From: Crateriforma spongiae
Lineage (GTDB): Bacteria > Planctomycetota > Planctomycetia > Pirellulales > Pirellulaceae
Length of the DNA stretch: 64,000 nt
Direction: 5' to 3'
Assembly (NCBI RefSeq): GCF_012290005.1
Contig: NZ_JAAXMS010000001.1
Location: 1,054,001-1,118,000, forward strand
Shown: positions 1-64,000 of the stretch, one piece after another
Layout: every line of letters starts with the position of its first letter
How positions within the stretch are numbered: position 1 is the first letter of the stretch
Position numbers and translations under genes: made by a program
The notes under the pieces: generated by a model
Seen by the model: only the letters and a program-made list of their open reading frames with translations
Database searches by the model: none
What the model was told of the DNA's origin: nothing

Positions 1-295
1 AAGCTCATCAACAAGATGGCCGCTTTGCGAAGCCCGTCGTTATCGGTATTGACCGTCTGCACCGTGAGGAATCCCTTCGCGTTCGCGTCAGCCCGGTCTG
101 GCCCGATTGACGCTGTTTCGATTGAAGCTGCTTCGCCATCCTGGCGTCTTTCGGCTTATCGACGTTTTGGGGATCGATCCGGCGATAACGCGACGCATTT
201 GCCGGATTCGACGGAGCTAGAGCCTGTAGTGGTGACTTGAACCATACCGGCAAGGCAAACAGTGACGGTTGTCACTGAATCTGAGCTGAAACCGT
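1..295. other. Left-edge stretch, no confident gene
   Basis: A plus-strand frame is open from the window edge to a TGA at 238-240 and could be the tail of a gene lying to the left, but I recognise nothing in its translation. A short hairpin (7-bp arms, CAGTGAC/GTCACTG, loop GGTT) lies at 260-277, between this stop and the convergent end of the QueD-like gene. It could help separate the two transcripts but has no T-run. Confidence 0.25.
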
Positions 296-820
296 CTACT
301 GGGAGGCAGACGGTCGTTTCCAAGGCAGACGACAGACGCCCCACTGGCCCTGGTTCTCATCCACGGCGACTTCGATCCACGACAAGTGGTCGCCAAATTT
401 GTCGAACGTTTGATCGATCACCCGCCGACCGATGTACTCAGCCAACTCTTCGGCCGTGGTGTTGGTCACAGGTAAATGGACACAGTCCTCATTTGGAAAA
501 ACCCAGCGGCGGTCTCGAAATGTCGCCGTGGTTTCCTTTTCATCCTTCGTCACTCGAATCTGGGCGTGCCGGTCGGGTAACAAGACGTGATGGTCCAGGC
601 TTCCCGTTTCCGCAAGAACGGCATCACGCAACGCGATAAAGTCGACGACGTAGCGGTTTTCGTCCAAAGGACCTTCGACCGACACGCGGACGCCGTAATT
701 GTGGCCGTGGATCCTTTCGCAAATGTCGCCGGCGAAGGTGATGAAATGCGCCGCCGAAAAAACAAATTGTTCTTTGCTGACGTCGACTCGGAACACAGGT
801 TGTTCGGTGGAGTGTGTCAC
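296..820 (-). CDS. 6-pyruvoyl-tetrahydropterin synthase/QueD family protein
   Basis: This small T-fold pterin enzyme belongs to the PTPS/6-carboxytetrahydropterin synthase family, which converts dihydroneopterin triphosphate in pterin or queuosine synthesis. The zinc-site pattern is clear: His in FSAAHF and the two His of IHGHNY, with a Cys four residues before HGH. VVDF, LDHHVLLP and the TAEELAEYI substrate-binding segment follow in family order. An upstream GTG at 853 is possible, but GTG at 820 forms a GTGA overlap with the stop of the CitG-like gene, so I chose it (174 aa). Being coupled to a CitG/MdcB-like gene suggests a folate-like or methanopterin-like cofactor role rather than queuosine; that is inference. 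True QueD remains an alternative. Confidence 0.85.
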   Translation of the reverse strand: MTHSTEQPVFRVDVSKEQFVFSAAHFITFAGDICERIHGHNYGVRVSVEGPLDENRYVVDFIALRDAVLAETGSLDHHVLLPDRHAQIRVTKDEKETTATFRDRRWVFPNEDCVHLPVTNTTAEELAEYIGRRVIDQTFDKFGDHLSWIEVAVDENQGQWGVCRLPWKRPSASQ

Positions 821-1734
821 GCTGATCTTTCGGATTGCAATGGAGTGGGACACAGAAGGACAAACAGTGCTGCCGCCAGAAGGTCGGCGGTGGTACCCGG
901 ATTCAAACGGTTCCCATCTGATCTTAGACGTTCGTCCAATGTCCGGATCGAAGACGGGGATTCACAGTCGGTTTCGCGGAACCACTGCCGGACATTCAAC
1001 GCGATTTCCGTCCCGCATTTGCGGCCGATCAGCGAGTCGGTGTTTTCTTGCAGCCATCGATGTTGCGCCAAGCAGATTCCTTGGATCGTGTCACCCGTTT
1101 CATCGATGCAATGCTTCAATAGCGGTGTCATTTGGTGAAGCAGTCCATCGAATCCGTTGACGTACTCCCGGGCGATCCCATCACGTTTCGAAGCCAGACG
1201 CATCGCGGCCATCAGATCATCATGATTTGCTCGGTCGTCGTGGACGTCCATTTCCAAGTCGTCTGATTCGTCACTCGGGTTCATCCCGCCGGCCATTGCA
1301 TGGGCGATTGCACGAAAGACCGCCCTGCTCTGTCGGACGCTGATCGACGACAGCACATTCGTGACCGACTGAAAACGCGACCATGGCGATTGGTTGCCCA
1401 CCGATGCCAGAAAATTGGTTCGCATGACCGCTTCCGCCAACGGGGCGATCAACAAAGCAATTCCCAGATTCACATTCGTGCCGGTTACCCGCCGTGTCTG
1501 CACCACAGTGGATTCGATTCGTTGGCCCCAACCCAGATCAGTGCGAGTCAGCTGGACCGCGGCGATTTCTGCTGCCTGGGCAAAGTGTGCGAACGAAAGG
1601 TCATCAAATACGCGGCCCGGATGCACGTTGCCTGGTTTCGGAGCGGTCGCCTCAAGAACGCAGGCCCAGCGGACGGCATCGCCCACCGTGTGAATCATCG
1701 GCGCGAAAGCATTCAGAGGGCTGTTGTCATTCAC
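817..1734 (-). CDS. Triphosphoribosyl-dephospho-CoA synthase (CitG/MdcB) family protein
   Basis: About 305 residues from a GTG at 1734 that overlaps the stop of the upstream hydrolase as GTGA. An ATG at 1698 is the alternative. The family signature is EATAPKPGNVHPG near the amino end, followed by a TGTNVNLG segment. CitG and MdcB make the prosthetic-group precursor of citrate lyase and malonate decarboxylase, but no subunit of either complex is here. Relatives of this family also occur in C1-transfer gene clusters of methylotrophs and planctomycetes. With a pterin-enzyme relative coupled directly downstream, a role in a tetrahydromethanopterin-type pathway is plausible. The exact reaction cannot be read from the sequence. 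Confidence 0.8.
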   Translation of the reverse strand: MNDNSPLNAFAPMIHTVGDAVRWACVLEATAPKPGNVHPGRVFDDLSFAHFAQAAEIAAVQLTRTDLGWGQRIESTVVQTRRVTGTNVNLGIALLIAPLAEAVMRTNFLASVGNQSPWSRFQSVTNVLSSISVRQSRAVFRAIAHAMAGGMNPSDESDDLEMDVHDDRANHDDLMAAMRLASKRDGIAREYVNGFDGLLHQMTPLLKHCIDETGDTIQGICLAQHRWLQENTDSLIGRKCGTEIALNVRQWFRETDCESPSSIRTLDERLRSDGNRLNPGTTADLLAAALFVLLCPTPLQSERSA

Positions 1735-2663
1735 GTCGATTGCAGAAATTCGTCGATCGCATTCAGAGTTTCGTTCGGTGCGTCTTCCAGCACATAGTGC
1801 CCCGCATCCTCGATCGGCACCACAGTGGCGTTGGGCCAGTGCCCTTGGAAACGCTCCAGGCATTCGGGTCGAAAACACCAATCCTGCATGCCCCAGATCA
1901 ACAAGATTGGAAGACCGGAAAGCGACGGCAGCTCCGATTCAAGCTTTTGTAACACCGGAAACGTCCGGTGCGACCGATGCATCGGAATGTCTTGGACAAA
2001 GGCGTCGATCGCGACACGATTCGCCCAGCTGTCATAGGGGGCGATCATGCCGCGGCGGACGTCCGGCGGCAGCGGTTGCCGCGAAACCGTCATCGTCTGC
2101 GCGGCTCGAGCGAACGCGTTGAACCCACGCACGCCCAGCGGCCCGACCAACGGCCAGCGACAGGCGGCGATCCGCAGGGGCAAATAGGGCGGCGGGAAAG
2201 CGCCCGTATTCAGCAACACAATCCTCTTGAATCGGTCGCGACGTTCACACAACGCAGCCAAGCCGATCGCACCGCCCCAATCGTGGGCCAGCAACGTTGT
2301 CTGGCTCAAGTCCAGCTGGTCGATCAACCGGACCAAATTGTCGCGGTGTGATGCCAGGCAATAGTCAAATTCAGACTTTGCCGGTTTGTCACTGCGTCCA
2401 CAGCCCAGGTGATCCACCGCCACAACGCGACGGGCAGAGCTGAACCGCTGGACGACGCGACGAAAATAGAAACTCCAGGTCGGATTCCCGTGGACGCACA
2501 GGATGGGACCGGAATCGGACGGAATCGAATCCGACTGATCGGACGGTGTATGCGACGTCGGGCCTTCGTCCAGATACCGCATTGTCCAGGTTGATCCGGA
2601 CAGGCCGTCGACCCTCAAAGATTTTGATTCGTATGCCAGCAGGTCCTGGGCGATCATGTCCAT
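1731..2663 (-). CDS. Alpha/beta hydrolase, haloalkane dehalogenase-like
   Basis: A 310-residue alpha/beta-hydrolase. The oxyanion-side motif HGNPTWS lies at 58-64. The nucleophile elbow is AHDWGGAIG with Asp at about 128, not the Ser of esterases, followed by the Trp used for halide binding. Later come LLIWGMQDWCFRP (acid side) and DAGHYVLED (catalytic His). This set is diagnostic of haloalkane dehalogenase-type enzymes, which displace halide through an aspartyl ester. No signal peptide is visible, so it is probably cytoplasmic. It heads a three-gene coupled run with the CitG-like and QueD-like genes, although the chemistry has no obvious link to them. Substrate is unknown; an epoxide hydrolase-like role is a weaker alternative. 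Starts at residue 1 or 3 are both possible. Confidence 0.85.
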   Translation of the reverse strand: MDMIAQDLLAYESKSLRVDGLSGSTWTMRYLDEGPTSHTPSDQSDSIPSDSGPILCVHGNPTWSFYFRRVVQRFSSARRVVAVDHLGCGRSDKPAKSEFDYCLASHRDNLVRLIDQLDLSQTTLLAHDWGGAIGLAALCERRDRFKRIVLLNTGAFPPPYLPLRIAACRWPLVGPLGVRGFNAFARAAQTMTVSRQPLPPDVRRGMIAPYDSWANRVAIDAFVQDIPMHRSHRTFPVLQKLESELPSLSGLPILLIWGMQDWCFRPECLERFQGHWPNATVVPIEDAGHYVLEDAPNETLNAIDEFLQST

Positions 2664-2714
2664 TTCACTCGTTTCGGATCGCGATTTGCTACCGCTGGTG
2701 GAATCCGTGTTGTT

Positions 2715-2729
2715 GTGTCAATCTGACAC
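2715..2729. promoter_or_regulatory. Palindrome GTGTCA-ATC-TGACAC, operator-like
   Basis: A perfect 6-bp inverted repeat with a 3-bp spacer lies in the 99-bp divergent gap between the hydrolase and the DnaJ-like gene, 33 bp before the latter's GTG. Position and symmetry suit a dimeric regulator. It is not the CIRCE element that controls many chaperone genes. Confidence 0.35.
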
Positions 2730-2762
2730 GACGAAAGTCGATTCGGAAACCCCAGGATTGAA

Positions 2763-3740
2763 GTGGCCGAAGATCTGTACGAAACCCTTGGCGTCGGTCG
2801 AACCGCCGACAAGGACGAAATTCAAAAAGCGTACCGCAAGCTCGCGCGGAAATATCATCCCGACGTCAACAAAGACAGTGACGCGGCACGGGAGAAGTTT
2901 AAACGCGTCCAGGAAGCTTACGAGGTTCTCAGCGACGAAGAAAAACGCGCCGCTTACGATCGGTACGGCGCCGACTTTGAAAAAATCCGCACCGGCGGTT
3001 GGCAACCGGGGGCCGGCGGAGCTTCGTTTGACGGGCTGGATTTGGAACAGATTTTCGGCGGCGCCGGCGCGGCAAAGGCGGGAGGCAATCCGTTCGAAGG
3101 CGGCTTCACGGATTTCTTCGAGCAACTGATGGGTGGTGGTGCAGGCCCGGCGCGAGGTCGTCCGGGGCGTGGCCGGACCGCTGCTGCACCGCCGCGACGC
3201 GGATCCAATCTGCGGCACGAGCTGGAAATACCTTTTTCGATGGCCGTCACGGGCGGAAAGACGGAGTTCTATCTGCACCGCGGTGGCAAGCAAGAAAAGT
3301 TGTCGGTCACCATTCCCGCCGGCGTCGAAACGGGGTCAAAGATTCGCCTGAGACAGCAAGGCCACGCTTCGACCAGTGGAGGTGATCCCGGCGATTTGAT
3401 TTTGCTGATCAAGGTGTCGCCGCACCCACATTTCAAGCGGAACGGCCAGAACCTGGAACTGCGATTGCCCGTCTCGATTGGCGAAGCGGTCTTGGGCGGC
3501 AAAGTCGACGTGCCCACGCCGCAAGGTACGGTCACACTGTCAATCCCGCCGGGAACTAGCAGCGGAAAACGGCTGCGGATCAAAGGACGCGGGGTTGCCA
3601 AAGCTGGTGCGAACCCGGGCGACCTGTTGGTCGAACTTCAGATTCAGCTACCGGACCAAATCGACGACGAATCCAAGCAGTTGATTGAATCCTTTGCCGA
3701 ACGAAATCCGCCGCCGGACCGCGACGATTTGCAGTTTTGA
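2763..3740 (+). CDS. DnaJ-family co-chaperone without zinc finger (CbpA-like)
   Basis: A 325-residue Hsp40. The J domain spans residues 3-70 with the invariant HPD at 32-34, which stimulates the DnaK ATPase. A Gly/Phe-rich linker follows (about 75-150), then the two beta-barrel client-binding domains of the DnaJ carboxyl region (about 155-310), including [19 protein letters not shown]. The four CxxCxGxG zinc-finger repeats of classical DnaJ are absent, so it is a type II (CbpA-like) co-chaperone. The start is GTG at 2763. The stop overlaps the TTG that opens the rnpA frame (TTGA), suggesting coupled expression. No dnaK or grpE is nearby. Confidence 0.92.
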
Positions 3741-4276
3741 CGGTGGCGGTCGCTTCGCGTGCCGCTACCGAACCTTGCTGCTACCCAACCGCGCCGCAAC
3801 CGAACCGCGGCGTGTACGAGCCCCTTTTGTGGTATCGATTTGCTGGAACCTGTCCTTTGAAGCCAACACCAGCCGAACCAGGACTTCCCCAGGACGCCCT
3901 GACGTTCCCCAAGTCGCGTCGCGTCCGTCGCCCGCAAGAGTTCACTCGATTGATGCGGACGGGAGTTTGCGTTGCCGACGACGTGTTGGTGATGTTTGCA
4001 AGCCCGATTCGGCCCCGGCAGCGTCAATCCCTGGCGGATGCGAAAGCCCAGTTGGGCGTCACCATTCCGAAAAAGGTGGGCAATGCGGTGGTTCGCAATC
4101 GATGGAAGCGTTGGATACGAGAATCTTTTCGAACTCAGCCCAGCGAGTTTCACGACGGTTGGCAGTACGTCGTTCGGCCCAAGAAAGGTGCATCGGCAAC
4201 GTATCAGGCGATTCGGCGATCGCTGCCACGTTTATCGCGACGCGCGGTCAAGCGGTATCGTCAATCCACATCCTGA
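3737..4276 (+). CDS. rnpA: Ribonuclease P protein component
   Basis: The protein subunit of RNase P, which supports the catalytic RNA in cutting the 5' leaders of tRNA precursors. The core begins at [13 protein letters not shown] and contains the diagnostic RNR box ([15 protein letters not shown]) and the closing VVRPKKGA strand. The open frame encodes 179 residues, but the family is usually about 110-130, so the first 55 or so residues look like an unsupported extension. In-frame alternative starts are GTG 3812, TTG 3827 and TTG 3857; the last gives a normal length. I list the full frame because its TTG overlaps the upstream stop (TTGA). The usual neighbours rpmH, yidC and dnaA are absent. 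Confidence 0.85.
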
Positions 4277-4470
4277 TCCGCGCGTGTTTCACGACAGACA
4301 CACCCCTAGCAGCCTATCAATGGACGGGTGGCCAACCACTTGCCGTATCGATGACAATGTCGAAACTAACGCAATGGTCCCGATGCCTGCCGCGAACGGT
4401 CCAAACAAACCAACCTGGCGACCAACGTCGTCCTTATCCCGCGACCCCCATCACCGACAGAGTGAGTTGA

Positions 4471-5118
4471 ATGGAATTTTCATCGGCTTCTGACATTTTG
4501 CCGCCGCAAATGGCCGGCGGATATTCCTATCAGAACTACCAGCGCCAGCGTCAAATGACGTTGGGCGATTTGCTGCTGGAAAACCGCATCCTGTTTTTGC
4601 AGGGTGAGATTCATACCGGCAACGCCAACGAACTGGTGATGAAACTGTTGTATTTGCAAAGCGAAAATCGCCGCAAAGACATCCACTTTTACATCAACAG
4701 TCCCGGCGGCAGTGTCACCGCCACTCTGGCGATCTACGACACAATGCAAATGCTGTCGTGCCCGGTGGCAACCTACTGTGTCGGCGAAGCCTGCAGCGGT
4801 GCATCGGTCGTGCTTTGTGCTGGCACCAAAGGCAAGCGTTTCTGTTTGCCCAACAGCCGCGTGATGCTGCACCAACCGATGGGCGGTGTCGGCGGTCAGG
4901 TCAGCGATATCGAGATTCAGGCGGCCGAGATGTTCCGCTATCGCGACGTGCTTAACGGCATCCTGTCGAAGCACACGGGCCAATCGGTCGAACAGATCGC
5001 CAAGGATACCGATCGTGATTTCTTCTTGAATGCGGAAGAAGCCAAAAACTATGGGCTGGTTGACGACATTCTGACGCGTCCGCCCAACGACAACGATGAA
5101 GACAGCGACGACGAGTGA
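4471..5118 (+). CDS. clpP: ATP-dependent Clp protease proteolytic subunit, first copy
   Basis: A 215-residue ClpP-family serine protease subunit that would form barrel-shaped rings fed by a Clp ATPase. The triad is kept: Ser109 in GEACSGAS, His134 in MLHQPMGG, and Asp in DTDRDFF. The segment after the nucleophile is unusual, because canonical ClpP has AASMGA where this one has ACSGAS. It also has an amino extension of about 25 residues and a strongly acidic tail (DNDEDSDDE). A second, canonical clpP follows 102 bp downstream on the same strand, so mixed ClpP1-ClpP2 rings are likely, as in other bacteria with paired copies. No clpX or clpA lies in the window. Confidence 0.93.
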   Translation: MEFSSASDILPPQMAGGYSYQNYQRQRQMTLGDLLLENRILFLQGEIHTGNANELVMKLLYLQSENRRKDIHFYINSPGGSVTATLAIYDTMQMLSCPVATYCVGEACSGASVVLCAGTKGKRFCLPNSRVMLHQPMGGVGGQVSDIEIQAAEMFRYRDVLNGILSKHTGQSVEQIAKDTDRDFFLNAEEAKNYGLVDDILTRPPNDNDEDSDDE

Positions 5119-5220
5119 TTCGCCACTGCGGTGTTTTGCGGTTCGAACGGAATCGCAGTCAACCGAACTTGTCGTTTCATTGCATTAACCAGCCATCCAA
5201 TCAAATAAGAACGAATCACG

Positions 5221-5814
5221 ATGCCGATCATTCCTTACGTTATTGAAAGCAACGGTCGCGAAGAACGCACCTACGATATCTACAGCCGGTTGTTGAAAGA
5301 CCGGATCATCTTCCTGGGACAACAAGTCGACGACCAGATCAGCAATGCCCTGGTGGCTCAGATGCTGTTCCTGCAGTCGGACAACCCCAAGGAAGACATC
5401 CATCTTTACATCAACAGTCCCGGCGGCAGCATCACCGCGGGCATGGCCATCTACGACACGATGCAGTTTGTCAGCTGTGACGTCGCCACCTATTGCATCG
5501 GCCAAGCCGCTTCGATGGGGGCCGTTTTGCTGACCGCCGGTGCCAAGGGAAAGCGACATGCGTTACCCAATGCCCGGATCATGATCCACCAACCGTTGGC
5601 CGGAATGCAGGGGACCGCACGCGAAGTCGAGATTCACGTCGAAGAATTGCGTCGGATCAAGCAACGCATGAACGAAATCATGATCGAACACACCGGCCAC
5701 TCGCTGGAAAAGATCGAGGAAGACACCGATCGGGACCGTTTCATGTCGGCGGCCGAAGCGTCCGAGTATGGCTTGATCGACAAGGTGGTTCAGCGGATCG
5801 ATCAAACGTCGTGA
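5221..5814 (+). CDS. clpP: ATP-dependent Clp protease proteolytic subunit, canonical copy
   Basis: A 197-residue ClpP that matches the family closely: Ser98 in GQAASMGA, His123 in MIHQPLAG, and Asp in the DTDRDRFMS motif, with the INSPGGS handle segment before them. Length is typical. It follows the divergent clpP copy on the same strand, with a 102-bp gap holding a weak hairpin (ACTGCG 5125-5130 against CGCAGT 5154-5159), and the two are probably co-transcribed. It most likely forms the fully active ring of a mixed ClpP particle. A tRNA-like gene starts 63 bp after the stop and could be read from the same promoter. Confidence 0.96.
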
Positions 5815-5877
5815 TGCGTCCTTCGTCGGGCACCTCGTCACCGCCATTGGTGGGTTAAGTGTTGGTGCCGCGTACAC

Positions 5878-5952
5878 GCCCCCTTCGTCTAGCGGCCCAG
5901 GACGCTGGGTTTATTCGGCCCGGAAACGCTCGTTCGAATCGGGCAGGGGGTA
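5878..5952 (+). tRNA. tRNA-Glu-like gene with nine-base anticodon loop
   Basis: Almost every part of a tRNA-Glu is present. The acceptor stem GCCCCCT pairs with AGGGGGT (5945-5951) with G1-U72 and discriminator A73, as in cyanobacterial and chloroplast tRNA-Glu. The D-arm is GTCTAGCGGCCCAGGAC, the variable region is the short four-base type (AAAC), and the T-arm (5928-5944) is perfect with loop TTCGAAT. The anticodon stem CTGGG/CCCGG is intact, but the loop (5910-5918) is TTTATTCGG, nine bases instead of seven. TTC sits inside it but out of the normal register, with A instead of U before it and G instead of purine A37. If T5910 pairs with G5918, the seven-base loop would present ATT, which fits no sensible assignment. 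A normal decoding tRNA-Glu is unlikely; a non-decoding variant or a decayed copy fits better. Confidence 0.75.
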
Positions 5953-5965
5953 TTTCCCATGCGAA

Positions 5966-6007
5966 AAGGCCGGCCGGCAAAGCAATCCTGCTTCACCGGC
6001 CGGCCTT
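5966..6007. terminator. Long GC-rich hairpin after the tRNA-like gene
   Basis: Twelve-base perfect arms (AAGGCCGGCCGG at 5966-5977 and its complement at 5996-6007) enclose a second small stem, AAGCA/TGCTT. It lies between the plus-strand clpP/tRNA unit and the convergent sigma-factor gene, so it could stop transcription in both directions. There is no T-run, so factor-independent termination is uncertain. Confidence 0.5.
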
Positions 6008-6093
6008 CGTCGTTGTTATCTTCCGTTGTTGTCGTCTCCGGCAATGGACGATCGCCTTCGTTTGATTGCCGGCGATGATCGGCCTGCCTTGGC

Positions 6094-7038
6094 CTACAGA
6101 TAGCGTTCCCGAGGATCGGTCAGTCCATCGGCCAAACGGCGAAGTGCATCAGTTTCGATTTGGCGTACCCGCTCGCGAGTCAATCCCAACGTCTCGCCAA
6201 TCTCCTTCAGCGTTTTCGGCTCATCGCCGACCAAGCCGAACCGCAGTTTCAAGACCATCGCTTCGCGTTCTTCCAGATCGTCCAGCAATTCCATGGCGTG
6301 ACGCAGGATGTCGTGGTCCAGCATCTCCTCGTCGGGAGCCTTCAAACGCTCGTCCATGACCATTTCGCCCAGCGACCAACCGGAATCGGTTTGATCGCTT
6401 TGAGGCGTGCTGTTGTTGATCTTGATCGCCTTGCGAATGATCGGCAGCTTCTTCTTGGGTAACCCCAGCACGCGGGCCACTTCTTCGTTGGTCGGCGTAC
6501 GGCCCAGTTCTTCGCTCAGCCTTGCCGTCGCCCTTCGCCACTTGCTCAGCAATTCAACCATGTATGCCGGGATGCGAATCGTTTTCGCACTGTTGATCAA
6601 TGCTCTCTTGATCGACTGTTTGATCCAGTAGCTGGCATAGGTGCTGAATCTTGTTCCGACACTGGGATCGAATCCTTCGACCGCCCGCAGCAGACCCAGG
6701 TTGCCTTCTTCGATCAAGTCTTGCAGCCCCAGGCCCTTGCCCGTGTAGCCGCGAGCGATGTTGACGACCAAACGCAGGTTGGCACGCACCATTCGGTCAC
6801 GCGCCATGACGTCGCCCTGAGCGATTTGCTCGGCCAAGTCCAGTTCGTCTTGAGCCGACAGCAACGCGGTTTCATTGATCTCGCGAAGATACGTTTCCAG
6901 AGGCGATTGGGCGGCCGAATCGCGTCGAGTCTTCCGTCGTTCGCGACGGACGGCCGGAGTGCCGGTCACCGCCATCGTTTCGTCGGTTGAGCTATTGTCT
7001 CCACGCGAATCGTCAGTCCAGGAATCGGTTTGCAACAT
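6094..7038 (-). CDS. RNA polymerase sigma factor, sigma-70 family (group 1/2)
   Basis: About 314 residues from ATG 7038; the frame stays open upstream to 7203 but that extension looks non-coding. All core regions are present: region 1.2 (SPLETYLREINETALLS), region 2 with the polymerase-binding and -10-melting helices (LVVNIARGY, LIEEGNLGLLRAVEGFDP, RFSTYASYWIKQSI), region 3 (LSKWRRATARLSEELGRTPT) and region 4 with the -35-reading helix-turn-helix (TLKEIGETLGLTRERVRQIE). There is no long region 1.1, so it is smaller than a classical RpoD and could be the housekeeping factor of this phylum or an RpoS-like group 2 factor. The gene is monocistronic, facing the tRNA and clpP genes. Confidence 0.92.
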   Translation of the reverse strand: MLQTDSWTDDSRGDNSSTDETMAVTGTPAVRRERRKTRRDSAAQSPLETYLREINETALLSAQDELDLAEQIAQGDVMARDRMVRANLRLVVNIARGYTGKGLGLQDLIEEGNLGLLRAVEGFDPSVGTRFSTYASYWIKQSIKRALINSAKTIRIPAYMVELLSKWRRATARLSEELGRTPTNEEVARVLGLPKKKLPIIRKAIKINNSTPQSDQTDSGWSLGEMVMDERLKAPDEEMLDHDILRHAMELLDDLEEREAMVLKLRFGLVGDEPKTLKEIGETLGLTRERVRQIETDALRRLADGLTDPRERYL

Positions 7039-7349
7039 GAATCGGGTACCACGTAAGGCGGCCAGGTCGTTCACGTTGATGGACGCGACGCCGCGTGGGC
7101 CGGATGACGCGTCAAAAGCGACGTCATACGACCGACACGGCGGCGGTGAATCGGTTCCGTTGGGAGTGTGGGTCGGTGACCGGTTCGGGGTGCCGTGCGA
7201 CACGTGTGAACGACCCGACCTCAGGGAGGCGATCGGGTCTGGAAACTAACATCGACCACCAAGACGAAGAAAAAGCACCCATTGCGAAGAATTTCGGTCT
7301 GTGACGATCGCACCGATCACGCGATCCGTTCCGTCATCGTCGGCAAACA
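7039..7349. other. Intergenic stretch upstream of the sigma factor
   Basis: This holds the upstream region of the sigma-factor gene and the end of the TlpA-like gene, both on the minus strand. I see no clear -35/-10 pair, hairpin or small gene. Confidence 0.4.
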
Positions 7350-8483
7350 TCAGCCGTCTTCGGCCAACAGCATCTCCAGCGTTGACCGCATGTCCTTTTC
7401 CCCCTCGTTGCCCTGCCAGTTCATTTCGCCATACCAAGACCGTCGCAGAAAGCCGTCTTTGTCAATCAAATAGACTGATGGCCAGATCCGATTTCCCCAA
7501 GCGTTCCAATTGGAAGATTCCAAATCCAAAAGAATCGGGTATCGGATGCCTTCGCGTTTTGCCGCCGACGCTACTTTGTCGCCATCTCGTTCGGCGGAGG
7601 TTTCAGGACGCTGGATACCCAACACCACCAGATCATCGTCCGCATAATCGGAATACCAGGCGGTGTAGTGCGGCAGATTGCGAATGCAGTTGATGCACTG
7701 AAAAGCGTAAAAGTGAACAACCACCACTTTGCCTCGCAGGTCGGCCAGTCGGACCGGTTCGCCCTGGATCCATGTCACGCCGGCATCTTGAATCTCGGGT
7801 GCAAAGGGAAGTTTGCGACGGACTTGTGAGAAATCGAATGCAGGGCCGGTCAACGAACCCAGCCGCCCACGCTGGGTGTCGGTCAGAGCGCCGACCACCG
7901 TTTCGCGTTCGGTCTGCTGTAACTTGGCGACTTGTCGGGCCGCTTCGCCGGCCTCCAATTCTTGCTTCTTTAACTTGGCAGCGATCCGCCGGCTCTCCGA
8001 TTCGGTTTTGGCAAAAGCATCGGCGAAACGCTGGATCTGCGACGATGTCAGTTCCAGACCCTCGCGGACATCGTCCAACAAGACCATCCGCGTTCCCAGT
8101 GCCTGTCGCCGCAACTGCATCAGGCGATCAAACTGAGACGAATTCAAAATCGACTTCAATTCGCGTTGAAGCTTTGCCGTCAAATCCGCGACCGTCTTCT
8201 GATACGGCTCCGGCTTGGTGTTTCCGGTGGTCATCAGGTTCAGCTGCGGGAACCACTGTGCGTCGATGCCTTTGACCACACCAAATAGGCTGCGTTTCTG
8301 GTCGCTGGTTAACTCCAGGTCCTTGTGCACGGCATCATCGCGAATCATTTGCAACAGCACGGGTGGCAAGTCGGCCGTTGTCGGCTCGGACGCTTCCGCA
8401 TTCACCAGCGGCACCGATGTTATGAAAACCAGGACGCAATGGGTCAGTGCCGAAGTCAGGATGGAAGACCGCATGGTGAGCAT
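7350..8483 (-). CDS. Exported TlpA/AhpC-TSA family thioredoxin-like protein
   Basis: About 377 residues from ATG 8483 (ATG 8474 is also possible). A basic amino end and a hydrophobic stretch ending in an alanine-rich NAEA site form a signal peptide, so the protein acts outside the cytoplasmic membrane. The first half is helical and charged, with two LTSDQKR/LTDTQRG-like segments resembling Spy/CpxP-type periplasmic helices; I do not assign it a function. The second half is a thioredoxin fold of the TlpA type, with active-site Cys263 and Cys266 in FQCINC followed by YTAWY. It probably reduces or exchanges disulfides in exported proteins. It stands alone, divergent from the PEP-CTERM gene. Confidence 0.85.
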   Translation of the reverse strand: MLTMRSSILTSALTHCVLVFITSVPLVNAEASEPTTADLPPVLLQMIRDDAVHKDLELTSDQKRSLFGVVKGIDAQWFPQLNLMTTGNTKPEPYQKTVADLTAKLQRELKSILNSSQFDRLMQLRRQALGTRMVLLDDVREGLELTSSQIQRFADAFAKTESESRRIAAKLKKQELEAGEAARQVAKLQQTERETVVGALTDTQRGRLGSLTGPAFDFSQVRRKLPFAPEIQDAGVTWIQGEPVRLADLRGKVVVVHFYAFQCINCIRNLPHYTAWYSDYADDDLVVLGIQRPETSAERDGDKVASAAKREGIRYPILLDLESSNWNAWGNRIWPSVYLIDKDGFLRRSWYGEMNWQGNEGEKDMRSTLEMLLAEDG

Positions 8484-8824
8484 CACCCGGGTTGGTAGAT
8501 AAGGGAGACCAAGTCGGCGACCGGCGGCTGCGGACCAGGTAGAAAAGTCAGGCAACAATCGCTGAGTCGTCACCCCAAAACGCAGCGTTCCCCACCAAAA
8601 TAGCGGATCAGCTTGGCAGACCGCCGGATGCCGGTGATCCGCGACGTCCCGTTTTCTGGCGACTGTCCGTCTTCATCAAATTCACACGTTTTTTTGGCAC
8701 TCCAGGTGGCCCCCGAAGTTTGCCCAGCTTCACTCGTTGGAGTACCATCAGAGGGTCCCTAACCTCTGCAATGAATGCGACCGACCACGGTTGCCCCATA
8801 CTCTTTTCCGCTGATTCGATCACC
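8484..8824. other. Divergent intergenic region with a large inverted repeat
   Basis: This 341-bp gap separates the TlpA-like gene from the PEP-CTERM gene and must hold both promoters. Its main feature is an inverted repeat with 8-bp perfect arms, GCGGATCA (8603-8610) and TGATCCGC (8635-8642), enclosing a second stem GGCA/TGCC. A T-run (8692-8698) lies about 50 bp further on. I could not pick convincing -35/-10 boxes. Confidence 0.4.
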
Positions 8825-9676
8825 ATGAAGCGTTTGTTCACTGCGGTCTTGGCCGCTGGTTGCTTGTTCGGAACTGCGTCGGCCGATGTCACTTTCAATG
8901 CGGTCGGCGAACAGGTGACCATTGATTTCCAAGGGTTCACCGGTGCCGGTTTCGGACAGAGTGCGACGGACACTCAAGGGCAACCGCTAGGCGACGGCAC
9001 GATGAACACAAGTGACTGGAGTGTTCTTACATTTTTGGATCCTGGGCTTTCCGAATTCGGTGTCAACTTTGACGAAGATATGATTTCGCCCGCACCCAAC
9101 GAATTTGCACAGGGCAGCTCCAGCGGTTCGACCGCACAGTCTGGTGTTTACAGCTTCGCAACCGGAAAATCCAACACCAATGACGCCGCGCTCGGGTTTC
9201 GTCCGGAAGACGATAGCGTTTTCGATGAGGGCGATTTCACGCTGCGTCTCGCGAACAACACTGGATCCAGTTTGTCATCATTCGCCGTGACGTTCTCGGT
9301 GTTTGATTTCAATGACAAGAACATGTCCACACAGCTGGATTTTTCGTTTGCCAACTTGGACGATGACCCGGCATTCACAGCAAACACCGCACTGACTCAC
9401 ATCACGGATTCGGACGCCGCCACCGTTCCAGACTGGGATGAAACGGTGCTCAGCACCGTCATCAACTTTGGGACGCCGATCGCCGATGGCGAGCAATTTT
9501 TCCTGCGATGGCAGGGCCAGACTGCCGTCGACGATGCTAATGCGGACCCACTGGGTGATATCGTTGCCATTGACAACATCTCGATCACCGCGGTTCCAGA
9601 ACCTAGTAGCCTGCTCGCCCTGGGTGCTGTCTCCGCCCTCGCCGCACGCCGTTATCGACGTCGCAAGAACGGCTAG
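8825..9676 (+). CDS. PEP-CTERM sorting-domain exported protein
   Basis: A 283-residue exported protein starting at ATG 8825 with a short signal peptide (MKRLFTAVLAAGCLFGTASA). The carboxyl end is a textbook PEP-CTERM tag: VPEPSSLLAL, a hydrophobic helix, then a basic RRYRRRK tail. That tag is cut and transferred by an exosortase/archaeosortase-type enzyme to anchor or release the protein at the cell surface; none is encoded here. The body (about 20-255) is acidic and rich in Asn, Asp, Ser and Thr, with no Cys after the signal and no catalytic motif I recognise. An extracellular matrix or surface-layer role is likely. It is monocistronic and convergent with the pseudopilin operon. Confidence 0.9.
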   Translation: MKRLFTAVLAAGCLFGTASADVTFNAVGEQVTIDFQGFTGAGFGQSATDTQGQPLGDGTMNTSDWSVLTFLDPGLSEFGVNFDEDMISPAPNEFAQGSSSGSTAQSGVYSFATGKSNTNDAALGFRPEDDSVFDEGDFTLRLANNTGSSLSSFAVTFSVFDFNDKNMSTQLDFSFANLDDDPAFTANTALTHITDSDAATVPDWDETVLSTVINFGTPIADGEQFFLRWQGQTAVDDANADPLGDIVAIDNISITAVPEPSSLLALGAVSALAARRYRRRKNG

Positions 9677-9799
9677 GGGAGTCACCATCTGGCAACGCCG
9701 TCAAGGAATTGGATGGCTCTTGGTGAATTCGCCCGCTGGACGATGAAGGACGACGTCAACCTAGACGCTCCGCTGTCTTTACCGGCTGTTGTCGCATGG

Positions 9800-10294
9800 T
9801 CACTGCGAATCGCTGATCGGGTTTGCGAACCAGACCCGATCGTTGCCATAGCCGTCGCGAAAATGGATGACTGGGGTGCCATCGTCCGAATCAGCGGATA
9901 CCAAGGCTCCGGCAAACATCACGCGGCTGATTCCGTCATCTGATGCGGATGAAAAAGCCGGATGATCCTTGGTGATGATCCGATCATCGCTGTGGATCGC
10001 GCCCAGTTCCGATGAGTCGTCGATGACGCTGTTCTGGTCATCGTCGTAGCCACGTTGACCTGCGGCCGAATCGGAGCCGATCCATAGCAACGCATCGGCG
10101 TCGGGATCAAAGTGAACGCTGGTCAATGATGTTGTGCCGGAACCGGGCGAATCGATGGAATGATACTCGTCACCGAATTGCAGGCACTGTCCGATGCGCA
10201 GAACACCGAACAGGACGGCCAACGTCATTGCTGCGGCGATGAACGGCATTGGCGTCGTCGATAGGGACGCCGCCGGGTCATGTTTGCGATCCAT
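9800..10294 (-). CDS. Small membrane-anchored protein ending the pseudopilin operon
   Basis: A 164-residue protein of unknown function. One hydrophobic helix (about residues 17-33) follows a short charged start, giving a cytoplasmic tip and an exported domain of about 130 residues. That domain is rich in Asp, Ser and Gly and contains DPDADALLWIGSD and YDDDQNSVIDDSSELG, acidic segments like those in the neighbouring pseudopilins. It starts 9 bp after the stop of the GspJ-like gene on the same strand, so it belongs to that operon. It lacks the FTLVE prepilin motif. A tip or cargo component is a guess from position only. Confidence 0.7.
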   Translation of the reverse strand: MDRKHDPAASLSTTPMPFIAAAMTLAVLFGVLRIGQCLQFGDEYHSIDSPGSGTTSLTSVHFDPDADALLWIGSDSAAGQRGYDDDQNSVIDDSSELGAIHSDDRIITKDHPAFSSASDDGISRVMFAGALVSADSDDGTPVIHFRDGYGNDRVWFANPISDSQ

Positions 10295-10303
10295 CGCTCG
10301 GGC

Positions 10304-12424
10304 TCAGTCTCCGAAGTACTTCGCGACGGACGATTGTTCGACCTCGCGAACCTGAGTGTTCTCCACTCGGATCTCGATACTGATGGCAGGCAAACCTCTG
10401 GCAAACGGTGGTGCCGTCTCTTTTTCCCCGATGGCTTTGCTGCCGAAGGAGTTTCCCCCAGCGGAACTTGTGACGTCATCCAATCCGTTGGTCGATGGAT
10501 CCACCGAGGCGGCATTGCCTGGCAGAGTCGCTGGGGGCGTGCCGTCGCCGTTGTTCAGCCACCATAGCGTTCCTTCGTGCAATCGCGAATTTGGATCCTG
10601 TCGTGGCCACTGCAGATATCCATCACTTTCGTAGTCGTCGGTGAAGGTGTCAAAAGCGGGTTGGAACAAGACGATGCTGCCGCGATTGGTAATCATGCGA
10701 CCGGAATAAAGGAACGGATCGCCGTATTGCGGGGCGTGCCGGGCAAATTGGTTGTATCCCGAAAACCGAGTGTTCGGCAGCAACGCGATATTCATCGCCG
10801 GACGGCGTTGGTTCGAAAAGGCGTGGTATCGAAGGTTTCTGTTCCCTCGAATCGCACCGCCAGCCTGGACGGTGTAGGCCAAGTCGACAAAGGCACCCTG
10901 CACGCCGTTGACCGGCTGTTGCCGACCGGTTGCCGGTGTGGTGACTGACTGGATCAGTGTGTCGTAGTACGCTGGGTCATTGGGCGTGACCACCCGGTCA
11001 TCCGAGCCCAACGCCTGGTATTGGCCGTCAATTCCGGGGGACACATAGGTCTGTGCACCCGGATCGAAAGCCTTGACGTCAAACGCCAGAAGGTTGGTCA
11101 GTAGGACGTCTTCGCCAACGCGTTCAATTCCCCAGCCATCGCCGAACATGTCGGTGTGAGATAGATCTTGTCCCAAAATGAATTCCGGCCGAAGAAAACC
11201 ATTCATGTAAGTCGGCGTGACGAATCGTGAACGCACCTGTCGCAGCGGGCTTCCGCCAAACGGCGGTGCCACCGGAGGTGTCATCTGCGTTCCCGCTTGC
11301 AAGATCGGCGCGACACCGCCCAGAGCTAACAGCGGCATCGACGTGTAACCATTGGTTCCGTTGGGCGGACTGATGCCCAAAATCGTCTGTGGAACACGAA
11401 CGTGCGCAAACCGGTTGTGGGGCTGTTGCAATTCGTCCAACGAGTTCGCGAAAACGAAATTACTTGGTGCACCATTGGGCAGCAATCGTCGGCCCATCGA
11501 AAGGTCGCACTGTTGGTGAATCGGCCCCATCCCGATCAGCCAAGCCAGCGCCGCCTGTGATTGGTTCAGCCCGTTGCCGCCCGGCGTCTTGATCGCCGGC
11601 AAACCGGTACTGGCATCCGAAGGCCATGTATCTGGTTGCAGATAGGTGTAGTTGCCACTGGTGAATTGCGGCAATGCAGGCCCCAGCGTTGTGACACCGT
11701 TCAAATTCAAATCGGGGCGGATCAACAACACGCGGCGGTGCAGCTTCATTTGATCCGGGATGCCGTTGCCGTCCAGATCGACGATCGTCGGTTGTGCGGC
11801 GGTATCGTAGACGTGGATGGATTGACCGTTGTTCGCGGTGTCCAGTGACGTCTGATATTGCGGGCTGACGTAGTAGATGATTTCCGCATACTGCGACGTG
11901 ATCACCACGGGATCCAGCGCACCGGCGACGCCGCCGGGAAAATTCGCCGCGTTGTAGGCGACGCCGTTGGCTTCGGCCGTCTTGGCGTCCAGGACAAAAC
12001 GCGGCACTTTGCCGGTGAATGGAGATCCATCGGGAGCCTTGGCGGTGAATGCCAGGTAATCGTCGTAATCACCGAAACGCGAATCCTGCAACGTGTACTC
12101 GTTGTCCTCGGCCGGGGCCCGGCCCATCAGCGTTGCGGTGATGTTGCTGATCGGGCCGTCAAAATAGACCAGGTAGCCTTCGCCCTTGTCGCTGCCCGTT
12201 GCCGCTGGGTTGGCGGTGCATCGTGACAGTTCATCACGCATGCGGCGGGTCACGTCACGGACACGGCTGCTAAGGTCCACTTGCGCACGGCTGACGCGTA
12301 CCTGTTGCCCGACTTTACCGAACGACGAGGCGAGTGCGGCCATCAGCAACAGCGTGATCGCCATCGCGACCATCATTTCGACCAGCGTAAAGCCGACCGC
12401 GATCGATTTTCGGTTCACTCTCAT
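10304..12424 (-). CDS. Oversized GspJ-like minor pseudopilin
   Basis: A 706-residue prepilin-like protein. Its amino end has a short basic leader, a Gly at the cleavage site and GFTLVEMMVAMAITLLLM, so mature Phe1 and Glu5 are present; prepilin peptidase would cut after the Gly. The helix continues into an amphipathic stem (VDLSSRVRDVTRRMRDELSR), typical of GspJ/PulJ, which sits in the tip complex of the type II secretion pseudopilus. Ordinary GspJ is about 200 residues; here some 600 residues of unrecognised exported domain follow, including a DLDGNGIPD calcium-type loop. The start overlaps the stop of the GspK-like gene (ATGA), so the two are translationally coupled. Confidence 0.85.
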   Translation of the reverse strand: MRVNRKSIAVGFTLVEMMVAMAITLLLMAALASSFGKVGQQVRVSRAQVDLSSRVRDVTRRMRDELSRCTANPAATGSDKGEGYLVYFDGPISNITATLMGRAPAEDNEYTLQDSRFGDYDDYLAFTAKAPDGSPFTGKVPRFVLDAKTAEANGVAYNAANFPGGVAGALDPVVITSQYAEIIYYVSPQYQTSLDTANNGQSIHVYDTAAQPTIVDLDGNGIPDQMKLHRRVLLIRPDLNLNGVTTLGPALPQFTSGNYTYLQPDTWPSDASTGLPAIKTPGGNGLNQSQAALAWLIGMGPIHQQCDLSMGRRLLPNGAPSNFVFANSLDELQQPHNRFAHVRVPQTILGISPPNGTNGYTSMPLLALGGVAPILQAGTQMTPPVAPPFGGSPLRQVRSRFVTPTYMNGFLRPEFILGQDLSHTDMFGDGWGIERVGEDVLLTNLLAFDVKAFDPGAQTYVSPGIDGQYQALGSDDRVVTPNDPAYYDTLIQSVTTPATGRQQPVNGVQGAFVDLAYTVQAGGAIRGNRNLRYHAFSNQRRPAMNIALLPNTRFSGYNQFARHAPQYGDPFLYSGRMITNRGSIVLFQPAFDTFTDDYESDGYLQWPRQDPNSRLHEGTLWWLNNGDGTPPATLPGNAASVDPSTNGLDDVTSSAGGNSFGSKAIGEKETAPPFARGLPAISIEIRVENTQVREVEQSSVAKYFGD

Positions 12425-15400
12425 TTCTCCACCTGCGAATAGATCACGGTGTTGGCAGCATTGATGTCGGTCCCCGGGCCGGCAAATCCGACGGGGATCG
12501 ATCGATCAATGACATAGGTCGCCCGGTAACGCCGTTGGCGACCGATGTCGGCGTTGTATTCTTGGCCCAATTGCGACGTCGCACTATCAACTTCGAAATA
12601 GCCGATCGTCATCCGCACCATGAAGGTCTGGGATTGGGTGCTGACCAAGTTCGGAATCCGCACCAGCGAATGCAGGTCCATGAACGAACTGCGGCTGCGG
12701 TCGGCGTGGGCCGGTCCGGCGCCGTCGGGGGTGAACAGCGGGTCAAAGTCCGACGTTTCCCCGGCTCGCGCGATGGTGCCTTCGGCCGGTGTTCGGTTGC
12801 GAAGTGCGTTCGCGTTGCCGCCCGATAGGGTCGGCGCCAAATCGGCATCCAGGCTGGTGCGGAAGATGCCGGCGAACTGTGTCGGCGAATCTTCCGTCAG
12901 CGAATTGGGATCGAAGTTGTAGGGTTGCGATTGAATCTGTGGCGGTAACGTCGTCGTGTCGACGATTCGTGAAGCATTTCCGCCGGCGGGCGTGTATCCG
13001 CGTCGCGATTCCAAAAACTCTTGATAGCGAGTCGATCCTTGCGCCGTTTGTGTCCGTTCGCTTGACGACAGGTGGTTGAACATCAACCCCATCCACACCG
13101 GATATTCGCCAATCGTGTTGAGGTTCAAACGGCCCTGACGGCGGCCGTCCCAGATCTTGTTGTGCGGTGGCAACAGATAGTCGCTCAGTTTTTTCCGGGC
13201 ATGCAAGAACGTCGAATTGGGATTGGGCACGTAGGGAACGCGTTCCGGATTGATGAATTCGATTTCACCGCGGTAACGCGGCGGCGTGGCCACGAAATCA
13301 AAGATGCGAAGGGCCTGCGAAGCATCGTCTTCGGTTTCGTCCGATTGGAAGAAGTTCAGCAAATGCCCGAACGGAGCACGGAAGGTCGTCGGCGGATCCG
13401 ATGATGCATTGGGATCGTACGGGCTGTTGGTTGCCGATGCGTCATTCAGAGTGAATTCCTCGAACAACCTGCCTTGCGAACACGCCGGCACCATCATGAC
13501 TTCCATCGGTGACGCAAAGTCGCGGTTCAACCATTCGTGCACCGCAAACGGAGTCAACGGCAGCCCGCGATTGCTGTTCGCACCAGTTTCAACCACGGTC
13601 ACATCGTCCGCCACCACACCGTTGCTGTTCGCCGGATTGCGAACGTCGCCGAACGCCAGGTTCAAGAAGTTGAACGTGTGGTCCAGGCCTTCTGGATTAG
13701 TATCGCCGTCGGAATCGGCGAAAGCGAAATACGTCGATGCGGTGGTATCGATGGGCAGCGTGGCCGGATCGTTCACCGTGTAGCTAAACAAAACATGGGA
13801 ACCCGTTCCGTTGGATGGAACACCGGTGCGTTGGCGGCTGCCTGCAAGGTAGCGCGTGTCCACGTCGTTACCATTCACGGCCGGCGGACCCACATTGGAT
13901 TCGCTTTCTTCGCCACTGAAGACGGTCAAATCCAAGGTCATTTGATCGATGGTGATGTACGGATTCGTCACGCGATCAAACGCACGTGTCGGATCGGCCA
14001 AACGCTGCAGAAATGCCGTTCGATAGTTTTTCACCGTGCCCAGCATCGGTTCAGCCGGGTTGGCGCTGGTCGCCAAATCCAAAGTCAGGTCACCCACCGG
14101 GGCATTGGACAGCAGCAGATCCAGCGGCTGGTCACGCGGCGGGTCATTGATCGGGTCATCCCAGTCGATGTACGAATCGATCAATGGGTATTCGGTGCTG
14201 TTGCTGGAATCGTATTGCGCCGTCGGTTCGGGATAGTAACCCGTCGGTGTCGGCAGCGGTTCGCTGATGTTCAGACCAATGCCGTGCACCGGACGCGCCG
14301 TGGCTTGCCAGCCAAGCGGTTCGGCGAACGCCCCCATGATCAGCGATAAACCGGGCTGAGACAGACTGGTCGTGTTGGGCGTGTTCAGCGGAGTCGTGTC
14401 AAAGTTGTAATGGGCCAGTCCGATCACCGGGTTGGCATTGCTGATCTCGAATCGCTGGGGGCTGTTCCCCGCGGGCGCGACATCACCACTGGACACTTGG
14501 CTTCCCAAGTAAGTGACCGGTCGTGGTGCAAGCGTCAGGTATTGTTCACCCAGCAGGCGGGCGTTGTTGCTGCCGCTGCGATTGAAGAACACTCGGGCCA
14601 CACGGTTCGGGTCACCGGTCAACCACGGCATGACATGGGTGACGTTTTCCAGTTCGGCAACGCTTCCGTAATCCGTGAAGAAGATGAACCGTTCCAGATT
14701 CAACCGGCGGTTGTCTTGATTCAGCTCGTCGAAAGGACGGAAGTTCTGGGTGTGTTGCGAATTGCCGTCGTTGTACTGCGTGCCGATCGGGTTGCGTGGC
14801 GTCCCAGGGTCAAAGGAATAGCTGTCGGCAAGGTTCAGTGTGCCCGATTGAATCTGGTCACGAATGTACTGCGGTGAAATTTCGCGGTCGTTCGGCGAAT
14901 TGGCGCCGTCGTAGTGAGGTTCGCTGATGGCGATTCGCCAAACCGGAACCTCGACCACACCATTGGTCGATGGCGTGGTGACCGTCTTGTCCAGTTCCAG
15001 TCGATATTGGCCGCCCTGGTACCGATACAACTCCATCGGCAATCCCGGGGCGTGTTGTTGGTCGTTGTTGTTCAAAACACGTTGACGCGGGTTGAACAAT
15101 TCCAAGAACAGCGAGCCTTGAGGGATTCGGAGTTGGTCGGTATCGGGATCGGGAGGGGTGTCCGATTTGTCGGATCCCGATCCGCCGCCTTCCTGTTTGG
15201 TGTCGCGGACTCGGACGTCGTGCAGCGCCAAAGATTCGCTGAACAGCAAGTCGGGGCTTTCAACGCCCCAAACCATCGGGCTGGCCGGTTGGTTTCCCGT
15301 GACTGTGTTGCCGTCGAAATCGATGTTCGCATATCCGTCGCCATCGGTGTCGTACGTGACGTTCCAATTTCCGTCCAGCGGATTTCGGTCGTACACGAAC

Positions 15401-18400
15401 GGTGTCATGATCGAATCGGGATCACGATAATCGACGACGTTCACGGCCCATTGGGCCAAACGACGTGCACGGTATTCCGCCGGATCGGTGTTGCCCTGAT
15501 CGGCAACCGGGAAATCGTATCCGTCGCCGGTGATCGCCATCATCAACACGTAGATGTTTCGGGCCAACAACGTTCGCGGGTTTTCTAACGCGACGTTGTA
15601 GCTTGGACCGTCGATCCCGTTGGTGCCACTGGGGCGGACGTTGGAAAGATAGGTGGCGGTGTTGTTCGCATTGCCCGCGTTCGGGTATGCCCGCGTTTCG
15701 TAATAGACCTCCAGCGGTTCATCGATGACACCGTTGCCTTCGCTGGCTTCATCGGTGCTGCCGTTGGCGTTATCGTCCACGCCGGAACGCGAGCCACGTC
15801 CGTTTTCGATCGTATCGGCGGCCAGCTGACCGAAGGCGTCGTCAACGCCGTTACCGAACGGGCGGTTCAGGTCCAGTTTTTGGCCGAGTTTCAGTTCACG
15901 CGGCAAGATCGCATCCAAGTACGCCTGTTCGTTCTGCAGATCGGTTTCGCTGCTGATCCGGCCGTCGCTGTTCAAACGCTGCAGCAGCATTTCCATCAGT
16001 GCCAGCGGTGCACCCTGTGACCGCGATCCTTCCGGGGGCAGTGCCGCCGGAACGTCCAGAGAGGTGCTGACGGTCGTCAAATTGCGGGCCGCCGATGCGG
16101 GTAATCCCGTCAGACGCGAAATCTGTTCCATGCGGCTGAACAGTGACTGGTCGGCCAAGCCCACCATGTCTTTGGTCCGATAGGCGTTGTCGCCCGACAG
16201 AACGCCGCGGGGATCCATTTCGTAGGGATCGTCGATGTTTTCGTCGATCTGCGTTCGGACCGGTGGACCGGCGTCATAGTTGCGAACAATCGTTCCGGAA
16301 CCGGCGACGAACAGGCGGCCGCTGCGGCTAAGTCCGTAACCACCACGCCCGAACGGGTCGGCCGACAATCCGGTGCCAGCCCCCAGCCAACGTGAACCGA
16401 CACGTGGCCGATTGATCAGCGAGTCCAGCAGGTCATTGCCCTGCAATCCCGGGTACGCGTAAGGCCATGCCGGAGCGATCCCCAGACGATTCTGATAACG
16501 GCCGGTCAATAGGTTCGAATACTGCGTTCCACCGGCAAGCACCTGTGCATCGGCGTGAACCACATTGCCATAGGGCAAAACGATTTCCGCCGGCCCGAAT
16601 CCAATGCCCCGATAAATCTCTCGATTCACATTGTTGCCGGTCCGAGGGGTTGGATCGAACCACGGTTCGTTCTCCGATGAACTGAGATCCACCGGCGAAT
16701 CAATCGTCCCGTGGGCATTGACATTCAAGCGTGCCGAAAGGTCTTCGATCAGCGGGGCGACCAACGGTTTGATCAGCCGGCCATCAGGGGCAGTCTTCGT
16801 CGGAAGTCCGAAGTCCACCCAAATGCTATCGGGAACACCGTCACCATCGTTGTCGACATCCCACGGTCCGTTGACCAGGGCGTTGACCAGCTGGTCCAAG
16901 CCGATCATTTGGGGAATGGACCCGGTCGAGCCAGCATCTCTGTCAACCAACAAGGGCGTTGAAAACGCGGGATCCGTATTACCGCCGTTGAACTGTGGAT
17001 TGATCGCGTTGGGCAAAACGTTGTTGTTGGCGTCGGAGAATTGACCCTGTGCAAACGACAGCGGACGGAACGTGGCCCGACGAATCGCCTCCACGATCGT
17101 TTCCAGTTCGGCTCGGCTGGCGCTGGAAAGATCGTATTGATTGACGATGTAATTGATCAGCGCCGGTCGGTGAAACGACGGAATGATCCGACGTTGTCCG
17201 TTGCCGTCGACATAAGTGTGTGACAGGAACCAGTTTTGGAAATCGGCTGCGTCATACGATTCGTCATAATCGCCGTCGATGCCTTGAACCATACGGAACT
17301 GATTGTTCGCCTGATTCAAGTATTCCATGTCAGCGGACTTGACCGCCAATGGACCCTGACGCGGGAAACTGGGATTGAACAAATTACGGTTCGAATCCAC
17401 GGCTCGCGGTTGGAAGGCAACAGGAATCGCTGCGGTCGAATCAGCATACGGAACTGGCGTGTCCTGATCGACATTGTTGCCGTCGAATCCGACACCGCCA
17501 CCATTCATCGGCTGGCCGTTGATGATAAGCCGAAACCCGGTTTCCCCAGCCGCACCCGCGTTGGCGTATTGTCGCGTCGACATCCAGCCGGGCGTGGTGC
17601 TGGCGTAGAATAGCGCGGAAACTGCGTAGGGGTCGGGATTCGTAGCGTTCGGAAAATTGAACAGATCGCCGACGGTCAATTCAGTGCCGTCGGACAATGC
17701 GACCTGCAGGTCCGGGTCCAATGCGATGTAAACGCTCAACCGAGTCGAACGATCGTTGGCCGCATCGGGACGCCAACCGATGGACCGAATGATGCGAAAC
17801 GAATTCCCAGCCAGGGGCCCCGATGCGAGGGTCAACACGCGACCGGAAAAGAAGTCGTCCACACCAAAGACACTGTCGCGTGGATTGATTTGTTCGTTCG
17901 GTGTGTTTGCGTGGTCGTCGGGATAGGTGCCGAACAAAGGCATTGCCCAAGTATCGTTCGGGTTCGGCGTGGTCAGATTCAAGACTTGGCGAATACCGTT
18001 TTCGTTGTGCTGAAAGAACGACAACGGAATACGGACAAAGCCGCCGCCGACGTGCATTGGACGATCCGCCGCGACACTGGATTCATTGAACGGTCCGGTT
18101 TGATCGATTTCACGCACCGCGGTCTGGACCGCATCGGTGATTCCGTACAAATCCGACAGTAAGTCTTCCCCGTACATCGGATGCAGCGGATCGGACGTTC
18201 CACGGATCAGTGTGGCGACGGCATCTTTGAAGTCTTCGGACGGTTCGGTCTTGCGCATTTCACGCGACGCGATCCCGAAGGCCGACTGTCGCGAACTGCT
18301 GGTGTAGGTCACATAGGTCACCACCAGAATGCCCAGAAAGGCCAGCATGCTAAGCACGACCAACAGGATGATTCCTGACCGCCGGTTGTCACCGCAGGGG

Positions 18401-18468
18401 CGAACCGGTCGCGATTGGAACGATCGCGTCATGTTTCGTGTTTGTCGTTTCAAAGTGGGTCCGTTCAT
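12421..18468 (-). CDS. Giant GspK-like minor pseudopilin (about 2015 residues)
   Basis: A very long exported protein with one amino-terminal helix: a basic leader, then RRSGIILLVVLSMLAFLGILV. The helix lacks the Glu5 of other pseudopilins, as GspK proteins do. GspK caps the pseudopilus tip but is usually about 330 residues. The rest is acidic and poor in Cys, with several Asp-rich calcium-type loops (DNDGDGVPDSIWVD, TDGDGYANIDFDG) and segments common in planctomycete GspK-like proteins (AQWAVNVVDYRDPDSIM, GRLNLNTIGEYPVW). I recognise no enzyme domain. ATG 18468 is preferred; a GTG lies 9 bp upstream. It overlaps the GspJ-like gene by 4 bp and follows the GspI-like gene by 159 bp, the largest gap inside the pseudopilin block. 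Confidence 0.8.
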   Translation of the reverse strand: MNGPTLKRQTRNMTRSFQSRPVRPCGDNRRSGIILLVVLSMLAFLGILVVTYVTYTSSSRQSAFGIASREMRKTEPSEDFKDAVATLIRGTSDPLHPMYGEDLLSDLYGITDAVQTAVREIDQTGPFNESSVAADRPMHVGGGFVRIPLSFFQHNENGIRQVLNLTTPNPNDTWAMPLFGTYPDDHANTPNEQINPRDSVFGVDDFFSGRVLTLASGPLAGNSFRIIRSIGWRPDAANDRSTRLSVYIALDPDLQVALSDGTELTVGDLFNFPNATNPDPYAVSALFYASTTPGWMSTRQYANAGAAGETGFRLIINGQPMNGGGVGFDGNNVDQDTPVPYADSTAAIPVAFQPRAVDSNRNLFNPSFPRQGPLAVKSADMEYLNQANNQFRMVQGIDGDYDESYDAADFQNWFLSHTYVDGNGQRRIIPSFHRPALINYIVNQYDLSSASRAELETIVEAIRRATFRPLSFAQGQFSDANNNVLPNAINPQFNGGNTDPAFSTPLLVDRDAGSTGSIPQMIGLDQLVNALVNGPWDVDNDGDGVPDSIWVDFGLPTKTAPDGRLIKPLVAPLIEDLSARLNVNAHGTIDSPVDLSSSENEPWFDPTPRTGNNVNREIYRGIGFGPAEIVLPYGNVVHADAQVLAGGTQYSNLLTGRYQNRLGIAPAWPYAYPGLQGNDLLDSLINRPRVGSRWLGAGTGLSADPFGRGGYGLSRSGRLFVAGSGTIVRNYDAGPPVRTQIDENIDDPYEMDPRGVLSGDNAYRTKDMVGLADQSLFSRMEQISRLTGLPASAARNLTTVSTSLDVPAALPPEGSRSQGAPLALMEMLLQRLNSDGRISSETDLQNEQAYLDAILPRELKLGQKLDLNRPFGNGVDDAFGQLAADTIENGRGSRSGVDDNANGSTDEASEGNGVIDEPLEVYYETRAYPNAGNANNTATYLSNVRPSGTNGIDGPSYNVALENPRTLLARNIYVLMMAITGDGYDFPVADQGNTDPAEYRARRLAQWAVNVVDYRDPDSIMTPFVYDRNPLDGNWNVTYDTDGDGYANIDFDGNTVTGNQPASPMVWGVESPDLLFSESLALHDVRVRDTKQEGGGSGSDKSDTPPDPDTDQLRIPQGSLFLELFNPRQRVLNNNDQQHAPGLPMELYRYQGGQYRLELDKTVTTPSTNGVVEVPVWRIAISEPHYDGANSPNDREISPQYIRDQIQSGTLNLADSYSFDPGTPRNPIGTQYNDGNSQHTQNFRPFDELNQDNRRLNLERFIFFTDYGSVAELENVTHVMPWLTGDPNRVARVFFNRSGSNNARLLGEQYLTLAPRPVTYLGSQVSSGDVAPAGNSPQRFEISNANPVIGLAHYNFDTTPLNTPNTTSLSQPGLSLIMGAFAEPLGWQATARPVHGIGLNISEPLPTPTGYYPEPTAQYDSSNSTEYPLIDSYIDWDDPINDPPRDQPLDLLLSNAPVGDLTLDLATSANPAEPMLGTVKNYRTAFLQRLADPTRAFDRVTNPYITIDQMTLDLTVFSGEESESNVGPPAVNGNDVDTRYLAGSRQRTGVPSNGTGSHVLFSYTVNDPATLPIDTTASTYFAFADSDGDTNPEGLDHTFNFLNLAFGDVRNPANSNGVVADDVTVVETGANSNRGLPLTPFAVHEWLNRDFASPMEVMMVPACSQGRLFEEFTLNDASATNSPYDPNASSDPPTTFRAPFGHLLNFFQSDETEDDASQALRIFDFVATPPRYRGEIEFINPERVPYVPNPNSTFLHARKKLSDYLLPPHNKIWDGRRQGRLNLNTIGEYPVWMGLMFNHLSSSERTQTAQGSTRYQEFLESRRGYTPAGGNASRIVDTTTLPPQIQSQPYNFDPNSLTEDSPTQFAGIFRTSLDADLAPTLSGGNANALRNRTPAEGTIARAGETSDFDPLFTPDGAGPAHADRSRSSFMDLHSLVRIPNLVSTQSQTFMVRMTIGYFEVDSATSQLGQEYNADIGRQRRYRATYVIDRSIPVGFAGPGTDINAANTVIYSQVEK

Positions 18469-18627
18469 GGTGTTCACCGAGGGATCCGAGGGGGATCGTT
18501 CGCCGTTCGTTGCCGGTGTGCAACGTCAGCGTTCGGTCACGTTCGCGTGTTCCGTGCGGTGCGCGACAGATCAAAGTTTGAAAAGCTGGATCGATCCGCG
18601 GTGCCCTGCGTTTCGATCCGATGGTTC

Positions 18628-20079
18628 TTAGGGGCGGCGGATGGTTCGTTCGGTCACTGAAACGACTCCGCGTACCAGGGTCATCACCGTGTTGTCGTCG
18701 ACGAAACCGTCTGCCGGGCCCGGCGTATCGATGAGATCATTGGCTAGAGAGTCGAATCCGAAACTCCAGTCGGGGCCATCGAGCATCAAACGCATATGCC
18801 ACACTTCGTAGGGTGTCCCGTGCACGGGATCGTTGAAGATGATGCGATCGGGTTCGCCACTTGTCGTTTGGCCGACGACGCCCGCCACTCGGAACCAGCG
18901 GTGAACTTCGCCGCCGGGAATGCCGGGCAAGGTATCGCGTGACATCATCACCCATTGGCCGGGAATGATCGTCGGATCCACATAAGTGGACATCACAATT
19001 TCCACGGTACCGCCAGCGCCGCCGGTAAACCCGCCGGCGTAGGTGACGTAGGCCACACGTTCTTCGGTCGCGTTTGCTTCGGGGGCATCGGCGTAGACGC
19101 CGTTCAGCGTGCCTTCGGGGCCCGCGTTGGGATAAGTGAAGAAAGTGCGATCGCGATTTTCGATCACGGCCACGGACACCGATGAAGTTGAACCACCGGG
19201 GATTTCGTTAACGGTGGCGATCCAACTGTAGGTGCCTTCGGTTTGTGCTTTGCCGTAAGTCATCACCGTACCGGTGATCGCTTCGCCCGCGATGATCGGT
19301 GCCAGTGTTTGGTCCTTGGGCTTGGTGATATTCAGATCATTGCCCGATTCGGAAAGGTAGTTGGCTTCGGTTCCCGAAATGAATTGTCCCGCCGTACTGA
19401 CCCCACGATTGATCGTCACACGGGTCAGACGCGGCATCGGTGGCCACTGATTCGATGCCGTCACCGGCAACGATGGGTTCACCAGCGGGTTGTAATTCGC
19501 TTTGTAATACGGGAATCGTATTCGACGGTGTCCGTTGGTTCCCGCGGTGAAGTAACTGACGTACTTTCCGTCCGGCGAATTGGCGGCGTTGTAGGGCAAA
19601 TACCCGTTTGGGTCGGCGACAAACAGTGGGTCGATACAAACCGAGTTGCTGCTCAGGTTCATGTTGCCGACGCCCTGCCAAAGCGTCGGATCTTGCCCCC
19701 GTCCCGGACGTCGCTGGTAATCGGGGTGCATCAGGTCGTTCAAGAAGGTCGGGGTGTTTTCCAGAATCGCAAAACGTTGTCCACCGTCGGAATACTCTGG
19801 AACCATTGATCCCAGTTTGGCGAAATCTGGTTGCAACACCCAGCGTCCCGGTTGGCCGTAGTTGCGTGCTTGAAATTCGGCCAAAGCGGCGTTGGCCAGC
19901 GAGGTCGCATTGTTCAGGCTGACCGCATCTTTGGCTTGCCGGCCGGCGATTGGCAGGATCGATACCAACCCGACCAGCCCGATCAAGATGATGCCCATGG
20001 CGAAAGCGACTTCGACCAAGGTCACACCCTGCCTGTCGCGACCACCGGCGTGTCTGCGGAAAAGTTTGAAATCACTCAT
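18628..20079 (-). CDS. Oversized GspI/PilV-like pseudopilin
   Basis: A 483-residue prepilin-like protein starting at ATG 20079, which overlaps the stop of the upstream GspH-like gene as TAATG. A basic leader ends in RQG, followed by VTLVEVAFAMGIILIGLVGL: Glu5 is present and Val replaces the usual Phe1. The Glu-x-hydrophobic-AMGI pattern and position fit GspI/PilV minor pseudopilins, which are normally about 125 residues. About 430 residues of exported domain follow with no motif I can name. It lies third of six in the pseudopilin block. Confidence 0.82.
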   Translation of the reverse strand: MSDFKLFRRHAGGRDRQGVTLVEVAFAMGIILIGLVGLVSILPIAGRQAKDAVSLNNATSLANAALAEFQARNYGQPGRWVLQPDFAKLGSMVPEYSDGGQRFAILENTPTFLNDLMHPDYQRRPGRGQDPTLWQGVGNMNLSSNSVCIDPLFVADPNGYLPYNAANSPDGKYVSYFTAGTNGHRRIRFPYYKANYNPLVNPSLPVTASNQWPPMPRLTRVTINRGVSTAGQFISGTEANYLSESGNDLNITKPKDQTLAPIIAGEAITGTVMTYGKAQTEGTYSWIATVNEIPGGSTSSVSVAVIENRDRTFFTYPNAGPEGTLNGVYADAPEANATEERVAYVTYAGGFTGGAGGTVEIVMSTYVDPTIIPGQWVMMSRDTLPGIPGGEVHRWFRVAGVVGQTTSGEPDRIIFNDPVHGTPYEVWHMRLMLDGPDWSFGFDSLANDLIDTPGPADGFVDDNTVMTLVRGVVSVTERTIRRP

Positions 20080-21467
20080 TACAGGTCCTCCAACGTGTCG
20101 GAGTTGAAGGCGTACGTTCGGGCCACCAAAGCCGCGTTGGCCATGTTTTGTTCGATGGTCAGATTCGGATCGACCGGTCGCGTTGACGCGATCGGGGATA
20201 CCGCGACGTTGCCGTTGCTGGGGTTGATCACGATCCAAACGCTATCGCCGTCCAGAATGTTGGACACCGCGCGGTCCTCGGTGGAAAACGGGGCGTCCGG
20301 GCGGATGCCGTCGGTCTTGCCCAACAAGAAAAAGATCTGGCCGGTCGGACGTCGCTCGTTGAACGCGTAGGGGGCCGCACCGGGCATGGCGGACCCGACC
20401 GACTGGACGCTGCCGTCGGGGGCGAAAACGATCGCGATGTTCAGGAAAGTGATCGGGTTGTTCGGGTCGGTCGAATTCATCGCCACGTTGCCCGCGGTGG
20501 CGTCGATGAAGTAAGGCGAAAATTCGATGCCCGCGGGCAGGCCGCCTGAATAGGTTGCCGTGCCCGAAAAATTCAGGTCGATCGCCATGCCCTTCATCAA
20601 GTTCATCGGCGAAGTTTGCGACGGCGATGGCTGGCGGAAAATCTGAAAACGCGAGGCCCGCCAAGTGTTGTCGGCCGTTGCGTTGACGGCACCGGTCGGC
20701 AACTCAAAGGTCGGGAATGCGCCACCACCGATTTCAACAAAGCTTCGCGAATCAAATCGGATCTTGATGTAAGGTCGGTCGTCGGTGGGCAATGCCGGCA
20801 GCGGCAACGCGTTCCACTTGGGATAGTTCAAATTGTTTCGATTCCATGGCGGCGTGATCGCCCCATAGCTGGCCAAATCCAGATCGTTGGCGTCACTGAA
20901 ACCGATCGCCATGATGCGAACCGGGCGGCTGCCTTCGAAACTGATCAGATCGCCGGCTTTGATCGGTGCCGCGCCGTCATTGGTCGAGTCGCCATCGTTC
21001 AGCACTTGCGCACTGAGCCGTAGCAACGGGTTTTCTTCCTGGCGAAACAGGCAAGCGTTGAATTGACCGGTGCGGGTGGTGCTATTGCTGTTGGCGACCT
21101 GCGGCGTGCTGAAGACGAAATCATCATGAATGATCACGCACCGGGTGTCGGGGGATTCACCGCCATAGGACGGCACCCCGTTGGTCATGCGAAGACGCGT
21201 GCTGTATGACCTGGCGAACGGATCGGTCGTGCCCGCTCGTTCGATCACCACGCCGACCGGACGTCCGGTGGCGATCGCACGATCCCGTGCGGTCGTCAGA
21301 TAGGCGACGACCTGCCGTGAGGTTTGTGATTCTTTTTGGTCTTTCAGCGTTTGCTTGATGGCGGGCAAACCGATGCCGGCCAACAGCATCAACAAGACCA
21401 TGACCACCATGATTTCGACCAACGTGAATGCACGTCGGTGCTTCGGTCGTGACGCGTGGATACTCAT
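20079..21467 (-). CDS. Oversized GspH/FimT-like pseudopilin
   Basis: A 462-residue prepilin-like protein. The leader ends in RRA and is followed by FTLVEIMVVMVLLMLLAGIG with Glu5; Ala rather than Gly precedes the cut, which prepilin peptidases tolerate less well. The stem VAYLTTARDRAIATGRPVGVVI is the classic GspH/FimT continuation. GspH is usually about 170 residues; here a large exported domain is added. It overlaps both neighbours (ATGA with the gene upstream, TAATG with the gene downstream), so translation of this block is tightly linked. Confidence 0.85.
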   Translation of the reverse strand: MSIHASRPKHRRAFTLVEIMVVMVLLMLLAGIGLPAIKQTLKDQKESQTSRQVVAYLTTARDRAIATGRPVGVVIERAGTTDPFARSYSTRLRMTNGVPSYGGESPDTRCVIIHDDFVFSTPQVANSNSTTRTGQFNACLFRQEENPLLRLSAQVLNDGDSTNDGAAPIKAGDLISFEGSRPVRIMAIGFSDANDLDLASYGAITPPWNRNNLNYPKWNALPLPALPTDDRPYIKIRFDSRSFVEIGGGAFPTFELPTGAVNATADNTWRASRFQIFRQPSPSQTSPMNLMKGMAIDLNFSGTATYSGGLPAGIEFSPYFIDATAGNVAMNSTDPNNPITFLNIAIVFAPDGSVQSVGSAMPGAAPYAFNERRPTGQIFFLLGKTDGIRPDAPFSTEDRAVSNILDGDSVWIVINPSNGNVAVSPIASTRPVDPNLTIEQNMANAALVARTYAFNSDTLEDL

Positions 21468-22816
21468 TGGGCGTCTCCCGTCAGACCGTGGTTGGTGATG
21501 TTGTCCGACAGACCTTCGAAGGATCCGTCACCGTCGGTGTCAAAAACGCCCCCGATTGCACCTGCGGCGCCGTTGTTTTGGACCAGCGACTGTCGCAGGA
21601 ACGGATCAACGTAAAAGAAGTTCTGTGGTCGGCCGGCCGTTTGATTACCAACCCATGCTTGAGTGTTGGGCCAGGTTTCCAACGGATAAATCACATCGAA
21701 ATTGTTGTTGTCGCTGCGGGTCTGAAAGAACCGCAGATCAAACACTCCGTCCGGACCCGCCGAGACAACCAGTGGTTGAAGCGATCGAGGCAGCGGCTGA
21801 GCGTTCACCGCCGAAGAAGCGTTTTCCGCATACGCAAAGTCGGCACGGAACACGTCGTACTCCTCCGGTTCCACGTTGGCCAACACTGTCGGCGGGGCCG
21901 GGTTAGCCGGTTCGACGTAACCGACCGGCCAGCGGATGAACCCCAGTGGGACACCCCAGGCGTCGACGATTTCCGGCACTCCGTCACCGTCGGTGTCTTC
22001 GACGTGGCCGCGTGGAAGCATTTCGATCGCAGACGTGCCGCTGATGAACGTCGTCGACATGATCAGGTACAAACATTCGGCCGGGCTGTTGGCCGGGCTC
22101 CATGATGTCGTGAACCCGAGTTGGTTGTTCGGGACGATCCGTGGGATACGTGCGCGGTAAGCCGACAACTGGCCAGGAACGTTGTGGTTTTCCGTCCGAA
22201 AATCGTTGTCGGTGTCGTTCCACCAGCTGTAACGTGCGACCGTCACGCTTGGGATAAAGGTGCCGTCAGGTTGTCGATCGGACACTCGGACGGGGCCCGC
22301 AATGGTGACTGGGTCGGTCCAGACACCGCTGATCCATTCGTCCGGCTGACCATCCTTGTTGCGGTCGGATGTCAGATCGGGACTTAAGACGAAGAACGGA
22401 TCGTTGGTGGCGTTGGTCACCCGATTGTCAGTGATGCGAATCAGGTCGCTGTATCGATCCGGCAGGTACATGCGAATCGCGTCGCGCCGCATCTGCAGAC
22501 GAACCCGCTCGGCTTCATCGGCCGGAATCGATGGGATCCGCTGGGTGGTCCGAGCAACGTTATGTTCCAGCGGCAACGGCAGCGAATTCAATTCATCCAG
22601 TCGTTGACGGATGACGCCATCCACGACGCTGATGACGGCTTGGGTCCGAGCGATGCGTGATGACCGGCGTGCGGTGGCCATCATCGAAGCACCCATGCCC
22701 AACAGCAGGCCGCCGACGACCAGCACGACCATGATTTCCACCAGCGTGAACGCCGATCGTGGTCGTTGCCGCCAGCGTCGCAGGCGGATCGGTCGTGGTT
22801 TGAACAAGACAAGCAT
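21464..22816 (-). CDS. Prepilin-type protein with GspG-like features
   Basis: About 450 residues from ATG 22816; a GTG at 22873 would add 19. A strongly basic leader precedes AFTLVEIMVVLVVGGLLLGM (Glu5, Ala at the cut). The stem carries QAVISVVDGVIRQRLDELN. In the exported part, DTDGDGVPEIVDAWGVPLG resembles the Asp-Trp-Gly loop of major pseudopilin GspG, where calcium is bound. Two more Asp-rich loops occur (DRNKDGQPDEW and DTDGDGSFEG), the latter close to the carboxyl end. Its role could be a second major-type subunit or another minor one. It is coupled to the GspH-like gene by an ATGA overlap. Confidence 0.8.
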   Translation of the reverse strand: MLVLFKPRPIRLRRWRQRPRSAFTLVEIMVVLVVGGLLLGMGASMMATARRSSRIARTQAVISVVDGVIRQRLDELNSLPLPLEHNVARTTQRIPSIPADEAERVRLQMRRDAIRMYLPDRYSDLIRITDNRVTNATNDPFFVLSPDLTSDRNKDGQPDEWISGVWTDPVTIAGPVRVSDRQPDGTFIPSVTVARYSWWNDTDNDFRTENHNVPGQLSAYRARIPRIVPNNQLGFTTSWSPANSPAECLYLIMSTTFISGTSAIEMLPRGHVEDTDGDGVPEIVDAWGVPLGFIRWPVGYVEPANPAPPTVLANVEPEEYDVFRADFAYAENASSAVNAQPLPRSLQPLVVSAGPDGVFDLRFFQTRSDNNNFDVIYPLETWPNTQAWVGNQTAGRPQNFFYVDPFLRQSLVQNNGAAGAIGGVFDTDGDGSFEGLSDNITNHGLTGDAQ

Positions 22817-22888
22817 GACAGTCGACAAGAAAAGAGGGATCGGTTGGGTCGGGCGCGCCAACGGCGTTGGCACCGCGCCGCGGGCCGA

Positions 22889-24085
22889 TCAGGTTTCCAA
22901 ATCGCTTTCCAGTGTTCGGGAGCTGAAGTTGGTGATGTTGTCCAAATGGGCGTTGCCTTCGGATCCGTTGACGGCACCGTCTTCTTGGAAGCCGTCCATA
23001 CCGGTGATCAAAGTTTGCTGAGGCGACGTCGCGTTGCTGTTGATCGTCATCGCCTTGCCCGTCTTTTCGATGAAGTACGCGGGCAAATCGTTGGCGGCCA
23101 CGGTGTTTTGTGCCGCCGTCATGGGCATGCGGATCAGCGTGCCGAACGTGTCGTCGGTACCAGCCGCGATGATCTGGAATGACTTGTCGTTTGCGAACTT
23201 CCAACTTTTCAGCGACGCATCCGGTTCGGTGCCCCATCCGCTGCCGGTCGGCGAAACGGGCACGTTCGTCTTGTACGGACGGACGCCACCAAAATCGGGG
23301 TTGTAATACCCGTTGTATGGATTGGCACCGGCGACCAACGTCGATACGGCGTCAGGAATGCCGCCATAGGTTCGCGATTCGAAGTAGACGAACGGTGCGG
23401 CGCGACCATCCATCTGATAGGCGGGGATCAAGTCACCGTCGTCGGTCGAATTCACTTGACCACCGGTTTCGGCTGCGGCCGCGTTGATGGTCAAACGTGC
23501 GACGTCGAATTCGAACAGTGCATCGTTGCGCGAAACGTTGTATTGAAAGTCGGCAACGTTCGTGGTCGTCGTGTATGCCGCATTGTTTTGTGCCAAGCGA
23601 CATTCAAAAGGTCCACCGGCTCCGGTCAATGGATAGGCTGCGTCGTCGCTGAATCCACCCAAGAACAAAACCAACGCTTCGCTGCGATCGATCGCGGCGG
23701 GGTTGAAGCGGCCGTTGCCGTCGTGACACATGTTGTAAAGCAGCGTCAGGTCGCGTTGCGACATTCGCGGGAAGGCTTTCTTCAGGTGTCGCTGGGCGAT
23801 CGTCCAGCTGCTCATGTCCGGCGGGTAATCGCCGTACTTCAAGTTGTATTGTTCCACCGAGTCGGCCAATTGCGTGATTTCGACTTTCAAAGCCGTTTCG
23901 CGACCGGTGGCGATCACATTGGTGACCGCAGGAATCGCGATCCCGGCCAAGATGCCGATGATCACAATCACGACCAGGATTTCCACCAGGGTGAACCCGT
24001 GCCGAGCCGCCAGTGATTGGCGGGCCGCTGGATCGATGTGACGATCCGGCGAAGAGGCGTCGTGATGAACTTGCGTTGTTGACAT
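22889..24085 (-). CDS. GspG-like prepilin (first of the pseudopilin block)
   Basis: A 398-residue prepilin-like protein from ATG 24085 (the frame is open to 24178, but those residues look non-coding). An unusually long leader of about 30 residues ends in RHG, followed by FTLVEILVVIVIIGILAGIA, the purest type IV pilin/pseudopilin helix in the window. The stem TALKVEITQLADSVEQYNLKYGDYP is the GspG pattern (the YKLDNGRYP-type segment of major pseudopilins). Normal GspG has about 145 residues. Its position directly after gspF supports a major-subunit role. Alternative: a type IV pilin. Confidence 0.85.
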   Translation of the reverse strand: MSTTQVHHDASSPDRHIDPAARQSLAARHGFTLVEILVVIVIIGILAGIAIPAVTNVIATGRETALKVEITQLADSVEQYNLKYGDYPPDMSSWTIAQRHLKKAFPRMSQRDLTLLYNMCHDGNGRFNPAAIDRSEALVLFLGGFSDDAAYPLTGAGGPFECRLAQNNAAYTTTTNVADFQYNVSRNDALFEFDVARLTINAAAAETGGQVNSTDDGDLIPAYQMDGRAAPFVYFESRTYGGIPDAVSTLVAGANPYNGYYNPDFGGVRPYKTNVPVSPTGSGWGTEPDASLKSWKFANDKSFQIIAAGTDDTFGTLIRMPMTAAQNTVAANDLPAYFIEKTGKAMTINSNATSPQQTLITGMDGFQEDGAVNGSEGNAHLDNITNFSSRTLESDLET

Positions 24086-24174
24086 GAAGGCTACCCGTGT
24101 CGGCTCGTGTCCGTGAGTCGTGTAAGAGTCGTGAAAAGCTTCGCCGTCTTCGGCGTTGGTTGGATGGAAAAGGA

Positions 24175-25611
24175 TCAAGTCAAACCACTGATCAATTCGA
24201 CCAAGGGCATGAACAGACTGATGACGATGAAACCAACCGCCAGCCCCAGGAACACGATCATCAACGGTTCCATCAGAGCGGTCAGGCCGTCGGTCATGAC
24301 GCGGACTTCTTCGTCGTACGTGTCGGCGACCTTGTAAAGCATCGTGTCCAGTTCGCCGGTTTCTTCGCCGACGTCGACCATGTTGACGACCAAGTCATCG
24401 ACGACGCGGCTCTTGATCTTCGTCAGGTAAAACAGGCCGGCCAACGCCGCACCGCCGACAAACAATTGGCCGCCCCAGCTGAACAATGATTGGACCATCG
24501 TGCCGTCATCCAGCTTGGTGCCTTTGGCGGTCACCGCGATCGACAACAGGAACACGCCGGGGAAAGCGCCGAAGATGATCCAAAAGACCAGCGTCATCGG
24601 GTGAAAGCCCAGCACGCTGTATTCCTTCAAGGGTTTACTGATCACTTCCCCTTCGCGAATCGAATCGTTGACCTGTGAAAACAGGCGTTCGAACATCGCG
24701 TTGCCGGCGGTTTCCCGGGTGATGTTGATCGCTTCCAAAATCGGCACACCGCTGCTGACCAGGGTGCCCAAGGTTCGCGTGGTCCGGGCCATGATGTTCT
24801 TTTCGATCAGAGCACCGAAAATCGGGACCCGAATGATGAACATGTCGAATCCCATGCGACCGTGCCGGAATTTTCGTAACAGCTTCAGCACGATCAGCAA
24901 ACAGATCGGAAGCGCGAACAACAGGAACCAATAGTCCTTGATGTAATTGCTCATCGCGATCAACAGGATCGTCGGTGTCGGCAACGACAACCCGAATTCC
25001 TCGAACATCTCTTCGAACGTCGGAACGATGAAGACCATGATAAACGACAGAATCGCGATCGCGACCAAGACGACGATGACCGGATAGATCAACGCCCCTT
25101 TGACCTTTCGCTTCAAGGATTCGGCGCGTTCCAGGAAGTCGGCCAGACGCTGAAGGATCAACTCCAGTGCACCACCGGCCTCACCGGCTTTGATCATGTT
25201 GACGTACAGCCGCGAAAACACTTTGGGGCATTTGGACATCGCTTCGCTGAGCGTTGCCCCGCCTTCGATTTCGTCACAGACGTCCATCAAGGCGTTTTTC
25301 AGTTTGCCCGGTTTGGCGTTGCCTTCCAAGATTTTCAGGCTGCGCAGGATCGGCAGACCGGCATCTTGAAGGATCGACAACTGACGTGTGAACGCACAGA
25401 TGTGTTTCGTACCACCGCCACCGATGGCGAAGGGGCGTTTTTTCTTCGCGCCCGCCGCCGTGGTCGCCGTCTGTTTTTTGACGGCGATCTTGGTGACGAA
25501 GTAGCCCATCTGACGGATGGTGGTCTGGGCTTCTTCTTCGTTGGCCGCATCGATTTCGTCCCGGATCTCTTGTCCGGTCGCGTCCATCGCTTCGAATTGA
25601 TAGGTAGGCAT
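24175..25611 (-). CDS. gspF: Type II secretion/type IV pilus inner-membrane platform protein
   Basis: A 478-residue GspF/PilC protein, the membrane platform on which assembly ATPases drive pilin polymerisation. A short YxFxAxDxxG-type amino segment precedes two homologous T2SSF domains. The first has FTRQLSILQDAGLPILRSL and MIKAGEAGGALE; the second has RTLGTLVSSGVPILEAI and VGEETGELDTML. Transmembrane helices follow each domain (for example around 175-200, 225-245, and near the end), giving the usual topology. An extra hydrophobic stretch around residue 355-375 interrupts the second domain. It sits between the four-helix-bundle gene and the pseudopilins, all on one strand. Confidence 0.95.
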   Translation of the reverse strand: MPTYQFEAMDATGQEIRDEIDAANEEEAQTTIRQMGYFVTKIAVKKQTATTAAGAKKKRPFAIGGGGTKHICAFTRQLSILQDAGLPILRSLKILEGNAKPGKLKNALMDVCDEIEGGATLSEAMSKCPKVFSRLYVNMIKAGEAGGALELILQRLADFLERAESLKRKVKGALIYPVIVVLVAIAILSFIMVFIVPTFEEMFEEFGLSLPTPTILLIAMSNYIKDYWFLLFALPICLLIVLKLLRKFRHGRMGFDMFIIRVPIFGALIEKNIMARTTRTLGTLVSSGVPILEAINITRETAGNAMFERLFSQVNDSIREGEVISKPLKEYSVLGFHPMTLVFWIIFGAFPGVFLLSIAVTAKGTKLDDGTMVQSLFSWGGQLFVGGAALAGLFYLTKIKSRVVDDLVVNMVDVGEETGELDTMLYKVADTYDEEVRVMTDGLTALMEPLMIVFLGLAVGFIVISLFMPLVELISGLT

Positions 25612-25691
25612 GACTTCGCTTCGCGAAGAAGGGAAAAGGTCGTCAGGTTACTGGTTCACGGGCAGATGACATTTAGTCATGCCGGCTTGAT

Positions 25692-26123
25692 TCAAGACTG
25701 TTCCGGGCTGTCGCCGGATGAAGTCCGCAAAGATCCGTCACCCGGTGAAAACGCGTAGTTTTCTGCAGATTCCCGAATCTGCGTGGATCGGTATTGGATC
25801 AATGACTGCAGCATCTTGGACAAAACCTTCGCTTCGTCCGCGATGTGTTTGGCTTGTTCTGATTTCAACTCGTTGACCTTTCCGGCGATCAAAGCCTGAG
25901 TCCGCAATTCGGCGACGGAACCCTTGGCGATGGTCAGAAAGCGAATGAAATCTTTGGTGGTTCGTTCGTAGCCTTCGGCAATGTTGGATGCGATCGAAAC
26001 GGCCGAACGCTGCATCTGGTCTTGCAGACCCCACGGCTGTTTTCGATCAAACGCTTGGTACACGCAAACCGCTAAACGGCATGCGCGTTTCCATACTTCT
26101 AAGTCTTCGTAGGTTTGGGCCAT
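25692..26123 (-). CDS. Four-helix-bundle protein (23S rRNA IVS-type)
   Basis: A 143-residue helical protein from ATG 26123 (four residues more if the upstream ATG at 26135 is used). It opens with YEDLEVWKRACRLAV and contains DQMQRSAVSIASNIAEGYER and FLTIAKGSVAELRTQ, hallmarks of the four-helix-bundle family first seen encoded in 23S rRNA intervening sequences; the Avd accessory proteins of diversity-generating retroelements share the fold. No reverse transcriptase, variable repeat or rRNA is nearby. It is inserted between gspE and gspF on the same strand, with gaps of 75 and 80 bp. Its function is unknown; residence in the operon may be chance or a regulatory add-on. Confidence 0.85.
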   Translation of the reverse strand: MAQTYEDLEVWKRACRLAVCVYQAFDRKQPWGLQDQMQRSAVSIASNIAEGYERTTKDFIRFLTIAKGSVAELRTQALIAGKVNELKSEQAKHIADEAKVLSKMLQSLIQYRSTQIRESAENYAFSPGDGSLRTSSGDSPEQS

Positions 26124-26198
26124 CGTGTCCGTCAATCTTCTCGCCGGACCGTCCGGGGACGCTGCCTGTGACCTGTTTTCCAGGTAACCCGGCAGGCC

Positions 26199-27911
26199 TT
26201 ACTCCTCCACCGTCTCGCGGAGGACTTCGTCCAGGGTGGTGATGCCTTGGGACGCCATGTTCATGCCGTAATCGCGTAGCGGGATCATGCCGTTGCGGGC
26301 CGCTTCGTCGCGGATCTCGTCGGTCGACGCGTTGCCCAAAACCATTTCACGGATGGTGTCGTTCAGCAGCATCAATTCGAACAAAGCCACGCGGCCTTTG
26401 TACCCGGTGTTGTTGCACTGTTCGCACCCGACACCCTTGTAAAACGTCGTCCCGTCCACCGCTTCGCGGGTCATCCCCAGGTCACGTAGCAACTCATTGC
26501 TGACATCGGTTTCCTCGCGACACTTCGAACAGATTCGCCGCACCAAGCGTTGGGCCAGGATCGCTTCGACCGTCGCGCAAATCATGAACGCTTGGATGCC
26601 CATGTCTTTCAGTCGTGTCACCGTGGCGGGGGCACTGTTGGTGTGCAACGTGCTGAAGACCAAGTGACCGGTCAGCGAAGCTTGGATGGCGATTTCGGCC
26701 GTCTCCAAATCACGGATTTCGCCGACCAGGATCGTGTCGGGGTCTTGCCGCAGGATGGCCCGCAGACAGCTTGCGAACGTGACGCCCACGGCGCTGTCGA
26801 TCGGGATCTGAATGATGCCGTCGATGTCGTATTCGACCGGGTCCTCGGTTGTGATCAATTTGTCTTTGATGTCGTTCAGTTCGGTCAACGCCGAATACAG
26901 CGTGGTCGTTTTTCCCGAACCCGTGGGGCCGGTCACCAGCACGATGCCGTTGGGGCGGTCGATCGCTTTGCGAAAATTCGCGATCGTCGCTTCGTCCATC
27001 CCCACGTTGTCCAGGGACAGGTTCACGACGCTGCGGTCCAGCACCCGCATGACGACGCTTTCGCCGAAGATCGTCGGCAACACGCTGACGCGAAGGTCGA
27101 CCGGGTGACCACCGACCATCAATTCGATTCGGCCGTCTTGGGGCATGCGGCGTTCGGCGATGTCCAAGTCCGCCATCACTTTGATCCGTGTCGTGATCGC
27201 GAACGCCAAGTGACGCGGCGGCGGGACCATTTCGTACAGCACGCCTTCGGCCTTGATCCGAATCCGGAATTCGTCTTCGAACGGTTCAAAGTGGATGTCG
27301 CTGGCGTGGTCCTTGATGGCCAGCAACAACACCATGTTCAACAGCTTTCGGACCGGCGCCGAATCGGCCAACGCCTCGGCATCGGTGATGTTGAACTTTT
27401 CGTTGTCCAGCGCGTTAATCGACGCCTTGAGTTCTTCGTCTTCGGCCAGTTCGGCGACCAGTTTTTCAACGCTTTCCGATTCGCTGTCGTAGTACTTTTC
27501 GATCGCTTGCAGCACGTCGTGTTCGGTGGCCACGACCATGCCGATTTCTATGCCCAGGAACGTCCGCAATTCGTCTTGGATCGTCAAGTTTTGCGGATCG
27601 CACGTGGCCACGGTCAGCCGGTCGTCTTCAAAGGCGACCGGGATGACGCGGTACAGTTGCGCCATGGTTTCGGAGATCTTTTCCAACACCTCCGGGGCCA
27701 AATTGGCATCGCCCAGCGACACCGTTTGCATGCCCATTTGTTCGGCGAGCGCTTGGGCAAGCTGCTCGTCGGTGATCAACGTCATTTCTTCGGCGACCTT
27801 GCCGAACAGAGCGCCGGGTTGTTGTTCCTGTTCGGCGAGGACGGATTCCAGTTGTTCGTCGGTCATGAAACCGAGGTCGACAAGGATCTGTCCGATGCGG
27901 CGTGTGGCCAT
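26199..27911 (-). CDS. gspE: GspE/PilB-type assembly ATPase
   Basis: A 570-residue hexameric assembly ATPase that powers pseudopilus or pilus extension. It has an amino-terminal GspE/MshEN domain (IGQILVDLGFMTDEQL), a linker, and the ATPase core with Walker A GPTGSGKTTT at about 326-335. The Asp box (TTEDPVEYDIDGI), Walker B region (ILVGEIRDLETAEIA) and His box (STLHTNSA) follow. A tetracysteine zinc motif (CSKC near 460, CEQC near 494) is present, as in true extension ATPases. It lies directly upstream of the four-helix-bundle gene and gspF, so it is the best candidate partner for this GspF. Confidence 0.95.
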   Translation of the reverse strand: MATRRIGQILVDLGFMTDEQLESVLAEQEQQPGALFGKVAEEMTLITDEQLAQALAEQMGMQTVSLGDANLAPEVLEKISETMAQLYRVIPVAFEDDRLTVATCDPQNLTIQDELRTFLGIEIGMVVATEHDVLQAIEKYYDSESESVEKLVAELAEDEELKASINALDNEKFNITDAEALADSAPVRKLLNMVLLLAIKDHASDIHFEPFEDEFRIRIKAEGVLYEMVPPPRHLAFAITTRIKVMADLDIAERRMPQDGRIELMVGGHPVDLRVSVLPTIFGESVVMRVLDRSVVNLSLDNVGMDEATIANFRKAIDRPNGIVLVTGPTGSGKTTTLYSALTELNDIKDKLITTEDPVEYDIDGIIQIPIDSAVGVTFASCLRAILRQDPDTILVGEIRDLETAEIAIQASLTGHLVFSTLHTNSAPATVTRLKDMGIQAFMICATVEAILAQRLVRRICSKCREETDVSNELLRDLGMTREAVDGTTFYKGVGCEQCNNTGYKGRVALFELMLLNDTIREMVLGNASTDEIRDEAARNGMIPLRDYGMNMASQGITTLDEVLRETVEE

Positions 27912-27965
27912 GGGGGCGATTAGCGGTTAGCGAAATAGCGTGTGGGAATGTTTCAAAGGTGTCGT

Positions 27966-29075
27966 TCAATCGTCTTCGCCGACGGGCATCGCTTCGTCGC
28001 CAAGACCCTTGCGAGCCTGGACGATGCGGCGGGCCAAGTCGTCCGGACGGTGGGCTTTGGCCAAGGCGTCTTCGACGGTGACCTTTTCCGATTTCCAATG
28101 GTTGAACAAAGCGTCGTCCATCAGCTGCATGCCGAATTTCGCTCCGGTCTGGATCGAGCTGTTGATACGGAAGGTCTTGTTTTCACGGATCAGGTTCGAC
28201 ACCCCGGGGGTGACCACCAAGACTTCGTAAGCCGCACAGCGACCGCCGCCGATTCGGGGCAACAGGGTTTGGGCGACCACGCCGATCAGCGAACTGGCCA
28301 GCTGGGTTCGGATCTGGTCCTGCAGGTTCCCGGGGAACGCGTCGATGATTCGGTTGACCGTGCCCTGGGCACTGTTGGTGTGCAGCGTGCCGAACACGAT
28401 GTGCCCCGTTTCCGCCGCGCTGATCGCCGCTTCGATCGTTTCCAGGTCACGAAGCTCGCCGACCAGAATCACGTCGGGGTCTTGCCGCAACGCCCGCCGA
28501 ATCGCTTCGGAGAAACTCGGCACGTCCACGCCGACTTCCCGCTGATTGATCGTGCTCTTGATGTGGTCGTGATAGAACTCGATCGGGTCTTCGATCGTGA
28601 TGATGTGGTGGTCGACGGTTTCGTTCAGCAGGTGAATCAGCGAAGCCAGCGTTGTTGATTTCCCCGAACCGGTCGGTCCGGTCACCAGGAAAAGACCCCG
28701 CGGGCGGTGCACCAGTTTGACAACGCTCTCGGGCAATCCCAGTTGTTCGGGGGTCAGCTTGTCGTTGGGGATTTGACGCAGCACCATCGAAATGAAGCCG
28801 CGTTGTTTGAACACCGAAACCCGGAAACGTGCCAATTCGCCGAACGCGAACCCGAAGTCCGTGCTTCCCGTTTCTTGCAGTTCCCGTTGGCACCGTTCCG
28901 GCGTGATGCTTTTCATCAGCGCGACGGCGTCTTCGGCGTCCAGTGTTTTGGTTTCCAGTTTCCGCATCCGGCCGTGCAAGCGAAACACGGGCGGTTGACC
29001 GACGACGATGTGAATGTCGCTGACGCCTTGCTTGATGGCGGCCTGCAACAGTTTGTCGATCAACACGGTTGCCAT
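27966..29075 (-). CDS. PilT-like retraction ATPase
   Basis: A 369-residue AAA-type ATPase of the PilT family from ATG 29075. It lacks the amino domain and the zinc tetracysteine motif of extension ATPases, as PilT does. Walker A GPTGSGKSTT lies at about 132-141, followed by TIEDPIEFYHD, VILVGELRDLETIEAAISAAETGH and GTLHTNSAQGTVNRIID. PilT depolymerises type IV pili and drives twitching. Its presence argues that the locus builds a retractable pilus or a retractable pseudopilus instead of a pure secretion piston. It lies 54 bp upstream of gspE and is probably co-transcribed. The acidic tail PVGEDD is not typical of PilT. Confidence 0.93.
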   Translation of the reverse strand: MATVLIDKLLQAAIKQGVSDIHIVVGQPPVFRLHGRMRKLETKTLDAEDAVALMKSITPERCQRELQETGSTDFGFAFGELARFRVSVFKQRGFISMVLRQIPNDKLTPEQLGLPESVVKLVHRPRGLFLVTGPTGSGKSTTLASLIHLLNETVDHHIITIEDPIEFYHDHIKSTINQREVGVDVPSFSEAIRRALRQDPDVILVGELRDLETIEAAISAAETGHIVFGTLHTNSAQGTVNRIIDAFPGNLQDQIRTQLASSLIGVVAQTLLPRIGGGRCAAYEVLVVTPGVSNLIRENKTFRINSSIQTGAKFGMQLMDDALFNHWKSEKVTVEDALAKAHRPDDLARRIVQARKGLGDEAMPVGEDD

Positions 29076-29461
29076 GACGATTCGTCTCTTTGGGCGGTGA
29101 AGCGGCCGTCCGGGCCGTTCGGGATTAGCAATAGCCCCGTCAATTTGGCCTGGGCGGGTGACCCGACGGCGTTGGCCAAGGGAAGGCGGGGAAAAGTGAA
29201 AAGGGTGTGAAGGGGAATTCCGCCGCACTAGCCGGCGGGTTCGCCCGTCTGACAGCCATTATCGCAGCAAAATTCCGCTTTTCAAAGAAACCCGCCGGTT
29301 TCACGCGGGTTAGGTGCGGATTTATGAACCCGCCCATTCGGGCGGTTCGGTGCAGTTGCGTGGCGTCCGCTTGGCCGCGCCCGGTTCTTTTGGGGTGCTG
29401 TGGTCACCCTGTGCGTTGGGTGGTCAGCGGCGTTGCGTCGGTGCCGGGTCTGAGCTGGCTG
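29076..29461. other. Gap between the two ATPase genes, with hairpins
   Basis: No gene is visible. The stretch holds the terminator at 29280-29311 and a second short hairpin (CCGCCC/GGGCGG with loop ATTC, about 29331-29346). It separates the first PilB-like gene from the PilT/GspE/GspF operon, whose promoter probably lies in the part nearest 29076. Confidence 0.5.
29275..29311 (-). terminator. Rho-independent-like terminator after the first PilB-like gene
   Basis: Perfect 7-bp arms AACCCGC (29289-29295 on the plus strand) and GCGGGTT (29305-29311). Read on the minus strand, the hairpin is followed by TCTTTGAAAA, a weak T-tract. It lies about 150 bp after the stop of the PilB-like gene. Confidence 0.55.
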
Positions 29462-31222
29462 TTACAGCGAATCCAGGTCTTTGACGATGTGGCTCATGGC
29501 CAACTGTTCCTGTTCGGTTCGCTTGGCGACTCGGTAGACCTCTTCGAAGCTGGTGATCCCGCGAATCACCTTCAGCATGCCGTCGGCGTAGAGCGTGGAC
29601 ATGCCGTTTTCGATCGCAAGTTCCCGGATTTCATTGGTCGCGGAGCCCTTGAACATCATCTCGCGAAGCTTGTTGTTGATCAGCATCAGTTCATAGATGC
29701 CGACGCGTCCGCGGTAGCCCGACTTGCCACAGTAGGTGCAGCCCTTGCCCTTGGCGAATTCCGCCTGCTTGACCATTTCGGGCGGCAATCCGCTGTCGGC
29801 GATCAGGCTTTCCGGCGGCGTCCATCGGGTCTTGCATCTTGGGCAAATCGTCCGCACCAGCCGCTGGGCCAGCACGGCGATGACGCTGCTGGCGACCATG
29901 TAGCCAGGTACACCGATGTCCACCATCCGACTGATGGCACTGGGCGCATCGTTCGTGTGCAGTGTACTGAAAACCAAGTGTCCCGTCAGTGACGCCTGGA
30001 TTCCCATTGATGCGGTCTCGTGATCCCGCATTTCGCCGACCAGGATGATGTTGGGTGCCTGACGCAGCATCGCGCGAATGATGCGGGCAAAGTCCAGTCC
30101 GATGCTGTGCCGGACTTCCACCTGGTTGATCCCCGGCAGGTAATACTCCACCGGGTCTTCGGCGGTGATGATTTTGCGGTCCGGGCGGTTCAGCGCGTTC
30201 AGGGCGGCGTACAGTGTCGTGGTCTTCCCCGATCCCGTCGGGCCGGTCACCAGGACGATCCCGTTGGGCCGGCGGATCAGGCCGTTGAAATTGCGATAGT
30301 CGCGCTGGGACAGGCCCAGCTGGCGGACGCCGACCTTGATGTTGTCCTTGTCCAGCAGCCGCATCACGCACGACTGGCCGTGGTTGGTCGGGATAATGCT
30401 GACCCGCAAGTCAAGCTGCTTGTCGCCAACGGTGATCTTGATCCGCCCGTCGGTGGGGCGTCGCTTTTCGCTGATGTCGATCTTCGACAGGATTTTGATG
30501 CGGGCGATGATGGCCGACAGCATCCGCCGGGGGGCGTTTTCCCTTTCCACACAAACGCCGTCAATTCGATAACGGATTCGAACCCTGTCTTCGAAGGGTT
30601 CGACGTGGATGTCGCTGGCCCGCAATTGGACCGCTTCTTGGATCATCAGGTTGACCAGCCGGATGACCGGTGCGCTGCCGTCGTCGACGACTTCTTCCCC
30701 GCCACCGCCGTCTTCACCCTCGGTTTCGGTGAAGTCGATGGCCGTGTCGGTGAATTCCTGCAGCATACTGTCGGCCGATTCACCTTCGACCTGGCCGTAA
30801 TACTGGTTGATCGCTCCGTTGATCGATTCCCGCGGGGCGATCGCGGTTTCGATCTTTCGGTTCAGGATGAAACGCAGCTTTTCGATCGTTTCCAAGTCGA
30901 ACGGGTCTGCGATCAGGATTTGCAGCGCCCCGTCTTCTTCGCTGTACGGGATGACCGTGTTTTCACGGGCCACCGATTCGGGGACCAGTTCGATGACGTT
31001 TTCCGGGATCCGTGTTTCGCGAAGGTCGACAAAGGGGATCTTGTGGAAATCCGCCAGCGCTCGAGCGACGTCCTCGGGGGCGGCATATTCCGACTTTACC
31101 AACACGTCGCCGACGTCTTGATCGGTATCCTTGGCGATCTGTTCCGCTTCGGCCAGCTGCTCGGCACTGATGATGCCGCGTTTGATCAGCAGATGGGTAA
31201 AGTCCATGGCGGCTTGGCTCAT
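29462..31222 (-). CDS. PilB-type assembly ATPase, second copy
   Basis: A 586-residue extension ATPase. Its amino MshEN-type domain (LLIKRGIISAEQLAEAEQIA) is followed by an acidic linker (TEGEDGGGGEEVVDDG, about 170-190) and the ATPase core: Walker A GPTGSGKTTT near 325-334, TAEDPVEYYLPGI, ILVGEMRDHETASMGIQ and STLHTNDAPSAI. The zinc tetracysteine is CPRC near 460 and CTYC near 492. It is clearly paralogous to the GspE-like ATPase further on but separated by a terminator-bearing gap, so it may have its own promoter. Two extension ATPases plus one PilT for a single GspF suggests either switching between motors or service to a second machine elsewhere. Confidence 0.94.
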   Translation of the reverse strand: MSQAAMDFTHLLIKRGIISAEQLAEAEQIAKDTDQDVGDVLVKSEYAAPEDVARALADFHKIPFVDLRETRIPENVIELVPESVARENTVIPYSEEDGALQILIADPFDLETIEKLRFILNRKIETAIAPRESINGAINQYYGQVEGESADSMLQEFTDTAIDFTETEGEDGGGGEEVVDDGSAPVIRLVNLMIQEAVQLRASDIHVEPFEDRVRIRYRIDGVCVERENAPRRMLSAIIARIKILSKIDISEKRRPTDGRIKITVGDKQLDLRVSIIPTNHGQSCVMRLLDKDNIKVGVRQLGLSQRDYRNFNGLIRRPNGIVLVTGPTGSGKTTTLYAALNALNRPDRKIITAEDPVEYYLPGINQVEVRHSIGLDFARIIRAMLRQAPNIILVGEMRDHETASMGIQASLTGHLVFSTLHTNDAPSAISRMVDIGVPGYMVASSVIAVLAQRLVRTICPRCKTRWTPPESLIADSGLPPEMVKQAEFAKGKGCTYCGKSGYRGRVGIYELMLINNKLREMMFKGSATNEIRELAIENGMSTLYADGMLKVIRGITSFEEVYRVAKRTEQEQLAMSHIVKDLDSL

Positions 31223-31442
31223 CGTGTTTGTCTTCGTCCCGGAAAGAGAGAGTGGAGCAAGAGAGTGGACGGAAAAGAGACGCGTCGCGGATGGATCGCG
31301 TCAACGTCCTAAGATAACAGACCGGCGTCAGATAGCGAGTTTTACAGCCCCTATTCCCGCCACAGGGCCCGGGTTCGGCGGCGTACCGGTTCGGCGGCGT
31401 ACCGGTTCGGCGGCGGGCCGGTTCGGCGGCGGGCCGGTTCGT
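31223..31442. repeat. 16-bp tandem repeat next to the deacetylase stop
   Basis: Four full copies and a six-base partial copy of GGTTCGGCGGCG(TA/GG)CC fill 31372-31441. Copies 1-2 carry TA and copies 3-4 carry GG at the variable site. Neighbouring copies create CCGGT/ACCGG arms, so the transcript could fold into a string of small hairpins. The array touches the stop codon of the BshB1-like gene and may act as its 3' end. The rest of the gap, 31223-31371, is the upstream region of the PilB-like gene, with no clear promoter boxes. Confidence 0.8.
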
Positions 31443-32162
31443 CTACAGGACGGTGGTGACCAGATCGTCGACGGCCACCGGACGGACGGCGACGAACGAT
31501 TCGGCGGCATCGACCCCTGCCAGGCTGCCGGTGACCAGGGCGGCGGCGCGGATGCGGGATTCGATCGCCGGTTTGTGGGCGAATTGGCTTTGGTAACACA
31601 GAATGGCGTCGATTTTCTGTTGCAGCGTTGCGGCCACATCGACCAGCAAGTGATGGGAATGGCCGGCGATCGTGTCGGGTTCCAAGGCCAGCCGAAAGTA
31701 CAGCTGGCGGCGGACCGCATGGACGGGAAGGCCGTCAAAATGCTGGTCCCACTTGGTCAGCCGACTGTAAAAGACCGCCGCGTCGGTGATCAGTTTGGCT
31801 TGCCAGTGGTCCGGCGAAGCGGTCGGGGTGGCGTCGCCAAAGCCGATGACGATGCGTGGACGGTGGATTCGGAATTGTTTCGCCAGGGCGACGCGAGCGT
31901 CGAATCCGTCCATCAGCCGGCGGTTGGGTAGCCCCAACTGGATCCGGACCTGCACACCCAGCGTTTCGGCAGCCGCCCGGGCCTCGGCCGCCCGGACTTC
32001 CGGCGATGGGCAATTGGGGGTCGGTTCACCGTCGGTCAAATCGATGATCCCGACGCGATAGCCTTGGCGAACCAGTTTGGCCAGCGTTGCCCCACAGGCG
32101 ACTTCCACGTCGTCCGGGTGTGCGGCAACGGCGACGACGTCCAGCGGCGGTGAATCATTCAT
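31443..32162 (-). CDS. PIG-L/LmbE family deacetylase, BshB1-like
   Basis: A 239-residue zinc-dependent N-acetylglucosamine-type deacetylase. The zinc motif AHPDD is at residues 14-18, with SPDHWQA and AGHSHH downstream supplying further ligand-like His residues. Length and layout (DLTDGEPTPN, RIQLGLPNRRL, FYSRLTKW) match BshB1, which removes the acetyl group from GlcNAc-malate in bacillithiol synthesis. The other bacillithiol genes bshA and bshC are not in the window, so another small-molecule or sugar substrate is possible. It appears monocistronic and directly abuts the tandem repeat. Confidence 0.85.
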   Translation of the reverse strand: MNDSPPLDVVAVAAHPDDVEVACGATLAKLVRQGYRVGIIDLTDGEPTPNCPSPEVRAAEARAAAETLGVQVRIQLGLPNRRLMDGFDARVALAKQFRIHRPRIVIGFGDATPTASPDHWQAKLITDAAVFYSRLTKWDQHFDGLPVHAVRRQLYFRLALEPDTIAGHSHHLLVDVAATLQQKIDAILCYQSQFAHKPAIESRIRAAALVTGSLAGVDAAESFVAVRPVAVDDLVTTVL

Positions 32163-33082
32163 GGCGAAGGCCTGGCAGGGGCGGCGCGGCAGCGGTCGTA
32201 TGGCAACACGGGACGCGATCGCGTTCTTTCAAAGTCCGCGTTCATTCAAAGTCGGTGCGATCGCTACAACCGTCGTGTTGGTCAAAGTCGACCGGGGGTT
32301 GGGATGGGATTGAGAAGAAACCATCTTGATGGCGCGTCCGTCGGGACGGAATCGGACTACCGTTAGTGGTGTGCGAGGGACACGACGCACGGGCCACCAT
32401 GACGAAGCAACGAGAGAATAATAAGTGTCCCCCCGTGCGAGGCGGGGTCGGTCCTTCGGGATCGGCCTCGCCTTTTTTCGTGCCCTGACCGGCGTTTCGC
32501 CCTTGCCAGCCAGGTCTCGCATGACCGGCACGGACCCGACAAGCCGCGGTGGTCGATCGTCGCCGAGTCGTGACGAGCGCCACGAACGCAGCGTCCCCCA
32601 GACGCCGAAACATCAGATGAGGATTTCGCAAAGCCGATGCCCGTCGTGGAACCGAAGGTCTTTCTGCCGCGTCCCAATGGGGGAAAGCATGCAAAAATCG
32701 TTAGTTCGGTTTCAGTTTGCGTGGACATGGGCCGGTGTGACGCGATTCTACGTAGGACGTCCTTTGAGACCGCGTGGTCCTGTCAAACCTTGACGGTGAT
32801 AACGATTTTTCGCATCGCCGCCGCGATGCTTTGCCGAAACACCCCGTTACACGAACCGCCCTGGCTGTCACAGCGATTTAGCTGGTGCCAATGAAGGTTG
32901 CGGTCCGCGAAGGGATCGACCGTGCCACCGCAGGGTGGTTGCCGGCCAATCTCGACCGGACTTCAGCGCTGGGCACTTGAGTGCCCGACAATCGATGGTC
33001 TGCGGTTCCGCAGCGATGAAACCTCCGTCCGGTGCGACGGAAACCGATTCGCCCCCAACACCCCTGAACGAACATTCTAGGT
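32163..33082. other. 920-bp gene-free region with orphan terminator and leader hairpins
   Basis: No open frame here looks coding. Two things stand out: an intrinsic terminator on the plus strand (listed separately) with no gene upstream of it, and a cluster of short perfect hairpins just before the large exported-protein gene. These are GGGCAC-TTGA-GTGCCC (32971-32986) and CTGCGG-TT-CCGCAG (33000-33013). The first may end a small RNA; the second set may be a structured 5' leader. Confidence 0.5.
32437..32478 (+). terminator. Intrinsic terminator without an obvious upstream gene
   Basis: Arms GCGAGGC (32437-32443) and GCCTCGC (32465-32471) flank an inner stem CGGTCC/GGATCG closed by a TTCG tetraloop, and six T follow (32473-32478). 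This is the cleanest factor-independent terminator shape in the left half of the window. Immediately upstream lies GTGCG/CGCAC-paired sequence (about 32372-32392), compatible with a structured small RNA. Confidence 0.65.
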
Positions 33083-36000
33083 ATGTCGCGAAACGCTCTT
33101 CGACAACTGATTGCCAGCCTGACCGGTGGTTTCCCGCACAAGGATGCCGTGATGAAGCAGCCGCGTGGCGATGGCGATTTGGCCAGCCGTGGGCCCTTGC
33201 GGTTGGAAATGCTGGAACGTCGGCAGTTGATGGCCGGCGACGTGGAGATGATGTTCACCGACGGCAACGCCGACGGGTTGCCCGATGCGGGGGCCACCGC
33301 GACGGCACAAAGCGATGTCTTGGCGGTGACCGGTCAGGCGGAAGGTGAATCGGAGCCAGATCTGGTTCAGTTTGCGAAGAATCTGGAAGCCGCGGGCGTG
33401 CAATTCTTCGGCGCCGCCTGGTGTCCGGCCTGTACCCAGCAGAAAGAATTGTTCGAGGACGGTGGCGACGAACTGCCCTTTGTCGAAGTCACCAATCCGG
33501 ACCGAACGCTGAACAGCATCGGCATCGCCGAGGGCATCTCACAATTCCCAACTTGGCGGTTCCCCGACGACACCGAGGCGACCGGGGTCTTGGATTTGAC
33601 GACCATCAGCTCCCGCAGCGGCGTGCCGATTCCGCAAAGTGAAACGCCGACGTTCGAGACCATTGGTTCACAAACGGTTCGCATCGGATCGCCGTTGCAT
33701 GTCGTCGTGGATGGTTACGATCCCGACGGCAGCGTGCTGACGACCACGGTCACGGTGGAAGATCCGTCCTTGATCGAAGCGACCGTGATTTCGGGCAACC
33801 GTTCGTTGCGTTTGGATGTTGCCGGGTTTGGTGACATGGTGTTCGAGCTGTTCGAACAACGGGCACCGGTTCCCGCCGGACGCGTTGCGGATTTGGCGGA
33901 ATCTGGATTCTATGACGGCATCATCTTTCACCGCGTGGTCAACGGCTTTGTGATCCAGGCCGGTGACCCGACCGGAACGGGAACCAGCGGATCGACCTTG
34001 GGCAGTTTCGACGACCAATTCCATCCCGATCTGCAGCACAACCGTGACGGGATCCTGTCGTTCGCCAAGACCTCGGACGATACGAACAATTCGCAGTTCT
34101 TCATCACCGAGACTGACACACGGCATCTGGACTTCAACCACTCGATCTTTGGCCAGTTGGTCGAAGGCGAAGACGTCCGTGAAGCGATCAGCAATATGGA
34201 AACCGATCCGCCGGCCAGCCAGGGCGGTGGTGCCCCGACGACCGACATCGTGATCGAAGATGCTTCGGTCTTTACCGACACCGAAAACAGCGTCGTGATG
34301 TTCAAAGCGGTCGGCGGGACGGGAACGACCAATGTCACCATCACGGTCACCGACGAAGACGGCAACACGCACAGCGAAGTGATTCCGGTGACGGTGGTCG
34401 CCGATACGGGCAGCAGTTCTGATTCACAGCCATTCTTGGGTGACATCAACGACCCGGTCACCTCCGCAGTCGACACGCCGGCCCAGTTGCAGTTGTCGGC
34501 CGTGGATGTCGAAGGCGACGCGGTTCGGTACAGCGGTTCGATCGTCAGCGGCCAAGGCAACGCGACGCTGAACGTGGATTCGACGACCGGTCTGGTCACA
34601 GTGACGCCTGCTTCGGGGTTCACCGGCACCGTGGATGTCAACTTGACCGTGGCGGCCGCCTCCGGTGCAACGGGCAGTGACAACCAGGTCGTGACGTTCG
34701 AGTTTGTGGAATCGCAGTTGTCCGCACCCACGGGATTGGACTTGTTGGCCACCAGTGACAGCGGATCCAGCGACAGTGACAACGTGACCAATGAGGGCAC
34801 GTTGTCCTTCACCGTCACCGGTGTGGAATCGGGGGACACGGTTGAAATCATCAACACCGACGGCGATGCGGTGATCGGTTCGGCGGTTGCCGCCGGCAGC
34901 ACGGTCACGATCACGACGTCGAACATCGCCGCGCTGGGCGACGGCAGTTACACGCTTGCGGCTCGGCGTAGCAACGGCGGTTCCAGCAGCGGCAACAGTG
35001 CGACCCTGACGGTGACCTACGACAACACGGGCCCGGCGACGGTCGGCGACACGGCCACGACCCAGGCCAACGTCGGGACGCAGTACATCACCAACCTGAT
35101 CAGCAGTGAAGAAGGCAGCGGGCTGGTTTATTCGTTGATCTCGTCGCCCACCGGCGCGACCATCAACCCGGCGACGGGCCAAATCACTTGGGATCCGCAG
35201 GCCGCCGACGTGGGAACTGTCGACTTTGACATCCGGCTGACCGACTTGGCCGGCAACGCGACCGATGACAGTTTCAGTGTCACCGTCAGCGAACCAGCGG
35301 TCGCGGGCGTGCGACTGGAAATCACGGACTTGGACGGAAACGTCATCACCAGTGTTGCCAGTGGCGAAGAATTCTTGCTGCGGATGTACGGCCAGGACTT
35401 GCGACCCGGCATCGATCGACGCGGGGTCTTTGCAGCATTCGCCGACATCTTGTTTGACGCCAATCTGATTCAACCGGTCAGCGGGGCGACGATCCAGTAC
35501 GGCAGCGGATTCAATACCGTCCAAGACGGGACTTTCGCCAGCGGGCTGATCGACGAACTTGGTGCGGCCCAGTCCAACACGGTCCCCAGTGACGAAAGCG
35601 AAAGCCTTGTCGCCACCATCCGCATGGAAGCGATCGCCAGCGGGACGGTCAACATCACCAGTGAACCGGCCGACGACTCGGGCAGTGAAACGTTGTTGTA
35701 TCTAAGCGACGAACGAATTCCGGCCGCCAGCGTCGCTTACGGCAACATCTCCTTGGCGATCGACCAGAACTTTACGGTCGTTGATGACACGTTCACCGTG
35801 GACGAAGACAGCACATCCAACACGCTGGACGTCTTGGACAACGACACCGCGGTCGCCGGCACCACGCTGACGATCGTCTCGGTCACTCAGCCGACCACCG
35901 GCGGCGCGGTATCGATCAGCAACGGCGAATTGATCTTCACGCCCACCGCGGACTTCGTCGGCGAAGTCGTCTTCAGCTATCGCGTGGCCAACAGCGATGG

Positions 36001-37879
36001 GGTTCAAGACGATGCGACCGTGACGGTGACCGTGGAAGACGTGAATGATCCGCCGCTCGGGGCGCCGGATACCTTCACCGTCGATCAGGGGACGGTGTTG
36101 AATGATCTGGACGTCTTGGACAACGACAGCATCGCACCGGATACGGGCGAAGAACTGACGGTCACCGGCGTCGGGACCACGTCAAACGGCGGCACGGTGA
36201 CCGTTGCCAGCGACGGCAAATCGGTGTTGTACACACCGCCGGCCGACTTCACCGGCGTCGATACCTTCACCTACACCCTCAGCGACGGCGAAGCGACCGT
36301 TCCGGTGACCGTCAGCGTGACGGTGAACCCGGGCGACGAACCGCCGGTCGCGGTCAACGATGCCTTTACGGTGACCGAAGACGCAGCCGAGGCGTCGTTC
36401 GATATCTTGGCCAACGATACGCGTGACAGTGAGAACCAGGCCTTCGAACTGCTCGAAGTCGCCACACCGTCCAACGGTGGAACCGCTTCGGTCGGCACCG
36501 ATGGCGAACTGCGGTACCAACCGGCCGCCAATTTCGTCGGTACCGAAACGGTCCAGTACACCATTCGTGACACCGGCGGCGGGCTTGCCGTCGGAACGGT
36601 GACCTTCACGGTGACCGGCGTGAACGATCCACCGCCCGCGGCCGATGCGACGGCCGACGTGTTGCGATCCGCCGGCGAATCCGTCGTGCTGACCGTTGCC
36701 GATTTGCCGACCAACGTTGACAGCGGTGAAACGTTGCAATTCACCGCGACCGGAACCACGTCCCAGGGCGGAACGGTTCGCATCAGCACCGCGGGTGATC
36801 AAATCCTGTACACGCCGCCGGCCGGCGATTTCACCGGCGATGACACGTTCACGTTCACCGTCAGCGATCCATCGGGCGCCACCAGCACGGCGGCACTGAC
36901 GGTGACGGTGTCCGATTACGAGCTGCGTGATTTTTCGTTCGCACTGTCGTCAGCCATCCCCGGCGTATTGCATGGCGTTCGATTGGTGGGCACCGACGAC
37001 TTGGGTGCTGCCGTGGATGTCGCCGCAACCCAGGACGCCAATGGCCAATTCGTCTTCGCCGACCAATTGCCCGGTGACTACAAAATCATGATCCCCGCGG
37101 TTCCGTTCTTGCAAAAGGGTGGCCAGCCGATTGAGTTGGAACTAAACAGTGCACCGGAGGACGGCGATGCGGCACTAGAGGCCGACTTGGGACGTCTGCG
37201 TCCGCAATACCTTTCGATCCGGGATTGGTTCGGCGGTGCGGCACGACGGTCGATCGTTGCGGCGGTCAGCCCCGGCGAAGAACCCGTCTTCATGCAAACC
37301 AGTCAAGACACCGGAGATGTTTCTGATCCGGATGTGCAACTAAGCAACGACGGAACTCAGGTGACCGTCACCGGGAAAGACGATCAAGACGCCGATGTGC
37401 AGGCGACGTTGAACGTTCAATCCGGCAACCGTGTCGAAGTTCGCGGTCAAGTCGGTGATTTGCGGCTGCTGAAAATCAGCGTCGAACCGACCGATGTCAG
37501 CTTCACCGAAGTCGCCTCGGCGGGCACCGCGTCGACGGCCGAAGGCGAAGCAGCGGCGGCAACCGGCCAATCCGTGTTGTCCAATGACCAGGCGGCTGAG
37601 GGTGAATCACCCGTCGTCGCAGCGGTGACTCAAGTGGACGCGGTCGTTCCCGCTGCTTCACCGGTATCGGTCGATCAAACGCCACAACAAGACGCAAGCG
37701 GCGTCGGTTCGGATGCCGATACCAACGTCGTCGGCGACAGCATGGACGCCCAACAGGTCGACGCATCGATGCCGCAGGTGGCGTCACGTTTAAGCCTGCT
37801 GTCGTCCGCTGCGGATCAGTTGGCCGAACCCGACGACGATCTTTCGGCCGATGCCGTTGACGCGGCGTTGTCGTCGTAA
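33083..37879 (+). CDS. Exported thioredoxin-like/cyclophilin/cadherin-like repeat protein
   Basis: A 1598-residue surface or exported protein. The amino end carries the planctomycete LRLEMLERRQLMAG element (39-52). A thioredoxin-like domain (about 95-165) has FFGAAWCPACTQQ with Cys114 and Cys117, and a QFPTW cis-proline-like segment. A cyclophilin-type peptidyl-prolyl isomerase follows (about 240-390) with FHRV (Arg284), QAGDPTGTG and SQFFIT. Then come Ig-like domains, a cohesin-like stretch near 760-890 (VRLEITDLDGNVITSV onward), four cadherin/tandem-95-type repeats (about 897-1276, VDDTFTVDEDS and DVLDNDS motifs), and a carboxypeptidase-regulatory-like domain. The acidic Ala/Ser-rich tail has no recognised anchor. 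It is probably an extracellular folding or disulfide protein carried on an adhesive scaffold. It is monocistronic. Confidence 0.85.
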   Translation: MSRNALRQLIASLTGGFPHKDAVMKQPRGDGDLASRGPLRLEMLERRQLMAGDVEMMFTDGNADGLPDAGATATAQSDVLAVTGQAEGESEPDLVQFAKNLEAAGVQFFGAAWCPACTQQKELFEDGGDELPFVEVTNPDRTLNSIGIAEGISQFPTWRFPDDTEATGVLDLTTISSRSGVPIPQSETPTFETIGSQTVRIGSPLHVVVDGYDPDGSVLTTTVTVEDPSLIEATVISGNRSLRLDVAGFGDMVFELFEQRAPVPAGRVADLAESGFYDGIIFHRVVNGFVIQAGDPTGTGTSGSTLGSFDDQFHPDLQHNRDGILSFAKTSDDTNNSQFFITETDTRHLDFNHSIFGQLVEGEDVREAISNMETDPPASQGGGAPTTDIVIEDASVFTDTENSVVMFKAVGGTGTTNVTITVTDEDGNTHSEVIPVTVVADTGSSSDSQPFLGDINDPVTSAVDTPAQLQLSAVDVEGDAVRYSGSIVSGQGNATLNVDSTTGLVTVTPASGFTGTVDVNLTVAAASGATGSDNQVVTFEFVESQLSAPTGLDLLATSDSGSSDSDNVTNEGTLSFTVTGVESGDTVEIINTDGDAVIGSAVAAGSTVTITTSNIAALGDGSYTLAARRSNGGSSSGNSATLTVTYDNTGPATVGDTATTQANVGTQYITNLISSEEGSGLVYSLISSPTGATINPATGQITWDPQAADVGTVDFDIRLTDLAGNATDDSFSVTVSEPAVAGVRLEITDLDGNVITSVASGEEFLLRMYGQDLRPGIDRRGVFAAFADILFDANLIQPVSGATIQYGSGFNTVQDGTFASGLIDELGAAQSNTVPSDESESLVATIRMEAIASGTVNITSEPADDSGSETLLYLSDERIPAASVAYGNISLAIDQNFTVVDDTFTVDEDSTSNTLDVLDNDTAVAGTTLTIVSVTQPTTGGAVSISNGELIFTPTADFVGEVVFSYRVANSDGVQDDATVTVTVEDVNDPPLGAPDTFTVDQGTVLNDLDVLDNDSIAPDTGEELTVTGVGTTSNGGTVTVASDGKSVLYTPPADFTGVDTFTYTLSDGEATVPVTVSVTVNPGDEPPVAVNDAFTVTEDAAEASFDILANDTRDSENQAFELLEVATPSNGGTASVGTDGELRYQPAANFVGTETVQYTIRDTGGGLAVGTVTFTVTGVNDPPPAADATADVLRSAGESVVLTVADLPTNVDSGETLQFTATGTTSQGGTVRISTAGDQILYTPPAGDFTGDDTFTFTVSDPSGATSTAALTVTVSDYELRDFSFALSSAIPGVLHGVRLVGTDDLGAAVDVAATQDANGQFVFADQLPGDYKIMIPAVPFLQKGGQPIELELNSAPEDGDAALEADLGRLRPQYLSIRDWFGGAARRSIVAAVSPGEEPVFMQTSQDTGDVSDPDVQLSNDGTQVTVTGKDDQDADVQATLNVQSGNRVEVRGQVGDLRLLKISVEPTDVSFTEVASAGTASTAEGEAAAATGQSVLSNDQAAEGESPVVAAVTQVDAVVPAASPVSVDQTPQQDASGVGSDADTNVVGDSMDAQQVDASMPQVASRLSLLSSAADQLAEPDDDLSADAVDAALSS

Positions 37880-38192
37880 CGGTGTCCTTTGGCGTGTCCG
37901 CCTGATTGCCCCGGCGCACCGCGGTGCGACTTCGCATGAGGCGATGACGTGACCTGAACGTCCGATTTGGTCGACCGAATCGGCGTGGCTGAATGCTGTC
38001 TTAGGCAAACCACATCCGTCATCGCCAGTCAAGACCACGGCGAAAAACCCCGCAAATCGTTGGGTTTTTTGCGATGTGCCCGCTTGCACGGATCCCCCCG
38101 CCGACTTATCACCTTTCCCTGAAGTTGACCGGACGTTGGATTTTCCGGCCCAAAACCACTTTGTCACCGCCACTTTCAAAAGGGTATCGCCC
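37880..38192. other. Gap before the HU-like gene, with terminator
   Basis: No gene. It holds the terminator of the large exported-protein gene (listed separately) and the upstream region of the HU-like gene. I could not pick a convincing promoter. Confidence 0.4.
38043..38070 (+). terminator. Terminator-like hairpin after the large exported-protein gene
   Basis: AAAAACCC (38043-38050) pairs with GGGTTTTT (38062-38069) around an 11-base loop, and the right arm doubles as a six-T run. It is 160 bp after the stop, upstream of the HU-like gene. Confidence 0.55.
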
Positions 38193-38498
38193 ATGGCCAA
38201 GGCTCCGACCAAGACTCAAATCTTGGCGAACATCGCCGAAGCGACCGAGCTGTCCAAAAAAGACGTTGCTGCGGTCTTTGATGCATTGACCGAAGAGATC
38301 CGTGCCGAGCTCGGCAAGAAAGGATCTGGACAATTCGCGATTCCAGGTCTGTGCAAGATCGTCCGTCGCGACGTGCCCGCCAAGCCGAAACGTAAAGGAC
38401 GCAACCCTGCCGATGGCAGCGAAATCTGGTTGGCTCCCAAACCGGCCAGCAAGAAGATCGTGATCCGTCCGCTGAAGGGTCTGAAGGAAATGATCTGA
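38193..38498 (+). CDS. HU/IHF-family DNA-binding protein
   Basis: A 101-residue histone-like protein from ATG 38193. The helical base (TKTQILANIAEATELSKKDVAAVFDALTEE split over residues 6-36) and the beta saddle (GQFAIPGLCKIVRRDVPAKP) are standard. The DNA-clasping arm departs from the usual RPGRNPxTGE: here it is RKGRNPADGSEIWLAPKPA, after which the final strand and helix return to type. It would bend and compact DNA as a dimer. It is bracketed by strong terminators on both sides, so it is its own transcription unit. Confidence 0.92.
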   Translation: MAKAPTKTQILANIAEATELSKKDVAAVFDALTEEIRAELGKKGSGQFAIPGLCKIVRRDVPAKPKRKGRNPADGSEIWLAPKPASKKIVIRPLKGLKEMI

Positions 38499-38654
38499 TT
38501 CGTTGGTGGAACCACCGGAAGGACGCGGTTGATCAAACCGCAAGCTCCGGCTCCACGACGTTGATCATCCTGAGCGTCCGGACTCGGATGGTGTGACTCT
38601 CGCAGGCACACCGCCGGCCGGCCAGAAGTGTTGAAAAACACCGCTATTTCTAAT

Positions 38655-38698
38655 CAAAAAAGCCGAAGTCCGGTCACTCACCGACTTCGGTTTTTTTT
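38655..38698. terminator. Strong bidirectional terminator after the HU-like gene
   Basis: CCGAAGTC (38663-38670) pairs with GACTTCGG (38683-38690), preceded by an A-run (38656-38661) and followed by eight T (38691-38698), so it could terminate from either side. The stretch 38499-38782 otherwise holds only the upstream region of panC. Confidence 0.85.
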
Positions 38699-38782
38699 GT
38701 GGACCTGCCTGATCAGCCCGCCCAGCAGACCCGCCCAGAATGTCTGCACAGCAGGTCCGGTTCAAATCTGATAGAGCGACCG

Positions 38783-39649
38783 ATGCAAGTCTTTCAACAA
38801 ATCGACGAAGCCCGAAACTGGGTTCGCCAACAACGCGCCGAAGGCCACCGCACCGCGCTGGTGCCGACCATGGGAGCGCTGCACCAAGGGCACCTTTCCT
38901 TGGTCGAACTTGGGCGGCAACGTTGCGAGAAGACGATCGCGACCATCTTCGTCAATCCAACCCAATTTGGGCCTGGCGAGGATTTCGAACAGTATCCTCG
39001 ATTGCCCGAGGAAGACTTGCAATTGCTGCGTCAGGTCGGCACCGATGCGGTTTTCTTACCGGACGCAGCGGCGATGTATCCGACCGGATTCAGCACCGCC
39101 GTGTCGCCACCCGATGTTGCGGGCGATTTGGAGGGCCGCCTGCGACCCGGTCACTTCGCCGGCGTGGCCACCGTGGTCTTGAAGTTGTTTCAAATTTTAC
39201 CGACCACACATGCGGTTTTCGGACGCAAGGACTATCAACAACTGTTGGTCATCGCCGCGATGGTGCGTGACTTGAATGTCGACATCGAAATCATCGACGC
39301 GCCGATCGTTCGCGAAGCGGACGGATTGGCGATGAGCAGTCGCAACCGTTATCTCAACCCAGACGAACGTCAAACAGCAAAGCGATTGTCCGCGGCACTG
39401 CAGGCGTGCTGTGATGCTTACGCCGATGGCAACCGCGACGCCGACGCCTTGCAGTCGATCATGCATGCGGTACTGACCGAATCTGGGAAATCGCATCCGC
39501 CGGTGGATTCCATCGATTACGCAGTGGTCCGTGGAGCCGATGACCTACGCGTGTTGAACACGGTCACGGCCGATGCGATTGCGTTGATCGCGGCGAAGGT
39601 GGGATCGACTCGATTGATAGACAATCGGGTGATCGGCAACACCGATTAG
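38783..39649 (+). CDS. panC: Pantothenate synthetase
   Basis: A 288-residue enzyme that joins pantoate and beta-alanine with ATP to make pantothenate, the coenzyme A precursor. All family motifs are there: PTMGALHQGHLSLV (nucleotide-binding HxGH), FVNPTQFGPGEDFEQYPR, RPGHFAGVATVVLKL, FGRKDYQQ, and DGLAMSSRNRYL (KMSKS-equivalent). The start is ATG 38783; an earlier ATG at 38699 would add a tail overlapping the terminator region and is unlikely. It stands alone, without panB or panD. Confidence 0.97.
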   Translation: MQVFQQIDEARNWVRQQRAEGHRTALVPTMGALHQGHLSLVELGRQRCEKTIATIFVNPTQFGPGEDFEQYPRLPEEDLQLLRQVGTDAVFLPDAAAMYPTGFSTAVSPPDVAGDLEGRLRPGHFAGVATVVLKLFQILPTTHAVFGRKDYQQLLVIAAMVRDLNVDIEIIDAPIVREADGLAMSSRNRYLNPDERQTAKRLSAALQACCDAYADGNRDADALQSIMHAVLTESGKSHPPVDSIDYAVVRGADDLRVLNTVTADAIALIAAKVGSTRLIDNRVIGNTD

Positions 39650-39751
39650 ACGCAGCATGAAAGCGTCACGACAGCTTTCGTTTGTTGTGCAGCAGTCGTC
39701 GGGAGGCTGGCGGCCAGCGCCCTGCCGCTCCTTTGATCGGCTACCCCGGAG

Positions 39752-42700
39752 TCACTGGTTCGCCTTGGCCGACGACCAACGCGAACCTCCGCCGGGAAAC
39801 ACGGCAAAGCAGATCACGATCATGGTCAACGCGATTGCGATCGGCGGCGGCGCGACGACATAGAGGCAAACCGACAGTAACGCCAGCCAAAAAATTGGAT
39901 GGGACAAGACGGTTTCGATCGATCTTCGGTGAGGCCACACCAGCACGGTGATGATGACGGTCACAAACAGGATCAGCACGTTATTCAATAGCCATCTCAA
40001 GTCGGCTTGTGCCACCTGGTAAAATTGCAATCGTGATCGCCAGGCGTCGTCGTTGATCGAATCTTCGCTCGGCACAACGGTGTTGGGACCATCGATGACT
40101 CGTGCCCATATCGTGGCAAACTTTCCGGACGTTGACTCCGCTGGCGAATCACCTTCGTCATCCAGCGGCACGTCCAGTGAGACGGCAACGGCCGCAAAGC
40201 GGTCACGCAACTGTTGCCAGCGTTGATCTTGTTCCGAATCGTCGCTGGAGATCATCCGCAAACGTGCTTGTTCGAGCGACCGAAATTCTTCGGCCCAGTC
40301 GGTCAGCCACGTCGCCATTTCCGCCGCCGGCTTTTCGGCAATCAAATCTTTCGCCCCGTCGACCACGTCAACAATCGATTCGGCCAACGCGAACAATCGT
40401 CGTTCGTTTTCGTCGGCGATCCAATCACTGATGACTTGTCCGTTGCGATCATTGCCGCCCGATGACGATGCGTATTCGGTCAGCGTTTGCAGGGTCAATG
40501 ACGAAACGCCCGGACGACCGGTTGATAAGGCATCGTTCGAACGGGTTTCGGATACCGACCAAGGTTCTGGTGCAAAGTTGGGCTCGACCACCGGCAGAAT
40601 GGCGGACAAATCGGACGTCTTGGACCCAAACGCGTCCGACGGATATTCGAACAAGACGTCGACGATCTGCGGCAGTTCGGCGTAGGCCAAGCCGACGGTC
40701 ACGCCGTTGGTCTGTTCGCCGTTGGTCTTGTCGGTTCCGCTGACCAACGCGGTTCTGGCGACGGCCGGGCGATCGTCGACGGAGGCACGTAAGAAGTTCG
40801 CCAAGCTGGGGTAATGTATTTCCAACGAGAGATCGGATTCGGGCACCACGAAGTAGCGGCATGCCACCAGGGTGCTGTCGGGACGTACGATGACGCGAAC
40901 GTCTTGGGTGGCTACCGAAAGCGGTCGGTTGTTGCGGGTCTGGCTGACCAAGTCGACCGACCACTGATCGGACCGGATGGAATACCGACCAGCCGACGCA
41001 TCGGTGGACGCCGCCTGGGTGGATGGTTTGTTCGGGTCGACCTTGGGGCCGGACGCGGGGGCTTGGATGCGGTCGACACCGTTGGTTCGCCACTGTAGCG
41101 GTTGTCCGGACGCCTGCTGTGGCACTTCCACGACCGCACGTCGCACCGACACGTCGCGGATTTCCAAATCGGGAACGGCGATGGACCCGCGGTCCACGGT
41201 GGATAATCTTCCGGTCAGGCGATACGAGGTGTCGCCGGCATCACCGATGGGGCGGCGAATGCGAATCCACTGGCGGCTGGCGTCGGGGCCGGGTTGCTGC
41301 AGCCATCGATCGGCGCCCTGGACGTTCAAGTCAATCGACCACAATGCGGGAACCGCGATGTCGACGATCTCCGGTGCACGAGGTCGAAAATCGATCTGGA
41401 ATTCAAAGCCCCACTCGCCGTCGATTTGTTCGATACGAGTGGTGGTGTCACAGCGGTACCGCACGCCCTCGGTTCGGATCCACATCGGTTGGCCGGACCA
41501 AGTCGGAGGTTCCTGGCCCGGCAGCGTGCTCCACGCGGCGACTTGGACCCAGCCTTTATCGTTCAATTCGGCGTTAGAGAAACCGGTGGTCGATTCAGCC
41601 ACGGTTTGCCCCGGCCAAGCAACGGTGGTGGATGCGCCATTCTGTGTTGGCTCCTTTGCACCGGCGGGCGAAGTATCAATGGTGATCTCAGGATCTCGCG
41701 TCACGACATGCTGAACGGACGGCGTCGTCAATTGCATCTCGCCCGGACTCGGCCAGATTGAAAGGTCGGTCCAGACGAAGGGGGCATCGGAGCGCAAACG
41801 TCGCGTGGCTGCGATCGACAGCCGCGATCGAATCATTGCTTCTGAAGCGACGCCGGACGATTCAGCAGTGCCTTTGGCCTGTGGGGCTTTGACCTGCACC
41901 AGGAACGTCTGGCGATTACCGCGACCATAAAGCACACGTGTCACGGCAGCTTCACCGTCGACCGTTACCGAGTGCAATTCGAAGCCGGGCGGCAGGGTCA
42001 CCGGGAATTCGGTGGGACTTTGTGCCGACGACAGTGACAACAGCGTCGTGTAACGATACTGCAGTTCCACCAAGTCCGGCCTGCTTTGGCCGGGAAAATC
42101 AGGCCGATCGTCGACATCGCGAAGATGCAGGTGATGAATCGACTCGGAAAGGATCGGTGGTCCCGGGCGGACGCGGAGGATCATCTTTGGAATGACACCG
42201 GAAAAGACCTGGACCGATTGTGCCACGCTGCGGAAACCGTTCCAGGACGCAAAGAACTGGTCGGGCGTCATCACTTCGTCGGTCCGCTCGGCGACCACCG
42301 CGGTCGACTCAGTTTCAAATTCGATGCTGATGTCTGGCGCGACACCCAGCGCCACATAGACGGGTGTGACAGGATCGCCGCCAGCCGGCAGCGCCGACGG
42401 CAGGACCAAATCGGTGCGTAGCGCGGTTCCCGATTCGGGAAACGCTGCTCCTGATCCGTCGACATCGATCCGAGGCGAAGAATCACAGGCCGGACAAGTA
42501 ACGGCCACCAGTCGGATCGGCTGATCGGAAGCCGCGATTCGCTGATAATCGACCAGCGTTCGCCCGCTGGATGTGAATACCGAGTCCACGATTCGCCAAC
42601 TGTCGGAAATCAGCGTCGGTGGTGAATCCGAAAACAAGACTTGGACTCGATCACCCGCTTCCGTTTTTCCAAGCGGTGTCAGTTCATAGTCGATGACCGT

Positions 42701-45700
42701 TTGATGACGTCCGACCTGAACATAGTAGCGACGCTGAAGAACATCTTTGCGAGCCGACGTTTCGGTCAAGTCCGACTGATAATCCAAACTGATGCGATCG
42801 ATGGGCCCCAACACGGCCGAACGCAGACGACCGCTAAGATCATTTTCGATCGGACCGACGCAACGGTTCAAACGGATATTGTCCCAGCCACGTTGATCGA
42901 CGACCAACAATTGGGCACAAGCGATCCGCGGAATCGGCATCGCCAGAGAAACGGTGGAACCTTCGCGGTCAATCGACGGTACCAGTGTTAAACGCAAACG
43001 AACTTGATCGGTCGACGGAATCGTCACCACCGTCCATGCATCGGCTGACAACCCGTTGGCGTTGTCGCTGGTGACGCCGGCATCGGATGACTGTTGCACG
43101 GTGCCGGATGATGGAAGGCCACCCACGTCGGATGCCGCGCCGGTGGCGTCGTCGGGTTCCGCCGCCTCCGCAAAGCGAACGACGCTGTTGCCTTCGTCAC
43201 GTATCAGTTCAACACGCTGAATCAGGTCCGCGTCGATCGGCAAGCGGACGCTGCCGGTGGCGGCGTCCAGTCGGATGTCGAACTCCGCTTCAACGGTTGG
43301 CATCGGCAAAACTTCGTCGGCGGCGACCTGCTGTAACTGGACGGTGTACCGAGCCGAGTGGTACAGCGGCGGCAGGGTGGATGAACGACGCTGGATCGAT
43401 TCCCAATGTCGCAGTGCAGCGATCGGTACATAGACGTGGTTGCCGACGATCGAACCGTTTTCGTCAAAGGGCAACAGGACATCGACCACGTCAAAGGTCT
43501 GCGTGGCGGGTGCCGTTTCGCTTTGTCCGATCGCCTTCGGCATGACGCCCGAGATAGCCACCAACGACGTGCCCAGCATTAACCACAGCACTGACCGAGT
43601 CAGTGAGAGTGAAAACGAACCGCTGGGGTCATTCCTGGAACTCTGACGCCTGTCATTTCGATCCATCTTGCAAAGTGATGTATGCAGCAAGGCGGCCACG
43701 AGCCAGGGCACCAGTATCCAGCCGACAAACGCGACGGTGAACTCGGTCCAAAGCAGACAAAACGTCGCCAGCAACAACGCAATCGCAGCGGACAAGACCA
43801 ACTGGAACCGGCTGACGAACCATCCGGCCGCGAAGAACACGAAAGCACCACAGCAGCCCAACGCAAACAGTAGTTCTCGGCGCAACAGCAACACGGTCGT
43901 CGCCGGTGTCACTCGGATCCCCGCAACGCTGTCATGACGTGGCCGGAACAAATCACTTAGCAGCATGGTTTCCGATGACGGCAACAATCGCATCGACGAT
44001 TGCCAAACGACACCGCGTGGTCGAATCCACGGCACACGGCACTTGCGGGCCGACCAAGTGCCCAAACGACTGCGAACAAACGTCAATCGAATGGTGTCAC
44101 GTTGTCCCGCCGCCGTCGCGGGCAAGCGAATCGGGTGCTGGGGGATCTGGCCGACTTCCAACAGTGACCCGTTTCGCCGAACCGTTTCCAATTGCAAGTC
44201 CAATGGTGTATCGATGACGATCGTCTGGTCCGATGAAATCACCAATTCGGATCGTATTTGATCGCTGCCACGGCTGGACACGATCATTTCGGTGTCTTGC
44301 TGCCAAACGTCGGTGCGCCCGGGATGCGCAGGCCGACGACGCAAACGAATGGCGACTTGATCGTCGGGGTTGTAACGCATACGCTGCATGAAACGTGACT
44401 CCGGTGCAGCGGCTTGTTCGATCGGAAGCGGCGTTGGAGTGATGGTTCCCGATGAAGCGGTCGCAAACAAAGGGTCTTCCAAAAGAATCGACGCGTCCTG
44501 TTGTCCCGCACCAGTGACCGATGGCAATTGCAGACGAACGCCGGAATTCGCGATCGCGTACTGGCGGGTGCCGACCAGCGTCATCGTGGTCGCGGTGGGC
44601 GCTGCAATATCGAAACGGACAATCCGTCGGTCGCTGGTTTCGGTCGTCCGCGTCTGATCCGCTCGAATCGCTGTCATCGGACCGCCAGCGTCGGTCACCA
44701 TTCCCCATTGATACTCGGGCAGATCGGCGTGATCGTCGATCGAAAGTGAAAGCTCCGAAGGTGCACGCCCTGATGCAATCAGGACACGAACGGTTTCAAC
44801 GATCTCCGTGGCCGATTGACGGAAATCGACGTTCACCTGAGCATCGAAATCTTCCCGCGGCGGTGCCAACCGCAGCGGCGGAACCGCTGCCATATCGTTG
44901 CGAAAGAACAACGAATCGTTGGACATGGGTTCCAGAAAATCGCGGCGTCGTGATGACAGACCGTTCGGCCGACTGGGGCGGTATGCCAATAACGTCAGGT
45001 CGTCCCAAACGCCGCTGGAGGGACGTTCGACCTGAGCCGCCAAGTCAGTGGCCACACCTTGGACACGAGCGACCCAGGTCGCGGGAATGCGGCGACGGTC
45101 CGACAGACGCCGTGATGGGAAGCGCGCCGCAATCTCAATCAATAGACGCTGATCCACTATATCTGCGGATTCGGGCCACAGCGTGATGGTTCCGCCACGC
45201 CGAAGCGGTCCCAAGCGTTCACGGATTCGACCGGAATTTGGAAAGCTGATCTGGTCGACGTCCCAACCCGGTTGGATGGCCAGTTCGACAGGACTTAAAC
45301 CGCCCTGCCCCATCGGCAATTCCAACAACATCTGAGCTTGGTGTTCCGGTTCATCCAACTGCAAACGCAGCGTGGCCAAGCATTGCCCAAGTTCGCTTTG
45401 GGGCATCACCGTCAATCCGATCCATTGATTCGATGCGATCGGCGGACCTTCCCATTGCCAAACACTTGCGTCGACACCTGGTTGCACCCGAGCCAGACGC
45501 CAATGGTCGGGCAATTGGCTGGACGTCAACGACATCGTGTTTTCGACACGAATCTGCAACTGTTCTTCGGTCACTGCTTCCAATACACCGGTGCTGCGGA
45601 ACCTTGGTCGACGCAGTTGAAATGGACGCTCGCCGTAGCCAGCGGGAATGCAGTGCCCACGGATCATCAATGCCAGCCCGGTGCCCTGATCGTCTTCGCT

Positions 45701-46774
45701 TCTGGTGCCGAAATTCGAAAGTTCACCCGCCACGTCCAGTTGTCCCGACGATTGACCACGCGGCGTAAAGACAAAGGGCACCTCCAAACCGTTGATCTCG
45801 ACCGATTCGACCGAGCCCATGGGGACATCGATCGATGGCAACCTGTCGTCCGACGGTGATTCGATGGTCAACCGGTGTTGCCAAGTGATGCCCGATGCCG
45901 ACATTTCCAACTGCGTCCGCACCCGTCGCACGACGATGGGGGTGGCGCTGCGGAAGGCATCCGAACGACTGAACTGCAAACGCAAACGTTCCAACCCACC
46001 GGCCCGAACCACGTACAAGCGACGGCGTGCCGAATCGTCGTCGGCGAACTCGCCCGCGATGGAACCTTCTTGCCGGACCACGCCCACGTCGCTGGTCAGC
46101 CCGACGTCGGCCGGTGTTTCGATCTGAAGTTCACAATCAACGGCGATCGGAATCTGCAAATCGAATTCGATTCCCTGCGGCGTCGCCAATCCGCGGGCGG
46201 CCCAGCGAAACGTGGTTTCAGATGACCCGGAACGTCGCAAATACAGATTGCCGGCGTGGTCTTGAAGCAATCCGGTCGTGTCGGTTCCCAACGCGAAACT
46301 GCTGGCCGGTTGAATCGCCAGATTGGTTGCACCCAACAGCACGGTGGGATGCAGTGAGGCTCGGACGCTGTCGTCCGGCGATTTTCCGGATGTGGGTTGG
46401 TCGCACCAAAACTGCGATTCGTCGCCGACCAACATCAAGCCTTCCAGTCGTGCGCGATAGACCGAACGCTGTAGGCTGCCGGATCCTGGTGTGTCGTCCC
46501 GGTCCGGCCGCAACAGTTTTTTCAAGCGATCGATTCGGACCGCTTCAAAATCGTCGGGAATCAAACGGTACTGACCCTTGTACACGCCAACGCCGCGCAA
46601 TCGACGACCGTCGGGATCCGTTGCCGGTAATGACAATGCATCGATGTTGCCGCTGATCCAGTCCGACGTCATGTCTTGTGCCAGCGTAACCGCGGTGGCA
46701 CCGAAGCCGACCAACCATGATGCCAACAGCCACGTGGCGATCGTGCCGCGAACCGATGGAACAATCATTCGCAT
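39752..46774 (-). CDS. Giant membrane-anchored protein, unknown function (about 2340 residues)
   Basis: I do not recognise a family with known function. A signal peptide opens the protein (about 1-33, ending in AVTLAQ). A large exported beta-rich region of about 930 residues follows, then several hydrophobic helices near 960-1035. A second signal-like segment comes next (WLMLGTSLVAISGVMPKAIGQ, about 1050-1075), then another exported region of about 1100 residues. Two or more helices lie near the carboxyl end (VLILFVTVIITVLV and WLALLSVCLYVVAPPPIAIALTM, written here in pieces). It therefore looks like two similar membrane proteins fused head to tail. ATG 46774 is chosen because GGAGGTGA stands 6 bp before it; an upstream ATG (46795) overlaps the preceding stop as ATGA. 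A CPAC motif (near nt 42490) is the only Cys pair I noticed. Confidence 0.75.
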   Translation of the reverse strand: MRMIVPSVRGTIATWLLASWLVGFGATAVTLAQDMTSDWISGNIDALSLPATDPDGRRLRGVGVYKGQYRLIPDDFEAVRIDRLKKLLRPDRDDTPGSGSLQRSVYRARLEGLMLVGDESQFWCDQPTSGKSPDDSVRASLHPTVLLGATNLAIQPASSFALGTDTTGLLQDHAGNLYLRRSGSSETTFRWAARGLATPQGIEFDLQIPIAVDCELQIETPADVGLTSDVGVVRQEGSIAGEFADDDSARRRLYVVRAGGLERLRLQFSRSDAFRSATPIVVRRVRTQLEMSASGITWQHRLTIESPSDDRLPSIDVPMGSVESVEINGLEVPFVFTPRGQSSGQLDVAGELSNFGTRSEDDQGTGLALMIRGHCIPAGYGERPFQLRRPRFRSTGVLEAVTEEQLQIRVENTMSLTSSQLPDHWRLARVQPGVDASVWQWEGPPIASNQWIGLTVMPQSELGQCLATLRLQLDEPEHQAQMLLELPMGQGGLSPVELAIQPGWDVDQISFPNSGRIRERLGPLRRGGTITLWPESADIVDQRLLIEIAARFPSRRLSDRRRIPATWVARVQGVATDLAAQVERPSSGVWDDLTLLAYRPSRPNGLSSRRRDFLEPMSNDSLFFRNDMAAVPPLRLAPPREDFDAQVNVDFRQSATEIVETVRVLIASGRAPSELSLSIDDHADLPEYQWGMVTDAGGPMTAIRADQTRTTETSDRRIVRFDIAAPTATTMTLVGTRQYAIANSGVRLQLPSVTGAGQQDASILLEDPLFATASSGTITPTPLPIEQAAAPESRFMQRMRYNPDDQVAIRLRRRPAHPGRTDVWQQDTEMIVSSRGSDQIRSELVISSDQTIVIDTPLDLQLETVRRNGSLLEVGQIPQHPIRLPATAAGQRDTIRLTFVRSRLGTWSARKCRVPWIRPRGVVWQSSMRLLPSSETMLLSDLFRPRHDSVAGIRVTPATTVLLLRRELLFALGCCGAFVFFAAGWFVSRFQLVLSAAIALLLATFCLLWTEFTVAFVGWILVPWLVAALLHTSLCKMDRNDRRQSSRNDPSGSFSLSLTRSVLWLMLGTSLVAISGVMPKAIGQSETAPATQTFDVVDVLLPFDENGSIVGNHVYVPIAALRHWESIQRRSSTLPPLYHSARYTVQLQQVAADEVLPMPTVEAEFDIRLDAATGSVRLPIDADLIQRVELIRDEGNSVVRFAEAAEPDDATGAASDVGGLPSSGTVQQSSDAGVTSDNANGLSADAWTVVTIPSTDQVRLRLTLVPSIDREGSTVSLAMPIPRIACAQLLVVDQRGWDNIRLNRCVGPIENDLSGRLRSAVLGPIDRISLDYQSDLTETSARKDVLQRRYYVQVGRHQTVIDYELTPLGKTEAGDRVQVLFSDSPPTLISDSWRIVDSVFTSSGRTLVDYQRIAASDQPIRLVAVTCPACDSSPRIDVDGSGAAFPESGTALRTDLVLPSALPAGGDPVTPVYVALGVAPDISIEFETESTAVVAERTDEVMTPDQFFASWNGFRSVAQSVQVFSGVIPKMILRVRPGPPILSESIHHLHLRDVDDRPDFPGQSRPDLVELQYRYTTLLSLSSAQSPTEFPVTLPPGFELHSVTVDGEAAVTRVLYGRGNRQTFLVQVKAPQAKGTAESSGVASEAMIRSRLSIAATRRLRSDAPFVWTDLSIWPSPGEMQLTTPSVQHVVTRDPEITIDTSPAGAKEPTQNGASTTVAWPGQTVAESTTGFSNAELNDKGWVQVAAWSTLPGQEPPTWSGQPMWIRTEGVRYRCDTTTRIEQIDGEWGFEFQIDFRPRAPEIVDIAVPALWSIDLNVQGADRWLQQPGPDASRQWIRIRRPIGDAGDTSYRLTGRLSTVDRGSIAVPDLEIRDVSVRRAVVEVPQQASGQPLQWRTNGVDRIQAPASGPKVDPNKPSTQAASTDASAGRYSIRSDQWSVDLVSQTRNNRPLSVATQDVRVIVRPDSTLVACRYFVVPESDLSLEIHYPSLANFLRASVDDRPAVARTALVSGTDKTNGEQTNGVTVGLAYAELPQIVDVLFEYPSDAFGSKTSDLSAILPVVEPNFAPEPWSVSETRSNDALSTGRPGVSSLTLQTLTEYASSSGGNDRNGQVISDWIADENERRLFALAESIVDVVDGAKDLIAEKPAAEMATWLTDWAEEFRSLEQARLRMISSDDSEQDQRWQQLRDRFAAVAVSLDVPLDDEGDSPAESTSGKFATIWARVIDGPNTVVPSEDSINDDAWRSRLQFYQVAQADLRWLLNNVLILFVTVIITVLVWPHRRSIETVLSHPIFWLALLSVCLYVVAPPPIAIALTMIVICFAVFPGGGSRWSSAKANQ

Positions 46775-46791
46775 GAATTCACCTCCACCGA
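46775..46791 (-). promoter_or_regulatory. Strong ribosome-binding site deciding the giant-gene start
   Basis: On the minus strand GGTGGAGGTGAATTC directly precedes ATG 46774. Such a full Shine-Dalgarno match is rare in this window and supports this start over the ATG at 46795. Confidence 0.7.
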
Positions 46792-49700
46792 TCATTCATT
46801 GCGCCGCGACGGAGAATCGGATGGCTGGGGTGAAGACGTCGGCTGACGGGTGCTGGCCGGATCGTTGGGGGGCAACATCGGCCCGCCTAGGGCAGGTTCT
46901 GGATCGCCGGGACGACGATCAAGCGTTTCGGTTTTGGAAAGCGCGTCGGGATCGATCGACGGTGAGTTGCCGGCTTTCGAACCGCCGCCATGCCGAAGTG
47001 CCGAATCGGATTGGACACCCGACCCATTGTCGGGGCTGTTCGAATGACGCGTGCTGCCGGTGGTGGCCGGCCGCGGCGTGTTGCTGGGCGACAAAACGCG
47101 TGAAGCTTGACGGTCGGTCATTAATGCGCGAACCGCAACCATGATGACCAGCAACACCAATGAAACCACCAGCCACTGGCCGGCAAGCACGGCTGCATCA
47201 GGTGCAACCAGCAACAGACCAGCCAACGAAAGGGCCGCTACGACACCGGTCATCGGGTGGCGGACGATCGGGGTCGCCGTCATCAGTGCCGCAAAGCCCA
47301 AGACGATCGAACCGATCAGCAGCCACAGCAACATGCTGCTGAATGCCAGCACGGAAAACGATGAAACGCTGCTGCCGACGTAAAGGTAGATATTGCCGCC
47401 CGGCGGACGCGGCAGTGACTCGATCCCAACCCAGGTCGCCAAATTACTGTCCGATTCGGTAGGGCGACGGGCCAGACGCCAGCGATCAAACCGCCACGAC
47501 ATCGCTCGACCGATGGTGGGCGACGCCCAGACAATGTGCTGATCACGCGGTGCAACAATTTGCCAATAAACACGTTCGGTCCCCGTGACGAACTGCAACA
47601 ACGGACGCACGGGGATCCACACCGGCGGTCGGTCCATATCAAACCAAACGTCCAATTGCACTGTCTGCACCGCACCGGTCGACGGCAACGTGACTTCCAT
47701 TCCGGCGTCCCGCAGCCTTGCCGGAACATCGCGTCCGTCGATGGTCGCGTTGGCCGATATCGGACGCAGGTCCGGTGCCAATTCCAAACGGAAAGTTTCG
47801 CCGCCTTCGACCAGGGCGAACACCTGTTCGTGACGTACGTCTTGCCCCAAAAAGGAACGGACCACCGCGCGGCGGACCATCGTTCGGTGCACCGATTTGG
47901 CCTTGTTCAAAACACGGACACGCAAGGGTTGGCTGGTGGGGCGGGCGAATTCCAATTGGGAACGCCCGGGATGATCGATAGAGACCAAGTCGCGTGACGC
48001 GTCGCCGCGCAGCAGCACACGGCGGACGTTGCGCATCATCACCTCCGACGTGTCCGGTCGTGGCAATGCCACCGTCAATACGCCTGATTCCGGGACCACG
48101 TCGGCGACCGGAACCCGGTAACGCCATCGAATGGACCGGGCACCGTCGGTCAATTGTTCCGAAACAATTTCGTACCGATCTTTGCCCAGCGGTCGAATCG
48201 CCGCAGACGATCCATCGACCCATACGATCCAATCGGCCAATGGATCGGTGGGCGTGGGGTCGGCGGAATCATCGCTTTGGGTTTCGCCAAGCGGCGGATC
48301 CGATGAATCGTCATTGAGATCCCCCGCGGTCGAAAGCGATGCGTCGGTGGTCGATTCGGAATCCGCGTCAATGGCCCGTGTGGCCGAGTTGGATTCCGCC
48401 GATGGATCGCGCAGTAAGCGAACCGGCAACCTGCCTTCCAAGTCGAACGGGCTAGTCACTGTCCAGTCGATCGTCACTTGGATCGCGTCGCCGTCCAGTT
48501 CCAGCGTCGCGTCGCTAAGCAGTGAAACCTGCTGGGGCTGTTTGACCACGGTGCCGACCAGTCGCGTGGGCTGGCCGGTCGGCAATATCCGGTACAACGA
48601 TGTCAACGTGGATTCGACCGATCCGTCGTTGGGTTGTGTGACCGATGGGTCCAAACCGACCGACTGTTCCAAGTCGACGATCAGTCGTGATCGACCGGCA
48701 TGGATGATCCGCAAATTGGCATCTGAAACCAACGTCGTGTCATCCAATCCGATCACCCGCGGCAGCGCGACGTCGACGGCCGTTTGCTCCGGTGCAAGCG
48801 TTCGATCGGCGACAATTTGAAAGGCCGCTAGATCGCCGGTGTCCAATTGGCTGACTTCGATTTCACGCACGCTTCCGTCACTGAAGGCATCCAAATCGAC
48901 GCCGGTGTCCACGTCGACGATTGACCGGACGGTCCAGTCCGAAAGGTCAACCTTCAGACCGCCGCCGCCGACCAGTTGGCCGCTCGGGCGAACCGTCATC
49001 GTGGCGGTCAATGCCGAATCATGTAACGAAACGTCAATGTCACTGGTCAGTCGAAGCTGACGCTGTTTCGCGGTCAACCAAACGGGCAGCGCCACGTTGG
49101 CCCGATCCAGGTCAAAGAAATAGCTGCGGCGGGTCGACAATTCTTCGGTGGTGCGGCCGACCACGCTTTGGATCCACGGGCGGCTGATCCAACGCAATCG
49201 ATAGTCTTCGCTGCATAGAAACCGTAGTTCGCCTCGCTGAAACACCGCGTCGACCACTTCAGGGACTCGCAATGACAGTGGGTCGGTGGCGTCGGCTCCT
49301 GAATTGCGGACCTGCAAATTGATGGTCAAATCCAAGCGACTGACTCGCTCGTTTTCCATCAGCGTCACCGTCATTCGGCCCGCTGATTCGCCAGGGTCCG
49401 GCAGCTCCAATTCGGCGACTTCGACATTGGAATCCACCGTCGGTGTGTCCAGCAACACAGTTTCCGGCGGCAGTTGAATGGTGAACGACGTCAAGTCCCC
49501 ACGAAGATTTCGGACCGTCAATTGAGACGTCAAAATTGGTTGGTCTTGTGGCGAATCCCAGGTGACTTTGGCGTTCACATAAGCGTCCAGCATGTCCGAC
49601 GCGACCGCACGCTGTTTGACCTTGGACCATTGCAAAGTAAATTGCCCACCGGCGCTGTCGACCGATAAAACGGTGCGATCCCCCAGTGTTCGTTGTTCGC

Positions 49701-50796
49701 TGACTTCGTCACCGCGGCCGATCACCTGTGATGTCAAACCGATGCCTTCGACATTCATGACGATTCGCGACGTCGCCACGGGCAAATCAAAGTCCACATG
49801 GCGTAGTCCATTTTCGCCTCCGACGCGAACCACCGCTGGAACCTGGATTGTCAATCGGCACGGACGCGTGGTCGATGACCAAAGGACAAAACCCGATCGG
49901 TCGGGGGCCATGGTGATCCGATGACGGCCGGCCGGTGGTGGCGGCGATGTCGTCGGTACGTCCGGCTCCGGTGCAACGGCTCGTGCTTCTGAGGAAAGCT
50001 CGGGGTCAGTCGTTTCGGCTGGTTCGTCGTCGGTCTCGTCCGGTTCGCTGTCCGAATCATTGTCGTCGTTCGAATCAGAATCACCGCCATCGCTGTGGTC
50101 ATTTGATTCAGTGTCAGCGTCATCGCCTGAGGGTTCGCCCGCGTTTGACTTTTCGTCCGAATCGTCTTGGTCTATTGGTTCGGCTCCGTCGTCTTCGGTG
50201 TCGGAACCTTGGTCGGAATCATCCGTGTCGGTTTCCGTCGTGGCGGTCGGGTCGGGGGCGGAAGAAGATTCGGTTGAATCGTCGCCCGACAGCGTTGATT
50301 CGACGATTTCAAATTCGCCCGACGGATGGAAGTTGCCCATTCGCAACGGAACACTGACCCAACGACCCTGGGTCGAATCGATATCGACCGACAAGGTGAC
50401 CGACAAATCCGCGCTGTCTTGGTCCACGTCCCCCTGGACTGTCAGCGACATGTTTCCGTGAGTCTGGGATGTTGCCCCCAAGCCCTGGGCCAGTCGGCGG
50501 ATTCGTTCGAATTCTTCCCAGCTCATCGCCGGGCGTACCACCGGGTCACCGGCCTCGTCCAAATACACGAACGCTTCGACCGACAACGACGATCCGGTTG
50601 GACGTTCTGGCGACGATCCGATGACACCGTTTTCTTGCGGTCGATTCGTCGGCGGTTCGGTTCCCGGTGGTTGTGATGACGCCACTTTCGGCAACGCCAA
50701 TGAAACCAGCGCGACCGCCAGGATGATGGCGATCGGACACCGGTTCAGCGGTTGGCCGATTCCGGATTCCGGGCGTTGGCGCGGCGTGGGATTCAT
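46792..50796 (-). CDS. Giant membrane-anchored protein, unknown function (about 1334 residues)
   Basis: No family with known function is recognised. A signal peptide (IAIILAVALVSLALPKVASS, about residues 18-38) leads to an exported region. An extreme acidic Asp/Ser/Glu/Asn stretch fills about 170-268, followed by beta-rich sequence to about 1180. Four or so hydrophobic helices come next (FSVLAFSSMLLWLLIGSIVL, GVVAALSLAGLLLVAP, WLVVSLVLLVIMVAVRALM), and then a short Pro/Ser-rich cytoplasmic tail. The segment after the signal, SVEAFVYLDEAGDPVV then WEEFERIRR, resembles DVLLPFDENGSIVG then HWESIQRRSS in the second half of the downstream giant protein, so the two are probably paralogous. The genes overlap by ATGA and are surely co-translated. 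Confidence 0.75.
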   Translation of the reverse strand: MNPTPRQRPESGIGQPLNRCPIAIILAVALVSLALPKVASSQPPGTEPPTNRPQENGVIGSSPERPTGSSLSVEAFVYLDEAGDPVVRPAMSWEEFERIRRLAQGLGATSQTHGNMSLTVQGDVDQDSADLSVTLSVDIDSTQGRWVSVPLRMGNFHPSGEFEIVESTLSGDDSTESSSAPDPTATTETDTDDSDQGSDTEDDGAEPIDQDDSDEKSNAGEPSGDDADTESNDHSDGGDSDSNDDNDSDSEPDETDDEPAETTDPELSSEARAVAPEPDVPTTSPPPPAGRHRITMAPDRSGFVLWSSTTRPCRLTIQVPAVVRVGGENGLRHVDFDLPVATSRIVMNVEGIGLTSQVIGRGDEVSEQRTLGDRTVLSVDSAGGQFTLQWSKVKQRAVASDMLDAYVNAKVTWDSPQDQPILTSQLTVRNLRGDLTSFTIQLPPETVLLDTPTVDSNVEVAELELPDPGESAGRMTVTLMENERVSRLDLTINLQVRNSGADATDPLSLRVPEVVDAVFQRGELRFLCSEDYRLRWISRPWIQSVVGRTTEELSTRRSYFFDLDRANVALPVWLTAKQRQLRLTSDIDVSLHDSALTATMTVRPSGQLVGGGGLKVDLSDWTVRSIVDVDTGVDLDAFSDGSVREIEVSQLDTGDLAAFQIVADRTLAPEQTAVDVALPRVIGLDDTTLVSDANLRIIHAGRSRLIVDLEQSVGLDPSVTQPNDGSVESTLTSLYRILPTGQPTRLVGTVVKQPQQVSLLSDATLELDGDAIQVTIDWTVTSPFDLEGRLPVRLLRDPSAESNSATRAIDADSESTTDASLSTAGDLNDDSSDPPLGETQSDDSADPTPTDPLADWIVWVDGSSAAIRPLGKDRYEIVSEQLTDGARSIRWRYRVPVADVVPESGVLTVALPRPDTSEVMMRNVRRVLLRGDASRDLVSIDHPGRSQLEFARPTSQPLRVRVLNKAKSVHRTMVRRAVVRSFLGQDVRHEQVFALVEGGETFRLELAPDLRPISANATIDGRDVPARLRDAGMEVTLPSTGAVQTVQLDVWFDMDRPPVWIPVRPLLQFVTGTERVYWQIVAPRDQHIVWASPTIGRAMSWRFDRWRLARRPTESDSNLATWVGIESLPRPPGGNIYLYVGSSVSSFSVLAFSSMLLWLLIGSIVLGFAALMTATPIVRHPMTGVVAALSLAGLLLVAPDAAVLAGQWLVVSLVLLVIMVAVRALMTDRQASRVLSPSNTPRPATTGSTRHSNSPDNGSGVQSDSALRHGGGSKAGNSPSIDPDALSKTETLDRRPGDPEPALGGPMLPPNDPASTRQPTSSPQPSDSPSRRNE

Positions 50797-51133
50797 CAAC
50801 GAATGAAACGGGACAAGGGTGATGGCGTGCGACGCCGGGATGTCGGGTCGCACTCTTTGCGGCGTCGGGCGTTGGCGGTCCCGATTTCGAACGCAGTTAA
50901 AGTCGCCTGCAGAGCCCCCAGTCTACGCAAACATCAACGTCGGGGTAGCAAACTGTCCCTTTCCAACAACCCCTTCGTCACCAAGTGTCGGCGTGAAGGT
51001 GACAACCGTCAAAACCGGAAAATCCCCACCCCGCCCGCAGCCGGCGGCGAAGGTCCTACGACACAGTCATGACAACAGATCGGCACGAAATGGTTCAGGT
51101 GCGACCCTGGACCAGTCCGCAGCGGCCAAAGGT
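50797..51133. other. Gap upstream of the giant-protein operon
   Basis: This 337-bp region contains the upstream sequence of the giant-protein operon and the end of the next minus-strand gene. I see no gene, clear promoter boxes or strong hairpin. Confidence 0.4.
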
Positions 51134-51814
51134 TCACGAGGCCAGCGGCAACGGAGAATCTTGCAATTGGGCCCACAATTGGGCGATCAGGTCATCGTCC
51201 AGCGGTCCTGTTTGCTGGTCGATTCGAATCCACGGCCGGGCGCGTCGAATGACGCCTTTTTCCAGAAATTCACCGAACAGACGCAGACGCATTTCCGCGT
51301 CGTCGGACAAGTCCATGGTGAAGGGGTAATCGCGTCGCCCCAGCAACACCGACGTCGCCAACGACGGTCCAAAGACCGATGTCACGCAAGCCGCGCCGGG
51401 GCCGCCGGAATGTCCCGATTGTCGTGACCATTCCGCTTCGGCAGGGAACGTTTCAGCCGACAGACCGTCGCCGGTCGCGACAAGGTCGATCGTCGGATGG
51501 CTGTCCAGCAGCGTGGTTTCGATCGAAACCGTCGTGTCGATGACCAGCCCGCCGGCTCGGTCGGTGAACGGTTGCAGCACCAGCTGCAGGGAATAGCTGC
51601 CCTGCCCCTGAGGAAACCACAAGTGCCACTGGTCCCCGCGGACGAAAGATTCGCCCAATTCGGGGAACTGGTCATCTCCGACCGCCTGGAATCGGACGGC
51701 CTGCTGACCGCCGCAGTGAACCGAGACCGCTTGGCCGCCACCGACGGCTTCGACACGAATCTCTGCGTCGGTGGCGTTCCAGATCCCGACACCCGGATTG
51801 ATCAAATTCCACAT
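51134..51814 (-). CDS. Uncharacterised protein, 226 residues
   Basis: I do not recognise this protein. ATG 51814 begins a compact soluble sequence (MWNLINPGVGIWNATDAEI). The frame is open to 52078, but that part overlaps the peroxiredoxin gene in another frame and looks non-coding. There is no signal peptide or membrane helix. The protein is acidic, Gly- and Asp-rich, and reads as beta-rich: FVRGDQWHLWFPQGQGSY, ETTLLDSHPTIDLVATGDG, then LLGRRDYPFTMDLSDDAEMR and a closing helix (DDDLIAQLWAQLQDS). It follows the peroxiredoxin gene on the same strand by 67 bp, so the two may be co-transcribed; nothing in it suggests a redox role. Confidence 0.7.
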   Translation of the reverse strand: MWNLINPGVGIWNATDAEIRVEAVGGGQAVSVHCGGQQAVRFQAVGDDQFPELGESFVRGDQWHLWFPQGQGSYSLQLVLQPFTDRAGGLVIDTTVSIETTLLDSHPTIDLVATGDGLSAETFPAEAEWSRQSGHSGGPGAACVTSVFGPSLATSVLLGRRDYPFTMDLSDDAEMRLRLFGEFLEKGVIRRARPWIRIDQQTGPLDDDLIAQLWAQLQDSPLPLAS

Positions 51815-51881
51815 GGGGACGGTGCTCCGAAACGATTGACCGACGCTTGAAAAGTAAAAATCGGACGAAGGAATGTGCCGA

Positions 51882-52475
51882 TCAGCCGGCGTATTCGGCG
51901 CCGAAGAACTCCTTGCTGTCGTCGACCGACGGCTTGATCGTGCGGCTGCCTTCTTTCCAGTTGGCCGGGCAAACTTCGCCGTTCTTTTCGAAGTATTGCA
52001 GGGCTTGGACCATCCGCAGTGCTTCATCAACGCTGCGGCCCAGCGGCAAATCGTTAACGACTTGGTGGCGGACCACACCGTCTTTGTCGATCAAGAACAG
52101 CCCACGCAACGCCATGCCGCCGTCAAGCAGCACGTCGTAATCGCGGGAAATCTGCTTGTTCATGTCGGCGACCAGCGGATAAGCCGTCTTACCAATGCCA
52201 CCCTCGTTTCGCGGGGTGTTCGTCCAAGCCAAGTGCGTGAAATGGCTGTCAGTCGAGACGCCCAAGATTTGGACATCCAGGTCGCTGAAGCCCTTTTCGG
52301 CGTCGCTGAACGCGATGATTTCGGTCGGGCAGACGAAAGTGAAATCTAGTGGCCAAAAGAACAGCAAGACGTATTTGCCGCGGTAATCGCTGAGCGAGAT
52401 CTCTTTGAATTGACCATCGGGCATGACGGCCTGGGCTTTGAAATCAGGAGCTTCCTGGGTGACGAGTACTGCCAT
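51882..52475 (-). CDS. Typical 2-Cys peroxiredoxin (AhpC/Prx1 type)
   Basis: A 197-residue peroxidase that reduces hydrogen peroxide and organic peroxides. The peroxidatic Cys49 lies in FTFVCPTE and the resolving Cys (about 168) in GEVCPANW. The catalytic Thr/Arg context and the LLFFWPLDF strand are intact. The tail ending in FFGAEYAG is short, with no YF extension of the easily over-oxidised eukaryotic type. No ahpF or dedicated reductase adjoins it, so a thioredoxin probably recycles it. The gene is divergent from the suf operon, sharing a 355-bp promoter region, an arrangement that fits joint control by oxidative or iron stress. Confidence 0.95.
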
Positions 52476-52830
52476 GGTGTCTTTTGAAATGTTTCGGTGA
52501 GTGGAAGTTGAAAAACGATGTGTCTGGCTCAATGCGTCCACACTATTAGATGACCGGACGCTTCCGACAACCGGCCCCTGCGGCGATGGGTCGCACCGCA
52601 CGGCAAAATCCCAGCGGTTTTTCACAGCAAGGATTGTCAAAATTGTGAAATCTGGAATAGTGAAGGGCAAGGGCACTACGACGTCACGCGGAACTTTCTG
52701 GGCGTGGGCGTCGGAACCCCCGCGTTTTGGCCGTTTTCGGATCATCGCAATCTTCCGGTCACCGCAATGTGTGGTGTCGAAAGCTCGGGACCCGCGGCAT
52801 TTCCATTTGAACTCGTGCTTGAAGCGTTCA
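52476..52830. promoter_or_regulatory. Shared peroxiredoxin/suf promoter region with inverted repeat
   Basis: This is the divergent gap between the peroxiredoxin gene and sufR. On the plus strand TTGTCA (52634-52639) and AATAGT (52656-52661), 16 bp apart, form a plausible sigma-70 promoter. A perfect inverted repeat TTTCACA (52620-52626) and TGTGAAA (52644-52650), spaced 17 bp, brackets the -35 box, so a bound dimer would block or alter initiation. SufR is the obvious candidate binder, by location only. The leader to sufR would be about 165 bases. Confidence 0.45.
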
Positions 52831-53586
52831 ATGACCCAGCAACAACCGACGCAACGACAGCCCGCCGCGGCTAGCGATGACTTGCGCTCGGTCGATCGCG
52901 AACTGCTGTCCGCTTTGCGGGGTGGGCAATCGATGACCATCGGCGATCTGACCGATGCCTTGGGGGTGACCGCGACGGCGGTACGCCAACGGATCGATCG
53001 ATTGCTGTCGGCCGGTCTGATCGAACGGCAAAAGGAAGTCGCCGGACGCGGCCGACCGACTTACCGGTACGGTTTGACGGTTTTGGGCCATCAACGTGCC
53101 GGTGCGAATCCGGCCGAATTGGCGGATGCGATGTGGCGTGAAATCATGGCCATCGACGACGCCGAAGTCCGAGATGCCGTGGTTGCCGGAGTGGCGTCAC
53201 GACTGGGACGTCAATATTTGGCCAAGATTCGAGCGATCGCAGACGACGATGATCCGGTCCTTAGCGACCTGTCGCTGGAAGAACGCATGAAACGCTTGGC
53301 GGGCGTCTTGGCCGGCGAGCGTATTGAAACCGATGTGCGGACGCTGGCATCGAACGACTTGCCCGTCTTGGACATCACCGCCTGCCCGTATCCGTCGTTG
53401 ACCGAAGCTGCGTCGCACGATCGTGCGATGTGTCGCTTGGAAGAACAAATGCTTTCCGAAGCTTTGGGGAAGCAGGTTCAGTTAAGCAGTTGTCGTTTGG
53501 ACGGTGACGACCGCTGTCAGTTTTCCGCGTCGCCCGAAACAAGCGACTCTGCGGATGACACGAACCAAGAACAACAAGAACGTTGA
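52831..53586 (+). CDS. sufR: SufR-type iron-sulfur-sensing transcriptional regulator
   Basis: A 251-residue regulator from ATG 52831. A winged helix-turn-helix occupies about 20-85 ([23 protein letters not shown], then [12 protein letters not shown]), as in the SufR/DeoR-like family. The carboxyl half carries four Cys (185, 201, 221, 229) in the pattern ACPYPSL...AMC...SSC...DDRCQF, matching the iron-sulfur-binding region of SufR. SufR holding a cluster represses suf genes; loss of the cluster relieves repression. It sits first in the suf operon and 80 bp before sufC. The Cys spacing differs somewhat from the cyanobacterial form, so ligand assignment is inferred. Confidence 0.85.
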
Positions 53587-53665
53587 ACGATCCATTCGTC
53601 GGGGCCGTGGCTCCTTTTTACCTTTCTCTCGCTCTACAGATTCCTACGCTTTAACCACTGCAGCG

Positions 53666-54481
53666 ATGACTCACGTACTGAAAATTGAAGACCTGCGTGT
53701 CAACGTCGGCGACAAACCCATCTTGCGCGGCGTGAACTTGACCCTTCGTCACGGCGAAACGCACGCCCTGATGGGCCCCAACGGCAGCGGCAAAAGCACC
53801 TTGGGTTTGGCCATCATGGGACATCCCGGCTACGAAGTGGTCGGCGGCAGCATTGAACTGGATGGCCAAGACGTCTTGGACATGGAAGTCGACCAGCGTG
53901 CTCGTGCCGGGCTGTTCATGGCGTTCCAGCGTCCGATGGCGATTCCCGGCGTGAAAATGGCCGACTTCCTGCGTCACGCGACGACCAACGTCCGCAACCC
54001 GGATCGTAAGGAGGGCGAAGAACTGATTCCGATGCGTGAATTCCGCAAGGAATTGAAAGAACGCATGGCTCATTTGCGAATGGACACCGAATTCGCACGC
54101 CGTTACGTCAATGACGGGTTCAGTGGCGGTGAAATGAAGCGTGCGGAAATTCTGCAACTGGCCATGCTGCATCCCAAGTTCGCGATTCTGGACGAAACGG
54201 ACAGTGGTTTGGACGCCGATGCCGTTCGTCTGGCTAGCGAATCGATTGCCGACATCGGTCGTGAAAAGATGGGGCTGTTGATCATCACCCACCACGACAA
54301 ACTGCTGGTCCACAATCCGCCGGAATACACCCACGTCATGCTGGGCGGCCGTTTGGTGGAAACGGGCGGTAAGGAATTGGCCGAAGAGCTTCATGAAAAG
54401 GGTTACGACCGCATTCGCGCGGCTTATCCCGATGCCGAAGCCGCCAACCAAGAAATGTTGGCCGAAGAAGCTGCGGTTTAA
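53666..54481 (+). CDS. sufC: Fe-S cluster assembly ATPase SufC
   Basis: A 271-residue ABC-type ATPase that works in the cytoplasm with SufB and SufD on the SufBC2D scaffold. Walker A GPNGSGKST is at 37-45, the signature is FSGGEMKRAEI, and Walker B is FAILDETDSGLD, the SufC-specific form of the usual DEPTSGLD. The His switch is ITHHDK. Start ATG 53666 is chosen because the upstream frame overlaps sufR. It precedes sufB (84-bp gap) instead of following it, a C-B-D order. Confidence 0.97.
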   Translation: MTHVLKIEDLRVNVGDKPILRGVNLTLRHGETHALMGPNGSGKSTLGLAIMGHPGYEVVGGSIELDGQDVLDMEVDQRARAGLFMAFQRPMAIPGVKMADFLRHATTNVRNPDRKEGEELIPMREFRKELKERMAHLRMDTEFARRYVNDGFSGGEMKRAEILQLAMLHPKFAILDETDSGLDADAVRLASESIADIGREKMGLLIITHHDKLLVHNPPEYTHVMLGGRLVETGGKELAEELHEKGYDRIRAAYPDAEAANQEMLAEEAAV

Positions 54482-54565
54482 CCAATCGGGGCGCCGGGAT
54501 GCACGGCGTCGCCATCGATCATCGATCAAAACACTTTCATCACTCAAACGATTCAGACGGTCATT

Positions 54566-55972
54566 ATGTCCACGGACGTTTCCGAAACCGATCAAATCGG
54601 CGAAATCAATAAATACAACTTCCGCACGGAAACCACCGGCGTGTTCAAGGCTAAGAAAGGCCTGAGCGAAGAAGTGGTGCACCAGATCAGCGATATTAAA
54701 GAAGAGCCGGACTGGATGCGCAAGTTCCGTCTGGAATCGCTGAAGGAATTTGAAAGCCGTCCGATGCCCAAGTGGGGCGGTGCGATCGATATCGATTTTC
54801 AAGACATCTACTATTATTTGAGGCCGACCGATCACCAGGGAAAAACCTGGGATGACGTTCCGCAGGAAATCAAAGACACGTTTGAAAAGTTGGGCATTCC
54901 CGAAGCGGAACGAAAGTTCCTGGCCGGTGTGAAGGCTCAGTTCGAAAGCGAAGTCGTGTATGGGTCGTTGCAAGAAGACCTGTTTGAAAAGGGCGTCATC
55001 TTCACCGACACCGATTCGGCCGTTCGCGAACACCCGGACTTGCTGCGTAAGTATTTCGGCACGGTGATTCCGGCCAGCGACAACAAGTTCGCCGCGTTGA
55101 ACAGTGCCGTTTGGTCGGGCGGTTCGTTCATCTACGTTCCGCCGGGCGTCCATATCGATTTCCCGCTGCAAGCTTACTTCCGGATCAACGAAGAAAGCAT
55201 GGGGCAATTCGAGCGGACACTGATCATCGTCGACGAAGGTGCCAGCGTTCACTACGTCGAAGGCTGCACGGCCCCGATGTACACCAGCGAAAGCTTGCAC
55301 AGTGCCGTTGTGGAAGTCGTTTGCTTGAAGGGTTCGCGGTGTCGCTACACCACGATCCAAAACTGGGCAAACAACATTTACAACTTGGTCACCAAGCGGG
55401 CTTACGCCTATCAAGACGCGACCATGGAATGGGTCGACGGCAACTTGGGCAGCAAGCTGACGATGAAGTACCCGGCGGTCCACATGATGGAACCGGGCGC
55501 ACGCGGTGAAATCCTTTCCATCGCGTTTGCCAATGGCGGCCAACACCAGGATGCCGGTGCGAAATTGGTTCACAACGCTCCCAATACGACCGGCCAGATC
55601 ATCAGCAAATCGATCAGCAAGAACGGCGGTCGCAGCAGCTATCGCGGTTTGGTTCACGTCGCCCCCGGTGCGACCAACAGCAAGAACAACGTCGTCTGTG
55701 ATGCGTTGATCTTGGATCCCGAAAGCCGCAGTGACACGTACCCGTACATCGAAATCAGCGAGCAAGATGTCCAGATCGGACACGAGGCTAGCGTGTCACG
55801 GATCGGCGAAGAACAGATGTTCTATCTGCTCAGTCGCGGACTGACCGAGGCCGAGGCCAGCACCATGATCGTCAACGGGTTCATCGAACCGTTGGTCAAA
55901 GAATTGCCGATGGAGTACGCCATCGAAATGAACCGCCTGATCCAGTTGCAAATGGAAGGCAGCGTCGGCTGA
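54566..55972 (+). CDS. sufB: Fe-S cluster assembly scaffold SufB
   Basis: A 468-residue beta-helix scaffold on which nascent iron-sulfur clusters are built. Landmarks include [36 protein letters not shown] (shown in pieces: [12 protein letters not shown]), [12 protein letters not shown] with its conserved Cys, [13 protein letters not shown], and the [16 protein letters not shown] and [14 protein letters not shown] closing region shared with SufD. Length is typical. It lies between sufC and sufD on one strand. Confidence 0.97.
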
Positions 55973-56031
55973 TTCGACGCGGGCGTGATTTCGTCAACGC
56001 ACAACGTTTTTGAACCTGAATCCTTAGATAC

Positions 56032-57339
56032 ATGACACAAACGACAACCATCGCATTCGACCAGGCGGGACTGGAAAGTTTTCTGCAGTCACGTGATGAA
56101 CCGGATTGGCTGACCGAACTGCGACGCGAAGCTTGGCAACATGCCGCCGCGATGAGCTGGCCCGAGCGGCGCAGCGAAGAATGGAATCGCACCGACATTC
56201 GTGTTTTTCAATTAGAGAAATACGGGGTACCCGGCGGACCAGTCGCCGACGATTTGCCCTCGCGTGCACAGCTTGCCGAAGGTGTGGATCTGGCCGGCTG
56301 GATCCACACGACCGACAGCCAAGTCACCGAGGAATCGCTGAGCGAAAAGTGGGCTGCCAAAGGCGTGCTGTTCGGCAGCCTGGAACGACTGTGCCGCGAT
56401 CACGCGGACATCATCCGCCCGCATTTGTTCACCGCGTTTGATCCAGACTATGACAAGTTCGCGGCGCTGCACGCGGCGTTTTGGTCGGGCGGTCAATTGT
56501 TGTACGTCCCTCGCGGTGTTGCACTGACCGAACCGCTGCACATCAGTTCGCTGTTGTCCGACGGTGGTACCGACACGACGCACACGTTGATCGTGCTGGA
56601 GGAAGGGGCCGAGGCCACCGTGTTGCATGAATCCAACGGCGTCGATGCCGACGGCGGTGGGTTGCATTTGGGAGCGATCGAACTGATTCAAAAAGCGGGT
56701 TCGCATCTCCGCTTTGTTGACCTGCAGGAATGGGGTCAAAAGACGTACCACTTTGCACACCAAAAGGCGGTTGTCGATCGCGACGCGTCTTTGCAATGGA
56801 CGATCGCTGCGATGGGTGGACAATTGGCCAAGGTGAACCAAACGGTCGACTTGGTGGGACCGGGCGCTGACAGCCAAGTCAATGGTGTGATGTTCACTGA
56901 AGGCCGCCAGCACTTGGCCTTCCACACAATGCAGCACCACAAGGCTCCGAACTGTCACAGTGATTTCCTTTACAAATCCGCGCAACAAGACCGCAGCCGC
57001 ACGGTTTGGAAAGGAATGATCAAGGTCGACAAGGTAGCGCAAAAGACGGACGGTTACCAACGAAACGATAACTTGGTCCTGTCGAATCATTCGCGAGCCG
57101 ATTCGATTCCAGGACTGGAAATCGAAGCCGATGATGTCCGCTGTACTCACGGCAGCACGACGTCGAAGGTGGACGAAGAACAGGTTTTCTACGCCCAATG
57201 TCGCGGCTTCACACGCAACGAAGCCACGCGGATGATCGTGACCGGATTCTTTCAACAGATCTTCGATCGCATTACGATCGAAAGCGTTCGCGAGGCCCTC
57301 GGGGCGGCAATCGCACGTCAGGTCCGCGAATACAGCTGA
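56032..57339 (+). CDS. sufD: Fe-S cluster assembly protein SufD
   Basis: A 435-residue partner of SufB in the SufBC2D complex, helping acquire iron. The amino part is helical (DEPDWLTELRREAWQHAA, then SEEWNRTDI). The beta-helix has FWSGGQLLYVPRGV, and the carboxyl region carries DNLVLSNHSRADSIPGLEIEADD (seen as LSNHSRADSIPGLEI), CTHGSTTSKVDEEQ and FYAQCRGFTRNEATRMIV, the SufD signature with its His. It follows sufB by 59 bp and precedes sufT by 53 bp. Confidence 0.96.
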   Translation: MTQTTTIAFDQAGLESFLQSRDEPDWLTELRREAWQHAAAMSWPERRSEEWNRTDIRVFQLEKYGVPGGPVADDLPSRAQLAEGVDLAGWIHTTDSQVTEESLSEKWAAKGVLFGSLERLCRDHADIIRPHLFTAFDPDYDKFAALHAAFWSGGQLLYVPRGVALTEPLHISSLLSDGGTDTTHTLIVLEEGAEATVLHESNGVDADGGGLHLGAIELIQKAGSHLRFVDLQEWGQKTYHFAHQKAVVDRDASLQWTIAAMGGQLAKVNQTVDLVGPGADSQVNGVMFTEGRQHLAFHTMQHHKAPNCHSDFLYKSAQQDRSRTVWKGMIKVDKVAQKTDGYQRNDNLVLSNHSRADSIPGLEIEADDVRCTHGSTTSKVDEEQVFYAQCRGFTRNEATRMIVTGFFQQIFDRITIESVREALGAAIARQVREYS

Positions 57340-57392
57340 TTCGGTCACGATCGACCGAAGACCGAAGTTTCAATTTTCAGGGAGAAACAGCC

Positions 57393-57713
57393 ATGGCGCT
57401 GGCCGAAGACAAGGTTCGCGAAGCGTTGAAAGAAGTCATCGACCCCGAACTGTATGTCAACATTGTTGATTTGGGATTGGTGTATCTGGTCGACATTGGT
57501 GAACCCAACGACGAAGGCAAACACGATGTCACGGTCGAAATGACGATGACCAGTCCGATGTGCCCGGCCGGCCCGCAGTTGGTCGCCGGATGCAAAAATG
57601 CCGCCGAAAGCCTGGATGAAGTCCAGACCTGCGAAGTCAAGGTTGTCATGGACCCCCCGTGGTCACCTGATAAGATGACGGACGAAGCCAGAGATCATTT
57701 GGGCATTTTCTGA
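57393..57713 (+). CDS. sufT: MIP18/SufT-type iron-sulfur maturation protein
   Basis: A 106-residue DUF59 (MIP18/PaaD-like) protein from ATG 57393, preceded by a good Shine-Dalgarno (AGGGAGA). The core KEVIDPELYVNIVDLGLVY and the MTSPMCPAGPQL loop with the conserved Cys are textbook. Proteins of this kind help mature iron-sulfur proteins, and SufT is the usual name when the gene ends a suf operon. The cysteine desulfurase SufS and sulfur carrier SufU/SufE are absent, so sulfur must come from a desulfurase encoded elsewhere. Confidence 0.9.
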   Translation: MALAEDKVREALKEVIDPELYVNIVDLGLVYLVDIGEPNDEGKHDVTVEMTMTSPMCPAGPQLVAGCKNAAESLDEVQTCEVKVVMDPPWSPDKMTDEARDHLGIF

Positions 57714-57878
57714 TCGGTCGAATCGTGGGCCTGCCCATGCCGTTCGACTGGAAATGTCGGGTTTTCTGGTTTCGTTTCCAGATAAAACGGGCACGACGGG
57801 TGGCTCCAAAGTGCATTCTGACGCAACCCTTGCCGGGCCGAACGGTGTTCGCCGCGGCAAGCAACATGAAATGATTCG

Positions 57879-58925
57879 ATGCGAGTTTTTGTAGCAGAAT
57901 TCATTTGCGGTGGCGGATTTCTGCATACTTCGGTCGATGGGATTCCCGAAAGCCTGCGTCGTGAAGGCGCCGCAATGCTGTCGGCTTTGGTCGAAGACAC
58001 GACTGGCGTCGCCGATGTGGTGACGCCCGTCGATACGCGTTTGAATCCGTCGCTGGTGGATGTCGATCACCTTTCGATCCGTCCCGTTGATCCTGCGGGC
58101 GGTCCGATCTGGGCCCAATGGATTGAATCGGCCACCGGTTGCGATCACGCCATCATCGTGGCACCGGAAAGCAACGGGCACCTGGCCCAGGGCATCGCCA
58201 TGCTGCGGGCTGCTGGGATCGATTGTGTTGCCGGCAGCGGCGACTTTCTGCGAGTGGCCAGCGACAAGATTCTGACCGCAAAAACGCTGCACACCGCCGG
58301 GGTGAAGCATCCGCTGTTCATGGCCGAAGGCGAACGGCGACACCGACGTTCGTTGTCCAAGTGCGATCGATTTATCTTGAAGCCTCGTGACGGTTGCGGC
58401 ACGCAAATGATCGCCAAGTTCGATGACTTGGACACGGCCATCAGCCAGATGACGCCCCAAGACATCCTGCAAGAATTCCGGCCGGGACGTCCCGTTTCGA
58501 TTGCGTTGATCGCCGATGACGCGGGACTGAAATTTTTACCGGCGGCCGCACAATTCTTTGATGTCGAAACGTGCATTTATTCCGGTGGTCGCGGGCCGTT
58601 GTGTGATGACGACCAACGGCGTGCGATGGCTCTGGCATCACGTGCGATCGAAGCCATGCCGCCACGGGCGCGTGGATACATTGGGATCGATTTGATTTTG
58701 GGGGATCGTCCCGGTGACGATTGCGTGATCGAAATCAACCCGCGTCTGACGACTTCTTACGTGGGGCTGCGTCGCATGACGTCATGCAACTTGGCGGCAC
58801 AAATCCTGGGCATCGAAACCCAAGCGATCTGTTGTGATGTCGGTGTGGATGACGTGTCTTGGACCAGCGAAGGTGATATCGCGGTGGCGACGGAAATCCC
58901 GTTGTCCGATGCCGGCCGGCCATGA
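57879..58925 (+). CDS. ATP-grasp enzyme, C1-cofactor (MfnD-like) type
   Basis: A 348-residue ATP-grasp ligase. It opens with VFVAEFICGGGF, an unusual Gly-rich start seen in the archaeal ATP-grasp group that includes the tyramine-glutamate ligase MfnD of methanofuran synthesis. The nucleotide-binding lysine segment FILKPRDGCGTQM (near 165-177) and the metal-binding DCVIEINPRLTTSYVGL (about 282-298) are intact. The stop overlaps the next gene by ATGA, and that partner is also of the C1-cofactor group, so both probably act in methanofuran- or tetrahydromethanopterin-linked C1 transfer. The exact substrate is inferred. It follows the suf operon by 165 bp and may have its own promoter. Confidence 0.8.
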   Translation: MRVFVAEFICGGGFLHTSVDGIPESLRREGAAMLSALVEDTTGVADVVTPVDTRLNPSLVDVDHLSIRPVDPAGGPIWAQWIESATGCDHAIIVAPESNGHLAQGIAMLRAAGIDCVAGSGDFLRVASDKILTAKTLHTAGVKHPLFMAEGERRHRRSLSKCDRFILKPRDGCGTQMIAKFDDLDTAISQMTPQDILQEFRPGRPVSIALIADDAGLKFLPAAAQFFDVETCIYSGGRGPLCDDDQRRAMALASRAIEAMPPRARGYIGIDLILGDRPGDDCVIEINPRLTTSYVGLRRMTSCNLAAQILGIETQAICCDVGVDDVSWTSEGDIAVATEIPLSDAGRP

Positions 58926-60094
58926 AGCGGTCGGCTGCGAAGCGACCCGGGCAGCGAATCGGGTTGGACATCGGCGGTGCGAATCTAAAGGCCGCAACCG
59001 ATGCCGGTGATGCCGCAGACGTGTTTTTTCCGCTTTGGAAGCAACCGGATCGGTTGGCAGCCGCCGTCGCCAAAATCTTGCAGGGCTTCTATGTGGATGC
59101 ACCCGCCGATTGCACCATCGGGGTGACGATGACCGGTGAGTTGGCCGATTGCTACGTCGATCGTGCCGTCGGTGTCGCTCATATCACCGACTCGGTGGTC
59201 CAAGCGGCGGAACGCATCGGCGTCAATCGTCAGCGCGTCCATTTTTACTGTGTCGATGGTCGCTTCGTCGATTCGCAGTTGGTCAAGCAGCGTGTCGATC
59301 AAGCCGCGGCGTCCAACTGGCATGCGTTGGCCAGTTACGTGGCGGCGAAGGTTTGTTCCGACGGCTGGCTGATCGATATTGGTTCGACCACTTGCGATTT
59401 GCTTCCGCTTCGAAACGGCCTCGTCGCAACCGATTCGCACACCGACTTCGACCGTCTCTGCAAAGGTCAGTTGGCTTACTTAGGCTGTCGACGGACTCCG
59501 GTGCAATCGATTGTTTGTAGCTTGCTGATGCCACAGGCTTTGCAAACCGGAGTTGCCACGGTCTCCAATGATGCCATGCACTGCGATGGTGACTTGATCG
59601 ACGTCCCGGTGATGCGAGAGCAGTTTGCGACGCTGGATGACGTCGGATTATTGTTGGGTCATGTGCCCGAAGACCAGGAAGATTGCGATACCGCCGACGG
59701 ATGTCCGCGAACGATTTCATCCGCGATCAACCGGATCGCTCGGATGGTCGGTTTGGACCGGCGAAGCGTGGACTTGGGATTGGCCCAATTCATGGCGAGA
59801 CAGGTGAAACAGGCCGCATCCGATCGGATTCGCGATGCCGCGTCACGTGCGGTGTCCGACCAGGATTCCCGCGGGGACTCCGCGACGAACGGCACGACAC
59901 TGGTGATCAGCGGGCATGGTGATTGGCTGTTGCCCGATGATCTGGACGTCGTGCTAAGGGGCGATGGTCATGTCGGCGATCGGTTGTCACTGATCCGATT
60001 GGCTGAGCACTGGGGACCGGCGATCAGCCGCGTTGCGCCGGCCTATGCCGTCGCCAGACTGATGCCGGTCGACGATCACTGCGAACCTTCGTGA
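58922..60094 (+). CDS. H4MPT-linked C1-transfer protein, hydantoinase/ASKHA-like (MfnF-type)
   Basis: A 390-residue protein with the ASKHA nucleotide-binding fold: RIGLDIGGANLKAA (first phosphate loop), IGVTMTGELADC, LIDIGSTTCDLLPL (second phosphate loop) and LVISGHGDWLL (adenosine side). This order is typical of the hydantoinase/oxoprolinase-like group conserved in tetrahydromethanopterin gene clusters of methylotrophs, planctomycetes and archaea, which includes MfnF of methanofuran synthesis. It is coupled to the ATP-grasp gene by ATGA. No fae, mch, mtdB or fhc gene is in the window. Confidence 0.82.
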   Translation: MKRSAAKRPGQRIGLDIGGANLKAATDAGDAADVFFPLWKQPDRLAAAVAKILQGFYVDAPADCTIGVTMTGELADCYVDRAVGVAHITDSVVQAAERIGVNRQRVHFYCVDGRFVDSQLVKQRVDQAAASNWHALASYVAAKVCSDGWLIDIGSTTCDLLPLRNGLVATDSHTDFDRLCKGQLAYLGCRRTPVQSIVCSLLMPQALQTGVATVSNDAMHCDGDLIDVPVMREQFATLDDVGLLLGHVPEDQEDCDTADGCPRTISSAINRIARMVGLDRRSVDLGLAQFMARQVKQAASDRIRDAASRAVSDQDSRGDSATNGTTLVISGHGDWLLPDDLDVVLRGDGHVGDRLSLIRLAEHWGPAISRVAPAYAVARLMPVDDHCEPS

Positions 60095-60116
60095 TTGGTG
60101 TCGAGCGTCGCCCGAA

Positions 60117-61418
60117 TCACTCGGCGGATTCACCGTCTTCCTGCGGGGCGGCATCGCCTTCGGCATCCACGGGGCTGCCACCGTCGTCGGGTTCGATATC
60201 GGCGGGAGGTCCGATCAGTTCTTCCAGGTGATTATTCAATCGAATGCCACGTGCGGCGAGTGAAACGACCTTGCCTTCGCGATCGACCAGAATCGCGGTG
60301 GGAATACCCGTGATGCCGTAATACGTTGCCATGGGGTGGTCCCAGCCCATGCCGTTTTCTTCGTCACCGACCAGATTGACCCAGTCGATTTCAAACTGTT
60401 CGATGCATTTTTCCATCGCGGCGATGCTGCTGTCCATGTTGATCCCGATGATGGTGAAGTCATCGGGATAGGCCTGCAGGGCACGCTTCATGTTGGGGAT
60501 TTCACTTTTACAAGGGCCGCACCACGACGCCCAGAAGTCCACCAAGACGACTTTACCGCGGTATTGGTCCCAATCAAATTCGGTGCCGTCGGCCGTGGTT
60601 CCTTTGACTTCGATCGCATTGCCGGGCAAGCGCATTCGTCTGGCGGACCCCATGGCTTTGTCGGCCAACTGTTGGAATTGCGGATCATCCGATTCGGACA
60701 AGACTTTGGCTAAGCGTTCGTACATCTCGGCACCCAGTTCGGGATGATCGGAGTAGCCAATGTTGCGGGCCAGGCTGGATGCAAGTGAATAAGACGATCG
60801 GTCGATCCCGTCGGTTTCGATGATCCCCATCACGCGGTCGATCAAGGCTTGTTGTTCTTCCGCCGATGCGGTTCGCGCGCCACTGATCTCCGATTTCAGC
60901 TGTTGCAGTTCGATGAACTGGCGGACACGCGGCAGGTCACTCTTGGAATGCCGTTCCAGCAAATCGGCAAGCTGCTGGCGGGCGTCCGCTTGATAGTTTG
61001 CCAGGAACGACAAAGCGGGCCACTGGATGTTCAGCGCCTGCATGACGGTGTCCTCATCGGCGTCTTCGTGATCGACGATCTTTTGTGCAGCGTCGACCAC
61101 CGCCCGAGCCGAACGGAACATGGAATCTCGGTCGCGACCACGTTTGGACATCACATCCTGGATGAAATCGAACAGTTCGTCAGGGGAACCCTCTGGTACC
61201 ACAAACGCCTGTTCTTCTTGTTCTTCGGTTTCGGTCGCCGTTTCTTCATCGGCCGCAGCATCGTCGGCGCAAGCGACGCCGGGAACCGGGCCAGCCAGGA
61301 CAACGGCCAGACCCAAGCAGACGATCCAACGCAGGCCAAGCGAAAGACGCGGATTCGAAAGGCGTTCGATCGAACAAGCGTGCTGTGCTTGATCGACTGG
61401 TCCAATGGGCATGGTCAT
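60117..61418 (-). CDS. Exported TlpA-like thioredoxin with helical amino domain
   Basis: About 433 residues from ATG 61418 (ATG 61412 also possible). A longish signal peptide ends near GVACAD, and an acidic Ala/Glu-rich linker follows. A helical domain (about 70-250) resembles the charged stretch common in planctomycete TlpA fusions; I do not assign it a role. The TlpA/ResA thioredoxin domain has the active site FWASWCGPCKSE (Cys near 297 and 300), FTIIGINMDSS and the cis-proline ITGIPTAILVD. The tail is acidic. It likely reduces disulfides in exported proteins, as in cytochrome c maturation. Convergent with the C1 gene pair, with a 22-bp gap. Confidence 0.9.
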   Translation of the reverse strand: MTMPIGPVDQAQHACSIERLSNPRLSLGLRWIVCLGLAVVLAGPVPGVACADDAAADEETATETEEQEEQAFVVPEGSPDELFDFIQDVMSKRGRDRDSMFRSARAVVDAAQKIVDHEDADEDTVMQALNIQWPALSFLANYQADARQQLADLLERHSKSDLPRVRQFIELQQLKSEISGARTASAEEQQALIDRVMGIIETDGIDRSSYSLASSLARNIGYSDHPELGAEMYERLAKVLSESDDPQFQQLADKAMGSARRMRLPGNAIEVKGTTADGTEFDWDQYRGKVVLVDFWASWCGPCKSEIPNMKRALQAYPDDFTIIGINMDSSIAAMEKCIEQFEIDWVNLVGDEENGMGWDHPMATYYGITGIPTAILVDREGKVVSLAARGIRLNNHLEELIGPPADIEPDDGGSPVDAEGDAAPQEDGESAE

Positions 61419-61630
61419 GTTTCGGTAAACCCCGGTGGCAGGCGGCATTGATTTTGAAGCGACGGACCCGTGGTCGAATCACGGTGTCGACCTGGTTCGG
61501 ATCCGAAAGGCGATTCCCCGAAGATAACGGGGTGATCCATCGAGGCGGTAGAACTTCGCCGAATCTTTGTCGCGAAAACACCCGATTCCCGGTGATGCCA
61601 CTATCGGGCGTCAAGGATGTTCAGTGCCCG

Positions 61631-62827
61631 CTAGTACCGGCGGACTCGTGCCATCAGGATGACGGAGATACCGCCCAGGACGAAATTACCGACCCAGACG
61701 CCCCACGGCGGGACGTGCCCGTCCTTGGCCTGTTCCAGGCCCAGCAGGAACAGCGGGAAATAGATCAGGATGGTCGGCAGAAAACACATCCCGAACGTCG
61801 ACCAGTAATCACTGGACTTGGCGATCATCGCGAGCGGGGCGCCGACCAAGACGAAAAACAGGCAGGTGAAACCTTCGGCCCAGCGACGCCACGGTTCGGT
61901 GTGCAGCAAGATCAGTCGTCTTTGACCGCTGGATAATTCCCACTCGATCGCCTGGCCTTGCGGACCCGCCAATTCTTCGGGGCGAGCGGTCAGGATCGAA
62001 AAAGCCGTTTGCGCGGCTAGTTTGCCCACCGTTTCATGCATCGCACCGTCCTGACGCAGTCGTTCCCGCCCGATCAGGCGAAGCGGCAAGTCTTGTGGAC
62101 GCATCGACGATGGATCACGGTTGCCACCGCCTTTCTGTAATTCAATGGGCCATTCATGTTCGCCGGGAAAGGTGCCGCTGACATGGCTGCCGAATTCCAA
62201 CTGGCTGTCGACCAGTTTGATGATCAACGACATCGTTTCCGGATCCAGGATCAGTTCGCCTTCGGCAGCGGTCAGTTTATGAACCGGACCGCCGGATGAT
62301 TTTCGGATCGTGACGGCGGGGTGAATCAATCGGTGTCCGACGACCTCGCGAACGTGGATCGAAAATCCATGGTCCGATTGATAGGAATGCTTCGACCTCA
62401 ATAGTCGATAGGCGATGTCTTCGATCGACATCATGACCACGCGCCGCAGGCCGGGTTGGCCCCACGACTTGGCGACATCGGAAAGAGCCACCGAAACGGG
62501 GCTGAGTAACGCGGCGAAAATGATCGCCGGCTGCAGCAGCTTCATCGGTGAAATCCCGCTGGCCTTCACCGTCGCGATTTCACCGTCCGATGCCATACGT
62601 CCGTAAACGCAACACACCGAAAACAGTGCGGTCGCCGGCAACGCAAACTGCAACGCGACCGGTGCCATGAAAGGCATGATCCGCAGCACCGCATCGGGCC
62701 CCAGACCTTTGCGCAGCAATTCCCGCGCGACGACGATCAGCAACAGCAGCACGGTCAGAACGACCAACGCGATGACAAAGATCTTGAAGATCTCGGCCAA
62801 GATGTAGCGGGTCAGTCGACTGGGCAT
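61631..62827 (-). CDS. LptF/LptG-family permease
   Basis: A 398-residue YjgP/YjgQ-type membrane protein of the lipopolysaccharide export ABC transporter. The amino end has the usual TRYILAEIFKIFVIALVVLTV first helix and a second and third helix near 55-110 (ALQFALPATALFSVCCVYGRM with ASDGEIATVKASGIS, seen in pieces). A periplasmic beta-jellyroll region follows, and three helices close the protein (GFTCLFFVLVGAPLAMI, FGMCFLPTILIYFPLFLLGL, VGNFVLGGISVIL). The family usually works as an LptF-LptG pair with LptB; only one copy is here. It supports a Gram-negative-type envelope. Confidence 0.92.
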   Translation of the reverse strand: MPSRLTRYILAEIFKIFVIALVVLTVLLLLIVVARELLRKGLGPDAVLRIMPFMAPVALQFALPATALFSVCCVYGRMASDGEIATVKASGISPMKLLQPAIIFAALLSPVSVALSDVAKSWGQPGLRRVVMMSIEDIAYRLLRSKHSYQSDHGFSIHVREVVGHRLIHPAVTIRKSSGGPVHKLTAAEGELILDPETMSLIIKLVDSQLEFGSHVSGTFPGEHEWPIELQKGGGNRDPSSMRPQDLPLRLIGRERLRQDGAMHETVGKLAAQTAFSILTARPEELAGPQGQAIEWELSSGQRRLILLHTEPWRRWAEGFTCLFFVLVGAPLAMIAKSSDYWSTFGMCFLPTILIYFPLFLLGLEQAKDGHVPPWGVWVGNFVLGGISVILMARVRRY

Positions 62828-62967
62828 GAGCGGCAGGTAGGCACGGCGAAGGTCGGCACGGCAACGTCAAACCGACCTTTAGCAAAGTTGCCACATTTCC
62901 CCTATGCCAATGCGTGGCTGTGCGGACCACTATCGCGGCACCGCTGAGATCTCGATCCATGATGTGG

Positions 62968-62991
62968 CGTGAAACGCGTTGCGGTTTCACG
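62968..62991. other. Eight-bp perfect hairpin between permease and phosphatase
   Basis: CGTGAAAC (62968-62975) and GTTTCACG (62984-62991) enclose an eight-base loop, 54 bp after the phosphatase stop. It may mark the end of the phosphatase transcript, although no T-run follows on either strand. Confidence 0.4.
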
Positions 62992-63044
62992 TCGACGCGT
63001 ATCCGTTGATCGGTGGGCGACGCGAACCGAAAGCGACGGCCACC

Positions 63045-64000
63045 CTAGTTGTCGATGGCCGTTTCGCCGGCGGCCCGATCGTGCTGTTCGCGCAATTGTT
63101 GCATCGTTGCGATGATGGCCTCGGCTTGGTGCCGGACGGCTTCGGCAAACTGGCCATTGCTGACGGCCTGTTCGGCGGTCCGCTGGTGCTTTTCCACCTC
63201 TCGCCAGTCCATTTCCCAGCACTTTTCGTCGGCGGCGCGCCGCAATTCGTCGACGGTGGTCCGCAGTTTTTCGTTCAGCGAATCGGACGGCTTGGCGTTG
63301 TACCGTCGATACGGGGCTCTGCCGCCGCCGGGATGATCGTTTCGCAAACGATTGTTGGCCGGCTTGGCACTCAGCTGCATCTGCACGATCGATGTGATCG
63401 CCGCAGACAGGCCCAACAGGATCGCGATCACCATCGACTGATACATGCCGGCAAACGCCAGGACGCCGGCACCCAACAGGCAGGCGACTGCGGCGGACGG
63501 AAACAGGCCGGACACGACACGCTGCGTGTCGGCGGCTGGTCGTGCCGGTGGTGTCGCCGATCCGTCGGGCATTCGGTCCACACGGGCGATGATCACCGTG
63601 GAATTGTCCGGACCGCCACGCAGATTCGCCAAGTCGACCAAGACGCGGGCCGCTTCGTCGACCGGCAGACAGCTCAAGATGGCGCCAATTTCTTCATCGT
63701 CGACTTGTCCCGATAGCCCGTCGCTGCACAGCAAGAACGTGTCGCCGGGTGCCACCGGGAACGGGCCTTCCGAATCGACTTGAACATTCGGGTTGGGGCC
63801 CAGCGAACGGGTGATCACATTTTTGGGGATGGATTGGCCCAGCGCGCTGTTGGGGTGAACCTGTCCGCTGGCTTCCATTTCCCAAACCAGCGAATGATCA
63901 AACGTCAGTTGGTCCAACATGTCGCCGCGCAGGCGATAGATGCGGGAATCGCCGACGTGCGCGATGATGGCACCATCGGGGATGATGGCCATCGCACTGG
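63045..64000 (-). CDS. PP2C-family protein phosphatase with membrane helices (partial)
   Basis: The amino end lies beyond the right window edge and the frame is open to the last base. The visible part has the second half of a PP2C catalytic domain: AHVGDSRIYRLRGD, LTFDHSLVWEMEASG, VITRSLGP, FLLCSDGLSGQVDDEEI and GGPDNSTVIIARVD, including the metal-binding Asp residues of the GDSR, SDGL and GPDN boxes. After it come two hydrophobic helices (AVACLLGAGVLAFAGM and MVIAILLGLSAAITSIVQM) and a charged helical tail of about 90 residues. Such phosphatases reverse Ser/Thr kinase signalling; the kinase is probably to the right. Topology places the phosphatase domain in the cytoplasm. Confidence 0.9.
   Translation of the reverse strand, partial: SAMAIIPDGAIIAHVGDSRIYRLRGDMLDQLTFDHSLVWEMEASGQVHPNSALGQSIPKNVITRSLGPNPNVQVDSEGPFPVAPGDTFLLCSDGLSGQVDDEEIGAILSCLPVDEAARVLVDLANLRGGPDNSTVIIARVDRMPDGSATPPARPAADTQRVVSGLFPSAAVACLLGAGVLAFAGMYQSMVIAILLGLSAAITSIVQMQLSAKPANNRLRNDHPGGGRAPYRRYNAKPSDSLNEKLRTTVDELRRAADEKCWEMDWREVEKHQRTAEQAVSNGQFAEAVRHQAEAIIATMQQLREQHDRAAGETAIDN

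Follow-up and report, generated by a model that had tools for sequence, protein, structure and literature searches.

What kind of structure would be built by an operon in which every pilin-like subunit is several times its usual size? The question is raised by a locus in the genome of the planctomycete Crateriforma spongiae, analysed here within a stretch of 64,000 nucleotides (the window), where six linked pilin-like genes on the minus strand (window positions 10304-24085) encode G, G2, H, I, K and J. An earlier note on this DNA had framed them as an enlarged secretion pseudopilus that might form a specialised fibre. In our reading, the locus probably encodes a retractable type IV filament in which all pilin-like subunits are enlarged, likely serving as an adhesive or capture fibre, and we propose it as a candidate source of the dextran-binding 12-nm fibres seen in Planctopirus limnophila.

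Gene content and layout of the locus

The six frames are all present with the lengths and prepilin ends first attributed to them, and upstream of them lie genes for a PilC/GspF platform, for a PilT and for two PilB-type ATPases that carry MshEN (c-di-GMP) domains (Table 1). Translation of G, G2 and I starts at ATG codons at 24085, 22816 and 20079, respectively. The description of the genes as mostly overlapping is just fair, since three of the five junctions overlap (G2/H by 4 nt, H/I by 1 nt and K/J by 4 nt), whereas gaps separate G from G2 (72 nt from the ATG giving 450 aa, 15 nt from an upstream GTG) and I from K (about 150 nt). Likewise, the interval 9800-24085 does hold the six pilins but also spans a non-pilin ORF of 164 aa, for which no Pfam or NCBIfam match was obtained up to E 0.1; similar ORFs (143-231 aa) lie 3' of J in 8 of 80 related loci. 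Ordinary repeats had been raised as another explanation of the long regions, and 0 tandem DNA repeats were found in the operon. A promoter scan, with 2 hits against 6.6 expected, is uninformative.

Table 1. Features of the giant-pilin locus, in window coordinates
Feature	Length (aa)	Position	Strand	Evidence
PilB1, T2SSE/PilB-type extension ATPase with MshEN domain	586	29462..31222	-	Pfam T2SSE 429 bits, MshEN 86 bits
PilT, retraction ATPase	420	27966..29228	-	TIGR01420 446.8 bits, above cut-off 319.1
PilB2, second PilB/GspE-type ATPase with c-di-GMP-binding motif	570	26199..27911	-	T2SSE and MshEN
PilC/GspF-type inner-membrane platform	478	24175..25611	-	T2SSF 209 bits
G, GspG-like, probable shaft subunit	398	22889..24085	-	N_methyl; homologue alignment; structure model
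G2, second GspG-like subunit	450	21464..22816	-	N_methyl; position kept in relatives
H, GspH-type	462	20079..21467	-	TIGR01708 GspH N-terminal match E 3e-10, below cut-off; gene order
I, GspI/PilV-type	483	18628..20079	-	Weak TIGR02598/TIGR02523 matches; gene order
K, giant GspK-like, without Glu5	2018 (GTG) or 2015 (next ATG)	12421..18477	-	K profile; hhalign; dN/dS
J, GspJ-type	706	10304..12424	-	N_methyl; TIGR02599 Verru_Chthon C N-terminal match E 2.5e-5, below cut-off
Single-TM protein 3' of J, not a pilin	164	9800..10294	-	ORF

PilB2 scored above the cut-off for the c-di-GMP motif NF053729 (45.1 vs 38) and just below that for PilB (TIGR02538, 636.5 vs 675.65). No secretin match falls in the span of the genome covered by the window; eight lie elsewhere in the genome, the closest at C1:1024198, some 30 kb ahead of the window. 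GspC, GspL and GspM, families that diverge, were not recognised among the window proteins scanned, which were a subset of the ORFs; in relatives, the searches covered homologues of the proteins encoded in the window. Two T2SS-like clusters with subunits of ordinary size are present elsewhere in the genome. By its layout, a three-gene set on contig 7 (499 aa, 220 aa and a secretin of 829 aa) resembled PilMN-PilO-PilQ, but it was dropped because its first two proteins had no Pfam match and the 499-aa protein had no relative in 198 other genomes. In genome G048, two genes upstream of PilB1 that were considered as PilM/N are metabolic enzymes. DUF1559 (PF07596) was also considered as a pilin pool, and its counts are unusable because about 12 candidates were scored per genome.

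Subunit types and structure models

A prepilin motif with Glu at position +5 is present in G, G2, H, I and J, while the N-terminus of K is GspK-like (G|IILLV) and has no Glu, as the earlier note had observed. For the N_methyl signature, G, G2, H and J score over the Pfam cut-off and I slightly under it. Among homologues, a regular-expression prepilin motif was found for G in 42 of 44, G2 in 42 of 45, H in 48 of 51, I in 48 of 51 and J in 26 of 27 sequences; in K homologues (60 rows), Glu was absent from the hydrophobic start in all 58 N-termini displaying one. The G, H, I, J and K types can be read from the N-termini, the G fold and the gene order, with equivalog scores under their cut-offs. 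The GspG-like label of G2 is based on N-terminal matches and on motifs spotted by eye, a DxDGDG loop ahead of a DxWG motif. The claim that the subunits are oversized held against a yardstick from the same genome, where in the T2SS-like clusters G measures 144 and 194 aa and the proteins at the K position 337 and 459 aa. Scans of the window proteins and of K homologues detected no carbohydrate-binding or other known domain in the exported parts.

For G, 41 homologues were aligned, and the structure model gives a GspG fold extended by about 240 residues (pLDDT 83.7, pTM 0.82). The best VIA matches listed for this model were all GspG (Z 5.1-5.8, 96 of 112 residues), compared with Z 2.4-3.0 for T4 pilins, and the N-terminal part of G matches solved T4 pilins and PulG. 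The model of K residues 1-1096 (56 sequences) is of low confidence, with pLDDT 62.4 and 360 of 1096 residues below pLDDT 50, and its Foldseek and VIA matches, which were to unrelated proteins (Z up to 5.3) and did not include GspK, are uninformative. Even so, invariant columns run along the full length of K in an alignment of 13 sequences and along residues 1-1096 in one of 56, although about half of the homologues lack residues from parts of the protein. Comparison of K by hhalign with eight planctomycete GspK-like proteins aligned the N-terminal stretch (probability 72.6) and, weakly, a later motif. K homologues gave no T2SSK match in Pfam; that profile (PF03934) is unspecific, many of the matched frames being of unlikely size, and 8 of 30 loci yielded usable GspK-like proteins. 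Sequence searches of the PDB with K and J returned chance or N-terminal matches only.

Conservation across planctomycetes

The enlarged type IV filament system is present throughout the class to which this planctomycete belongs and is not an oddity of a single genome. The earlier note had asked for conservation of the genes as a unit, and F-G-G2-H-I stands immediately ahead of K in 35 of the 39 named loci with sufficient upstream sequence. A K profile, built from six of the 40 class genomes, matches 39 of the 40, and 33 of 34 outside the set used to build it; K frames range from 1,457 to 2,458 aa across loci. Matches to the J profile, in frames of 506-688 aa, were obtained in 12 of 12 genomes searched, even though J is unlinked from K in some lineages. 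In the class genomes examined the subunits are enlarged jointly, and the complete cluster occurs in the genome of Planctopirus limnophila as well as in Rhodopirellula-type genera. Four genomes outside the class carry related clusters, whose K-like frames measure 862, 1060, 1323 and 1708 aa, and in G168, a genome outside the class, the pilins have close to the usual length (185-234 aa).

The motor genes generally accompany the pilins. Of the 35 loci that extend 9 kb or more upstream of K, 34 have PilB2 and 29 have PilT. Among 11 relatives checked, an extension ATPase and a platform adjoin the pilins in nine and a PilT orthologue (65-79% identity) occupies the same position in nine, while a PilB1 orthologue heads the cluster in eight, is absent in two and could not be sought in one whose stretch was too short. 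This linkage is not universal, because two of the 11, both from one genus (G105 and G087), have no PilB, PilT or platform adjoining the pilins. The genes thus belong together as proposed, with exceptions for J and, in that genus, for the motor. In one congeneric pair, dN/dS values of 0.03-0.09, lowest in K (0.03), indicate strong purifying selection on the six genes. Since many genomes repeat the gene order and the subunit sizes and dN/dS is this low, the operon is not a product of chance.

A probable retractable filament, its alternatives and known systems

A type IV pilus-like retractable filament fits better than the enlarged secretion pseudopilus originally envisaged, because PilB-type ATPases and PilT are linked to the pilins, the window has no secretin and two T2SS-like clusters exist separately; the specialised fibre suggested alongside it stays plausible. 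We regard as unlikely a T2SS variant in which oversized subunits form a periplasmic pseudopilus piston that exports large planctomycete proteins. The GspG/H/I/J/K-type set with a GspK-like K lacking Glu5, the closer match of the G fold to GspG than to T4 pilins and a platform scoring slightly higher as GspF (TIGR02120, 369.5 bits, cut-off 424) than as PilC (358.8 bits), both below cut-off, would all suit it, but a T2SS accounts poorly for the PilT and additional PilB encoded in this operon, as in 9 of 11 relatives checked, for a window without secretin, and for the two ordinary-size clusters that the genome already has.

It is more doubtful still that the pilin ends are real while the long exported parts are a lineage-specific decoration without a role in assembly or binding, the filament acting as an ordinary type IV pilus. 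The many K residues modelled below pLDDT 50, the wide variation in K length, the regions missing from about half of the homologues and the near-ordinary pilins of G168 would agree with such decoration; the invariant columns of K, its dN/dS, the lowest of the six genes in the congeneric pair, and the joint enlargement of the subunits in the class genomes examined argue against it. PilT, PilB, PilC and minor pilins are common to competence pili, but a competence-type DNA-uptake pilus appears very improbable, as scans of other window proteins recognised no gene specific to competence, and giant GspK-like subunits are not known from described competence pili.

In the filament that we favour, a prepilin peptidase would trim G, G2, H, I, J and K, and PilB1 and PilB2 would polymerise them on the PilC/GspF platform, with the MshEN domains rendering extension responsive to c-di-GMP. 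G would be the main component of the shaft, and the fibre would be thicker given the roughly 240 residues that G carries beyond the GspG fold. By analogy with the T2SS, I, J and K may initiate and cap the filament, which would place the exported part of K (about 1,950 residues) at the tip, as for GspK. The linked PilT is the reason for reading the filament as retractable, and it would pull the fibre back.

According to the consulted part of PMC5394234, 12-nm fibres leaving the large crateriform structures of P. limnophila bind gold-labelled dextran, and in 2017 these structures were termed enigmatic, with the system for uptake described as "still to be characterized". The locus is a candidate source of these fibres. 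Because the C. spongiae genome contains further GspF-type platforms as well as 57 N_methyl places, the fibres could stem from other genes. A bolder proposal, which we hold only tentatively and consider rather less probable than not, is that Planctomycetia possess a distinct type IV filament class, a c-di-GMP-gated, retractable, polymer-harvesting giant-pilin fibre whose K tip is among the largest known pilin-like proteins and which forms the 12-nm fibres at the crateriform pits, delivering polysaccharides to the cell. If true, such a harvesting fibre would be the missing molecular basis for macromolecule uptake in planctomycetes. In P. limnophila, an organism for which a triple gene deletion is on record (PMC11958385, as excerpted), the locus provides a candidate that is both concrete and conserved. 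The excerpts consulted of PMC11958385, PMC8303584, PMC13274419, PMC5394234, PMC8567305 and PMC8179133, all from the open-licence PMC literature, do not describe the operon, which does not prove its absence from print.

Compared with known systems, the locus shares with the T2SS pseudopilus its apparent subunit types, the GspG fold modelled for G, a K without Glu5 and the I-J-K set, but each subunit is 2-6 times larger, a second GspG-like subunit is added, and two PilBs and PilT are linked in a window without secretin. With type IVa pili it has in common the PilB/PilT/PilC cluster, with PilT above its curated cut-off, and the N_methyl ends; it differs in its GspG/H/I/J/K-like, far larger subunits and in that PilM-N-O-P-Q were not found linked. 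The Verru_Chthon cassette A-D (TIGR02600, TIGR02598, TIGR02599 and TIGR02596), on which nothing was found in the open-licence PMC literature, also has prepilin-type ends and is a possible distant relative: J, I and H have N-terminal matches to C, B and D, respectively, and the large A protein (profile of 1296 positions) has an N-terminus resembling long planctomycete frames. K may be a counterpart of A, a correspondence that is weakly supported. Membership of the cassette was rejected, the best scores for B, C and D being 18.0, 23.7 and 34.2 bits against cut-offs of 51.4, 256.5 and 70, and A exceeded its cut-off in 0 of 199 genomes.

Finally, the locus resembles modular type IV pilins, such as PilB of Streptococcus sanguinis, in which a large extra module on a small pilin module is likely presented by the filament (PMC8179133, as excerpted). 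The same excerpts report a survey of more than 1,200 modular pilins with N-terminal IPR012902, in which the protein with most added domains has 860 residues, whereas here all six subunits are enlarged and K frames reach the lengths given above. A survey of the IPR012902/N_methyl type would omit the K of this window, because it has no recognised domain or N_methyl match, and this suggests that pilin-like subunits can far exceed the sizes seen in surveys based on the N_methyl signature.

Gene content and subunit size

The six pilin-type genes, designated G, G2, H, I, K and J after the GspG-, GspG-like, GspH-, GspI-, GspK- and GspJ-type subunits, share the operon with genes for two PilB-type ATPases, PilT and a PilC/GspF platform (F), as shown in the table. 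G, G2, H and J score above the Pfam cut-off of the N_methyl model, and I slightly under it. K has a hydrophobic, GspK-like start without Glu5, and neither Pfam nor NCBIfam gave a match for it up to E 0.1.

Features of the window, with the operon in transcription order
Feature	Position	Strand	Remarks
PilB1 (first PilB-type ATPase)	29462-31222	minus	MshEN domain
PilT	27966-29228	minus	above its curated cut-off
PilB2 (second PilB-type ATPase)	26199-27911	minus	MshEN domain; slightly under curated cut-off
PilC/GspF platform	24175-25611	minus	slightly under curated cut-off
G		minus	398 aa
G2		minus	450 aa
H		minus	462 aa
I		minus	483 aa
K		minus	2018 aa (2015 from ATG)
J		minus	706 aa
ORF after J	9800-10294	minus	164 aa; small single-TM protein, D-rich stretch
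Very large gene	39752-46795	minus	2347 aa; signal-like start, hydrophobic segments; no Pfam match at E 0.001
Very large gene, overlapping the preceding	46792-50853	minus	1353 aa; no Pfam match at E 0.001
Cyclophilin-domain protein	33083-37879	plus	1598 aa; many cadherin/Ig-like domains; Planc_extracel match just under cut-off

The earlier note had described six oversized pseudopilin-type genes, and this was confirmed. The window pilins are abnormally large by the yardstick of their own genome. Two other clusters of that genome, on contigs C1 (396-408 kb) and C3 (about 91-102 kb), resemble ordinary type II secretion systems (T2SSs). Their T2SSG-positive G proteins measure 194 aa (C1) and 144 aa (C3), and the C1 cluster has a T2SSJ-positive J of 391 aa. 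The K-position proteins, of 459 aa (C1) and 337 aa (C3), are both named from position and N-terminus and gave no T2SSK match at E 0.001. Among relatives, median lengths from automatic ORF calls, some of them split or too long, were 369.5 aa for G (44 frames), 394 for G2 (45), 426 for H (51), 459 for I (51), 676 for J (26) and 1916 for K (60 frames; range 1457-2458), excluding K frames up to 1400 aa, of which the three uncut ones were fragments of 136-233 aa. A search of the operon for tandem DNA repeats gave none. Elsewhere in the source genome, at C4:218653-241418, 14 prepilin-motif (N_methyl) places follow one another at intervals of about 1.5-2 kb. Several of them match DUF1559, and the row resembles a tandem array of genes for pilin-like proteins.

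Conservation of the gene set

A single-sequence K search matched 14 of 199 phylum genomes. One of these matches, in G150, is clustered with pseudopilins of ordinary size and is likely a true small GspK. A scan of genome contigs returned at least 268 relatives, of which the best 80 were used; apart from two called only 'bacterium', their titles are planctomycete. Among these best 80 of at least 268, F-G-G2-H-I stood immediately before K in 35 of the 39 loci with 6.5 kb or more ahead of K, the exceptions (one locus each) showing nothing recognised, F and PilB2 swapped, a second G2, or a split I. Where 9 kb or more precede K (35 loci of the same best 80), F and PilB2 were each present in 34, and PilT, complete or truncated, in 29. 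An ORF like the 164-aa protein recurs after J in 8 of the 80 loci.

The placement of J is more variable. Within the same best 80 of at least 268, 46 loci extend far enough beyond K to judge; J followed K in 21 of them and was not found adjoining K in the remaining 25. In the nine genomes read of one family (f3), and likewise in Planctopirus limnophila, its place is between I and K; in three genomes with both genes on one contig (G167, G339, G381) the distance exceeds 1 Mb. Several f3 genomes also have a prepilin-type gene after K, and the one tested (L059:12891-13994) matches DUF1559. A J profile search matched 12 of 12 genomes of the source's class in frames of 506-688 aa, with a best E of 5e-61 or lower. 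For P. limnophila the top match spans only 5-390 of 585 positions, and the matches of two other genomes are in pieces. Five of the subunits thus stay together, and J need not be linked to them. On the earlier note's question of whether the six genes are conserved together, this makes a 'six-gene operon' slightly weaker and a 'six-subunit set' stronger.

The K profile (A5, 8 rows) matched 139 of 392 phylum genomes, including 39 of 40 class genomes by kinship label, as counted from a listing apparently ordered by kinship. The sole miss, G227, belongs to a genus common to several matching genomes. Because six of the class genomes supplied profile rows (the source genome G000, G105, G087, G152, G048 and G024), the independent figure is 33 of 34. 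Outside the class, 100 of 352 genomes matched, mostly in short N-terminal stretches, many in 800-2000-aa frames, which hints at relatives rather than counting them. Among these is G065, yet it supplied one profile row, which makes its profile score a matter of construction; the single-sequence search found its K-like protein at E 8.8e-10. This protein (locus L043, in a genome labelled outside the class) has 1276 aa and is near class K proteins, shorter than the class K frames read; truncation, contamination or transfer is possible.

Eight further genomes, P. limnophila (G321) among them, were hand-picked from the K-profile matches and read. Four labelled as sharing only the phylum carry an ATPase/platform/pilin cluster ending in a K-like frame (G127, 1323 aa; G168, 862; G077, 1060; G337, 1708). 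These clusters are not identical, with PilT seen only in G127 and G077, and J not recognised in those of G127 and G168. Their smaller pilins are close to ordinary size in G168 (185-234 aa) and of modest size in G077 (218-307 aa). Full enlargement is thus characteristic of the class and grades off outside it. Long K-like frames also occur in G222 and G305, where the stretch read shows no cluster, and in G044, where a J-like frame is close by. Besides, planctomycetes outside the class (G044, G067, G037 and G131) can have three long frames per genome, of about 780-1490 aa, whose N-termini resemble that of Verru_Chthon A, as though by multiplication of cassettes.

Constraint and predicted folds

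In a congeneric pair (G194/G137), dN/dS was 0.03-0.09 over all six genes and lowest in K (0.03); in G069/G048 it was 0.11-0.14 for G, G2 and H, synonymous sites being saturated for I, J and K. Invariant residues occur throughout K (13 sequences aligned) and likewise over residues 1-1096 (56 sequences), and stretches near 101-400 and 1201-1300 are missing from about half of the homologues.

The G model (42 sequences; pLDDT 83.7, pTM 0.82) gave no Foldseek match under E 0.001. In a VIA comparison, four GspG entries ranked first (Z 5.1-5.8) and type IV pilins next (Z 2.4-3.0), values under 8 being middling by the tool's own scale; the best match, 3fu1_B, covered 96 of 112 residues at an rmsd of 2.7, over model positions 56-392. 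With this agree the long N-terminal helix, a profile match of the N-terminus to PulG and type IV pilins, and the conserved GxD...G...DN end, so that G is read as a probable GspG fold enlarged by about 240 residues. The model of K residues 1-1096 was poor. Compared with eight GspK-like proteins, K matched N-terminally (probability 72.6) and, weakly, at a GRxNxNT..V motif near the C-terminus, and this motif order suggests a GspK with large insertions.

A candidate capture fibre

From the protein families present, PilB and PilC would assemble a filament, a prepilin peptidase (Peptidase_A24 is present in the genome) would cleave the subunits, PilT would retract the filament and c-di-GMP may provide input, PilB2 scoring 45.1 against a cut-off of 38 bits for the c-di-GMP motif model. 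I, J and K would sit at the tip, after their placement in T2SSs as stated in PMC8179133. The interpretation in the earlier note is partly supported, with a retractable type IV pilus-like fibre replacing the secretion pseudopilus as the likelier reading. The ATPase, PilT and platform genes adjoin the pilins in nine of 11 closely read relatives (G121, G167, G181, G069, G152, G048, G194, G137 and G024; G065 was excluded because its contig stops at J). PilB, PilT and platform genes were not found beside the giant-pilin cluster in G105 and G087, of one genus. This, together with the scope of the negative for GspC, GspL and GspM, which covers the window proteins scanned, makes the pilus-like fibre slightly less sure and a T2SS variant, the main alternative, slightly more so.

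The operon is a candidate for a capture fibre, because dextran-binding fibres are seen on P. limnophila and Gemmata obscuriglobus, pilus-like machinery has been suggested in relatives and the PilT-bearing cluster recurs across the class. Type IV pilus-like machinery was suggested from images of relatives in PMC8303584. Adhaeretor mobilis is described in the same paper, and its strain HG15A2 carries the locus (L151). P. limnophila DSM 3776 (G321; a 6,000-base stretch of the second contig is 100% identical to NC_014149.1) has PilB1 (565 aa), PilT (373), PilB2 (577) and F (419) with G (352), G2 (384), H (363), I (468), J (566) and K (1611), and three PilQ-like genes of this species are deletable singly, a triple mutant having been made (PMC11958385). 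With the operon, a question of long standing, that of planctomycete crateriform fibres, gains a link that can be tested. In P. limnophila, where they are 12 nm wide, and in Gemmata obscuriglobus these fibres are borne on large crateriform structures and bind dextran (PMC5394234).
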